A stretch of 40,340 nt of DNA, taken from Halobacteriales archaeon QH_6_64_20 (GTDB lineage: Archaea > Halobacteriota > Halobacteria > Halobacteriales > Halococcaceae). The DNA is taken from NCBI GenBank assembly GCA_003021235.1, contig PXQR01000012.1, positions 11,451-51,790 on the forward strand, given 5' to 3'. This document shows, piece by piece, positions 1-40,340 of this stretch. The notes beneath the pieces were generated by a model that was not told where the DNA came from, made no database searches, and saw only the letters and a list, made by a program, of their open reading frames with translations. Made by a program: the position numbers and the translations under genes. Every line of letters starts with the position of its first letter. The first letter of the stretch is position 1.

Positions 1-405
1 GACGGCCAGCGAAAGCGCATCGCGGGGGACAACACCGCGATCGTCACTACCAGTGGGATGCTCTCGGGCGGACCGGCGATGACCTACATCCCCGAGATCA
101 GGGGCCATCCGGTGAACAAGATCTGCCTGACGGGCTATCAGGTCGCGGGGACGCCCGGCCGCGAGTTGCTCGACACCGGGCGCGCGGAGATCGACGGCGG
201 GGTGATCCCCGTAAGCGCGCGGGTCGAACAGTACGATTTCTCCGCCCACGTCGATCGGGGCGGACTGATCGACTTCCTCGGCCACTACGAGAACGCCGAG
301 GTGCTCGTGAACCACGGGGACCGGTGTGTGGCCTTCGCCGAGGAATTGAGGGAGGACGGCTACGATGCGAGTGCACCTGATCTCGGCGACACGGTCACGG
401 TCTGA
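1..405 (+). CDS. beta-CASP metallo-beta-lactamase ribonuclease, C-terminal fragment
   Basis: The reading frame is open from base 1, so the gene begins upstream of the window; 134 residues of its C-terminus remain. The fragment has the TSGML(S)GGPAM segment, a KICLTGYQVAGTPGREL stretch and a late DFSAHVDRGGLIDF segment, which are the conserved C-terminal motifs of archaeal beta-CASP nucleases (CPSF73-like mRNA 3'-end processing / RNase J-like family). The His in the SAHVD motif is one of the metal-site residues of this fold. These enzymes process or degrade RNA in the cytoplasm. The N-terminal HxHxDH metal motif is outside the window, so the exact subfamily cannot be decided. Confidence 0.85.
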   Translation, partial: DGQRKRIAGDNTAIVTTSGMLSGGPAMTYIPEIRGHPVNKICLTGYQVAGTPGRELLDTGRAEIDGGVIPVSARVEQYDFSAHVDRGGLIDFLGHYENAEVLVNHGDRCVAFAEELREDGYDASAPDLGDTVTV

Positions 406-460
406 CTCCGTTTGACTCGGATCGAGCGGTTGTGCGACGACGACGCACGAGCAACGGGGT

Positions 461-470
461 GCTTTTTGCT
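461..470 (+). promoter_or_regulatory. TATA-like box for the DUF7119-like gene
   Basis: A T-rich run (gctttttgct) lies 22-31 bp upstream of the ATG at 492, the spacing of an archaeal TATA box for a leaderless transcript. It supports the 492 start over the alternative GTG at 432, which would lie upstream of the transcription start. Confidence 0.4.
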
Positions 471-491
471 CGTGCTTACCCTGATAGGGAT

Positions 492-1226
492 ATGAGCAAC
501 GAGCGGGGCGGGACCGAACCGCCGGCTGACCGACGATCGCCGGTCGGTACCCCGGTGATCCGCGGCGACCCATCGCTGACCGGCGAGTACGCACAGCGGG
601 CGACGCAGTTCGACCCCGAGGACCCCGAGAGCCTCGCGCTCGCCGCCGACACGGTACGTCGGTTCGCCGGGGGCTCCGAGGACTCCGGAGATTCCGAGAG
701 CTCCGGGGACTCCGGGGACTCCGGGAACACCGATACCGTCTACATGCTCGAAGGCGCGGCGGCGTGTGCGGCGCTCGTGCGCGGCGAAGGCTCGTATAAG
801 GCGGCGGCCGAGCGCGCCGGCGATGGCGTAACGGTATCGTTCATCCGCAAGTGGGCGCGCGTCCACGACCTGCCCCGATCGATCCGCCGGCACGTCGCGA
901 TGGGGGCCATCGCGCCGACCGCCGCGAAACACATCGCCCGTGTCGCCGGCGAGGGGCGCTTTTCGCTCGCGTGGGCCGTTCTCGATAACGACCTGACGGT
1001 ACGGGAGGTACGCGCAGCGGCGAGCGCGATCAACGACGGCACGCCCGTCGAACGAGCGCTCCGAGCTCATGGGGTCGTCCCCGGCGAACTCCCGGTGTCG
1101 CTTCCTCCCGGGGTCTACCGCGAACTCAGACGCCGGGCATCGCTCGACGGCGTCGAACCCGGCGAGGTGATCGCGGAAGCCCTCGAAGCACATCTGGATG
1201 GGAAACCTCCGCTGCCACAGCAATGA
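492..1226 (+). CDS. haloarchaeal helix-turn-helix-like protein (DUF7119-like), 244 aa
   Basis: Product is 244 aa starting MSNERGG. An upstream in-frame GTG at 432 exists, but a TATA-like box at 461-470 favours the ATG at 492. The N-terminal third is low-complexity and contains a Gly-Ser-Asp repeat (around residues 56-80). The middle (VSFIRKWARVHDLPRSIRRHVAMGAIAPTAAKHIARV, given here only as positions about 120-157) resembles the helical DNA-binding region of ParB/KorB-type proteins, and the C-terminus is a short charged helix. I recognise it as a conserved haloarchaeal protein often called DUF7119, but its function is not known. The tRNA-Lys gene follows on the same strand. Confidence 0.6.
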   Translation: MSNERGGTEPPADRRSPVGTPVIRGDPSLTGEYAQRATQFDPEDPESLALAADTVRRFAGGSEDSGDSESSGDSGDSGNTDTVYMLEGAAACAALVRGEGSYKAAAERAGDGVTVSFIRKWARVHDLPRSIRRHVAMGAIAPTAAKHIARVAGEGRFSLAWAVLDNDLTVREVRAAASAINDGTPVERALRAHGVVPGELPVSLPPGVYRELRRRASLDGVEPGEVIAEALEAHLDGKPPLPQQ

Positions 1227-1357
1227 CGAAACAGCGAACCGGTGGGGCGACGAAGCGACGAAGCCGCGGGACGATGGAGCGAGAACGACCGAACGACGGG
1301 GCCGCGACGTCGGGCGGATCGTAAGCGTTTACCGCCGGGCGACGCTGGTATGATCGA

Positions 1358-1469
1358 GGGCTGGTAGCTCAGTTAGGCAGAGCGTCTGGCTTTTAACGCG
1401 ACCGCTCGTTCGACTCGGGCGGTCGCGGAAGAGACCAGACGGTCGGGGGTTCGAATCCCTCCCAGCCCG
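1358..1469 (+). tRNA. tRNA-Lys(UUU) with a 38-nt archaeal intron
   Basis: The acceptor stem GGGCTGG (1358-1364) pairs with CCAGCCC (1462-1468), with discriminator G at 1469; no CCA is encoded. The T-loop motif GGTTCGAATCC is present. The anticodon loop reads C-TTT-T-AA after splicing, giving anticodon UUU (1392-1394). A 38-nt intron (1396-1433) interrupts the loop after position 37. It folds into a 9-bp hairpin, and the exon-intron junctions form a canonical bulge-helix-bulge: a 4-bp helix (cttt with gaag) flanked by 3-nt bulges taa and aga, each cut after the second base. Confidence 0.95.
1396..1433 (+). other. tRNA-Lys intron (bulge-helix-bulge)
   Basis: Removal of these 38 nt restores a perfect 5-bp anticodon stem (tctgg with ccaga) and a seven-base loop. 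The intron core pairs cgcgaccgc with gcggtcgcg. The splice sites obey the 3-4-3 bulge-helix-bulge rule of the archaeal tRNA splicing endonuclease. Position 37/38 is the usual archaeal insertion site. Confidence 0.9.
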
Positions 1470-1576
1470 TATAATGAACCGCCGAGTGATAGCGAGGCGG
1501 TGAGTGGACCGGCTAGAGGATTCGAATCAGGGAGTAGGAGGTGAGGGAGCCTTGGCGAGCGAACGGGAACGACCGT

Positions 1577-1598
1577 GGTTCGAATCCCTCCCAGCCCG
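1577..1598 (+). repeat. 22-bp duplicate of the tRNA-Lys 3' end (possible att remnant)
   Basis: These 22 bases are identical to the last 22 bases of the tRNA gene (1448-1469), 129 bp downstream and in the same orientation. They cover half the T-arm and the 3' acceptor strand, the segment used as attachment site by tRNA-targeting integrases. No full cloverleaf can be built around the second copy, so it is not a second tRNA. No integrase gene is seen between or beside the copies. Confidence 0.7.
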
Positions 1599-1813
1599 CT
1601 TTTCCCGTCATTCCGACGAGGAAAACCACGGTAGCTGTGCTATCGTGTTCGAGTTCTCGGAGGCTACGACGGCGTGACTACGGATGAACCACCACGACAG
1701 CAGTGTGAGGAACGCTTGACGCGATGTTCCGGGGAACCGCGCTGGCTCCGGTGGGTACGCTGGTATGGACAGCGAGAAGGAGGCGGCGCTTCGAGGTCCG
1801 GTTCCGGGCTCTT

Positions 1814-2002
1814 TCAGCCGCGTACCGGGAGGTACGCCATCCCGATCATCGAACCCGCCGTCAACCCCGAGAGGATGACGATCCCCCAGAGGCTCGCTTT
1901 CGCGTTGTTCGCCGCCGCGTACTGTGTGCCGACGAGTAGATACGCCGCGATCGTAATGGCGAGGAAGAAGACGGCGTATATCGCCGCAGCCCGTCGTTGC
2001 AT
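1814..2002 (-). CDS. small two-helix membrane protein, 62 aa
   Basis: Begins MQRRAAAIYAVFFLAITIAAY and has two hydrophobic segments (about residues 6-24 and 38-58) with a short polar loop, so it is likely a small integral membrane protein. A TATA-like sequence on the minus strand (around 2024-2033, ttatag) sits about 27 bp upstream of the ATG, consistent with a leaderless transcript and supporting a real gene. I do not recognise a characterised family; similar small hydrophobic proteins are common in haloarchaea. It lies downstream of the DUF2892 gene on the same strand. Confidence 0.55.
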   Translation of the reverse strand: MQRRAAAIYAVFFLAITIAAYLLVGTQYAAANNAKASLWGIVILSGLTAGSMIGMAYLPVRG

Positions 2003-2084
2003 ACGTTGTAGGTCGCTCGTCGGCTCTATAACGGTTGCTCTTCGGATTCCCGGGTAGCGATCGCTCTCCGGAGCGCCGCTTCGG

Positions 2085-2300
2085 TCACTCTCGCGAGCAG
2101 GTGTTGACGCCGAACAGAGCGTTCATCCCACACCAGCCGACGACCGCGTTGAACAACAGTCCCGAACTCGCGAGCGCCGCGCCGGTCGCAAGTGCCCACC
2201 GGCCGGCGAGCACCGCGACGAGGGTCACGACGAGGAGACCGACGCCGCCGACGGCGCGGGCGATCCGGTCGGTCCCGCCGACGTTCCGTTCGAAGGCCAT
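2085..2300 (-). CDS. DUF2892 / YgaP-type transmembrane protein, 71 aa
   Basis: The N-terminal NVGGTDRIARAVGG motif, two hydrophobic helices (about residues 18-35 and 40-55) and the C-terminal GMNALFGVNTC match the DUF2892 family, which corresponds to the membrane part of YgaP-like proteins. Cys66 near the end is conserved in the family. The molecular role is unknown; in other organisms the domain is often near rhodanese or sulfur-metabolism genes, but none is seen here. Length is normal for a stand-alone family member. Confidence 0.75.
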   Translation of the reverse strand: MAFERNVGGTDRIARAVGGVGLLVVTLVAVLAGRWALATGAALASSGLLFNAVVGWCGMNALFGVNTCSRE

Positions 2301-2518
2301 ACCCCGCCGGATAAACCGTTGCTCGTGAACACGCCGGCGAACCGATGACGTTGCGCTCGCGGGACTTCGAGTTTCACAGCGTGAGCGCCTGACGACCGAT
2401 CGACCGTTCCCGTGCGGGACGCCGGTACGCCGACCGATCGATCCGACGTTCGGGTGACGAACTTCGTACCGTTTCTAGTCGAAACGAAGAGGTTGTGTGA
2501 GTTATACGAAGTTCTAAA

Positions 2519-3657
2519 TCAATCCTTGAGCGACCAGAATTCGCCGTGTGCTTCGACCGCGTCCTCGATCCACTTGGAAGCCGGGGGGCGGTACTCCGCT
2601 AAGAGATCGAACGGGTCCCGCGCGTCGGTCTCGATGCCCGTCGCGCCACAGAGGACGCCGAGGGTATCGTACGCGAGCGAGGAGATCCCGTAGCCATCCT
2701 CCTGGACGAGCGCCAGCCCCGCGTCGCTCCGAGCGGCGATCTCCCGTACGCGTCGGCCGAGGTCGCGAAAACCGGCCATGGTCACGAGATTACGACCGTT
2801 GGGATCGACCTGTCCAGGGTCCTGACCGGCCGACACTAACAGGCAATCGGGGTCGAACTCGGTGACTACGGGCTTGACTACCCGTTCGAAGGCTTCCGTG
2901 TACCCGCCGTCGCCGGTTCCGGGGGGTTAAAGGAACGTTCACCGTATAGCCTTCACCCGTACCGTCGCCGACCTCGGTGAGGGAAGTTCTCCTGGGGATG
3001 GTTGGGACCCCACGCGCCGTAGTCGTTGTGCAGGCTCACTGCCAACACGTCGTCGCGATCGTAGAAACACTCCTGGGTGCCATTAGCAGGGTGGACGTCC
3101 CAGTCGACGATCGCCACCCGTCGGGCTCGGCCGATAGCGATGAGGCCGGCCGCGGCGACGGCGACGTTGTTCACGTAACAGTATCCGTCCGCCTGGGCGG
3201 GCTGGGCGTGGTGGCCGCTCGGCCTCACGAGTGCGTAGGGCACCTCTCCCAGACCGTACTCGTGAGCGTGTCGCGCCGCTTCGATGGCCGCGCCGGCGGC
3301 GTGTTCCGCGGCGTCGTAGGTTCGCTCGGAGACCGCGGTCGTGGCGATGAGCCGGCCGCCGCCCTGCGCGGCGAGATCTCGCAGGGAGTCGAGGTACGCC
3401 GGGTCGTGGACGCGTTCGAGTTGATCGCGGGAAGCGGGCGTTACCGACCGCCAGGTCGTGTGGTCGGCGAGTTCACGTTCGATCATCCAGCGGATGTTTT
3501 CGATCCGTTCGGGCCGGTCCGGGCGAGGTTCGGAGACAGCGAGCCGGTCGTCCGGCGGGCGATCGAACGCGCCGTCGGGAGGGCGGTGTTCGAGGAAGAC
3601 CGGATCGTAAAAGACCGATAGCGTGCTCGGATCGGAACCCGTGTCGCTGGATGACAT
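2519..3657 (-). pseudogene. histone deacetylase / acetylpolyamine amidohydrolase family, two frameshifts
   Basis: The product would be a zinc-dependent deacetylase of the AcuC/HDAC superfamily (haloarchaeal class II HDAC-like), roughly 375 aa. The N-terminal part starts at ATG 3657 (MSSSDTGSD) behind a TATA box at 3681-3689, and carries the paired histidines (PSGHHAQ) and the zinc-binding DWDVH motif. The frame breaks at about 2975-2985 and again in a six-G run at 2921-2926. The intermediate frame encodes EVGDGTGEGYTVNVPLTP, and the last frame (2519 to about 2920) carries SAGQDPGQVDPNGRN and the C-terminus. Two one-base insertions, one in the homopolymer, explain the breaks exactly. It may be a true pseudogene or sequence error; all active-site motifs survive. 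It lies downstream of the aminotransferase on the same strand. Confidence 0.85.
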
Positions 3658-3821
3658 CGATAGCTGATCGTCGCGTCGAGACTTAAATCGGTAGTCCGGC
3701 AATCCGACGTCCGGTTGTCCAGTAGCTTGGCGATTCGAAAAGCGAGGTTCTGATGTGCTGGTCCGAAGTCCGATAGCACGGGACTCCAGCACACCGAACG
3801 GATCGGAAGCCCTGTCCTGCC

Positions 3822-5156
3822 TTACCCGAAGACCGTTGCGATCGAGCGATCGAGGGCCTCGACGGCTTCGTCGATATCGGACTCGTCGATACACAGCGGC
3901 GGCGAGAGCAGTACTTGGGTATCGGGACGACCGCTCCCGAGCAGGACTCCCTGCTCCCGGGCGTGGTCCCTGACGGAACTCACGGGGTTGTCCGCGTCGC
4001 TCTCGACAAACGGATCGACGAACGGCTCTCCAGTGCTCGGGTCGGCGAACTCGACCGACCAGAGGAAACCCCGGCCGTGAACGTCGCCGATACAGTCGTG
4101 CTCGGCTTCGAGTCCCCGCAGGCCGTCTTCGAGATAGGGAGCGAGGTCGCGGACGTTCTCGACGAGCCCGCCTTCGTACTCGTCGAGCGCGGCGATCCCC
4201 GCCGCACATCCCAGGGGGTGGCCGCCGAAGGTCTGACCCGTCGAGATGCCCTCGCCGCGCAGTCCGTCGGCGATCTCGGGACTGGCGAGCACGCCAGCGA
4301 GCGGGACGTACGCGCTCGTCGCGCCCTTCGCGAACGTGATCATGTCCGGTTCGAGACCTTCGGTTTGGACGCCGAAGAACTCGCCACACCGGCCGAAGCC
4401 CGTGATGACCTCGTCGGCGATTAGCAGGATGTCGTATTCGTCACACAACTCGCGCACGCGCTCGAAATAGCCCGGCGGAGCCGGGTACGCGCCGCTCGTC
4501 CCTGCTACCGGCTCGGTGAGGATCGCCGCGATCGAGTCGGGGCCCTCGTTGCGGATCACGAACTCCAGGTGATCGGCGGCTTGGGTGGCGAGTTCCTCGG
4601 GGCTGTCGGCGTCGAACGGCGACTGGAAGGGAAGCGGCGGCAGGAACTTCCCTACTCCAGTCGTGGCGGCGTACTGCTCGACGACCGAGCGGGTGGAAGG
4701 ATCGCCGGTCAGGCCCGCCGCGCCGTAGGTCGAACCGTGATAGGAACGCCAGCGCGTGAGGACCTTCGGGGCGTCCTGGTGGGCACGGGCGAACTGGATC
4801 GCCGACTCGTTTGCCTCACTGCCCGAGACCGCGAAAAAGACGTCCGAGAGCGAGTCGGGCGCGACCTCGGCCAGGCGGTCGGCGTACCGCGAGCGCACGT
4901 CGTTGTCCTTCGAGGGCGCGACGTACTGGATCCGTTCGAGCTGGTCGGAGATCGCCTCGACGATCGCTTCGTTCGAGTGCCCGGCGTTCACACAGTACAG
5001 TTGCGAGAGGAAATCGAGGTACTCGCTGCCCTCGCCGTCGTAGATCCGGGCACCGTCGCCGCGGGCGACGTCCATGAGTTCTCCCCCCGAATACCAGTGG
5101 GGGATCGTAGCCGTGTCGGCGGTCGGGCGGTCCACGACGGGAGTCTTCTCGGCCAT
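3822..5156 (-). CDS. class III aminotransferase (omega-amino acid / amine transaminase family)
   Basis: A 444-aa PLP-dependent fold-type I enzyme. The conserved SGSEANE cofactor phosphate loop is at residues 111-117, the aspartate that contacts the pyridine nitrogen is in the ADEV motif (D248), and the Schiff-base lysine is K277 in FAKGATS. A TATA-like sequence near 5178-5190 supports the ATG at 5156 with a leaderless transcript. The family transfers terminal amino groups of beta-alanine, taurine, GABA, putrescine or similar amines to pyruvate or 2-oxoglutarate; substrate cannot be read from sequence. Its neighbours (deacetylase, FAD amine/amino-acid oxidase) suggest amine catabolism. Length is normal. 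Confidence 0.9.
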   Translation of the reverse strand: MAEKTPVVDRPTADTATIPHWYSGGELMDVARGDGARIYDGEGSEYLDFLSQLYCVNAGHSNEAIVEAISDQLERIQYVAPSKDNDVRSRYADRLAEVAPDSLSDVFFAVSGSEANESAIQFARAHQDAPKVLTRWRSYHGSTYGAAGLTGDPSTRSVVEQYAATTGVGKFLPPLPFQSPFDADSPEELATQAADHLEFVIRNEGPDSIAAILTEPVAGTSGAYPAPPGYFERVRELCDEYDILLIADEVITGFGRCGEFFGVQTEGLEPDMITFAKGATSAYVPLAGVLASPEIADGLRGEGISTGQTFGGHPLGCAAGIAALDEYEGGLVENVRDLAPYLEDGLRGLEAEHDCIGDVHGRGFLWSVEFADPSTGEPFVDPFVESDADNPVSSVRDHAREQGVLLGSGRPDTQVLLSPPLCIDESDIDEAVEALDRSIATVFG

Positions 5157-5398
5157 GACGTACGTCAGCGGCCCACAGCCGATAAACCTTCCGCGAAGGC
5201 CGCTCGGGCCGAAAGAACAGGCGGGGCCGACGCGTCGACCCGAACGAACTACAATGGCTATGTGGGTCCGGAGACATGGGAACGCATGCGCGAAACGCGG
5301 ACTGCGGGAGAAGGCTTTGATCGACGGGGAGAACCGAAGACAAGGGTGAACACAGTAGCGAAGCGACCGACGTCGACACCGGAGGAAGGCCGAAAGCG

Positions 5399-6601
5399 AT
5401 GGAGGTCCTGATCGTCGGCGCGGGCGTGATCGGCTGTGCGATCGCCCGCGAACTCGCGCTCGACCACGAGGTACGTGTGCTCGATCGAAACGGCGTCGCG
5501 GGCGGGGCGACCGGCCGGTCGGCGGGGCTGATCGCGCCGACGCTCTTCTTCGGGGATCTCCCCGAGACGGCTCGCTACGCGAACGCCTTCTTCGAGCGCT
5601 TCGACGGGACCGGCGAGTTCTCGTTCACGCGCCGGGAGCGTTTGGACCTCGTCGGAGCGGGAGTCGACACGGACAGTGCGGGAAGCGAGGGCGACGAAGG
5701 GAGCACCGGAGGCGAAGGAGCCGCCGGGAACGAAGCGGACGAGGAACGCAAGGCCCGCAAGCGCGCCGCGCGGTTGTACGAACAGGGCTTTCCGGTTCGC
5801 TACCTCGACGGGGCGGCGATCGAAGCGCGGCACCCGGCGTTCGACGCCGACTCGTTCGCGGGAGCCGTTCGGTACGGCGACACCGGGTGGGTCGATCCGT
5901 ACACGTACACGATCGAACTACGCCGAGCCGCCGAGCGACGGGGCGCGCGTTTCGAGACCAGTGTGGAGGGAAGAGCGATCGCCGAACGCGAGGGAGGGGT
6001 CGAGATCGAGACGAGCGAGGGACGACGCCGAGCGGATCGCGTCGTCCTCGCGGCCGGGTGGCGAACGCCCGATCTGGTGGGTGGAAACGGCACACCGGAT
6101 CCGATCCCGGTCTCGCCGTACCGAACGCAGTGTGTCGTACTCGATCCCGTAGACTCCCTCCCTAGGGGCTTCCCGCTGGTCCGTGCGTCCGGCGAGAAAC
6201 TGTACTTCCGCCCGGAGCACGACGGAACCTTGCTCGTCGGCGGCGGGTACGGCCTCGTGGACCCTACGGCGGCGAGCGAGGCGGCCGACGAGCGGTTCAG
6301 GAACCACGTCGCCGAGGCGATCCCGCGGCTGATCGACGGGTTCGACGACGCCGGGTTCGTTATCGGGTGGGCGGGCGTCGACAGTGGAACGCCCGATGGC
6401 CGACCCGTGATCGACACGATTTCCGAACGAGTCGTCGTCGCGACCGGCTTTAGCGGCCTCGGGGTGATGGCCTCGCCGATCGCCGCCGGTGCGGTCCGGG
6501 CGCTCGTCACCGGCGAAAGCGAGACAGTTCCCCTCGAGCCGTTCCGACACGACCGGTTCGAGGGGACGGAGGCGGGCGTCCGGTTCACTTCCGACGCGTG
6601 A
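5399..6601 (+). CDS. DAO-family FAD-dependent oxidoreductase (glycine/sarcosine oxidase-like)
   Basis: A 400-aa flavoprotein. The dinucleotide-binding motif GAGVIGCAIA is at residues 7-16, followed by ATGRSAGLI typical of the DAO (D-amino acid oxidase/glycine oxidase/sarcosine dehydrogenase) superfamily. The C-terminal GRPVID and GFSGLGVMASPIAAG segments match the second FAD-contacting region. An acidic Ser/Gly/Glu-rich insertion (about residues 84-118) is a haloarchaeal low-complexity loop. A GGAGG at 5381-5385 precedes the ATG. It probably oxidises a secondary or primary amine or amino acid; it is divergent from the aminotransferase, which shares the amine theme. Confidence 0.85.
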   Translation: MEVLIVGAGVIGCAIARELALDHEVRVLDRNGVAGGATGRSAGLIAPTLFFGDLPETARYANAFFERFDGTGEFSFTRRERLDLVGAGVDTDSAGSEGDEGSTGGEGAAGNEADEERKARKRAARLYEQGFPVRYLDGAAIEARHPAFDADSFAGAVRYGDTGWVDPYTYTIELRRAAERRGARFETSVEGRAIAEREGGVEIETSEGRRRADRVVLAAGWRTPDLVGGNGTPDPIPVSPYRTQCVVLDPVDSLPRGFPLVRASGEKLYFRPEHDGTLLVGGGYGLVDPTAASEAADERFRNHVAEAIPRLIDGFDDAGFVIGWAGVDSGTPDGRPVIDTISERVVVATGFSGLGVMASPIAAGAVRALVTGESETVPLEPFRHDRFEGTEAGVRFTSDA

Positions 6602-6724
6602 CGGTGCGCCGAGACGGCGGGAACCGTGTGGAACGAGGGTCGAGATCGTCGAACGGGCGAGAGAGTGAGGACGACGCGCGAGGCAACCGAATCCGAATCC
6701 GAAGGCGAGCGTAGCGAGAGTTCA

Positions 6725-7429
6725 TCAGGCGACGGCGACCGCCCGAACCGGCGCGCCATCGGCGTCGGCGAGCGCGAGCGGAAAGGCATGCAGCCGAAAG
6801 CGGGTCGGCACGGCGTCGAGACCTCGGAGGTTTTCGATGATCAAGCGCTCGTCGCCGAGCAGGACATGGTGGACCGCGAAACCGGCGGGTTCGTCGGCCG
6901 TCGCGTTCGCCGACGGCGTGGGATCGACGTTGAGCGCGTCGACTCCGATGTGATAGTCCCGCTCGGCACACCACGCGGCGGCCTCGGGTGTCAAGTACGG
7001 GTGATCGAGGTAGGCGTCGGTGTTCCAGTGTGTGTCCCACCCGGTGTGTAACAGGAGACAATCGGCGTCGTCGGTCGGATCAGTGTCACTGGCCGAACCG
7101 TCGTCCTCGACCGAATCGTCCGTCGCGGAGGCCGAAACCCCCTCGGCGAGATCAGCGGTCGTAATCGGTTCTCGTGAGTCCTTATCGAGGGAAACGACGC
7201 GTGCTTCGAAGACGAACGTTCCGACGTCGAACGCGTCGAGATCCGAGCCACCAGCCTCGGTGTGACTCGGCGCGTCGACGTGGGTGCCGGTATGGCTACC
7301 CATTGCGACCGACGACACTCGGCAGCCATCGTCGGCGTGAGTCGCCTGTGGATCGACGGAGACGTCGGGATCGCTAGGGTAAGTGGTCATGTCGGTCTCG
7401 ATTCGGTGGGAGAGATCGTAGGTCGCCAT
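6725..7429 (-). CDS. cyclase-family metal-dependent hydrolase (kynurenine formamidase-like)
   Basis: A 234-aa protein of the Cyclase family (PF04199). The metal-binding HTGTHVDAPSH motif is at about residues 46-56, and LLLHTGWD in the middle is the second conserved segment. Family members hydrolyse amide or ester bonds (N-formylkynurenine, isatin) or have unknown substrates. An acidic low-complexity insertion (about residues 100-120) precedes LLLHTG. It lies between the FAD oxidase (convergent) and the SSF symporter (divergent). The substrate is unknown; the context suggests an amide-containing nitrogen compound. Confidence 0.85.
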   Translation of the reverse strand: MATYDLSHRIETDMTTYPSDPDVSVDPQATHADDGCRVSSVAMGSHTGTHVDAPSHTEAGGSDLDAFDVGTFVFEARVVSLDKDSREPITTADLAEGVSASATDDSVEDDGSASDTDPTDDADCLLLHTGWDTHWNTDAYLDHPYLTPEAAAWCAERDYHIGVDALNVDPTPSANATADEPAGFAVHHVLLGDERLIIENLRGLDAVPTRFRLHAFPLALADADGAPVRAVAVA

Positions 7430-7649
7430 TTCGAGGGAGTCGGAGGCCAGGTCACCTCAACGATCCGGTTTCGGCGATCCGGGAGATCGCACCAAGGTTT
7501 TAGATACTCCGCTGTATAGGTTCGATCACATGTGGCAACGTGTTTCCACCGAACGTTCGTCGGGCGAACGGATCACTACGACGTGGGTGATCCGGCGATC
7601 CGGGGGCGTAGTCCCGAAACTTCCAGCCCCGACCGAGGGAGGGACGTAG

Positions 7650-9176
7650 ATGGTCGGCCAGGGAGCGGGGGTCACGCTGATCGCCTTCTGGGCGGTGACG
7701 ATGATCGGGCTGGCGTACTACATCTACCGGCGTCAGAACGTCACCGACACGAAGGAGTTCATCACGGCCGGGGGGCGCGCGCAGGTCGGGCTCACGACCG
7801 CGAGCTTTGCGGTGACGTGGATGTGGGCCGGTGACGTGCTCGGCGTTCCCGAATACGTCGGTATCACGGGTATCGCGGGCATCTGGATGTACGCCGCTCC
7901 CGCCGTCCTGTCCTCGCTGATCGTGATCCCTTTCGCACTCCGGATGCGGAGACTCTTTCCGCAGGGGCTGACGTATAGCGAGTACTTCATCGAGCGCTTC
8001 GGCAAGCGCGCACACCTCGCCGTGATCGCAGTGCTCCTCTACACGATGGTTCTGGGGGGTGTGATCCAGTTGTACGTCGGCGGCGCGGTCATCGGCGGAC
8101 TGACCGGGATCAGTACGACGGTGGTGATCGCGGCGCTCATGGGCGTCGTGGGGATCTACATCCTTCTCGGTGGGCTCTGGAGTTCGATGACGACCGACTT
8201 CGTCCAGTTCCTCAGCGCGATCGCAATCACGCTCGTGTTCGTCCCCTTCCTCGTCTTCGAGGCCGGCGGTCCGGGTGCGATCTACGACTCGATGACCACG
8301 AATCTCGGCTCGCAGGCTCCGGCCTTCCTCAGCATGGCGAATGTATCCGCGATCGAGGATCTCTTTTTGCCCTACGCGCTCGGATTGGGGGTCTGGGGCG
8401 TCGTGAGCCTCGCGACCTGGCAACGCGTGTTCGCCGTTCGTCGGGATAAGACGTCGAGATTCCTCACGGTCGGCGGCATCGGCGTCTTTACCACGATCTC
8501 GATGTACGGCGTGATCGGCGTGGTGGGTCTGGCGGCCTTCCCGGAGGTCGCACCCGGGAACATCACGATCGAGACGTTAGGATTGCTCCCCGAGTGGGCG
8601 ACGGTCGTCTTCCTATTAGTGGTGCTCATGGTGCTCGGCTCCTCGACCGATTCGTACCTGACCGCAATCGCGAGCCTCACCGCCCGGGACATCTACTTCC
8701 GCCATATAGACACGGAGGCGAGCGACGCCGCTCAGCTCCGGGTCGCGCGCGGTGCGAGCATCGGCTTCGCGGTCGTGATCTTCGCCGCGACGGTGTGGGC
8801 GCTTTCGAACCTGGGGTTCGTTCGGTTGTTGCTCATCGGCGGGATCGGCGCGTCGGGGCTCGTCGGCCCGTTCGCGCTCTCGTTGTTCTGGCGGCGGACG
8901 AGTTCTGCGGGCTTCGTCACGGGCGTCGTCGTGAGCCAGTTGCTCACGGGATTCCTGTTGCTCGGCAATGCCGGGTTCCCGCTGTGGATCGAGTTACAGC
9001 TCTGGGAGATCATGGCGGTCGGCCACCTCGTGTCGAGTTCGCTCGCGTTCGGCGTGAGTCTCGTCTCGCCGGACGACTTCCGCTTCGAGACGATCGCCCA
9101 GGGAGGGTCGGAGATCGCCGCCGACGGCGGTGAGACGGATACGGGGGCAGGGACGGAAACTGGAGGCGAGCGATGA
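7650..9176 (+). CDS. sodium:solute symporter (SSF family)
   Basis: A 508-aa polytopic membrane protein with about 13 predicted helices, starting with a hydrophobic helix directly after the N-terminus. The segment GLWSSMTTDFVQFLSA (about residues 172-187) is the SSF signature around the fifth or sixth helix. A strong Shine-Dalgarno-like GAGGGAGG at 7635-7643 fixes the ATG at 7650. The C-terminal tail is acidic and Gly/Thr-rich. It imports a solute (amino acid, amine, urea-like compound or organic acid) with Na+. It overlaps the next gene by ATGA, so the two are probably co-translated. Confidence 0.92.
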   Translation: MVGQGAGVTLIAFWAVTMIGLAYYIYRRQNVTDTKEFITAGGRAQVGLTTASFAVTWMWAGDVLGVPEYVGITGIAGIWMYAAPAVLSSLIVIPFALRMRRLFPQGLTYSEYFIERFGKRAHLAVIAVLLYTMVLGGVIQLYVGGAVIGGLTGISTTVVIAALMGVVGIYILLGGLWSSMTTDFVQFLSAIAITLVFVPFLVFEAGGPGAIYDSMTTNLGSQAPAFLSMANVSAIEDLFLPYALGLGVWGVVSLATWQRVFAVRRDKTSRFLTVGGIGVFTTISMYGVIGVVGLAAFPEVAPGNITIETLGLLPEWATVVFLLVVLMVLGSSTDSYLTAIASLTARDIYFRHIDTEASDAAQLRVARGASIGFAVVIFAATVWALSNLGFVRLLLIGGIGASGLVGPFALSLFWRRTSSAGFVTGVVVSQLLTGFLLLGNAGFPLWIELQLWEIMAVGHLVSSSLAFGVSLVSPDDFRFETIAQGGSEIAADGGETDTGAGTETGGER

Positions 9177-9400
9177 TCGGCGAGACGGGCTTTAGGGTCC
9201 TATTGATAGGGTTTTGGCTCGCGGAGTTCGCCTTCGCCGCGCTGGTCACCTACTGGTTCGTCGGCGAGGGGTTTTCCGACGACGAAGACGTCGAAAGCGG
9301 GCCGAAGCCACTCGAATCGAGCGGATATACCCTCCGGTCGCTCGCGATGTGGGGCGGTTTCTTTGTCGTCCTGCTTGCCATGATCACCCTCGGAGCCTGA
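9173..9400 (+). CDS. small two-helix membrane protein coupled to the symporter, 75 aa
   Basis: The ATG overlaps the symporter stop codon (ATGA at 9173-9176), a sign of translational coupling. The product has two hydrophobic helices (about residues 7-28 and 52-73) separated by an acidic loop. Small two-helix partners next to sodium:solute symporters are known (for example YhdT-type proteins next to PanF), but this one shows no clear motif and I assign no function beyond probable accessory subunit or stabiliser of the transporter. Confidence 0.75.
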   Translation: MIGETGFRVLLIGFWLAEFAFAALVTYWFVGEGFSDDEDVESGPKPLESSGYTLRSLAMWGGFFVVLLAMITLGA

Positions 9401-9437
9401 GTGGTTCAGCTCGAGTACCGACTCGACCGCGGATCAG

Positions 9438-10562
9438 TCAGTCATCGTAGTCGAAGAGGCCCCGTTCTTCGATCGCCGCTTCGGCGCTCGGGAGCGAGCG
9501 GAGATCGCTCCGGGAGCGGGTACCGAAGAGGGTGTCCCAGTCGTCAGCGAGTCCGCGCTCGCAGAGTAGTGCTACGGCGATCTCGGCGATTCCCCCGTAG
9601 GTGAGCGAGGCGAACTCCCAGCCCGGTCCCCCGAGCGGGAAGGGACCCGGTTCGCGCGGCCGGCGAACGTCGACGACGCCGCCGAGCGACGCGGCGGTTC
9701 CCTCGGCGAGGTCGCGGGCCTCGCCGAAGCGCGCGAGCGGGAACTCCCGGTTGTCGACGATCAGCGTCCCGGTACCGCCGTCGAGCGCGGGGTCGACGTC
9801 CGTCCGGCCGGCCTCGATCAACAGGCTCACGACGTCCATCGTCGACCCCTCGCCGCTGATGGCGTCGACGTAGCGTACTACTTCGTCGCCGTTTCCATGA
9901 TATTCGACGAGGCCCGCAGTCGTCAGGTCGGCGTCGATTCCCCAGGAGAGCAAGCTTCCGTCCAGCGTGATGCTCGACGGGAAGGCCAGTCGGACTCGAT
10001 CATCGCTTTCGTTGCCGACTTCACTCTCGCCATCGGTCTCTCGCCTATTCCTAAGTCGGTTCGCGCTCCCGACAGTACCGTTGCAGTCGACGTCGCCGCC
10101 GCTGGCGTCACTGTCCTCATCGGCCTCGACGATCCCCACCGAAGCCGGGCCGAGCGGCGAGTCGTCGAGCGTCCGCAGTGCGTCGAAAACGGCGGGAAGC
10201 GAGTCCCGTGGCACCGTCACCGTCCCGACGACGAGATCGCCCGAATCCTCGGTGGGGTCGTAGGTGACCCGACTGGTGAGCATGGCGATGCGTTCACGGA
10301 CTCGTTCGAGCCGGCCGCTGACGTCGCCGCGATCGAGTTCCGCGCGGCCGGCGGCCGTGAGGCGACGACCTCGGCCGGGTACCTTCGCGGTAAACCCCGC
10401 CTCGTCGAGATCGGCGAGCGCGAGGCGGATCGTCCGGTCCTCGATACGGTACCCCCGATGATGCATGCGCTCGGTGAGCCGGATGCTCCCGACGGGTTCG
10501 TGCGTGTTCACGAGGCGAAGCAGGTCGTAGGTTCGCCGATCGAGGTCCGGGTCCCCGAGCAT
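9438..10562 (-). CDS. NrpR-like transcriptional regulator (DUF128)
   Basis: A 374-aa protein. The first 75 residues are a winged helix (RLTERMHHRGYRIEDRT followed by LDEAGFTAKVPGRGRRLTAAG, given as segments), and the rest is the NrpR/DUF128 regulatory domain beginning around RIAMLTSRVTYDPTEDSG. In methanogens NrpR represses nitrogen-assimilation genes and is released by 2-oxoglutarate. The haloarchaeal relatives are not characterised to my knowledge. The first ATG in a protein-like context is at 10562; the open frame continues upstream only as noncoding sequence antisense to the ureohydrolase. A Ser/Asp/Gly-rich linker lies in the middle. It lies between the symporter and ureohydrolase operons, so it may control them in response to nitrogen status. 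Confidence 0.8.
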   Translation of the reverse strand: MLGDPDLDRRTYDLLRLVNTHEPVGSIRLTERMHHRGYRIEDRTIRLALADLDEAGFTAKVPGRGRRLTAAGRAELDRGDVSGRLERVRERIAMLTSRVTYDPTEDSGDLVVGTVTVPRDSLPAVFDALRTLDDSPLGPASVGIVEADEDSDASGGDVDCNGTVGSANRLRNRRETDGESEVGNESDDRVRLAFPSSITLDGSLLSWGIDADLTTAGLVEYHGNGDEVVRYVDAISGEGSTMDVVSLLIEAGRTDVDPALDGGTGTLIVDNREFPLARFGEARDLAEGTAASLGGVVDVRRPREPGPFPLGGPGWEFASLTYGGIAEIAVALLCERGLADDWDTLFGTRSRSDLRSLPSAEAAIEERGLFDYDD

Positions 10563-10814
10563 CGTCCGAAGGACTCGGTATCGAAGCGTCTTAGCTGTGT
10601 CCGGATCGATCCGCTCTCCCGGTCGATCGAGCGAGCCAGGACACCCGAGAGAGGACGATCGGCGACACGCACGAGGGGGTGGAACTATATTGCCGCCCCG
10701 AGTAGAGCGGGTCGTGACCGAACGAATCACGGCAGTTCGATCGAAGGCGTGGACGAAAACGACTATTGACGAGGGAAGCGGGGAACGAAGCGGCCGCGGA
10801 GCCGGGAGCCGATC

Positions 10815-11828
10815 GTGAGCGATACCGAGAACTCGCCGGCGGCGGCGTTTCGCGAGGGCCACTCGGGCGCGAACGTCGAACTCGGGTACGCCGGGATCGA
10901 CACCTTCCTCAAGGCACCACAGCGGGCCGTCGAAGACGTGGTCGAAGAGGACGCGGCGGTGCTCGGCGCGCCGTACGACGGCGCGGTGAGCAACCGCCCC
11001 GGCGCGCGCTACGGGCCCCGTGCGCTGCGGCAGGCGAGCGGCTGGTGGGCGTACCTCTCGGGATACAAGGGCGGGCTCACCAACATGCGTACCGGCCGGC
11101 AGGTCGATTATTCGACGCTCTCGCTCGCCGACTGTGGGGACGTCCCGGTCTTCCCGATGGATCGGGAGAAAACGGCCGAGAGCATCGCCGCATACGTCGC
11201 GACCGTCACCGCGGGGGAAACGATGCCCGTGCTCCTGGGGGGCGACCACTACTGTACGCTCCCCGCCGTCCGCGGGTTCGCCGAGGGAAGCGAAAACGAA
11301 ACGGTGGGACTCGTCCAGATCGACGCGCATACCGATACGACGGGAGACAGTGCCGTCTTCGGCGAGCACTTTCACGGATCGAGCACCCATCACATCGCAA
11401 CCTCGCAGTATAGCGACTACGAGCACGTGAGCCAGGTGGGGATCCGGGGCTACGAGTCGCCGGAGTTCTTCGAGTTCGCCGACGAGGTGGGTCTTTCCTG
11501 TTATACGATGGGTGACGTGCGCGAACAGGGGATCGGACAAGTAGTCGAGGCGGCGATCGAGGTGGCCGCGGCGGAGACCGACAGCGTGTACGTCACCTTC
11601 GACATCGACGGGGTGGACCCGAGCGTCGCGCCCGGCACCGGCACGCCGTGTCCGGGGGGGCTTTCGGCCCACGAGGCGCTCGCGGTCATGGAACTGCTCG
11701 GCACTCACGACGCGGTCGGCGCGCTCGACCTGATGGAGGTCGCCCCGCCGTACGACCCGACGGAGGGAACGAGTCGGCTCGGGGCCTATCTGCTCGTGTC
11801 CTTCCTCGAACGTCGGTTCGCCGAGTAA
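10815..11828 (+). CDS. ureohydrolase (agmatinase/arginase/guanidinase family)
   Basis: A 337-aa enzyme that starts with GTG at 10815. All binuclear manganese ligands are present: the His of GGDH (about residue 143), DAHTD (about residues 171-175) and DIDGVDP (about residues 257-263). The family hydrolyses guanidino groups, releasing urea. An N-terminal extension of about 40 residues (EGHSGANVELGYAGIDTFLK) is longer than in classical agmatinases. Specificity (agmatine, arginine, guanidinobutyrate, guanidine, proclavaminate) cannot be read off. Its place between an NrpR-like regulator and the pxp/biotin carboxylase group suggests the urea-like product is processed further. Confidence 0.88.
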   Translation: MSDTENSPAAAFREGHSGANVELGYAGIDTFLKAPQRAVEDVVEEDAAVLGAPYDGAVSNRPGARYGPRALRQASGWWAYLSGYKGGLTNMRTGRQVDYSTLSLADCGDVPVFPMDREKTAESIAAYVATVTAGETMPVLLGGDHYCTLPAVRGFAEGSENETVGLVQIDAHTDTTGDSAVFGEHFHGSSTHHIATSQYSDYEHVSQVGIRGYESPEFFEFADEVGLSCYTMGDVREQGIGQVVEAAIEVAAAETDSVYVTFDIDGVDPSVAPGTGTPCPGGLSAHEALAVMELLGTHDAVGALDLMEVAPPYDPTEGTSRLGAYLLVSFLERRFAE

Positions 11829-11960
11829 CCGACACCGCTGTGAGATGCGAGAGGGCAGCGTTGACTTGCCCAATTGCCCGCCGGACAACCATCGCGGGCG
11901 GGACTGAAAGGGGCCGGCGCGGTCGGCGTTCTCGTGAGCGACTGACGGGAGCGAACGAGA

Positions 11961-12217
11961 GCTCGAAAGTCGAGCGAAGTCGTTCGAGAGAGCTTCGCTC
12001 TCTCGTGATGACGAAACGGCGAAGCCGTTTCGAACCACGAGGCTTTCGTAGAACCCCGGCGTTCACGAGAGCTCGCTCTCGTGAGCCAGCAGGATCGCAC
12101 TGCGATCCTGCGACGACGTAAGCACTGGAGCGACCGAGCACAGCGAGGGAACGAAGCGCGTGGTTCGAAAGGCGCGGAGCGCCTTTCGTCATCACAAAAG
12201 ACGCCAAGCGTCTTTTG
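11961..12217. repeat. array of short perfect hairpins in a 430-bp gene-free gap
   Basis: The gap 11829-12259 holds no gene I can support, but it is packed with perfect inverted repeats with tiny loops: 11961-11975 (6-bp arms, 3-nt loop), 11985-12005 (9, 3), 12012-12032 (9, 3), 12063-12084 (10, 2), 12089-12111 (10, 3), 12166-12188 (10, 3) and 12195-12217 (10, 3). The flanks of the third and sixth are inverted copies of each other: gtgatgacgaaa at 12005-12016 pairs with tttcgtcatcac at 12184-12195, and tttcgaaccacg at 12028-12039 pairs with cgtggttcgaaa at 12159-12170, while the cores between them differ. Confidence 0.85.
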
Positions 12218-12259
12218 AACGACAACGAGCCGCGGGTAGCGAGGGACGCTCGGAGCCGT

Positions 12260-13027
12260 ATGACGCGCACGCGAATCGACCTCAACTGCGACATGGGCGA
12301 GAGCTTCGGGAACTGGGAGATGGGCCGCGACGAGGAGGTCATGCCCTACATCACGTCCGCGAACGTCGCTGGCGGATTCCACGCGGGCGACCCGCACGTC
12401 ATGCGCGAGACGGTCGAACTGGCCGCCGACTACGACGTCGGCGTCGGCGTCCACCCGGGATTCCCGGACAAGGCGGGCTTCGGCCGGCGGACAATGGACG
12501 CCTCGCCCGAGGAGGTCCGCGATTACGTGCTCTACCAGCTCGGCGCGCTCGACGCGTTCGCACGCCGGCGGGGGACTCGGCTCACGCACGTCAAGCCCCA
12601 CGGCGCGATGTACACGATGCTGTCGGACAGTCCCGAACACGCCCGCGCGGTCATGGAAGCTATTCTGGAGGTAGACCCGGAGCTAGTCTACCTCGCGACG
12701 GATTCCAATATCTACGAGACCGCCCAGGAGTTCGACGACGTTCGAGCGGTGTTCGAGGGGTACGTCGACCTCCGGTATAACGCGGATCGCAGTCTCATCG
12801 TCGAGAAACAGCTGACGCCCAAACCCACCGACGAGGTCGTCGAGCGGTTCGTCGACATCGCGACCGAGGGCGTAGTCGAAGCCGAGAACGGCGAGACGAT
12901 CGAGGTTCCCGCCGAAAGCATCTGTATCCACGGCGACGGGCCGAACGCGGTCGAGTACCTGGAAGGTATCCACGAGGCGGCCGCCGAACACGACATCGAA
13001 CTCGCCGGTCTCGACGCGCTCGCCTGA
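12260..13027 (+). CDS. pxpA: LamB/YcsF family protein, 5-oxoprolinase subunit A
   Basis: A 255-aa protein with the family hallmark N-terminus (IDLNCDMGESFG, then SANVAGGFHAGDP and GVHPGFPDK) and the later HVKPHGAMY motif. PxpA is the subunit that opens and hydrolyses the lactam ring of 5-oxoproline together with PxpB and PxpC. The ATG at 12260 was chosen because family members start within a few residues of the IDLNCD motif. The pxpB-pxpC pair follows 1.6 kb downstream, with the biotin carboxylase on the opposite strand between. Confidence 0.9.
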   Translation: MTRTRIDLNCDMGESFGNWEMGRDEEVMPYITSANVAGGFHAGDPHVMRETVELAADYDVGVGVHPGFPDKAGFGRRTMDASPEEVRDYVLYQLGALDAFARRRGTRLTHVKPHGAMYTMLSDSPEHARAVMEAILEVDPELVYLATDSNIYETAQEFDDVRAVFEGYVDLRYNADRSLIVEKQLTPKPTDEVVERFVDIATEGVVEAENGETIEVPAESICIHGDGPNAVEYLEGIHEAAAEHDIELAGLDALA

Positions 13028-13144
13028 AGACAGCACCGAGCGTTTCGATGTTCGGGTACGTGAGAGGAGACGGATCGTGGAGCCGAGCCGGGTCGGATCG
13101 AGTTAGGACAGGTCGAGTCGGAGCAACGGGATCGAGTCAGTGAG

Positions 13145-14521
13145 TCAGGAGCCATCGTTCCCGTCGTCGGTCGTCTCGGGGTCGAACTCGAAGTCCTCGT
13201 CGACGAACTTCGTGGTGTACTCGCCAGCGAGGAACCGGTCGTCGTCGAGAACCGCCGAGTGAAACGGGATCGTCGTCGGGATCCCCTCGATGTCGGCCTC
13301 CCGGAGGGCCCGTTTCCCCCGCTCGATCGCTTCTCCACGATCGGCTCCCCGGACGAGGAACTTCGCGACCATCGAATCGTAAAACGGGGAGACTTCGTCG
13401 TCCTCGTCGACCCCATCGTCGACACGAACCCCGATACCCCGCGGCGGCCGATACCGTTCGAGGGGCCCCGGGCGGGGCATAAAGTCGTTCGCGGGGTCCT
13501 CGGCGTTGATCCGGAACTCGATCGCCGCCCCTCGCGGATCGACGTCGCTTTGAGTGAACGATAGCTCATCGCCGGCCGCGACGCGCAGTTGGGTCTTCAC
13601 CAGGTCGATTCCCGTCACGGCCTCGGTGATCGTGTGTTCGACCTGAATTCTGGTATTGGCTTCGAGGAAGTAAAACTCGCCGTCCTCGTAGAGGAACTCG
13701 ACGGTCCCCGCGTTGACGTATCCTGCCTCTTCCATGCCGCGGCGCGCCGCCTCGCAGAGTTCGTCCCGGGTTTCTTCCTCGAGGGCGGGCGAGGGAGTCT
13801 CCTCGATCAGTTTCTGCTGGCGGCGCTGGACGCTACAGTCGCGCTCGCCGAGGTGACGGACGTTCCCGTGCTCGTCGGCGATTACCTGGACCTCGACGTG
13901 TCGAGGGCGCTCTAAGAACTTCTCGACGTAGACGGTCGGATCGTCGAAAAAGTCCTTCCCCTCGCGTTTGGCCGATCGGAGCGCGTCTTCGACTTCGCTT
14001 TCCTCGCTTACCACGACGAGCCCGCGGCCGCCGCCGCCGCCCGCCGCCTTGATCGCGACGGGGTAGCCGTAGTCGTCGGCGAACTCGTAGACCTCCCCGG
14101 GCTCGGTAACCGGATCGATCGTTCCGGGGACAACCGGGACGTCTGCAGCCTGCATCTCCGCCCGTGCCCTCGTCTTCTGACCTAAACGTTCCATTACCTC
14201 GCTCGGCGGTCCGATCCAGACGAGTCCTTCGTCCTCGACCCGTGCGGCGAACCCCGCGTTCTCGGCGAAGAAACCGTAGCCCGGATGGATCGCGTCGGCA
14301 CCGGCTTCGTGGGCGGCGTCGATTATCGTGTCGGCGTCGAGGTAGCTCTCGGTCGCCGACGACTCGCCGACGCGGATCGCCCGGTCGGCCTGGCGAACGT
14401 GTTTGGCCGTCTCGTCGGCGTCGCTGTAGACTGAAATCGCCTCGATACCGAGTTCGTGACACGCTTGGATAACACGAACGGCGATCTCCCCACGGTTGGC
14501 GATGAGGACGCGTTCGATCAT
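13145..14521 (-). CDS. accC: biotin carboxylase subunit (acetyl-CoA carboxylase-type AccC)
   Basis: A 458-aa stand-alone biotin carboxylase. It has the N-terminal [10 protein letters not shown] pre-ATP-grasp motif, the glycine-rich loop [11 protein letters not shown], the [15 protein letters not shown] bicarbonate/ATP segment and the catalytic [14 protein letters not shown] segment (usual sequence [14 protein letters not shown], so two substitutions). It carboxylates biotin on a carrier protein with ATP and bicarbonate. It is shorter than haloarchaeal acyl-CoA carboxylase alpha chains, which carry their own biotin domain; the carrier here is the separate 81-aa protein at 16699. A TATA-like gctaaatac at 14545-14553 puts transcription start next to the ATG. 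It is divergent from pxpB. Confidence 0.93.
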
Positions 14522-14630
14522 GACTCCGCTCTCGTGCGAGGGCGGCTAAATACCCACGCCTCCGCCGACTGCTCGTCCGCTGACGATGGCCGCCGAGCGC
14601 CTATGTCGCTGGCTGACCGCGGCGACCGGC

Positions 14631-14640
14631 ACCTTTTCCT
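14631..14640 (+). promoter_or_regulatory. TATA-like box for pxpB operon
   Basis: The T-rich accttttcct is 27-37 bp upstream of the ATG at 14668, matching a leaderless haloarchaeal promoter and favouring that start over the GTG at 14641. Confidence 0.35.
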
Positions 14641-14667
14641 GTGGTACCGTCGAATACAGACTCTGAG

Positions 14668-15573
14668 ATGGCCGCCGAACGAATCGCACACAAAGACCTC
14701 CCCGAGCCCCGGTACGAACACGGGGCCGACGACTACGTGTTCGTCGAACTCGATCGGGAGATGAGCTTCGACGCCAACTTCCGGTCGATGGCGATTACCC
14801 AGGAGATCGCGGAGCGCGACCTCGCGGGCGTCGAGGAGATCTGTCCGGGCAACGCCTCGTATCTGATCCGGTTCGATCCCGAGGAACTCGCCCCCGACGA
14901 ACTCGTCGAGCGACTCAAATCGGTCGCCGCCGAGACGGACATCACCGAGTACCGCTGGGAGACACGAGTTATCGACTTCCCGGTGCTCTACGCCGACGAG
15001 TGGACCCACGAGACGGTCATGAACTTCCGCGAGAACCACCAGGACCCCGAGGCCACGGATTTAGAGTACTCCGCGCGCATCAACGGGTTCGACTCCGCCG
15101 AGGCGTTCATCGACGCCCATTCCGGAGCGCCACACCTGGTGACGATGATGGGCTTCGTTCCAGGACTGCCCTTCTGCTTCCAGATGGTTCCCCGGGACCG
15201 CCAGATCGAAGTGCCGAAATACGTCGAGCCACGGACGAACACGCCTTCCCGGGCCGTCGGGTACGGCGGGGCCTTTACCGCCGTCTACCCCGTGCAGGGC
15301 GCGGGTGGCTATCAGCTGTACGGTCGGACCCCGATCGAGGTGTTAGACGTCGATCAACGCCTCCCCGACTTCGCCGAATCGATTGTCTTTCCCCAACCCG
15401 GCGACGTGCTCAACTTCCGGCGGATCGACCGCGAGGAGTACGACGCGATCCGCGAGGAGGTCGAAGCCGGCAGCTACGAGTACCCGATCAAGGAGACGGA
15501 CTTCGCCCCGGAGGACTTCTTCGAAGCACCGGACGAGTACAACGAGAAGCTACTGGAGGGACTGTACGCGTGA
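14668..15573 (+). CDS. pxpB: 5-oxoprolinase subunit B (KipI / allophanate hydrolase subunit 1 family)
   Basis: A 301-aa protein. The family motif MGFVPGLPFC, followed by a PRTNTPSRAVGYGG segment and the VYPVQGAGGYQLYGRTP segment, identifies the KipI/PxpB carboxyltransferase-half domain that is fused to KipA in urea carboxylase. The N-terminal portion (first 90 residues) is the usual small alpha/beta lobe. The ATG at 14668 follows a TATA-like box. It overlaps pxpC by GTGA, so the two subunits are translated together and presumably form a complex with PxpA and, in this setting, with the biotin carboxylase and carrier. Confidence 0.9.
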   Translation: MAAERIAHKDLPEPRYEHGADDYVFVELDREMSFDANFRSMAITQEIAERDLAGVEEICPGNASYLIRFDPEELAPDELVERLKSVAAETDITEYRWETRVIDFPVLYADEWTHETVMNFRENHQDPEATDLEYSARINGFDSAEAFIDAHSGAPHLVTMMGFVPGLPFCFQMVPRDRQIEVPKYVEPRTNTPSRAVGYGGAFTAVYPVQGAGGYQLYGRTPIEVLDVDQRLPDFAESIVFPQPGDVLNFRRIDREEYDAIREEVEAGSYEYPIKETDFAPEDFFEAPDEYNEKLLEGLYA

Positions 15574-16532
15574 TCGAAGTCCTCGACGGCGGGCTCTCCT
15601 CGACGATCCAGGACGACGGCCGATTCGGCCAGTATCACATCGGAATGCCGCCCTCGGGCGCGATGGACGGGTTCGCCCACCGCGTGGCGAACGCGCTGGT
15701 CGGCAACGACGCCGACCGCGCGACGATCGAGATGACCTACGGGGGGTGTGACCTCCGGTTCGATGAGAACGCCGTCGTCGCGCTGGCGGGCGCGGCGATG
15801 GACGGCGACCTCGGCGAGGAGTCGATTCCGATGTGGGAATCGGTCGCCGTCGACGCCGGCGACGAACTCTCGCTGGAGTTCGCGACGACCGGCGCGCGGA
15901 CCTACCTCGCGGTCGCGGGGGGTATCGACGTCGAACCGGTCATGGGAAGCCGGTCGACGTACACGCTCGTCGGCATCGGGGGCCACGAGGGTCGGACCCT
16001 CGAAGCGGGCGACCGGCTCGCGGTCGGCGACTCGGCTGCCGACCCGGCCGATCTCGCCGGACGGTCGATTTCCGACGAGCACGTCCCCGAGTACGACGAG
16101 ACCATCCGGATCGTGCTCGGCCTCTGTGAGTATCGACTCACCGACGACAGCCGGGAGGAACTGTGTTCGACCGAGTGGAAAGTAACCCCGGAGGCCGACC
16201 GGGTCGGCTACCGGTTGGAGGGCGTCGAACTCGACTTCGAGCCGCGCGAGCAACCGTTCGGGGCCGGCCCCGATCCGTCGAACGTCGTCGACCTGGGGTA
16301 TCCGGTCGGGTCGATCCAGGTACCGACGAAACCGATCGTGTTAATGCGCGACGCGGTTACCGGCGGCGGGTACGCGACCGTCGCGACGGTGATCAGTCCG
16401 GACCGGGACTTGCTCGCACAGTGTCGGACACACCAATCGATCCGCTTCGAGGCGGTCTCGGTCGAAGAGGCCGTCGAGGCCCGCCGCCGGCGACGGGAAC
16501 GCCTCGCGGAGATCACCGAGGGCCTGCAATGA
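15570..16532 (+). CDS. pxpC: 5-oxoprolinase subunit C (KipA / biotin-dependent carboxyltransferase family)
   Basis: A 320-aa protein starting with GTG at 15570, overlapping the pxpB stop (GTGA). The N-terminal DDGRFGQYHIGMPPSGAMD segment is diagnostic of the KipA/PxpC family; the later PTKPIVLMRDAVTGGGYATVATV segment (given as two parts elsewhere in the family) contains the conserved TGGGY. In urea carboxylase the same fold is the second half of the carboxyltransferase domain. With PxpB it forms either an ATP-dependent 5-oxoprolinase or, with biotin carboxylase, a carboxyltransferase. The stop overlaps a small ORF that leads into the biotin-carrier gene. Confidence 0.9.
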   Translation: MIEVLDGGLSSTIQDDGRFGQYHIGMPPSGAMDGFAHRVANALVGNDADRATIEMTYGGCDLRFDENAVVALAGAAMDGDLGEESIPMWESVAVDAGDELSLEFATTGARTYLAVAGGIDVEPVMGSRSTYTLVGIGGHEGRTLEAGDRLAVGDSAADPADLAGRSISDEHVPEYDETIRIVLGLCEYRLTDDSREELCSTEWKVTPEADRVGYRLEGVELDFEPREQPFGAGPDPSNVVDLGYPVGSIQVPTKPIVLMRDAVTGGGYATVATVISPDRDLLAQCRTHQSIRFEAVSVEEAVEARRRRRERLAEITEGLQ

Positions 16533-16702
16533 GTGCAATGAGTGCAATGAGTGCGACGAGCGGACGGACACGGCGGGAGGAGCTACCGGGATCGACCTGG
16601 GAACGTCGACGTGTCGCTCCCGGCGGGAAGGGACGACTCAACGCTTATACGCCGAGCGATCGATCGAGCGAACACTACGAACTTTCGGAGAGAAACACAT
16701 GA
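16529..16702 (+). CDS. possible 57-aa linker ORF between pxpC and the biotin carrier
   Basis: This ORF overlaps the pxpC stop by ATGA at 16529-16532 and ends with TGA overlapping the carrier ATG (ATGA at 16699-16702), so a ribosome could pass from pxpC to the carrier gene without a gap. It starts MSAMSAMSATSG from a threefold direct repeat of atgagtgca (16529-16552). The rest is Arg/Ser-rich with no recognisable domain. It may be a real translational bridge or chance; a TATA-like gcttatac at 16643-16650 inside it could give the carrier its own promoter. Confidence 0.3.
   Translation: MSAMSAMSATSGRTRREELPGSTWERRRVAPGGKGRLNAYTPSDRSSEHYELSERNT
16643..16650 (+). promoter_or_regulatory. TATA-like box upstream of the biotin-carrier gene
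   Basis: The sequence gcttatac lies about 50 bp upstream of the ATG at 16699, so a transcript starting about 27 bp downstream would have a leader of roughly 25 nt. It could give the carrier expression independent of pxpBC. Confidence 0.35.
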
Positions 16703-16944
16703 CGACTCATACGATCGAAGCCCCGATGCCGGGCGTGTTCTACCGCCGATCCGACCCCGATGAACCGCCGTACGTCGAGGAGGGCGACAGCGTCGAGGCC
16801 GGCGACGTCGTTGCGCTCATCGGCGTAATGAAGAACTTCTACGACGTCGAAGCCGAGGTCAACGGCACGGTCACCGAGGTCCTCGTCGAGAACGAAACCG
16901 AGATCGACGCCGAGGCGGAACTCCTGACCATCGAAACCGACTGA
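16699..16944 (+). CDS. accB: biotin carboxyl carrier protein (biotin/lipoyl-attachment domain), 81 aa
   Basis: An 81-aa single biotinyl domain. It starts with APMPGVFYRR, and the biotinyl lysine is K45 in GVMKNFYDV, where most carriers have AMKM. The acidic second half (VNGTVTEVLVENETEID) is the expected beta-strand hammerhead. It carries CO2 from the biotin carboxylase (13145-14521) to the carboxyltransferase. No long N-terminal AccB arm is present, as is usual for carriers in KipI/KipA operons. It closes the pxpB-pxpC transcription unit. Confidence 0.9.
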   Translation: MTTHTIEAPMPGVFYRRSDPDEPPYVEEGDSVEAGDVVALIGVMKNFYDVEAEVNGTVTEVLVENETEIDAEAELLTIETD

Positions 16945-17747
16945 ACGAGAGTTCGAACGCGGCCCTCGAACCTCGATAACCCTTGCTTTGAAGCCCGTAC
17001 GTTCACGCTACCGGACTGCCCGACACGGAGTCCGCGGATCGGAGTCGATTCATCATCGCGGTCCGCGTCGAAGCGTCGCTGGCCATCGGTTCGGAATCCG
17101 TCGACGAGATCGGACGTGACGCATACGAATAGCAGAGCCACTACACGAGCCCGTTGAGGTCAGTAGTTACATTTAACTTATGTAACACGTAAATAGTATC
17201 TGGTATATCGAGCAGGGACTGCGATCGAGGCTGTGATTGAGCTATCTCGGTCGGAGGTCGTCTCCGCCGACACCGAACACCGCCTTCGTCGACGGTCACG
17301 CCGGCTCGTCGTGGATAGGCCGGTTCGGTGCGTCGTATCGCTCGATTCGACTCCGTCACCGAGAGTCGGTTCGTTGTTACACACGACGAGCGATGTTCCT
17401 ACGATACGACAGCGATCACGCGAGACGAACTCGCTTGGCCGATTCGGAACCGGTCGCACTCGTTCGATACGAACGCCGGACCATGGGCATCCGGCGGGGA
17501 GTTAGGAGGTCCTGGCGAGGACGGACACTAATCGTCGATGTCGTATTTCGTAGATGTCTTTTGGCAATTTTTCTCCATGAACCCGCACTCGGGAAATCTA
17601 TCCCCGAGCCGGCCGTTGCTCCCGCTCAGCACATGGCTGATTCGGGTTCTTCAACGTTCGGGAACGGCGCTTCCCGACACGAAGAGTTTCGATAATCGAA
17701 CCGTCGCCGGTTGTCGGTCATCAGTCGTCGGTCTTCGGTTTTCGGTC
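16945..17747. other. 803-bp gap without a supported gene
   Basis: All open frames here are short, Arg/Ser-rich and look like noncoding shadows. The notable content is a local AT-rich stretch around 17160-17215 containing the perfect inverted repeat GTTACAT-N7-ATGTAAC (17166-17186). The ATP-binding protein gene ends at 17748, entering from the right, and the carrier gene ends at 16944, so the gap separates two convergent transcription units and a promoter palindrome is unexpected unless a gene has been lost. Confidence 0.6.
17166..17186. promoter_or_regulatory. perfect 7-7-7 inverted repeat in an AT-rich island
   Basis: GTTACAT (17166-17172) and ATGTAAC (17180-17186) are perfect inverted repeats separated by ttaactt. 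The surrounding 50 bp are far richer in A and T than the rest of the window. The form is that of a dimeric regulator site, but no start codon with a plausible gene follows on either strand. Confidence 0.4.
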
Positions 17748-18923
17748 TCAGGGCGTCATCGGTTCGGCCTCGTGGTACGACTCGGTCGTCGTGCCCTGCG
17801 ATTTGAGCGTCTCGCCGTCCGCGGCGAACAGGTGTAACACGCTCTCGTCGAAGGTGACGCCGACCTGCGAGCCTTCCTCGGGGACGAACGACGAATCGAC
17901 GCGGGCGGTCCACGAGTCGGACTCGCCGACGTCCAAGGTCAGAAAATTGTCGCTCCCCATCGGTTCGACGACGTCCACGGTCGCCTCGAAGGAGTTTCGC
18001 GGGTCGCGGTCGGCCGGATCGCCGATCACATCGAGGTCCTCGGGCCTAACGCCGAGCGTGAGATCGGTCCCGCCCTCCAGTTCGAGTCGCTCTGTAACGG
18101 AGCGATCGAGGGCGTAGGACAGCGTGTCGTTCGACCGGCCGACCAGCACGTACCGGTCGTTCCGTTCTTCGACGGTGGTTTCCATGAAGTCCATCGACGG
18201 CGACCCAATGAAGCCGGCGACGAAGCGGTTCACGGGGTGGTCGTAGACCTCCTGTGGCGGGGCGAGTTGCTGGAGTTCGCCGCCGTCGAGCACCGCGACG
18301 CGATCGCCCATCGTCATCGCTTCGGCCTGGTCGTGGGTCACGTAGATCGACGTCACCCCGAGTTCGCGCTGGAGCTGCAAGATCTCCGTGCGCATCTTCA
18401 CCCTGAGTTTCGCATCGAGATTGCTGAGGGGTTCGTCGAAGAGAAACGCCTGGGGCTCGCGCACGATCGCCCGGCCGAGCGCGACACGCTGGCGCTGTCC
18501 ACCGGAAAGCTGGCCGGGTTTGTCGTCCAACAGCTCCTCGATACCCATCATCGCCGCGGCGTCCTCGACCCGCTCGATACGGTCGTCCTTCGAGAGGTCG
18601 CTCGAATAACGGAGTCCGAAGCCGATGTTCTCCCGGATCGTCATGTGCGGATAGAGCGCGTAGTTCTGAAACACCATCGCGACGTCCCGGTCGCGCGGTT
18701 CCGAGTCGTTGACGATCTCCCCGTCGATCGAGATCGTCCCCTCGGTGATCGTCTCCAGACCGGCGACCATCCGCAGGGTAGTGCTTTTCCCACACCCCGA
18801 CGGTCCGACGAGCACGACGAATTCGCCATCACTGATCTCGATGTCGAGATCGGAGACCGCAACGATGCCTGACTCACGGCTCCCGTAGACCTTGGTGACG
18901 CCCTCGATCGTGACGCCGGCCAT
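17748..18923 (-). CDS. carbohydrate ABC transporter ATP-binding protein (MalK/UgpC type), set 1
   Basis: A 391-aa protein. The Walker A is GPSGCGKST (residues 40-48), the Q-loop FQNYALYPH, the signature LSGGQRQR, Walker B FLFDEPLSNLDAK and the switch histidine in VTHDQ. The C-terminal third (after about residue 240) is the MalK-type OB/TOBE regulatory domain with GVRPEDL. It energises uptake of a carbohydrate or similar solute. Its ATG overlaps the stop of the upstream hydroxyacid dehydrogenase (18923), so it is the last gene of the minus-strand operon that starts with the solute-binding protein at 23427. Length is normal. Confidence 0.95.
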   Translation of the reverse strand: MAGVTIEGVTKVYGSRESGIVAVSDLDIEISDGEFVVLVGPSGCGKSTTLRMVAGLETITEGTISIDGEIVNDSEPRDRDVAMVFQNYALYPHMTIRENIGFGLRYSSDLSKDDRIERVEDAAAMMGIEELLDDKPGQLSGGQRQRVALGRAIVREPQAFLFDEPLSNLDAKLRVKMRTEILQLQRELGVTSIYVTHDQAEAMTMGDRVAVLDGGELQQLAPPQEVYDHPVNRFVAGFIGSPSMDFMETTVEERNDRYVLVGRSNDTLSYALDRSVTERLELEGGTDLTLGVRPEDLDVIGDPADRDPRNSFEATVDVVEPMGSDNFLTLDVGESDSWTARVDSSFVPEEGSQVGVTFDESVLHLFAADGETLKSQGTTTESYHEAEPMTP

Positions 18924-19891
18924 CAGGACCCACCTCCCGCGAGGGCTTCGAACTCCGAAAGGTCAGAGAGCACCGCTTCGTTGGCGACGTGGGCCGGCTC
19001 ACGGCCGTCGAACAACGCTTCGATCCCGTCCGTGACCATCGTCGCGCCGCGTGCGGGTACTTCCTCGGCCGCGCCCGCGATGTGTGGCGTCGTCACGACG
19101 TTCGAAAGGGAGAGCAAAGGGTGGTCCGCGGGCAGGGGTTCGCCCGCGTAGACGTCGAGCGCTGCGCCCCGGAGCCCCCCGCTTTCGAGTTCGTCGACGA
19201 GCGCCGCCTGGTCGGTGAGTGCGGCCCGCGCGGTGTTGATGAAAAAGGCCGATTCGGGCATGCGAGCGAACTCCGCCTCGCCGATCATACCCCTCGTCTC
19301 CTCGGTCACGGGGCTGTGGAGCGTGACGAAATCGCTTCCTTCGAGCAACGGATCGAGGTCGACCTTCCGTGCGTCGTACTCGGCCATGGTGTCGCTGTCG
19401 ACGAACGGGTCGTACGCGAGGACCTCCATGTCGAAGCCTGCCGCGCGTTTCGCGACCAGCCGGCCGATCGCTCCCAACCCGACGATACCGAGTACCTTGC
19501 CGTCGAGTTCAGGACCCTTGAACGCCATGTACGGGGAGCCCGCTGCGATCCCCCAGGTGACGTCCTCGCGCTCGCCGCCTCCGCCGGCTGAGTCAGCCTG
19601 TGGTTCGCCCGTGTAGACCCCCTCGTGGAGCGAGCGATGGGCCTGTGGAATCCGCCGGGCGACGCCGAGCAGCAAGCCCATCGTGAAGTCGGCGACGCTG
19701 ACCGCGTTCCGGCCCGGCGCGTAGAGTACCGGAATTCCCCGTTCGGTAGCCGCCTCGATATCGACGTTCGCCTCGGGACCGCCGCGCGGGCAGGCAATAA
19801 TTCGGAGGGATTCGGCGGCGTTCATAACCGCCGCGGAGACGCCCTCGTAGCCGACGACGAGAATCGAGACGTTCTCGACTAGCTCCCGCAT
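18923..19891 (-). CDS. D-2-hydroxyacid dehydrogenase family, N-terminally damaged
   Basis: A 322-aa product of the phosphoglycerate/2-hydroxyacid dehydrogenase family: Rossmann motif GLGAIGR (about residues 138-144), catalytic Arg in NTARAA, Glu in the LDVYAGEPLP region and His in TPHIAGA. It would reduce a 2-oxoacid or oxidise a 2-hydroxyacid with NAD(P). The usual N-terminal strand is not in frame: a stretch reading MNTLITANFDPDSIDRL begins at ATG 19962 but runs into a stop at the junction near 19889. About 15-20 residues normally found between this stretch and RELVENVSILVV are also missing. So a deletion has broken the gene, and translation from the internal ATG at 19891 would lack the first beta strand. 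It lies within ABC operon 1. Confidence 0.8.
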   Translation of the reverse strand: MRELVENVSILVVGYEGVSAAVMNAAESLRIIACPRGGPEANVDIEAATERGIPVLYAPGRNAVSVADFTMGLLLGVARRIPQAHRSLHEGVYTGEPQADSAGGGGEREDVTWGIAAGSPYMAFKGPELDGKVLGIVGLGAIGRLVAKRAAGFDMEVLAYDPFVDSDTMAEYDARKVDLDPLLEGSDFVTLHSPVTEETRGMIGEAEFARMPESAFFINTARAALTDQAALVDELESGGLRGAALDVYAGEPLPADHPLLSLSNVVTTPHIAGAAEEVPARGATMVTDGIEALFDGREPAHVANEAVLSDLSEFEALAGGGS

Positions 19892-19962
19892 CTTAGCCCG
19901 AGGTCCCGTTCGAGGCGGTCGATGCTGTCCGGATCGAAGTTCGCTGTAATCAACGTGTTCAT
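19892..19962 (-). pseudogene. out-of-frame N-terminal remnant of the hydroxyacid dehydrogenase
   Basis: On the minus strand from ATG 19962 the frame reads MNTLITANFDPDSIDRL and a few more residues, a typical N-terminal beta strand and helix of this dehydrogenase family, then meets a stop just past the 19891 ATG of the main frame. The frame offset and the missing residues point to a deletion of about 50 bp. Confidence 0.65.
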
Positions 19963-19996
19963 ATCGTGATGAGAGAAACGATGTACCGGCTATGGG

Positions 19997-20793
19997 TTAA
20001 CCCTTTACGGCACCCATTGTCATGCCGGCGACCAAGTAGTTTCTGATGAGCAGGCTGAGGACGATCGGCGGGAGGATCGTCACGATCACCGCCGCGCCGA
20101 GTTGGCCCCATTGGATCGAGTAGGTCCCGACCGAGTTGCTGACGGCGATCGGCAGGGTCGAACTCGCCCCGGTCGTGAGGTACAGCGCGAGCACGTAGTT
20201 GTTCCACGAGAAGATGAACGCGATAAACGCCGCCGCGGCGACGCCGGGCGCTACTAACGGGAAGACGACCGTTCGTAACGCCTGTATTCGGTTACAGCCG
20301 TCGACCATCGCGGACTCTTCGAGCGAGTCGGGCAACTCGTCGATGAAGCCCTTGACGATCCAGATGATTAGCGGCAACGTGATCAGTAGGTGCGTGACGG
20401 TCAGCCCGACCAGTCCCTGCCCGATCCCCACGGTGAAGTAAAAGCCCACCAACGGGATCAGGATCGCGAGCGGCGGGGCCATCCGCGTCGAGAGGATCCA
20501 AAAGCCCACGTCGGTCTTTCTGGGAACGTCCATCCGCGAGAGCGCGTACGCCGCCGGCACGCCGACGAGGATCCCGATCCCGACGGAGGCAACGGCAACG
20601 AGGGTGCTGTTGAGGATGTTCTGCTGGATACCGACGCTTTCCGAGAAGATCGCCTGGAAGTGATCCGCGTCTTAAACGCCGTCGTCAGTGTCCAGTAGAT
20701 CGGAAACAGCATCCACAGGCAGGCGAGGAGGCCGATGACGTACTTCAGGCCCGTCCCGATCATCGCTCGTGGGGACCCGCTTGCGACGCTCAT
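19997..20793 (-). pseudogene. ABC transporter permease (MalG type), set 1, one frameshift
   Basis: The N-terminus (from ATG 20793, MSVASGSPRAMIG) encodes the first transmembrane helix and TTAFKT, then the frame is lost near 20663-20672. The second frame resumes with DHFQAIFSES and continues to VPAAYALSRM, five more helices, the EAA loop (DELPDSLEESAMVDGCNRIQA, residues split here) and the end at 19997. A one-base deletion explains the break. Joined, the protein would be about 265 aa, normal for the second permease of a carbohydrate ABC importer. Its start overlaps the stop of the other permease (20790-20793). If the frameshift is real the transporter is inactive. Confidence 0.85.
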
Positions 20794-21773
20794 TGCATCA
20801 TCCCTACCCGTCGCACGATCGACATACAGATCCCGACTGTGAGGACGATTAGCACGATCCCGAGCGCCGCGCCCAGGCCCGCGTCGCCGGTCCCGACGAA
20901 GACCGTCCTGTAGAGCTGGATGTTCATGATCTGGGTCGAGGTACCGGGCCCATGACTCGTGATCGTCTCGATGATCGGAAATGCCCGGAAGCTACGCATG
21001 AGCCGGAAGACCAGCGCGATAGCGATCATGTACTTGATGCCCGGGAGCGTGACGTGACGAAAGATCGCCCACCGGGGCGCGCCGTCGACACGGGCGGCCT
21101 CGTAGCGCGATTCGGGGATCGAGAGCAGTCCTGCAAAGACGATCAGGATCACGAGCGGCGTCCACTGCCAGACGCTGACCATGATGACGGTCACCATTGC
21201 CATCACGGGACTCGACGTCCAGGCCGGCGGCGCGATCCCGACGGCTTCGAGCATGAAGTTGAGCACGCCGATGGAGCCGTCGATCATGAGCCGCCACATC
21301 AACGCCGTGGCGATCGGCGTCACGAGCATCGGGAGCACGAAGATCGTCCGGAAGATCGGCTGCCAGCGTTCGGATAGCGAGAAGAGATACATCGCGAGCG
21401 CGACCCCTAAGACGAGCTGGATCGTCACCGAAAACCCCGTGTAGACGGCCTGGTGGACGACCGATCCCGAGAGCACGAACTCGAGGGGCTGGCTCGGATC
21501 GAACTCGAAGCGGAAGAACTCCGGGTCGTTGAGCAGTCGTGCGTAGTTGCCGAACCCGACGAACGCACCCTTGCCGCTGGTGAGGTTCCAGTCGTGCAGG
21601 CTCATCCAGACGGCTCTGACGAGCGGGAAGATCGAGATGAACGCGAGCACGGCGATCGACGGGAGCATGAAGATCCATCTGAGCGTGCTGTCGCTCACCT
21701 CTAACCGATTCAACAGCGGTTGCCCGTCCCTGCGCTTCCGATACCGTTCCGAGACGGCGCTCAGCCCTAGCAT
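20790..21773 (-). CDS. ABC transporter permease (MalF type), set 1
   Basis: A 327-aa integral membrane protein with six predicted helices, the first at about residues 34-55 (FMLPSIAVLAFISIFPL). The cytoplasmic EAA motif RYEAARVDGAPRWAIFRHV, about 60 residues before the last helices, contacts the ATPase. It belongs to the carbohydrate importer class that includes MalF/UgpA. The stop overlaps the ATG of the companion permease by four bases, consistent with coupled translation. The solute-binding protein gene lies 46 bp upstream on the same strand. Confidence 0.93.
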   Translation of the reverse strand: MLGLSAVSERYRKRRDGQPLLNRLEVSDSTLRWIFMLPSIAVLAFISIFPLVRAVWMSLHDWNLTSGKGAFVGFGNYARLLNDPEFFRFEFDPSQPLEFVLSGSVVHQAVYTGFSVTIQLVLGVALAMYLFSLSERWQPIFRTIFVLPMLVTPIATALMWRLMIDGSIGVLNFMLEAVGIAPPAWTSSPVMAMVTVIMVSVWQWTPLVILIVFAGLLSIPESRYEAARVDGAPRWAIFRHVTLPGIKYMIAIALVFRLMRSFRAFPIIETITSHGPGTSTQIMNIQLYRTVFVGTGDAGLGAALGIVLIVLTVGICMSIVRRVGMMQ

Positions 21774-21819
21774 ATACCTCCTCCGTCGGCGCTGATCGGA
21801 GGAACGCTCACGTCGGCAC

Positions 21820-23427
21820 TCATCGCAGGGCGCTCATGTCGGCGCTGGCACTGCTATTAGAGCTATCAGTGCCGTTACCGCTGGTGCCGTTGGTACCGCT
21901 ATCCATGCCGCCGCCACCCTCGTAGGGAGCGATGTAGCTGTCGGGGATCTGGCTCGCGATACGGGAAATCGGCTCCGCGACGGCGTCGAGTGCCTGTTGA
22001 GCCGGCGTGCCCGTGACCGCCGAGTTCATCGCGGTGGCCGCCTGGCTCATGATGTCCATGTTCTGTGGCACGTCGAGCGGCACCGCGGGCGGCTGGGAGG
22101 GCACGAGGCTCATCCCTTCGTTGAAGGTCGCCTGCCAGTTCTCGCCCAGGTTGCCGGGCTGGAACTCCTCCTGGTCGAACAGCCAGTTGTTGCGCGCCCA
22201 GCCGTAGAAGGGGGCGTCCTGCCACTGTGGCGAGGAGGTGACGAGTTGTGCGGGCCGGCTCGTCAGCCACTGGAGCAACAACCAGGTGGCTTTCGGGTTC
22301 TGTGAGTACTGACTGATCCCCAGTCCCCACTGCCAGTTCGCCGCCACTCGATCGCCGTCGGGGCCTTCGAGCGGCGGGAGCCACTTCGTTCGCGCCCGTT
22401 GTTCGGCGGGGATCGATCCGACGACCGACGCGGTGACGTAGACCATCCCGAGTTGGCCCTGGCCGTAGGTCTGGATGTTTCGTGTCCAGTCGAACGAGCC
22501 GATGTCCGGCGGGCCGTACTGGCTCATCAGCGTCGCGAACTTCTCGAGGGCGGCGACCCCGGCCTGTGAGTTCAACTGTGCCTCCTGGTTAGCGTAGTTG
22601 ATCCAGTCCGCGCCGTACGAACGGAACATCGACGCCCAGTTCGCCGTCGAGAGAGGGGTCGAACTCGCGCGCGAACCGATGCCGGCCCTGTCGACCTCGC
22701 TCGACTCGCTGATCTGTTTCGCGGCGCTCTCTAACTCCTCGAAGTCCGTCGGCTCCGAGATGCCGAGCTGTTCGAACGTCGGCTTGTCGTAGGCGAGACA
22801 GCCATAGGGCTCGACGCCGAAGGGAAGCGCGCTCAGTTCTTCCTGGTAGGTATAGGCGTCGATGGCGCTCTGAGTGAAGTCCTCGATGTGATACCACTCC
22901 TTGTCGGTGAGGCTCGAATCGTTCCAGTATTCCGAAAGGTTCTGCGTGTAGTTGGCCGCGTAGTACTGTGCGCTCGGCCACAGCCCCATGAAGAAGCCGT
23001 CGTAGGTGCTCTGTTCGTTGCTGAGCTGGGTTCGCAGTCGGTTCCAGAGGTCGCTTTCGGCGTACGTGTCGTACGTGACCTCGATACCGGTCAGATCGGT
23101 AAAGTACGAAAGCAGTGGTTGGGTCCCGTCGGTGAACGGATGGGAGTTCATCCCCATCCGGAGGCTCGTTCCCTCGAACTGCTTCCAGTCGATATCGGCC
23201 TCTTGGGCGTAGCTGTTGATGCGCTCGCCCCACGTGCTCACGCCCTGTTGTTGGGGCGGGAGGCTACTTCCGTTGTCCCCGCCGCTTTCGTTGTTACCGC
23301 CGCCCGACCCCCCCGAGTCGCTCGCGATACACCCGGCAAGTCCGAAGGCCCCGGCGGTGCCGACCGTCGCGAGGAATCGGCGCCTGCCCGTGCTATGCGT
23401 CCGTTTCGTCGTGTCGTTGTCCCTCAT
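21820..23427 (-). CDS. extracellular solute-binding lipoprotein, ABC set 1
   Basis: A 535-aa protein beginning MRDNDTTKRT. The Tat signal GRRRFLATVG is followed by the lipobox LAGC with Cys33, then a Ser/Gly-rich linker, the usual haloarchaeal way of anchoring a binding protein outside the cell. An in-frame GTG at 23472 would give 15 more residues, but ATG 23427 has GGAG upstream and a normal signal length. The body is a type I carbohydrate-binding protein (family with MalE/UgpB). The C-terminus ends in a 35-residue Gly/Ser/Thr/Asn-rich tail, unusual for this family. It is the first gene of operon 1 and has a palindrome in its leader. Confidence 0.9.
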   Translation of the reverse strand: MRDNDTTKRTHSTGRRRFLATVGTAGAFGLAGCIASDSGGSGGGNNESGGDNGSSLPPQQQGVSTWGERINSYAQEADIDWKQFEGTSLRMGMNSHPFTDGTQPLLSYFTDLTGIEVTYDTYAESDLWNRLRTQLSNEQSTYDGFFMGLWPSAQYYAANYTQNLSEYWNDSSLTDKEWYHIEDFTQSAIDAYTYQEELSALPFGVEPYGCLAYDKPTFEQLGISEPTDFEELESAAKQISESSEVDRAGIGSRASSTPLSTANWASMFRSYGADWINYANQEAQLNSQAGVAALEKFATLMSQYGPPDIGSFDWTRNIQTYGQGQLGMVYVTASVVGSIPAEQRARTKWLPPLEGPDGDRVAANWQWGLGISQYSQNPKATWLLLQWLTSRPAQLVTSSPQWQDAPFYGWARNNWLFDQEEFQPGNLGENWQATFNEGMSLVPSQPPAVPLDVPQNMDIMSQAATAMNSAVTGTPAQQALDAVAEPISRIASQIPDSYIAPYEGGGGMDSGTNGTSGNGTDSSNSSASADMSALR

Positions 23428-23508
23428 CGGTGTCTCCGTAGTCCCGTGGTTGTCGTTGTTCGCTTCGTCCACCCCTGGGAGTTGGGGCTATCGCTCTATC
23501 GTCGCTTC

Positions 23509-23534
23509 GCGTGTAGCACTTGCGTGCCACACGC
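23509..23534. promoter_or_regulatory. imperfect palindrome in the leader of solute-binding protein 1
   Basis: The arms GCGTGTAGCAC (23509-23519) and GTGCCACACGC (23524-23534) match at 10 of 11 positions with a 4-bp spacer. A TATA-like tttatgattt on the minus strand (about 23560-23572) precedes it, so the palindrome sits near the predicted transcription start and before the start codon at 23427, where a repressor would block the operon. Confidence 0.45.
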
Positions 23535-23667
23535 TAACGGTGATTTCTCTATAGCGCTAAATCATAAACGTTTGGCCACTACGACACGCTGAGGGCCGAT
23601 TTACTCCGCGTGCTTCGTCGCGTTTGATCCGAATCCGATACTGCGTGACCGATCGTCGGATTCGTAG

Positions 23668-24669
23668 CTATCCGTTCTCAGCCGCCCGCGACGCCGCTCG
23701 GATCGCGTCTACGATGCTGTCGGGGTCGGCGACGCCGGTCCCGGCGATGTCGAACGCGGTGCCGTGCATCGTGCTCGTACGGACGATCGGCAGACCGATG
23801 GTCATGTTGACGCCCGCGACGCCACCGCTCGGAAGCAGGCCATGCACGTACACTGGGACGTGACCCTGGTCGTGATACATGGCGACGACGCCGTCGTAGC
23901 GACCGACGGCCGCCTGGTTGAATACGTTGTCCGCCGCATAGGGCCCCGAGGCGTCGATGTCCTCCGCTTGGGCACGCTCGATCGCGGGTTCGATTGCCGC
24001 AGCGTCGCGCGACCCGAGCACGCCCCCTTCGCCGGCGTGTGGGTTCAAGCCCGCGACGGCGATCCGCGGATCGTCGATTCCGAGTTCTTCGAGTCCGTCG
24101 TCGGTGACGCGGATCGTATCGAGAACGCTGTCGGTCGTGATCGCCCCGATGGCTTCCTGAAGTGGCATGTGGACGGTCACGTGCGTGACGCGTATGTCCC
24201 GCTGGACGAGCAACATCGAATAGTCGTCGGTTCCGGTTCGATCGGCCAATAGGTTGGTGTGGCCCGCGTAATCGCTACCGGCGAGTTCGAGCGCTTTCTT
24301 GTTGATCGGCGCGTTGCACATCGCATCGATAGTGCCCTCGACGGCGAGGTCGATCCCCTGCTCGACGTACTTGAGGCTCGCCCGACCGTACTCGCCGCGG
24401 GTCGCGCCCCGTTCGAGGTCCCCTACGTTGTCGAAGTCGACGACGTCGAGTACGTCCGGTTCGAAGCGAGCTTCTTCGATACCCTCGACCGAGCGGAGAT
24501 CGAGATCGCTCTCACAGACCCCGACCGCGTCGGCCATCACGTCCGCGTCGCCGAGAACGACGAGACGAGCTTCGCTCGAAACCTGTGGATAAGCCTCGAC
24601 GATGATCTCGCTTCCGACGCCCGCAGGATCGCCCATAGTGACACCGACGATCGGCAACTCGCTTGACAT
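23668..24669 (-). CDS. pdxA: PdxA family dehydrogenase (PdxA2 / four-carbon sugar-acid phosphate type likely)
   Basis: A 333-aa protein with the family features GVTMGDPAGVGSEI at the N-terminus, NAPINKKAL and SDYAGHTNLLAD in the middle, the metal ligands in HMPLQEA and YHDQGHVP, and GLPIVRTSTMHGTAFDIAG at the end. PdxA oxidises 4-phosphohydroxythreonine in vitamin B6 synthesis; the PdxA2 branch oxidises D-threonate/D-erythronate 4-phosphate in catabolism. The setting between two sugar transporters and near sugar kinases argues for catabolism, but no DUF1537 kinase, the usual partner, is in the window. It is 156 bp from the second ATP-binding gene. Confidence 0.88.
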   Translation of the reverse strand: MSSELPIVGVTMGDPAGVGSEIIVEAYPQVSSEARLVVLGDADVMADAVGVCESDLDLRSVEGIEEARFEPDVLDVVDFDNVGDLERGATRGEYGRASLKYVEQGIDLAVEGTIDAMCNAPINKKALELAGSDYAGHTNLLADRTGTDDYSMLLVQRDIRVTHVTVHMPLQEAIGAITTDSVLDTIRVTDDGLEELGIDDPRIAVAGLNPHAGEGGVLGSRDAAAIEPAIERAQAEDIDASGPYAADNVFNQAAVGRYDGVVAMYHDQGHVPVYVHGLLPSGGVAGVNMTIGLPIVRTSTMHGTAFDIAGTGVADPDSIVDAIRAASRAAENG

Positions 24670-24825
24670 CGAAGTACAGTACCGCTCGGGTGTAGATCAA
24701 GCTTCGGCCCACGCCGGTACGCTTCGATCCGATCGATACTCCGGAGCGGAAGTCGGCTTCGACGAGCGAAGTCACCCGGTCCACTGCGTCCGGATCCACT
24801 GCGTCGATCGGTGACGGACCTCGCT

Positions 24826-25995
24826 TCAGTCCGTGCCGGCCGCGGTCACGCGCGAGGTCGTCAACGGATCGGTCAGGTCGCGGGATTTGAGCGTCTCGCC
24901 GCGCTCGTCGAAGAGGTGTAGTGCCTCGGGCGGAAAGGACAGATACGCGCTCTCACCCGTCGAAGGCTCGAACGACGGCGGAACCCGGGCGGTCCAAGTC
25001 GTCTCGCCAAGCGAGAGGTAGAGCAGGTTGTCGCTTCCGAGCGGTTCGACCACGTCCACAGTCGTCTCGTGGGACTGGCTGTCGAACGCGTCGGGCGAGA
25101 CTGCGACGCGGACGTCCTCGGGTCTGGCGCCGATGGTTACCCTGTCGCCCGGCGTCAGGGCGTACTCGTCCGTCATCTCAGCCGAGAGCGCGTACGTCAA
25201 CGCTCCGTCCTCGGCCGACTGTAGCTCGGCGTTCCCGTCGCTTTCCGCGACCTCGGATTCGAGCATGTTCATTGACGGCGAGCCGATGAAGCCGGCGACG
25301 AACCGGTTCGCCGGGTCGTTGTACACCTCGTTGGGACGGCCGACCTGCTGGAGTTTCCCGTCGTTCATCACGGCGATCCGATCGCCCATCGTCATCGCTT
25401 CCTCCTGGTCGTGGGTGACGTAGATCGATGTCACGTCGAGTTGTTCCTGGATGCGGGCGATCTCCGTTCGCATCTGCTTGCGGAGCCTCGCATCGAGGTT
25501 GGAAAGCGGCTCGTCGAACAGGAACGCCTGGGGCTCGCGGACGATCGCCCGGCCGAGCGCGACGCGCTGTTGTTGCCCGCCCGAGAGCGCTTTCGGTTTC
25601 TGGTCGAGCAGATCCGTTATTTCGAGTAAACCGGCGGCTTCCTCGACGCGGTCTTCGATCTCTCCCTTGCTCATATCGGTCGCCAGTCGCAACCCGAAGC
25701 CGATGTTGTGCCTGACGTTCATGTGCGGGTAGAGCGCGTAGTTTTGAAACACCATCGCGACGTCCCGGTCGCGCGGTTCGAGGCCGTTGACCCGCGTCGA
25801 ACCGATCGAGACGTCCCCCTCGGTCGCGGTTTCGAGCCCGGCGACCGTCCGGAGCGTAGTCGACTTACCACAGCCCGAGGGGCCGACGAGAACGAGGAAC
25901 TCCCCGTCGTCGATCTCTAAGGAAACGTCGTCGACCGCGACGATGTCCGCGCCGCTGTACTCCTTGGTGACGTGATTCAGTGCGATTTGTGCCAT
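24826..25995 (-). CDS. carbohydrate ABC transporter ATP-binding protein (MalK/UgpC type), set 2
   Basis: A 389-aa paralogue of the ATPase at 17748-18923. It has Walker A GPSGCGKST, FQNYALYPHMN, signature LSGGQQQR, Walker B FLFDEPLSNLDAR and the VTHDQEEAMTMGD switch, then a C-terminal MalK regulatory domain with GARPEDV. It is the last gene of the set 2 operon (binding protein 29431, permeases 27896 and 26944). The two ATPases are very similar in the nucleotide-binding domain and diverge in the C-terminal domain, suggesting duplication of the importer. Confidence 0.95.
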   Translation of the reverse strand: MAQIALNHVTKEYSGADIVAVDDVSLEIDDGEFLVLVGPSGCGKSTTLRTVAGLETATEGDVSIGSTRVNGLEPRDRDVAMVFQNYALYPHMNVRHNIGFGLRLATDMSKGEIEDRVEEAAGLLEITDLLDQKPKALSGGQQQRVALGRAIVREPQAFLFDEPLSNLDARLRKQMRTEIARIQEQLDVTSIYVTHDQEEAMTMGDRIAVMNDGKLQQVGRPNEVYNDPANRFVAGFIGSPSMNMLESEVAESDGNAELQSAEDGALTYALSAEMTDEYALTPGDRVTIGARPEDVRVAVSPDAFDSQSHETTVDVVEPLGSDNLLYLSLGETTWTARVPPSFEPSTGESAYLSFPPEALHLFDERGETLKSRDLTDPLTTSRVTAAGTD

Positions 25996-26080
25996 AGTTA
26001 GTTGCCTCCCTCAAACCGCCGATCGGTTCCGCTGACGGTCCCCGATCCTACAGCCGTCGAGGTCGTTGCTCGCGTCGGGG

Positions 26081-26944
26081 TCATTGTTTGACTGCTCCCA
26101 TCGTGAGGCCGCTGACGAGGTACCTCTTGACGATGACACCGAAGGTCACCATCGGGAGCAGGATCACGACCCCGGTGGCCATCACCTGCCCCCACAGCGT
26201 CCCCGTCTGTGTGACCAGCTGCGACGCCGCGACCGGCATCGTCTGGGTCGCGTTGTTCGTGAAGATCAGCGCGAAGATGAAGTCGTTCCACGAGAAGACG
26301 ATCGCGATGATCGCGGTCGCCCCCATCCCCGGCAACACCAATGGTAGTGACACCTTCCGGAACGCCTGCCACTTGGTCGCGCCGTCGATCAGCGCCGCCT
26401 CCTCCAGCGCCACGGGCACCTCGTCGAAGAACGAACGCATCAGCCAGATCGCGAAGGGGAGATTGAACGTCGTATGGGCGATGATGAGCCCGATGTGGGT
26501 GTTCAGCAGGTTCAGGGCGTTGTAGATGTAGAATAACGGGATGACCACGACCACGATGGGGGCCATCCGCGTGCTGATGATCCAGAACGCGAGGGGTTTC
26601 TTCCCACGGAGGTCGAGCCGTGAGAGGCCGTAGCCGCCGATCGTCCCCAGTCCGACCGAGAGGACGGCAGTGCCGAGCGCGACAATCACGCTGTTTGTCA
26701 AAAACGGCGTCACGGGGTTCGCCCCCAGGAACATGTCCTGGTAGTACCGCAGCGTCGGTTCGAAGATGATCGTCGGCGGGAACTCGAACATGCTCCGCCG
26801 GATCTTCAGCGACGAGAGGAACATCCAGAACAGCGGCACCAGCGTCCAGACCGCAACCAGGCCGAGCACGGCCAGCGGACCGTACCGCCTGACTGACTTC
26901 GGTAGCGCGGTCGACTGGTTGGCCTTACTCATCGTCGCCGGCAC
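26081..26944 (-). CDS. ABC transporter permease (MalG type), set 2
   Basis: A 287-aa membrane protein with six helices, the first near residues 25-45, and the EAA motif VALEEAALIDGATKWQAFRKV. GYGLSRLDLRGKKPLAFWIISTRMAP (residues split; about 105-130) is strongly conserved in the UgpE/MalG class. It ends TMGAVKQ, like the truncated copy in set 1 (TMGAVKG). Its start lies inside the end of the upstream permease gene (20-bp overlap). Length is normal, which confirms what the frameshifted set 1 copy should look like. Confidence 0.93.
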   Translation of the reverse strand: MPATMSKANQSTALPKSVRRYGPLAVLGLVAVWTLVPLFWMFLSSLKIRRSMFEFPPTIIFEPTLRYYQDMFLGANPVTPFLTNSVIVALGTAVLSVGLGTIGGYGLSRLDLRGKKPLAFWIISTRMAPIVVVVIPLFYIYNALNLLNTHIGLIIAHTTFNLPFAIWLMRSFFDEVPVALEEAALIDGATKWQAFRKVSLPLVLPGMGATAIIAIVFSWNDFIFALIFTNNATQTMPVAASQLVTQTGTLWGQVMATGVVILLPMVTFGVIVKRYLVSGLTMGAVKQ

Positions 26945-27896
26945 CCCCCATGATCGTCTCGACGAACGCCAGTCCCATCAGGACCGTGACCGCCAGTAGG
27001 ACCAGCCCGGCCGCGGAGCCGTACCCGAGGTTGAAAAACCGCAGGGCCTGCTCGTAGAGGTAGAGACCGATGATCTTCGTTGTGTTCGACGGACCGCCGC
27101 CCGTCGTGATGAACACTTTCGCGAAGTACCGCATCAGGTCCATCGAGCGCAAGAGCAGAGCGATGGCGATGGCGGGTTTCAACAACGGCAGCGTTACGTA
27201 CCGGAACTGAGTGAAGCCGGTCGCGCCGTCGACCTGGGCCGCCTCGTATAAATGTTGCGGAATCGACTTCAGCCGCGCGAGGATGATCAGCACGATTAGC
27301 GGCGTCCACTGCCAGGTGTCCATCAGGATGACCGCCGCCATCGCGCTGTTGGGATCGCCGAGTATTGGCTGATCGATGAACAGCCCGATCTGGTTCATCA
27401 GGTACGTGTACAGGCCGAAGGTGGGATCGAGCATGAACTGCCAGAGCAGCCCGACGACCACCGGCGCGATCATCATCGGCATGATGACGATACTCGTGAA
27501 CACGTTCTCGCCGACGATGACTCGGTGGAGCATCACAGAGATGAGGATCCCGAGCCCGAGTTGGAGCGATAGCGACCCGCCGACGTAGACGGCCGTTGCC
27601 TTCCAGGCGTCCCAGAAGTTGCCGTCATTGGTCATGTCGACGTAGTTCTCGACCCCGACGAAGATCTGCTCCTCGATGGGCGTGAAGCTGACCTCCATGA
27701 ACGAGAGAGAAATCATCACGACCAGCGGGATAATGCTTAGCACCGCGAGCGTAATGATACTTGGTGCGAGCAGCACCATCTCGAACGAAATCGGGAGCGA
27801 CTCCAGAATCGATTCCTCCATGTCGTCCGGCTCCTCGCCGACGTAAGCGTCGGTCGGTACGCCGGAGATCTCTGTCGTATGTTGGTGTTCGACCAT
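26925..27896 (-). CDS. ABC transporter permease (MalF type), set 2
   Basis: A 323-aa membrane protein starting MVEHQHTTEI at 27896; the frame is open further upstream but that part lacks protein-like features. It has six helices and an EAA motif HLYEAAQVDGATGFTQF, typical of the first permease of carbohydrate importers. It overlaps the next permease gene by 20 bp. It lies 83 bp downstream of the solute-binding protein gene, within the same operon. Confidence 0.92.
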   Translation of the reverse strand: MVEHQHTTEISGVPTDAYVGEEPDDMEESILESLPISFEMVLLAPSIITLAVLSIIPLVVMISLSFMEVSFTPIEEQIFVGVENYVDMTNDGNFWDAWKATAVYVGGSLSLQLGLGILISVMLHRVIVGENVFTSIVIMPMMIAPVVVGLLWQFMLDPTFGLYTYLMNQIGLFIDQPILGDPNSAMAAVILMDTWQWTPLIVLIILARLKSIPQHLYEAAQVDGATGFTQFRYVTLPLLKPAIAIALLLRSMDLMRYFAKVFITTGGGPSNTTKIIGLYLYEQALRFFNLGYGSAAGLVLLAVTVLMGLAFVETIMGGAGDDE

Positions 27897-27979
27897 CGCT
27901 TTCCTTTCTCCTTGCCAGTGTGTACCGTAATGAATAGAAAGGACTATCTTGACTGTTTTGATCCGCGGAGGCTGGCCGG

Positions 27980-29431
27980 CTACAGGGTGGTGCTGAAGCC
28001 GTCCTCGCAGGCCTGCATCGTGTCCGCCGGCGACTGGTTCCCGTTGACCATCTTCGATTGCTCGGTGTAGATCACCTGCTCCAGCTGGAGCCAGTCGGGG
28101 TGGTGGGGTCGCTGGCCGATGTTGTCGAGGTCCCACCCCTCGAGAATCGGCGGCACGACGTTGGGCATTGGACTCTCGGCGGTCGACTGCTCGCTAGCCT
28201 CCTTGACCTCGTCGCGCTCGTAGACGGAGGTGCGGGTCGGCGTCCCGCCGGCCTGCTTGAGCAGTTCGGTCTGGATTGCCTCGGAGGTCGCCCACTCGAT
28301 GAACATCCAGGCTGCCTTCTTCTTAGCGTCGGTGATGTGGGCGTTGATGCCGATGCTGCTCCCGCCATAGTGGGCCTGGACGTTCCGGCTCTCCGCCGGT
28401 CCCGACGGGGCGAGCGTCCACCTGACCGAGTCGGCGACCTCGCTCGACTCGGGATCCGCGAACAGGCCGTTGAACTCGTGCCACTCGGGGGCCATCGCGA
28501 TCTGGCCGTTCGCGAACGCCTGGGCGACGCCCGTCCAGTCCCAGGTCGTACTGCCCGGGTGGGCGACATCGCTGACCAGTCCCTGGTAGAACTCCGCCGC
28601 TTCGACCGACGCGTCGTCGGTGAACCCGGCCGAGACGTCGTCCGGCAGAATCGGATCCTTGCCGTCGAAGCCCTCGAGTTGCGTTCCGCCAAAGGCCCAC
28701 TGGATCATCTCGAACTCGTTGGCCAGCGACTGGTGCTGTTTGGCCATGTGACCCGTCCCGTACTCCACCATGTCATCGGGGACGTTCTCATTGATCCACT
28801 TGGCGACTTCCATGTACTGCGACCAGGTCATGTCGGGGTTGGGCTCGGCCTCGAACCCGAGGTCGCTGGTGGCCTGGTCGCCGTACTCGTCGAGGACGTC
28901 GCCCCGGTAGGCCAGCAGCATCGTCGGACAGTCGTAGGGGAGACCCCTGATCGTCCCGTCGCCCTCGTACTCCGAACACGCGATCCGGTGGACCTCGATG
29001 TGGTCCTCGTAGTCGTAGCCGCTGTCGTCGATGTAGGCGTTCAGCGGCTCCAAGTCCGTGAAGTACGGCGCGCCGATGTTGTACGGGTCGACGTAGCAGG
29101 CGTCGAAGTTGCCCGCCTCGCTGCTGAGGTCGTTTGCGAGTTTCTCCGTGTAGTTGAGCAGCGGCGAGAGCGTGTACTCGACCTCGATCCCAGTCTCCCC
29201 GGTGAATCGGTCCGTGATCGACTGGAGCGCCTTCGTCGGCGGCGTCGATTCCGAGATGAACTGGATGCTCGATGCGGCTTCGACGTCGTCGCCTGGCGGC
29301 TGGCTCGCGTTGGCGCCACCCCCACCGCCACCGCCGCCTCCACCACTGAGACAGCCGGCCGTGGCCGCGATTCCGGCTGCGAGGCCGGTCGACTGTACGA
29401 ACTCACGCCTGCGTAGCCTGTGCTCTGGCAT
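27980..29431 (-). CDS. extracellular solute-binding lipoprotein, ABC set 2
   Basis: A 483-aa protein. Tat-type N-terminus RLRRREFVQS, hydrophobic stretch and lipobox TAGC (Cys27), then a run of ten glycines as a linker. The rest is a carbohydrate-type binding protein (SBP family 1) with conserved MAPEWHEFNG and WMFIEWATS stretches. A TATA-like actaaatag on the minus strand (about 29455-29464) is 25-30 bp upstream of the ATG, so the transcript is probably leaderless. It is the first gene of operon 2 and divergent from the FGGY kinase at 29629. Confidence 0.92.
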   Translation of the reverse strand: MPEHRLRRREFVQSTGLAAGIAATAGCLSGGGGGGGGGGANASQPPGDDVEAASSIQFISESTPPTKALQSITDRFTGETGIEVEYTLSPLLNYTEKLANDLSSEAGNFDACYVDPYNIGAPYFTDLEPLNAYIDDSGYDYEDHIEVHRIACSEYEGDGTIRGLPYDCPTMLLAYRGDVLDEYGDQATSDLGFEAEPNPDMTWSQYMEVAKWINENVPDDMVEYGTGHMAKQHQSLANEFEMIQWAFGGTQLEGFDGKDPILPDDVSAGFTDDASVEAAEFYQGLVSDVAHPGSTTWDWTGVAQAFANGQIAMAPEWHEFNGLFADPESSEVADSVRWTLAPSGPAESRNVQAHYGGSSIGINAHITDAKKKAAWMFIEWATSEAIQTELLKQAGGTPTRTSVYERDEVKEASEQSTAESPMPNVVPPILEGWDLDNIGQRPHHPDWLQLEQVIYTEQSKMVNGNQSPADTMQACEDGFSTTL

Positions 29432-29489
29432 ACCAGTCGCCTGTTCCGAGGGGCGCTATTTAGTCCTTTTCCACGCTCGCACGGTCCGC

Positions 29490-29507
29490 TGTCGCCGCGC
29501 GGCGACA
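29490..29507. promoter_or_regulatory. perfect 18-bp palindrome between divergent operons
   Basis: TGTCGCCGC (29490-29498) and GCGGCGACA (29499-29507) form a perfect palindrome without spacer. It lies between the minus-strand promoter of solute-binding protein 2 (about 29455-29464) and the plus-strand TATA-like box of the FGGY kinase (29577-29588), a position from which one regulator could control both. Confidence 0.4.
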
Positions 29508-29576
29508 ACGACGGTCGTGGCCGAAGCGGCGGGGGCCGGTTCGAACGACGCGATGAGGCGTCGGGACGATCGATGC

Positions 29577-29588
29577 GCTTATGTTATT
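29577..29588 (+). promoter_or_regulatory. TATA-like box for FGGY kinase 1
   Basis: The AT-rich gcttatgttatt lies 41-52 bp upstream of the GTG at 29629, which puts transcription start near 29610 and rules out the in-frame ATG at 29581, which lies inside the box. Confidence 0.45.
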
Positions 29589-29628
29589 TCCTATCACACC
29601 TACGCGCGACCGTGGATGTGAACGGATA

Positions 29629-31131
29629 GTGTTCGTCGGAATCGATATCGGCCACACGAACATCAAGGCCGTCGCGTTCGATTCGGACTGGAACAACGTC
29701 GGGGAGTACGGCATCGAAGCCGGGATGGAACAGCCGGGCGAAGGTCGCCGCGAGATCCCGATCGAGCGACGATGGGAGCACACGCTCGAGTGTCTCGACG
29801 AGTTACGGGAGCGGCTCCGACCGAACGAGAAGATCGACGGGATCGGGCTCGCCGGCGGCGGCGGCGGCCTCTACCCGCTCGACGCGAACGAGGAACCGTT
29901 CATGAACGGGATTCCCCTGTTGGACGAACGGGCGAGGGGAATACTCGACCGCTGGAAGGAAGACGGAACCCGCAGGGAGATATCCGAAATCACCGGCGTG
30001 CCGGTGCCGCCGGGGTCCGCACTGCTTTCACTACGGTGGTTGAAGGAAAACCGCCCCCGGCAGTACGACGCTATCGAACACGTCCTCCAGCACAAGGATG
30101 TCGTGCGATACAAACTCACCGGCGAACTCGCCCTGGAGATCAGCGACGCGACCTTCAGCCTGACGAACCACCGAACACAAGAATACGACGACGATCTGTT
30201 CGAACTCGCCGGCGTAACCGACAAACGCGAGGCGTTCCCGGAACTGAAGCCCACGAGCTACGAGGTCGCGGGCTACACGACCGAGGAAGTACAACGAAAG
30301 ACCGGCATTGAGAGGGGAACGCCCGTCGTGACCGGCGCACACGACGCCTGTGCGAACACGCTCGGCGTGGGGGCGATGGACGAGGACGTCGTCACGACGG
30401 TAGGTGGGACGTGGTCGTTGAGCACGAAGGTGATCGAGTCGCCGTCGATCGATCTGGAGAGTTGGTGCTGTGAGAACTTCCTGGAGCAGGGAACGTGGAT
30501 GTTGGAGATCTCGACGGTGACGGGGACGATCTGTCTCGACTGGTTCGTAGAGGAGTTCTGTGCGGCCGAGCGACGACGGGCCGAGCGGACGGGTCGGAGC
30601 ATCTGGGACGTCATCGAAGAGGAGATCGCGGACGTCCGGACGAACGCGGTCTTTCACCCCTTTCTCTTCGGGAACCCCTACGGGTATCTGTACGGGGACA
30701 CCGCGTCGGGGAGTTTCACCGGGCTGCGACCGCAGGACGGTCGATTAGAGATGTTGCGAGCCGTCTACGAGGCGATCGCGTTTATGCACCGCTGGCAAGT
30801 CGACCTGTACGACGACGCGTTCGACGTCGAGGAGGTGCGATTCACCGGCGGCGCTGCCAGAAGCGATTTCTGGACCCAGATGCTCGCCGACGTACTGAAC
30901 ACGAAAGTAACGCTGACCGAAACGGAGCAGTCGGGTTGTTTCGGCGCGGCCATGCTGGCGGCCATCGGCGTCGGAGGGATTCCCGGTCTGGACGAGACCG
31001 CCGACCTCGTCGAGATCGGCGAGGAATACTACCCGAGTGAGGCCGACTACGACCGGAAGTACGAGGTCTTCAGGGAACTAACCGGCCCACTGGAGGCGGT
31101 CTGGGACGAACACTACGCGCTTCGAAGCTGA
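29629..31131 (+). CDS. FGGY-family carbohydrate kinase 1
   Basis: A 500-aa kinase starting with GTG at 29629 (VFVGIDIGHTNIKAVAF). The longer ATG start at 29581 is inside the TATA box, so GTG is preferred. The N-terminal IDIGHTNIKAV is the phosphate-1 loop; the catalytic aspartate is in GAHDACANTLG; the adenosine motif FTGGAARSDFWTQMLADV is near residue 405. The family phosphorylates open-chain ketoses, polyols or aldonates (xylulose, ribulose, gluconate, glycerol and others). It is most like xylulose/L-xylulose kinases, but substrate cannot be assigned. The class II aldolase follows 88 bp downstream. Confidence 0.88.
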   Translation: MFVGIDIGHTNIKAVAFDSDWNNVGEYGIEAGMEQPGEGRREIPIERRWEHTLECLDELRERLRPNEKIDGIGLAGGGGGLYPLDANEEPFMNGIPLLDERARGILDRWKEDGTRREISEITGVPVPPGSALLSLRWLKENRPRQYDAIEHVLQHKDVVRYKLTGELALEISDATFSLTNHRTQEYDDDLFELAGVTDKREAFPELKPTSYEVAGYTTEEVQRKTGIERGTPVVTGAHDACANTLGVGAMDEDVVTTVGGTWSLSTKVIESPSIDLESWCCENFLEQGTWMLEISTVTGTICLDWFVEEFCAAERRRAERTGRSIWDVIEEEIADVRTNAVFHPFLFGNPYGYLYGDTASGSFTGLRPQDGRLEMLRAVYEAIAFMHRWQVDLYDDAFDVEEVRFTGGAARSDFWTQMLADVLNTKVTLTETEQSGCFGAAMLAAIGVGGIPGLDETADLVEIGEEYYPSEADYDRKYEVFRELTGPLEAVWDEHYALRS

Positions 31132-31183
31132 GAGTCGGGGGTCGCGTTCGTATCGAGGCCGCGTCGATGGTCGGCGACCGATC

Positions 31184-31194
31184 CATAACTATTT
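31184..31194 (+). promoter_or_regulatory. TATA-like box for class II aldolase 1
   Basis: The sequence cataactattt lies 26-36 bp upstream of the ATG at 31220, giving an almost leaderless transcript independent of the upstream kinase. Confidence 0.45.
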
Positions 31195-31219
31195 GACCGC
31201 CCTGGGTGGATCGACGACC

Positions 31220-31873
31220 ATGGCTGACGAACCTCGCTACCGGTCGATGCGCGAGATGATCGTCGAGACCGGACTCGAGATGATCGAGCAGGAACTGACG
31301 AAAGGAACGGGGGGAAACGCCAGCGCACGGACCGACGACGGCAACGTCGTTATCAGTCCCTCGGGGGTGCCCTACGACGAGATCCCACCCTCCGAGGTGC
31401 CCGTCGTCTCGCTCGACGGCGAGCGGATCGCCGGCGACCTCCCCCCATCGAGCGAGACGCCGATGCACACGGCCGTCTACGCCGGCCGCGAGGACGTCGG
31501 CGCGGTCATCCACACCCACTCACCCTATGCGAGCACGTTCGCCTCGCTACGGGAGCCGATCCCCGCGTCGAGTTACCTTATCGCGTACGCCGGCCACGAG
31601 GTCCCAGTCGCGGGCTATGCACCCCCGGGCTCCGAGGAGCTAGCGAACGGCGCGCTCGACGCGTTGAGCGAGGCGACGAACGCCTGTCTGCTCGCGAACC
31701 ACGGCGTGCTGGCGGTCGGGGAAGGTGTGAGAGACGCCTTCGAGAACGCGCTCATCGTCGAACACTGCGCCAGGATCCACTACCAGGCGAGCGCCATCGG
31801 TGACCCGGTGGTCCTCACCGACGAGGAGGTCGACGAACTGATCGCGGGCTTCGCCGAGTACCGGAGCCAGTAG
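31220..31873 (+). CDS. class II aldolase/adducin family protein 1 (fuculose-phosphate aldolase-like)
   Basis: A 217-aa protein. It has the zinc site of the FucA/AraD family: HTHSPYAS carries two histidines (about residues 102 and 104), the third is in LLANHGVL, and the glutamate is in SSETPMH. The Gly-rich GTGGNASAR binds the substrate phosphate. Members cleave L-fuculose-, L-rhamnulose- or pentulose-1-phosphates to dihydroxyacetone phosphate plus an aldehyde, or epimerise ribulose-5-phosphate. The Glu in the zinc site points to aldolase rather than epimerase. It sits between FGGY kinases 1 and 2, which could provide the phosphorylated substrate. Confidence 0.88.
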   Translation: MADEPRYRSMREMIVETGLEMIEQELTKGTGGNASARTDDGNVVISPSGVPYDEIPPSEVPVVSLDGERIAGDLPPSSETPMHTAVYAGREDVGAVIHTHSPYASTFASLREPIPASSYLIAYAGHEVPVAGYAPPGSEELANGALDALSEATNACLLANHGVLAVGEGVRDAFENALIVEHCARIHYQASAIGDPVVLTDEEVDELIAGFAEYRSQ

Positions 31874-31988
31874 CGCTCGGGACCGATCGGCCCCCGAACC
31901 GACTCCCACGGCCGATCGATGCGGCGTCGAGAGCGATAGCGAACGCGACGCGGGAAACGTCGAACCCGACGCGAGAGGTCCGGGCCGA

Positions 31989-32005
31989 CACGCCTCGGAG
32001 GCGTG
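31989..32005. promoter_or_regulatory. perfect palindrome directly upstream of the kinase 2 TATA box
   Basis: CACGCCTC (31989-31996) and GAGGCGTG (31998-32005) form perfect 8-bp arms around a single G. The TATA-like cttattatg starts 7 bp downstream (32012), and the ATG is at 32042. Such placement is typical for an activator or repressor site, although it could also be a hairpin ending the aldolase transcript. Confidence 0.45.
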
Positions 32006-32011
32006 CTAAGG

Positions 32012-32020
32012 CTTATTATG
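32012..32020 (+). promoter_or_regulatory. TATA box for FGGY kinase 2
   Basis: The sequence cttattatg is 22-30 bp upstream of the ATG at 32042, so the transcript is leaderless. It lies just downstream of the palindrome at 31989-32005 and excludes the in-frame start at 32003. Confidence 0.55.
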
Positions 32021-32041
32021 TCGTGTGTGATCCGAACCCTC

Positions 32042-33562
32042 ATGGGTCGAGTGCTGATCGGTGTCGATGCCGGGACGTCGATGATCAAGGCGGTGGCGTT
32101 CTCGCTCGACGGCGAGGAACGCTACGTAAGCGCGCGCGAAAACCCGGTGAAGAACCCACGGCCGGGATGGGCCGAACAGGACATGGCGCTGACCTGGCAC
32201 CAAACCGGCGCGGCGATCGACGACGTGACGACCGATCTCTCCGAGGGCGAGGAGGTCGTCGGGGTTGGCGTCACCGGTCAGGGCGACGGCTGTTGGCTTA
32301 TCGACGACGAGGGCGAGCCGGTCCGTGATGCGATCCTCTGGTCCGACGGCCGCACTACCCCGTATATCGACGAGTGGGCCGACGACGGGACGACACAGCG
32401 GGCGGCGGCAGTCTGTGGCTCGGCGGTCTTTCCCGGGACGAGCGCGGCGATCTATCGCTGGCTCGCGGACAACGAACCCGAAGCGACCGAGCGGGCCGAG
32501 ACGGTCTTCTTCTGTAAGGACTGGCTCAAGTACGAGCTCACTGGCGAGCGGGTAAGCGACCCAAGCGACATGTCGTTGCCGTACCTCGACGTCGAAACCG
32601 TCGAGTACGCCCCGGAGATCCCCGAAACCTTCGGCGTGCCGGAACTCGCCGATCTACTGCCCCCGCTTCGTCCTGCGACCGAGGTCGTCGGCACGGTCAC
32701 CCCCGAAGCCGCGGCCCGGACCGGCCTACCCGAAGGCACGCCCGTCGCCTCGTCGCTGTTCGATATGCCGTCGATGGCCATCGGGACCGGCGCGATCGAA
32801 CCCGGCGACAGTTCCTCGATCGTTGGGACGACCTCGGTCAATCAGACGCTGCTCGACGAACCGAACACCGAGCCACAGGGCGTTGGTTTTACCCTCCCGC
32901 TGGGGATCGAGGGGTTGTGGACGCGGGCGATGGCGGCGATGGCGGGCACGCCGAACCTCGATTGGTTTCTCGACGAGATCGTCGAATCGCGCGATTTCGC
33001 CGCCATCGAGTCGCGGATCGAGTCGATCCCGGTGGGCGCGGAGGGGCTTCTCTATCACCCATACCTGAGCGAGGCGGGCGAGCGCTCGCCCTTCCTGGAG
33101 ACGACCGCGAGGGCGAGTTTCAGTGGACTCGCCCCGCGTCACACCGAAGACCACATGATACGGGCGATCTACGAGGGAATCGCCTTCAGCGTGCGCGATT
33201 GTTTCGAGCACATCCCAGCCGAGCCGGACACCGTACGTCTGAGTGGCGGCGGAGCCCGATCGGATTTCTGGTGTCGGATCTTCGCCGACTGCATCGACAC
33301 CCCGGTAGTGGTGCCCGACGGTGCGGAGTTCGGGGCGAAGGGCGCGGCGATGCTCGCCGGCATCGCCGTCGGCGAGTACGACGACGTCGCCGAAGCCGTT
33401 TCGCGCACGACGACGACTGCCCGATCGTACGAACCGGACGAAGCGAACGCGGCCCGATACGATCGATGGTACGGACTGTACAAGGACGTCTACGAGTCGA
33501 TGTTCGAACACTGGCGCACCCGCGAAGAGATCCTCACGGATCTCGAAGGAGGAGACGAGTGA
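32042..33562 (+). CDS. FGGY-family carbohydrate kinase 2
   Basis: A 506-aa kinase starting MGRVLIGVDAGTSMIKAVAF. The phosphate-1 loop is VDAGTSMIKAV, the catalytic aspartate is in SSLFDMPSMAIG, and the adenosine motif is LSGGGARSDFWCRIFADC near residue 413. Start fixed by the TATA box at 32012. It is closely related to kinase 3 immediately downstream (shared NPVK-PRPGWAEQDM, GVGVTGQG-GCWL, AGTPNLDW and YEPD-ARYDRWYGLY), so the pair arose by tandem duplication. Substrate is unknown; sugar, polyol and sugar-acid kinases all belong here. Confidence 0.9.
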   Translation: MGRVLIGVDAGTSMIKAVAFSLDGEERYVSARENPVKNPRPGWAEQDMALTWHQTGAAIDDVTTDLSEGEEVVGVGVTGQGDGCWLIDDEGEPVRDAILWSDGRTTPYIDEWADDGTTQRAAAVCGSAVFPGTSAAIYRWLADNEPEATERAETVFFCKDWLKYELTGERVSDPSDMSLPYLDVETVEYAPEIPETFGVPELADLLPPLRPATEVVGTVTPEAAARTGLPEGTPVASSLFDMPSMAIGTGAIEPGDSSSIVGTTSVNQTLLDEPNTEPQGVGFTLPLGIEGLWTRAMAAMAGTPNLDWFLDEIVESRDFAAIESRIESIPVGAEGLLYHPYLSEAGERSPFLETTARASFSGLAPRHTEDHMIRAIYEGIAFSVRDCFEHIPAEPDTVRLSGGGARSDFWCRIFADCIDTPVVVPDGAEFGAKGAAMLAGIAVGEYDDVAEAVSRTTTTARSYEPDEANAARYDRWYGLYKDVYESMFEHWRTREEILTDLEGGDE

Positions 33563-33629
33563 CCGATACGGACGAACATCGAAGAACACCGAGGAACGCC
33601 GATGACCTCGATGACACCGATACCGAACC

Positions 33630-35234
33630 GTGACTGACGTCCTCGTCGGCGTCGACGCCGGCACGTCGACGATCAAGGCAGTGGCCTTCTCGCTCGACGG
33701 CGAGGGACTCGCCGTGAGCCGGCGATCGAACCCGGTGAAGAGCCCGCGACCGGGATGGGCCGAACAGGACATGAAAACGACGTGGCGACGGACCGTCGCT
33801 GCCGTCGAGGAGGTGCTCGAGTCCACCGGAGGGGAAGCGATCGGTGTCGGGGTGACCGGTCAGGGCGGCGGTTGCTGGTTGCTCGATGGCGGGGGCGAAC
33901 CGGTTCGTGACGCGATCCTCTGGTCGGACGGTCGGGCCGCCGAGTACGTCGAGGAGTGGCGGACGAACGGCGTCTACGACATCGTGTTCGACCGCTGTGG
34001 TTACGGGCCGTTCGCGGGGCTACCGCTCCCGATCCTGCGATGGCTGGCGGACAACGAGCCGGAAACCGTCGAGCGGGCGGCGACCCTTCCGTTCTGTAAG
34101 GACTGGCTCGAGTACTGTCTCACCGGTGCGCTGACCACCGACCCGAGCGACGCCTCGCTGACACACTGGCGGCCGGACCGGGGCGAGTACGACGAGGCGG
34201 TGTTGGAAGCCGTCGGTCTCGACGAGTGGAACGATGTCGTCGCCCCGATTCGGACTCCGACGTCGGTCGTCGGCACGGTGACGGGGCAGGCCGCCGAACG
34301 GACCGGTCTCGGGCCGGGAACACCCGTCGTCTCCGGGGCGATGGACGTCGTAGCGTCGGCGCTCGGGAGCGGTGCCGTACGGCCGGGCGACGGCTCGGCG
34401 GTCGTCGGGACGACGCTCCAGAGCCAGGTACTGCTCGCCGAGCCGTCGATCACCGCTCCTCGCACCGGGTACACGCTCGCGCTCGGCATCGACGGGATGG
34501 GGCTACGGGCAATGGGTACCATGGCGGGCACGCCGAACCTCGATTGGGTCCTCGACGAGGTGGTCGGCTCGCGGGAGTTCGCTGAAATCGAGGCCCGGGT
34601 TCGATCGATACCGCCGTGCTGTGAGGGGCTCATGTACCACCCGTACCTCAGCGCCGCAGGGGAGAAAGCGCCGTTCGTCGAACCGACCGCCAGGGCGCAG
34701 TTCACCGGGCTCTCACCGCGCCACACCACCGATCACCTGCTGCGTGCGGTCTACGAGGGAGTGGCGTTGGCCATGCGCGACTGTCAGGTACACCTCCCGC
34801 GCGAACCGGATCGGGTGTACCTCAGCGGCGGCGGGACGCGATCGGACCTCTGGTGTCAACTGTTCGCCGACTGCCTCGATGTCGAAGTCGTCGTCGCGGC
34901 CGGCAACGAGTTCGGCGCGAAGGGCGCAGCGCTGTTCGCCGGCGTCGCCATCGGCGAGTACGACGACGTCGAAGACGCGGTCGAGCGGACGACGACGATC
35001 GCCCGGTCGTACGAGCCGGACGACCGAACCGTCGCCCGATACGATCGGTGGTACGGGCTGTACAGGGAGTCCGCGAATCGATGGTCGAACACTGGCGAAC
35101 TCGTGAGGGGATCCGCGCCGATTTCGAGAGTAGTCGGTGAACGGGACGACGCCGGCCGCCTCCTCGTCAGTTTTCACCTATGCGACCGATACGACCGACG
35201 TAATCGATACGACGGCCGTCCGGAACGACCGTGA
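33630..35234 (+). CDS. FGGY-family carbohydrate kinase 3, C-terminus frameshifted
   Basis: A kinase starting with GTG at 33630, with VDAGTSTIKAV, the catalytic Asp in SGAMDVVASALG and LSGGGTRSDLWCQLFADC. It is the duplicate of kinase 2. After YDRWYGLYRE (near 35066-35070) the frame changes: the open frame runs on to 35234 with an unrelated tail of about 55 residues, whereas the frame one base over continues VRESMVEHWRTREGIRADF and stops at 35138-35140, matching the end of kinase 2 (EHWRTREEI). A one-base deletion explains this. The active site is not touched, so the enzyme may still work. Confidence 0.88.
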   Translation: MTDVLVGVDAGTSTIKAVAFSLDGEGLAVSRRSNPVKSPRPGWAEQDMKTTWRRTVAAVEEVLESTGGEAIGVGVTGQGGGCWLLDGGGEPVRDAILWSDGRAAEYVEEWRTNGVYDIVFDRCGYGPFAGLPLPILRWLADNEPETVERAATLPFCKDWLEYCLTGALTTDPSDASLTHWRPDRGEYDEAVLEAVGLDEWNDVVAPIRTPTSVVGTVTGQAAERTGLGPGTPVVSGAMDVVASALGSGAVRPGDGSAVVGTTLQSQVLLAEPSITAPRTGYTLALGIDGMGLRAMGTMAGTPNLDWVLDEVVGSREFAEIEARVRSIPPCCEGLMYHPYLSAAGEKAPFVEPTARAQFTGLSPRHTTDHLLRAVYEGVALAMRDCQVHLPREPDRVYLSGGGTRSDLWCQLFADCLDVEVVVAAGNEFGAKGAALFAGVAIGEYDDVEDAVERTTTIARSYEPDDRTVARYDRWYGLYRESANRWSNTGELVRGSAPISRVVGERDDAGRLLVSFHLCDRYDRRNRYDGRPERP

Positions 35235-35258
35235 GAAACCGTGAGGAGCGATACGCGT

Positions 35259-35267
35259 GATATAAGT
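35259..35267 (+). promoter_or_regulatory. TATA-like box for class II aldolase 2
   Basis: The sequence gatataagt is a good archaeal TATA box; transcription would start about 35287 and give a leader of roughly 55 nt to the ATG at 35343. A small inverted repeat (gttcgc-aa-gcgaac, 35304-35317) lies in that leader. Confidence 0.5.
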
Positions 35268-35342
35268 ACCTCGACGCGGAGTTCACGGACGGTAGACGAG
35301 TCGGTTCGCAAGCGAACGGAGCCGGCCGGACAGGGAGCTACT

Positions 35343-35999
35343 ATGTCGACAGGAAAGACACTGGAGTCGGAGCGCGAATCGATCAGCGAACTGTGCAAGC
35401 GGATGCTCGATCAGGGGCTGACGACGGGCACCGGCGGCAACATCAGCGCGGAGAACGGAGAGGGCGTCATGGCGATCTCGCCGACCGGGATGGCCTACCC
35501 GGACATCACGCCGGCCGACGTGCCGGTTCTCGATGGAGACGGCGAGGTCGTCGCCGGCGATCGCGAGCCCTCCTCGGAGCACCGAATGCACCGTATGCTT
35601 CACGAGGGTCGCGGGGATGTCGGCGGCGTCGTCCACACCCACTCGCCGTACGCCAGCGCCTTCGCTAGCGCCGGGGAACCGATCCCGGCGTCCCATTACC
35701 TGATCGCGTTCGCCGGTAAGCAGGTCCCGGTCGCGGGCTATGCGACGTACGGCACTGCGGAGTTGGGGGAGCTCGCAGCCGAAACGATCGGCGAGGCGTA
35801 CGACGCGTGTCTGCTTCGGAACCACGGCGTGATAACGGTCGGCGAGACCGTCGACGCCGCCTACGAGACGGCGCTCATGGTCGAGTACTGCGCGCGAAAC
35901 CACTACATCGCGTCGTCGATCGGCGACCCGATCGTCCTCGACGACGACGAACTCGAACACCTCCAGGAGCGGTTCGCCGACTACGGCCAGAGCGAGTGA
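35343..35999 (+). CDS. class II aldolase/adducin family protein 2 (fuculose-phosphate aldolase-like)
   Basis: A 218-aa paralogue of the aldolase at 31220. It has GTGGNISAE for the phosphate, glutamate in SSEHRMH, the histidine pair in HTHSPYAS and the third histidine in LLRNHGVI. The ATG at 35343 was chosen because homology begins shortly after it and a TATA box lies at 35259; the GTG at 35241 is upstream of that box. Two aldolases interspersed with kinases suggest either two related substrates or a duplicated module. Kinase 4 is convergent downstream. Confidence 0.9.
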   Translation: MSTGKTLESERESISELCKRMLDQGLTTGTGGNISAENGEGVMAISPTGMAYPDITPADVPVLDGDGEVVAGDREPSSEHRMHRMLHEGRGDVGGVVHTHSPYASAFASAGEPIPASHYLIAFAGKQVPVAGYATYGTAELGELAAETIGEAYDACLLRNHGVITVGETVDAAYETALMVEYCARNHYIASSIGDPIVLDDDELEHLQERFADYGQSE

Positions 36000-36164
36000 G
36001 GCTTCGGCACGGTCGAGCGTTCGATCCGAGCGACGGAAACCGAACACGTCCCCGAGGGCGGAATCCGCTATCGTCCGGGAACTACCGAAGGAGCGCTCGT
36101 CTATCGATTCTCCCCTCCCGTTTCCCTTCCCCGCCGAACTCGATCCGGTGACACACTGTCGGAG

Positions 36165-37631
36165 TTACCCGTCCCACGAGTCGTAGAGATCCCGGACGTC
36201 CGCCCAGCGGTCGGCGTGATCGCGTCGGTGCTCGGCGTATGCGTCGCTCACCGACTCGTCGGGTGTAACGACGCCGCTGGATCGAAGGAGTCGCGCCGAG
36301 GCCGTCTCCACGTCGTCGAAGATCGACGCGGCGAGCGTCGCCGGGAGCAACGAACCGGCCGTCGTTCGCGGTTCCATTCGCGTTACGGGCCGATCCCAGA
36401 TCGACGCCCGGAGTTCGTTCCACCAGCTAAAGGGGTCGTCGCCGCCCGGTACCCCCCGGCTGAGAAGCGAGACCCGCTCGATCCCCGACTCGAAGTGCTC
36501 GGCGACGAGCGGGAGGTAGCTGTACTCCGCGAGCGTGATCCCGGTCACGACTCCCCTGAGAAGCCGTCCCCTGACCGCCTCCCGATCGAGCTCCTGGTCG
36601 GGCCAGAGGCCGAAGACCGAGTTCGCCATACCGGATTCGAAGAAGGGACTGCGATTGCCCTGGACGTAGACGTCGTACTCCGCTCCCGCCGGGACCCGCC
36701 GTGCGGCTTCGAGACCGCGGCGTTCGTCGAACCCGAAGAAGCGATCGCAGACCCACTCGAAGAGGACACCCGTCTCGAACGCCGCGCTGGCGACGTAGCC
36801 TTCGATCGGGTGACGATGGTAGTAAAGCGCCTCGTGGGGCGTAATCGACTCGGAGACGTACTTGACGACGCTCGTCGACTCACAGGCAATGGAGTAATCG
36901 CCCGCGCCGAGACACCCCGCCGAGATCGCCGACGCGTTCCCGTCGGTCATCCCCTGGTACAGTTCCGCACCAGCGAGTCCGATCTCGGCGGCGAGGTCGC
37001 TCGTTGCGACGCCGATCGGCGTTCCGGGCGCGACGATGGAGGGAAACAGGTCGGGCGAGAGCGAGAGCGCGTCGAACAGCGGCTCGTACCACTCCGGAGA
37101 CGCGACCGTGACGTCCGCGCCGAACTTGAGCGCGTTCGTCCAGTCGGTCTCGACCTCGCGCCAGCGCTCCTCAGTGCCGTACAGAAGCCGATAGAGCAAC
37201 CACGTCGCCGGGCTCAAAATCCACTCGACGGCTTCGAACCGCTCGGGGTAGGCTTCGCGCAAGCGTAGTACCTTCGCCAGCGGGCTGGTCGCCGAGAAGG
37301 GAACGCCCTTCTTGGCGAGGTCGGCCGTCGCGTCGAGGGCGGCGATTTCGTGTCCGTGCTCGGGGGCGGATTCGTAGTACATCTGCGGTCGGAACACCGG
37401 TTCGCCGGTGTCGTCGACGAGGACCGCCGTTCCCGACGTGCTATCCACGGTACACAGCACGCGGCCCCGTGGGAGATACAGCGCCGTGTCGTACAGCGCC
37501 GCTTCCCACCGATCGACGGTCTGGGCGTCGATCGTCGCCTCCCCGCCGAGGAGCACCTCCCCGTCGAGTCCGTACGCGGTGATCCGCACGCCGGACGTCC
37601 CGAGATCGATCCCGACCAGTTGGGTCGCCAC
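36165..37631 (-). CDS. FGGY-family carbohydrate kinase 4 (divergent)
   Basis: A 488-aa kinase when started at GTG 37631 (VATQLVGIDLGTSG); a GTG at 37688 would add 19 residues with no family similarity. The phosphate-1 loop is IDLGTSGVRITAYG and the catalytic aspartate is in GMTDGNASAISAG. The C-terminal motifs are less conserved than in kinases 1-3 (VSLLSRGVPGGDDPF replaces the usual LSGGGARSDFW), so it belongs to another subfamily. The gene faces the aldolase 2 gene and is divergent from the IclR regulator. A palindrome for that regulator lies about 290 bp upstream of its start. Confidence 0.8.
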   Translation of the reverse strand: MATQLVGIDLGTSGVRITAYGLDGEVLLGGEATIDAQTVDRWEAALYDTALYLPRGRVLCTVDSTSGTAVLVDDTGEPVFRPQMYYESAPEHGHEIAALDATADLAKKGVPFSATSPLAKVLRLREAYPERFEAVEWILSPATWLLYRLLYGTEERWREVETDWTNALKFGADVTVASPEWYEPLFDALSLSPDLFPSIVAPGTPIGVATSDLAAEIGLAGAELYQGMTDGNASAISAGCLGAGDYSIACESTSVVKYVSESITPHEALYYHRHPIEGYVASAAFETGVLFEWVCDRFFGFDERRGLEAARRVPAGAEYDVYVQGNRSPFFESGMANSVFGLWPDQELDREAVRGRLLRGVVTGITLAEYSYLPLVAEHFESGIERVSLLSRGVPGGDDPFSWWNELRASIWDRPVTRMEPRTTAGSLLPATLAASIFDDVETASARLLRSSGVVTPDESVSDAYAEHRRDHADRWADVRDLYDSWDG

Positions 37632-37922
37632 GACGTCAGCCCCTCGCGCTCGGTTGCGCTCGATCGCGTGCAACGCCGGTCCGTCCACCGAGAGCGACCG
37701 ACGACGAAGCGGCGTCCCCGACCGATTCGGGGCTCGAAGCCAGGGTATCCCCGTCGACGTATCGAGTCATCGTATCGACTGTGGTTCGTAATCTGGCGGC
37801 TAATAGCCTCCGGTCGAATCGATCGAACCGCTCGGTGACCGCTTCCTGCTCGGCGATATCGCGCACCGATTCGACGGATCTCGTCGGGCGAGAGAACCGA
37901 CTCGCTGCGATCGTAGCACTTT

Positions 37923-37941
37923 TGTTCTGTATCATAGAACA
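37923..37941. promoter_or_regulatory. IclR-type operator candidate, copy 1
   Basis: TGTTCT-GTATCAT-AGAACA with perfect 6-bp arms. It lies upstream of kinase 4 on the minus strand, and is the first of three similar sites around the IclR gene. Confidence 0.65.
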
Positions 37942-38045
37942 CGGCAACGCCAGCAGCGCCGAAACGTAATGTCGTGAAGTGCCGGCTCGAACGCTCCGTG
38001 GTCGATCAGGCGTCGACTGACCGTAATCGGCGCGTCGGATCGACG

Positions 38046-38064
38046 TGTTCTATCATGCAGAACA
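38046..38064. promoter_or_regulatory. IclR-type operator candidate, copy 2 (autoregulatory position)
   Basis: TGTTCT-ATCATGC-AGAACA with perfect 6-bp arms, ending 29 bp before the ATG at 38094. It overlaps or adjoins the promoter of the IclR gene and also covers the alternative ATG at 38055, which argues for the 38094 start. Confidence 0.65.
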
Positions 38065-38093
38065 CTAATGCTGATCCGGCTCATCGATCGAGC

Positions 38094-38870
38094 ATGGGAG
38101 CGAACGAGACGCCGAACGTACCGGTGAAATCGGTCGAGCGCACGATTCGGCTCGTCGAGGCGATACAGAGGCGAAACGGCGCGAGCGTCACCGAGCTCTC
38201 GAACGACCTCGGGGTCGCGAAGAGTACCATGCACAACCACCTGCGCACCTTGGAGCGTCACGGCTACCTCGTGCGCGAGGACGGCGCCTTCCAGCTCGGA
38301 CTTCGATTCCTCGATCACGGCGGGTTCGCCCGCGAGCGAAAACCCGCATACGGCATCGTTCGGTCCCAGGTCCGGAGCCTCGCCGACGAGACGGGCGAAC
38401 TCTGTCAGTTCGTCGTCGGCCAGCGGGGCCAGGGAGTCGTACTGTTTCAAGTACGGGGCGAACGGGCCGTCGAGACCCGATCCCGCGTCGGCATGCACGC
38501 GCCCCTACACAGCATGCCGGGTGGGAAGTCGATTCTCGCTCACCTGCCCGTGAAACGGGTGAACGAGGTAATCGAGGACCACGGCCTTCCGGCGGCTACC
38601 GACGAGACGATCACGGATCCCGACGAGCTGTTCGCCGAGATCGACCGTATCGTCGAGCGGGGGTACGCGATCAATCGGGCGGAACACATCGGTGGACTGA
38701 ACGCGGTCAGCGTGGCGATTACGTCGGGCAACGACGAAGTGCTGGGCGCGCTCGCGACCGTCGGCCCCACTCATCGAATGGGCGACGAGCGATACGAGCG
38801 CGAGGTCGCGGACTCGTTGCTCGAAGCGGCCAACGAGCTAGAGCTCAACGTGACGTACTCGCGGCTGTGA
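38094..38870 (+). CDS. IclR family transcriptional regulator
   Basis: A 258-aa regulator. The N-terminal winged helix occupies about residues 10-75 (VKSVERTIRLVEAIQ, then VTELSNDLGVAKSTMHNHLRTLE, given as segments), and the IclR effector domain fills the rest, with the typical HAPLHSMPGGKSILAHLP and GYAINRAEH motifs. IclR proteins bind small carboxylate or sugar effectors and repress or activate adjacent catabolic genes. Three near-identical palindromes (37923, 38046, 38890) flank the gene. ATG 38094 is preferred over 38055, which is inside a palindrome. It is divergent from kinase 4 and probably controls the sugar island. Confidence 0.92.
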   Translation: MGANETPNVPVKSVERTIRLVEAIQRRNGASVTELSNDLGVAKSTMHNHLRTLERHGYLVREDGAFQLGLRFLDHGGFARERKPAYGIVRSQVRSLADETGELCQFVVGQRGQGVVLFQVRGERAVETRSRVGMHAPLHSMPGGKSILAHLPVKRVNEVIEDHGLPAATDETITDPDELFAEIDRIVERGYAINRAEHIGGLNAVSVAITSGNDEVLGALATVGPTHRMGDERYEREVADSLLEAANELELNVTYSRL

Positions 38871-39785
38871 AGTCGCGAGACATCATGCGTGTTCTACCAT
38901 ACAGAACTCCGAGCGCGTCTCGCCGGCGCGCCCGATCGGAGTCGGAGCCGTGGCTCCGAACTCGTGGTACGCGTGAGTGTAACGGACGGGTCGACGACGG
39001 GATGTCGTACTCGGACGACACGAGTCGCGCTCGAAGGCGAACACTACCGACCCGATGCCCGACACGGCGGGCGTATCGCGCGGCGTCGCGAGAGCGGTTC
39101 GGTTCGGTTCCCGAAGCGCGGGATCGACGTCCGATACGAACGAAGTCGGTACGGCGCGGGCGCAATCGGAGATCAGATCGGTATCCATGACTGTCGTACG
39201 TCTGTAAGGCAAGTCGTAGCTAACCGTCACAGCCGATTCTCACTCCTCGTTTTCGTTCGGACGGCATTGAGCAAGAGTTTGACTCTGGCGAACCGACGTT
39301 TGATTCTGACGAATACGCGCTCGAGACAATAAAGATAGCTCTCGGCGCGTCGAGTGAGGTAGCGACACGTTGCCCGATCGGTTCCGAAAGTCCGAAATCG
39401 GGATACGGAGTCCAACAGAGGCAAACGATCGGAGGTGCCGTGCGTGGCCGTCCCGGTTCGTGACCAGTGTCGAGGCGTGCTCCGACCGGGGAGCGTGTCG
39501 ACGCCGGCTAGCCGGTTGAGCGGCAACTGATGTAGCGGTGACGCACGCAGGGAGGTAATAAATCCCCATCGAGCAAGCGGTTCGAGTACGACGTGTTCGG
39601 GATCGAACCCGCACTACGGTTTCGCTCCTGTTCAGAGTGTGTTTGATCGCGTCGAACACTGCGATTGCCGTCGAGAAGAGGCTCCATCAACGACGGGACT
39701 CGGGGTAACGACCGCTCGCTTCTCGATCGTCGGTGAACACCCGTCGACCCCATCTTTTCATCGTACGAGGATTCCTTATCGAGAT
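38871..39785. other. 915-bp gap without a supported gene
   Basis: The open frames on both strands are short, Arg/Ser-rich and lack start signals, so I see no coding sequence. It contains the third IclR-type palindrome (38890-38908) 20 bp after the regulator stop, and a 16-bp direct repeat (39277-39292 and 39298-39313, 14 of 16 identical). A weak related palindrome TGTTTG-N7-CGAACA is at 39640-39658. It may hold a decayed gene or a long regulatory region for the Gfo/Idh/MocA gene. Confidence 0.5.
38890..38908. promoter_or_regulatory. IclR-type operator candidate, copy 3
   Basis: TGTTCT-ACCATAC-AGAACT, one mismatch from the perfect palindrome. It begins 20 bp after the IclR stop codon and has no gene starting nearby, so its target is unclear. 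Confidence 0.6.
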
Positions 39786-40340
39786 ATGACCGATCGATTT
39801 CGAGTGGCGATAGCGGGGATCGGGGCTGTCGCGCGGATCCACGCGAGGTCGATCGTAGATATAGAGCACGCACAGGTCGTCGCCGGCTCCTGTCGGACCG
39901 AGTCCAAGGGCCGGGAGTTCGCCGATACGTTCGACTGTGAGTGGTACGCCGACACCGAGGCAATGCTCGAGGCGGTCGATCCGGACGTACTCGACGTCTG
40001 TACGCCGAGCGGCACGCACCTCGACGTCGTGGCTAGTGCTGCCGAGCGCGGGATCGACGTCCTCTGTGAGAAACCGCTCGAAATCACGACCGAACGGATC
40101 GACCGGATGGCGAGCGCGGCGGACGCAGGCGGGATCGAACTGGGCGCGATCTTCCACCAGCGGTACAACCCGGTCATCCGAACGCTCCACGAGGCGGCCG
40201 CAGGGGGTCGATTCGGCGACCTCTCGACGGTCAACGCGTACGTGCCGTGGTGGCGCGAGGACGAGTACTACGCCCCCGACCGGTGGCAAGGAACCGAGCA
40301 GTTCGACGGCGGCGGCGCGCTAATGAACCAGTCGATCCAC
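39786..40340 (+). CDS. Gfo/Idh/MocA family oxidoreductase, N-terminal part
   Basis: The gene starts at ATG 39786 (MTDRFRVAIAGIG) and runs off the window; 185 residues are visible. The Rossmann motif AGIGAVARIHARSI is at the start, the conserved EKPL is at about residue 97 and the family HQRYNPVIRT segment follows. These enzymes oxidise or reduce sugars, inositols or sugar acids with NAD(P). A T-rich atcttttcat at 39752-39761 suggests a leaderless transcript. Its presence next to the IclR regulator and kinases fits a sugar or sugar-acid pathway. Confidence 0.92.
   Translation, partial: MTDRFRVAIAGIGAVARIHARSIVDIEHAQVVAGSCRTESKGREFADTFDCEWYADTEAMLEAVDPDVLDVCTPSGTHLDVVASAAERGIDVLCEKPLEITTERIDRMASAADAGGIELGAIFHQRYNPVIRTLHEAAAGGRFGDLSTVNAYVPWWREDEYYAPDRWQGTEQFDGGGALMNQSIH

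Follow-up and report, generated by a model that had tools for sequence, protein, structure and literature searches.

Five neighbouring genes of Halobacteriales archaeon QH_6_64_20, encoding a PxpA hydrolase, a stand-alone biotin carboxylase (BC), the carboxyltransferase halves PxpB and PxpC and an 81-aa biotin carrier, are on balance best read as one multi-subunit biotin enzyme of the urea carboxylase (UC) type, which would N-carboxylate a small cyclic amide, whose ring PxpA would then open. The genes lie in a 40,340-nucleotide stretch of DNA (the window), where they and two adjacent genes occupy the following positions:

9438..10562, minus strand: NrpR-like regulator (HTH_12 and NRD1_2); PF01995 70.2 bits and HTH_12 37.8 bits, both over cut-off
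10815..11828, plus strand: ureohydrolase of the arginase superfamily (PF00491, 260 bits), in an adjacent separate module
12260..13027, plus strand: PxpA (LamB/YcsF hydrolase); PF03746 295.6 bits, NF003814 294.6 bits, above the cut-off of 226
13145..14521, minus strand: stand-alone BC without a carrier domain; PF00289, PF02786 and PF02785, NF006367 621.8 bits, above the cut-off of 597
14668..15573, plus strand: PxpB, carboxyltransferase half (CT_C_D) with the UC-type lysine; PF02682 139.7 bits
15217..15219, plus strand: codon of PxpB Lys184, which aligns with the UC general base Lys1605
15570..16532, plus strand: PxpC, carboxyltransferase half (CT_A_B); PF02626 296.4 bits, GTGA overlap with PxpB
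16699..16944, plus strand: biotin carrier (BCCP), 81 aa; PF00364 62.8 bits, NF005457 100.3 bits, above the cut-off of 87
16831..16833, plus strand: codon of carrier Lys45, the predicted biotinylation site, within VMKNF (alignment with 1bdo)

The start of PxpA is taken as the ATG at 12260, with the TTG at 12215 as a possible alternative, and the GTG at 14641 is a possible alternative start of PxpB. All of the genes listed by the first-pass annotation are found where it placed them, including the 81-aa carrier and the overlap of PxpB with PxpC. The five genes are otherwise annotated piecemeal, under the names of subunits of acetyl-CoA carboxylase, of allophanate hydrolase and of 5-oxoprolinase, and across the loci RefSeq labels both BC and carrier as acetyl-CoA carboxylase.

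Of 36 related loci, which span haloarchaea and some bacteria (13 of the 36), 33 contain all five genes, and a census of 145 haloarchaeal genomes places the short carrier in the same 16 genomes as PxpC and in no others. Natrialba magadii ATCC 43099, Ruegeria sp. TM1040 and Azospirillum lipoferum 4B are among the carriers of the gene set, whereas Haloferax volcanii, one of 14 control genomes, gave no match to PF02682. PxpA lies ~211 kb from PxpC in genome G137, and is present without PxpC in three genomes of the census. The first-pass annotation had called for a check of conservation of the whole set, which it placed at 9438 to 16944; it is the five-gene portion, 12260 to 16944, that is conserved, and not the whole. 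BC is present in 35 of the 36 loci versus 6 of 22 loci in a Fisher test that is indicative only, as kin loci are treated as independent and the divergent BC of L017 is scored as present. The census is the only even sample, because 27 of the loci came from patterns derived from the window and the plasmid matches were picked by hand. Before counting, we removed the exact duplicates L071, L074, L077, L080, L081 and L084, together with L014, whose contig is cut and which has no PxpB, L085, in which PxpC is truncated, and the short copies (L001, L055–L070).

The carboxyltransferase carries a mark of the UC type. In the alignment, PxpB of the 36-locus group has a lysine (Lys184) at the position of UC Lys1605, where 24 of 24 other PxpB sequences have arginine; further switch residues relative to the arginine type are Tyr for Trp at position 215 of PxpB and Asp for Ser at position 241 of PxpC. 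PxpB also scores better on the UC model (TIGR02712, 114.2 bits) than on the PxpB model TIGR00370 (86.7 bits, cut-off 145.55), whereas PxpC does not (217.3 bits on TIGR02712 versus 225.2 on the PxpC model NF045499, cut-off 500), and both miss the 5-oxoprolinase equivalog cut-offs. The single-chain cut-off of TIGR02712 (1303.85) is likewise missed, the best scores being 507.8 for BC, 217.3 for PxpC and 114.2 for PxpB; all UC parts (BC, CT_A_B, CT_C_D and biotin carrier) are nevertheless present, as separate proteins. The best fold match of PxpB is UC, and the predicted structure gives no support for the geometry of Lys184, with a pLDDT under 50 at residues 183–216.

In an unrooted tree, the PxpB-PxpC pairs of the 36 loci group in a clade apart (support 100/100), and the lysine type, UC and the arginine type are each split at 100/100; L012 (a run of N) and L028 (a frame in two pieces) enter the residue counts and are omitted from this tree. 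An earlier, midpoint-rooted tree with a single UC gave the lysine-type clade a support of 89, and in the later trees midpoint rooting was kept for the BC tree only. Across the whole carboxyltransferase, the lysine type is about equally distant from UC and from the arginine type, and PxpC is equally close to biotin-free PxpC and to UC. A sister relationship of the 36 pairs to UC was dropped on the basis of these distances and the unrooted tree, and we accordingly hold the split-enzyme reading less firmly and an ordinary 5-oxoprolinase slightly more so. Nor is the lysine a strict marker of a link to BC, since 5 of 24 arginine-type loci encode a full-length BC (the rhizobial L010, L011 and L022, Lachnospiraceae L013 and Shinella L054), while the BCs of the arginine-type Streptococcus loci L016 and L017 are divergent and were omitted from the BC tree.

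The remaining subunits retain conserved positions. Ten positions of BC, which we take by E. coli AccC numbering, are conserved in 53 or more of 54 aligned sequences, the VMKxF motif is present in 35 of 35 carriers found among the 36 loci, and 14 polar positions of PxpA, including His41, His65, His114, His224 and Asp226, are conserved in 58 or more of 59 aligned PxpA sequences. In the midpoint-rooted BC tree, the haloarchaeal BCs of these loci are kin of acyl-CoA carboxylase BCs, and it appears that a BC from the acyl-CoA carboxylase lineage of the host has taken the place of the original subunit, with the carboxyltransferase retained. The first-pass annotation had named, as an outcome that would speak against its proposal, a BC and carrier co-occurring mainly with acyl-CoA carboxyltransferase genes. 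The three PF01039 carboxyltransferases of this genome reside on other contigs (C29, C62 and C78; the window is on C12), and as queries they find no match at E 1e-5 in the 36 loci, with a positive control; as the queries are haloarchaeal, the search has less power in the 13 loci from bacteria. The adverse outcome was thus looked for and did not appear. The assignment of BC and carrier as parts of an acyl-CoA carboxylase was rejected on this ground; a separate PccA-type BC is encoded in 16 of 16 PxpC genomes.

Thus, linkage, co-occurrence, a clade of its own, the UC-type lysine and the lack of a PF01039 relative together support the first-pass proposal of a split UC-like carboxylase, with separate BC, carrier and carboxyltransferase, alongside PxpA. 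N-carboxylation by carboxybiotin is known for urea. In the enzyme proposed here, BC would carboxylate biotin on Lys45 of the carrier, using ATP and bicarbonate, and the carrier would then dock on PxpB-PxpC, where Lys184 may act as the general base and the carboxyl group would pass to the nitrogen in the ring of a substrate resembling a lactam or hydantoin. PxpA could subsequently hydrolyse the ring carbonyl of the N-carboxylated compound, and the resulting N-carboxy amino acid would be expected to decarboxylate spontaneously, a loss of CO2 that would render bicarbonate catalytic and set the cost at one ATP per ring opened. The opened cyclic amide would then be used by the cell as food.

Neighbouring genes offer clues to the substrate. 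Class III aminotransferases, encoded close to 7 of the 22 other loci from haloarchaea and once in the window, 7 kb away, give a weak hint of an omega-lactam, for example 2-pyrrolidone or 5-oxoproline. HyuAB, hydantoinase-like and allantoin permease neighbours, each seen in single loci, suggest hydantoin-like rings. Of the 22 other haloarchaeal loci, 8 have an amidase gene close by, which in one case is a fragment; five amidases (one each from L029, L040, L032, L003 and L111) were rejected as allophanate hydrolases, with a best score of 190.0 against a cut-off of 511.05.

The ureohydrolase and the NrpR-like gene belong elsewhere. Read from the DNA, the ureohydrolase contains His145, Asp170, His172, Asp174, Asp263 and Asp265, which we take to be the metal ligands, and it scores below the cut-offs for agmatinase (TIGR01230, 163.1 versus 174.3), arginase (119.1 versus 227.6) and formimidoylglutamase (138.7 versus 229.15). 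Its nearest solved sequence is 7esr, deposited as 'probable agmatinase 2' and presumably a guanidine hydrolase. Neither gene is present at any of the 35 other loci. Orthologues of the ureohydrolase with 69–74% identity occur in 5 of the 15 other PxpC genomes, where they do not adjoin the carboxylase genes but lie ~21 kb or 390 kb off or on other contigs, and the cyclase-symporter-NrpR-ureohydrolase order of the window recurs in genome G143 on a different contig from PxpBC. The NrpR-like gene therefore goes with the ureohydrolase in a module of its own, apart from the carboxylase set, and the orthologue search across 16 PxpC genomes, together with six ureohydrolase loci, led us to reject both genes as parts of the system. 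The first-pass scheme, in which ureohydrolase, NrpR and carboxylase act in a single pathway that handles a guanidino or ureido compound, with the ureohydrolase upstream, had the adjacency of the genes in the window in its favour, and is very improbable given their absence from the other loci and the separate module of G143.

A true split urea or guanidine carboxylase, acting on an acyclic urea-like substrate with a neighbouring amidase or PxpA hydrolysing the allophanate-like product, would account for the lysine and the other switch residues, for the nearby amidases and for the ureohydrolase that adjoins in the window with 7esr as its nearest solved sequence, and the authors of PMC10991766 interpret such a cluster as urea carboxylase and allophanate hydrolase. 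We consider it unlikely, however: 33 of the 36 loci include a linked PxpA, whereas two annotated UC loci have UAAP1/UAAP2 and no PxpA, the overall distance to UC is not smaller than that to other PxpBC, the five checked amidases fall far below the allophanate hydrolase cut-off and the ureohydrolase is unlinked elsewhere.

Two further readings seem quite improbable to us. An ordinary biotin-independent 5-oxoprolinase, with BC and carrier as mere neighbours serving an acyl-CoA carboxylase, would fit the nearness of PxpC to biotin-free PxpC, the kinship of the haloarchaeal BCs and the RefSeq names, and PxpABC is established as a 5-oxoprolinase in Bacillus subtilis and Corynebacterium glutamicum (PMC13274462); against it stand the PF01039 proteins without a match in the 36 loci, a carrier found in exactly the PxpC genomes, the separate PccA-type BC in all 16 and the equivalog cut-offs missed by PxpB and PxpC. 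The carboxylated product may alternatively be retained, by a biosynthetic or assimilatory carboxylase with PxpA at a different step, as PxpA is distant from PxpC in G137 and occurs without it in three genomes; yet the linkage and conserved polar residues of PxpA speak against this, and the amidase, hydantoinase-like and HyuAB genes nearby are suggestive of a catabolic role.

If the five genes are read as one enzyme, they represent an unnamed biotin-dependent cyclic-amide route that haloarchaea share with Actinomycetota and Pseudomonadota. What covers the energetic cost of ring opening by PxpABC enzymes then becomes a testable question, as does whether N-carboxylation by carboxybiotin also serves lactams, and the lysine/arginine switch provides a one-residue sequence test for sorting the family. 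We offer tentatively, and with some doubt, the wider view that all prokaryotic PxpABC are biotin enzymes that open rings by carboxylation rather than phosphorylation: the lysine branch, which is the one described here and has the catalytic lysine of UC, would have a dedicated BC and carrier, the arginine branch would mostly borrow a housekeeping BC, as the mycobacterial complex 9yx5 would suggest, and UC would be a fused cousin. Within the literature searched (preprints and most subscription papers lay outside it), the five genes are nowhere described as one enzyme, and two papers list the genes. Known before are the binding of PxpBC from mycobacteria to an acyl-CoA carboxylase complex and the listing of such a cluster in PMC10991766 as urea carboxylase and allophanate hydrolase genes; the accessible part of PMC6368324 does not treat the five as one set.

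The PxpABC 5-oxoprolinases of B. subtilis, C. glutamicum and E. coli (YbgJKL) share linked PxpA, PxpB and PxpC homologues with the window, but differ in that the window has a dedicated BC and carrier, Lys184 and Tyr215 in PxpB and Asp241 in PxpC. The ATP-dependent caprolactamase and hydantoinase (CapAB and HyuAB) similarly open a lactam at the expense of ATP, and a carboxylated lactim is among the mechanisms their authors consider; these enzymes are biotin-free, and homology to PxpBC is not reported in the part of PMC8453981 available. PxpBC is tied to a biotin-dependent carboxylase in PDB 9yx5 (released 2025-11-26), where, going by the title and chain names of the entry, M. smegmatis MSMEG_0435-0436 is physically bound to a long-chain acyl-CoA carboxylase complex that holds AccA3; that PxpBC is of the arginine type and has an acyl-CoA carboxylase complex as its partner and no BC of its own. 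UC itself (3va7, 5i8i; TIGR02712) likewise combines BC, carrier and CT_A_B/CT_C_D with the general-base lysine and the other switch residues. The window type is no closer to UC in overall sequence than to PxpBC, and, in contrast to the single chain of UC, its subunits and carboxyltransferase halves are separate, its carrier is of the VMKxF type and PxpA replaces allophanate hydrolase as the partner.

Each gene named in the first-pass annotation was located between positions 9438 and 16944 of the window:

NrpR-like regulator, minus strand, first gene of 9438-16944
Ureohydrolase, plus strand, after the NrpR-like gene and before PxpA
PxpA, plus strand, after the ureohydrolase and before the biotin carboxylase
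Stand-alone biotin carboxylase (BC), minus strand, between PxpA and PxpB
PxpB and PxpC, plus strand, joined by a GTGA overlap
Biotin carrier of 81 residues, plus strand, after PxpC, ending at 16944

The five genes from pxpA to the carrier include the sole PF02682 (PxpB) gene found in the window's genome (3.6 Mb; completeness 90%), which also encodes one biotin ligase. Close protein relatives mark the host as a haloarchaeon, as do six genomes labelled 'class' whose PxpB-PxpC sequences are identical to those of named haloarchaea. A 9-base unit repeated three times in tandem starts over the stop codon of pxpC (16527-16553), and a mosaic of perfect short hairpins lies between the ureohydrolase gene and pxpA (11835-12255). 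The mosaic matches 74 places in the genome, itself included, and thus represents a dispersed intergenic repeat family. Positions 17748-37688, with genes for sugar-type ABC transporters, a 2-hydroxyacid dehydrogenase, a PdxA-like protein, FGGY kinases and a class II aldolase, are probably an unrelated sugar-acid region.

The proposal of a split carboxylase resembling urea carboxylase (UC) and acting with PxpA is strengthened by gene linkage. Among 36 loci with lysine-type PxpB-PxpC, 23 from haloarchaea (counting the window) and 13 from bacteria (Streptomyces, Rubrobacter, Alpha- and Betaproteobacteria), 33 carry all five genes on a single stretch of 4.2 to 10.3 kb. In the others the displaced genes lie on the same contig, namely BC ~37 kb and PxpA ~211 kb off (L002, genome G137), the carrier ~60 kb off (L030, G047) and PxpA ~9 kb off (L082, G003). 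The order pxpA, carrier, BC, pxpB, pxpC is common to 11 of the 13 bacterial loci; in haloarchaeal loci order and orientation vary and the genes remain linked, which favours function over descent as the cause of linkage. One locus (L043, 13980-14724) bears two converging copies of approximately the first 125 BC residues close to the intact BC gene.

Among 145 evenly drawn haloarchaeal genomes, PxpC occurs in 16 (14 of 59 genera) and the short carrier in exactly the same 16 (E 1e-24 or better); eight weaker carrier matches (E 4.8e-8 or worse), within frames of 610-658 residues, seem to be terminal carrier portions of PccA-type subunits. PxpA is present in 15 of the 16 PxpC genomes and in three genomes lacking PxpC, and the cluster-type BC likewise in 15 (the window's own and 14 at 64-70% identity). 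The single PxpC genome without both (G123, L085) retains the last third of PxpC and an intact-looking carrier, with no BC, PxpB or PxpA near the PxpC remnant, and is a decaying copy of the set.

The ureohydrolase and the NrpR-like regulator, by contrast, had been counted as parts of the system and are dropped from it, since neither occurs in the other 35 loci. Ureohydrolase orthologues (69-74%) exist in five of the 15 other PxpC genomes, at ~21 kb from PxpC in one, at 390 kb in another and on other contigs in three. The gene order of window 6725-11828 (cyclase, SSS symporter, 75-residue membrane protein, NrpR, ureohydrolase) is repeated without pxp genes in genome G143 (L087, 3788-10004), with an aminotransferase between NrpR and the ureohydrolase. 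L089 and L090 likewise have NrpR next to the ureohydrolase, unlike L086, L088 and L091. The two groups are separate and simply adjacent in the window, and the upstream module probably serves a guanidino compound.

For the first-pass annotation, BC and carrier co-occurring mainly with acyl-CoA carboxyltransferase genes would have counted against its proposal. None of the three PF01039 carboxyltransferases in the window's genome is on its contig, and relatives of them were not found in the 36 loci at E 1e-5, a weaker test for bacterial loci because the queries were haloarchaeal; the annotation of the bacterial loci shows no PF01039-type gene (L007 carries no annotation). Furthermore, all 16 PxpC genomes, including the one that lacks the cluster-type BC, possess a PccA-type BC (60-64%), and all nine of these that were fetched carry a fused carrier motif. 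The carriers differ as well, with VMKxF in every one of the 35 recovered (the 36th falls beyond the sequence fetched for its locus), as opposed to AMKMEN in the PccA subunits and SMKME in the only UC carrier read. Ten BC positions, designated by E. coli AccC numbers, are conserved in at least 53 of 54 aligned sequences. In a midpoint-rooted tree, haloarchaeal cluster BCs fall into a single clade with haloarchaeal PccA-type BCs (support 96), and proteobacterial cluster BCs group with UC BCs (support 88). The carboxyltransferase thus shares one history in both domains, and the BC of the haloarchaeal set seems, from these groupings, to have been drawn from the lineage of acyl-CoA carboxylases.

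The neighbours fit catabolism of small cyclic amides, with no single one picked out. Near the 22 other haloarchaeal loci, queries from L029, L032 and L042 (themselves among those counted) detected class III aminotransferases at seven, amidases at eight (one a fragment) and Lrp-type regulators at five. HyuAB adjoins L003 and L038, a hydantoinase-like amidohydrolase adjoins L040 (358.8 bits, below the cut-off of 393.25), and 4-aminobutyrate transaminase and succinate-semialdehyde dehydrogenase neighbour L037. A TorT-like binding protein follows the set in six of the 13 bacterial loci, and in a Pectobacterium betavasculorum gene table, where PxpA is not named, an allantoin permease gene adjoins a similar set (PMC10991766). 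PxpA may also work with an amidase without the carboxylase, as L111 and L112 encode PxpA but no PxpBC, and immediately next to it an amidase that shares 68% identity with the one near PxpBC in L029; no such amidase was detected at the third orphan PxpA locus, L113 (E 1e-8).

By analogy with what is known of biotin carboxylase and UC chemistry, BC would carboxylate biotin on the carrier, and PxpB-PxpC would move the carboxyl group onto the ring nitrogen of a cyclic amide, whose activated ring PxpA would then hydrolyse. We found no description of the five genes as one enzyme with PxpA in the open-licence PMC literature. Parts of the assembly have precedents: Lombard and Moreira note that bacteria and Thermococcales carry the carboxyltransferase genes in split form, and assign them no function (PMC3199775), and, to judge from its title and chain names, PDB 9yx5 is a Mycobacterium smegmatis long chain acyl-CoA carboxylase complex with MSMEG_0435-MSMEG_0436 bound, that is, arginine-type PxpBC together with AccA3. 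Both M. smegmatis genes are reported as upregulated under nitrogen limitation (PMC4617892). The study with the P. betavasculorum table interprets adjacent genes for a carboxyltransferase, allophanate hydrolase subunit 1, BC, carrier and LysR as a cluster for urea carboxylase plus allophanate hydrolase (PMC10991766), and a paper on Lactiplantibacillus pentosus treats extra BC/carrier and pxpB/pxpC genes as separate matters (PMC12427679). Contact of PxpBC with a biotin carboxylase thus has a precedent, and the genes had already been listed. Arginine-type PxpBC is accompanied by BC and two separate biotin carriers in each of three rhizobial loci (L010, L011, L022); in Shinella (L054, 6283-10387) a fused, arginine-type PxpB-PxpC adjoins a fused BC-carrier protein and PxpA, an alternative architecture of the same parts. 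A carboxylated lactim has been considered for the unrelated caprolactamase (PMC8453981). For the PxpABC 5-oxoprolinase, PxpBC is assumed in a published statement to phosphorylate 5-oxoproline (PMC13274462), whereas we propose carboxylation for the five-gene set.
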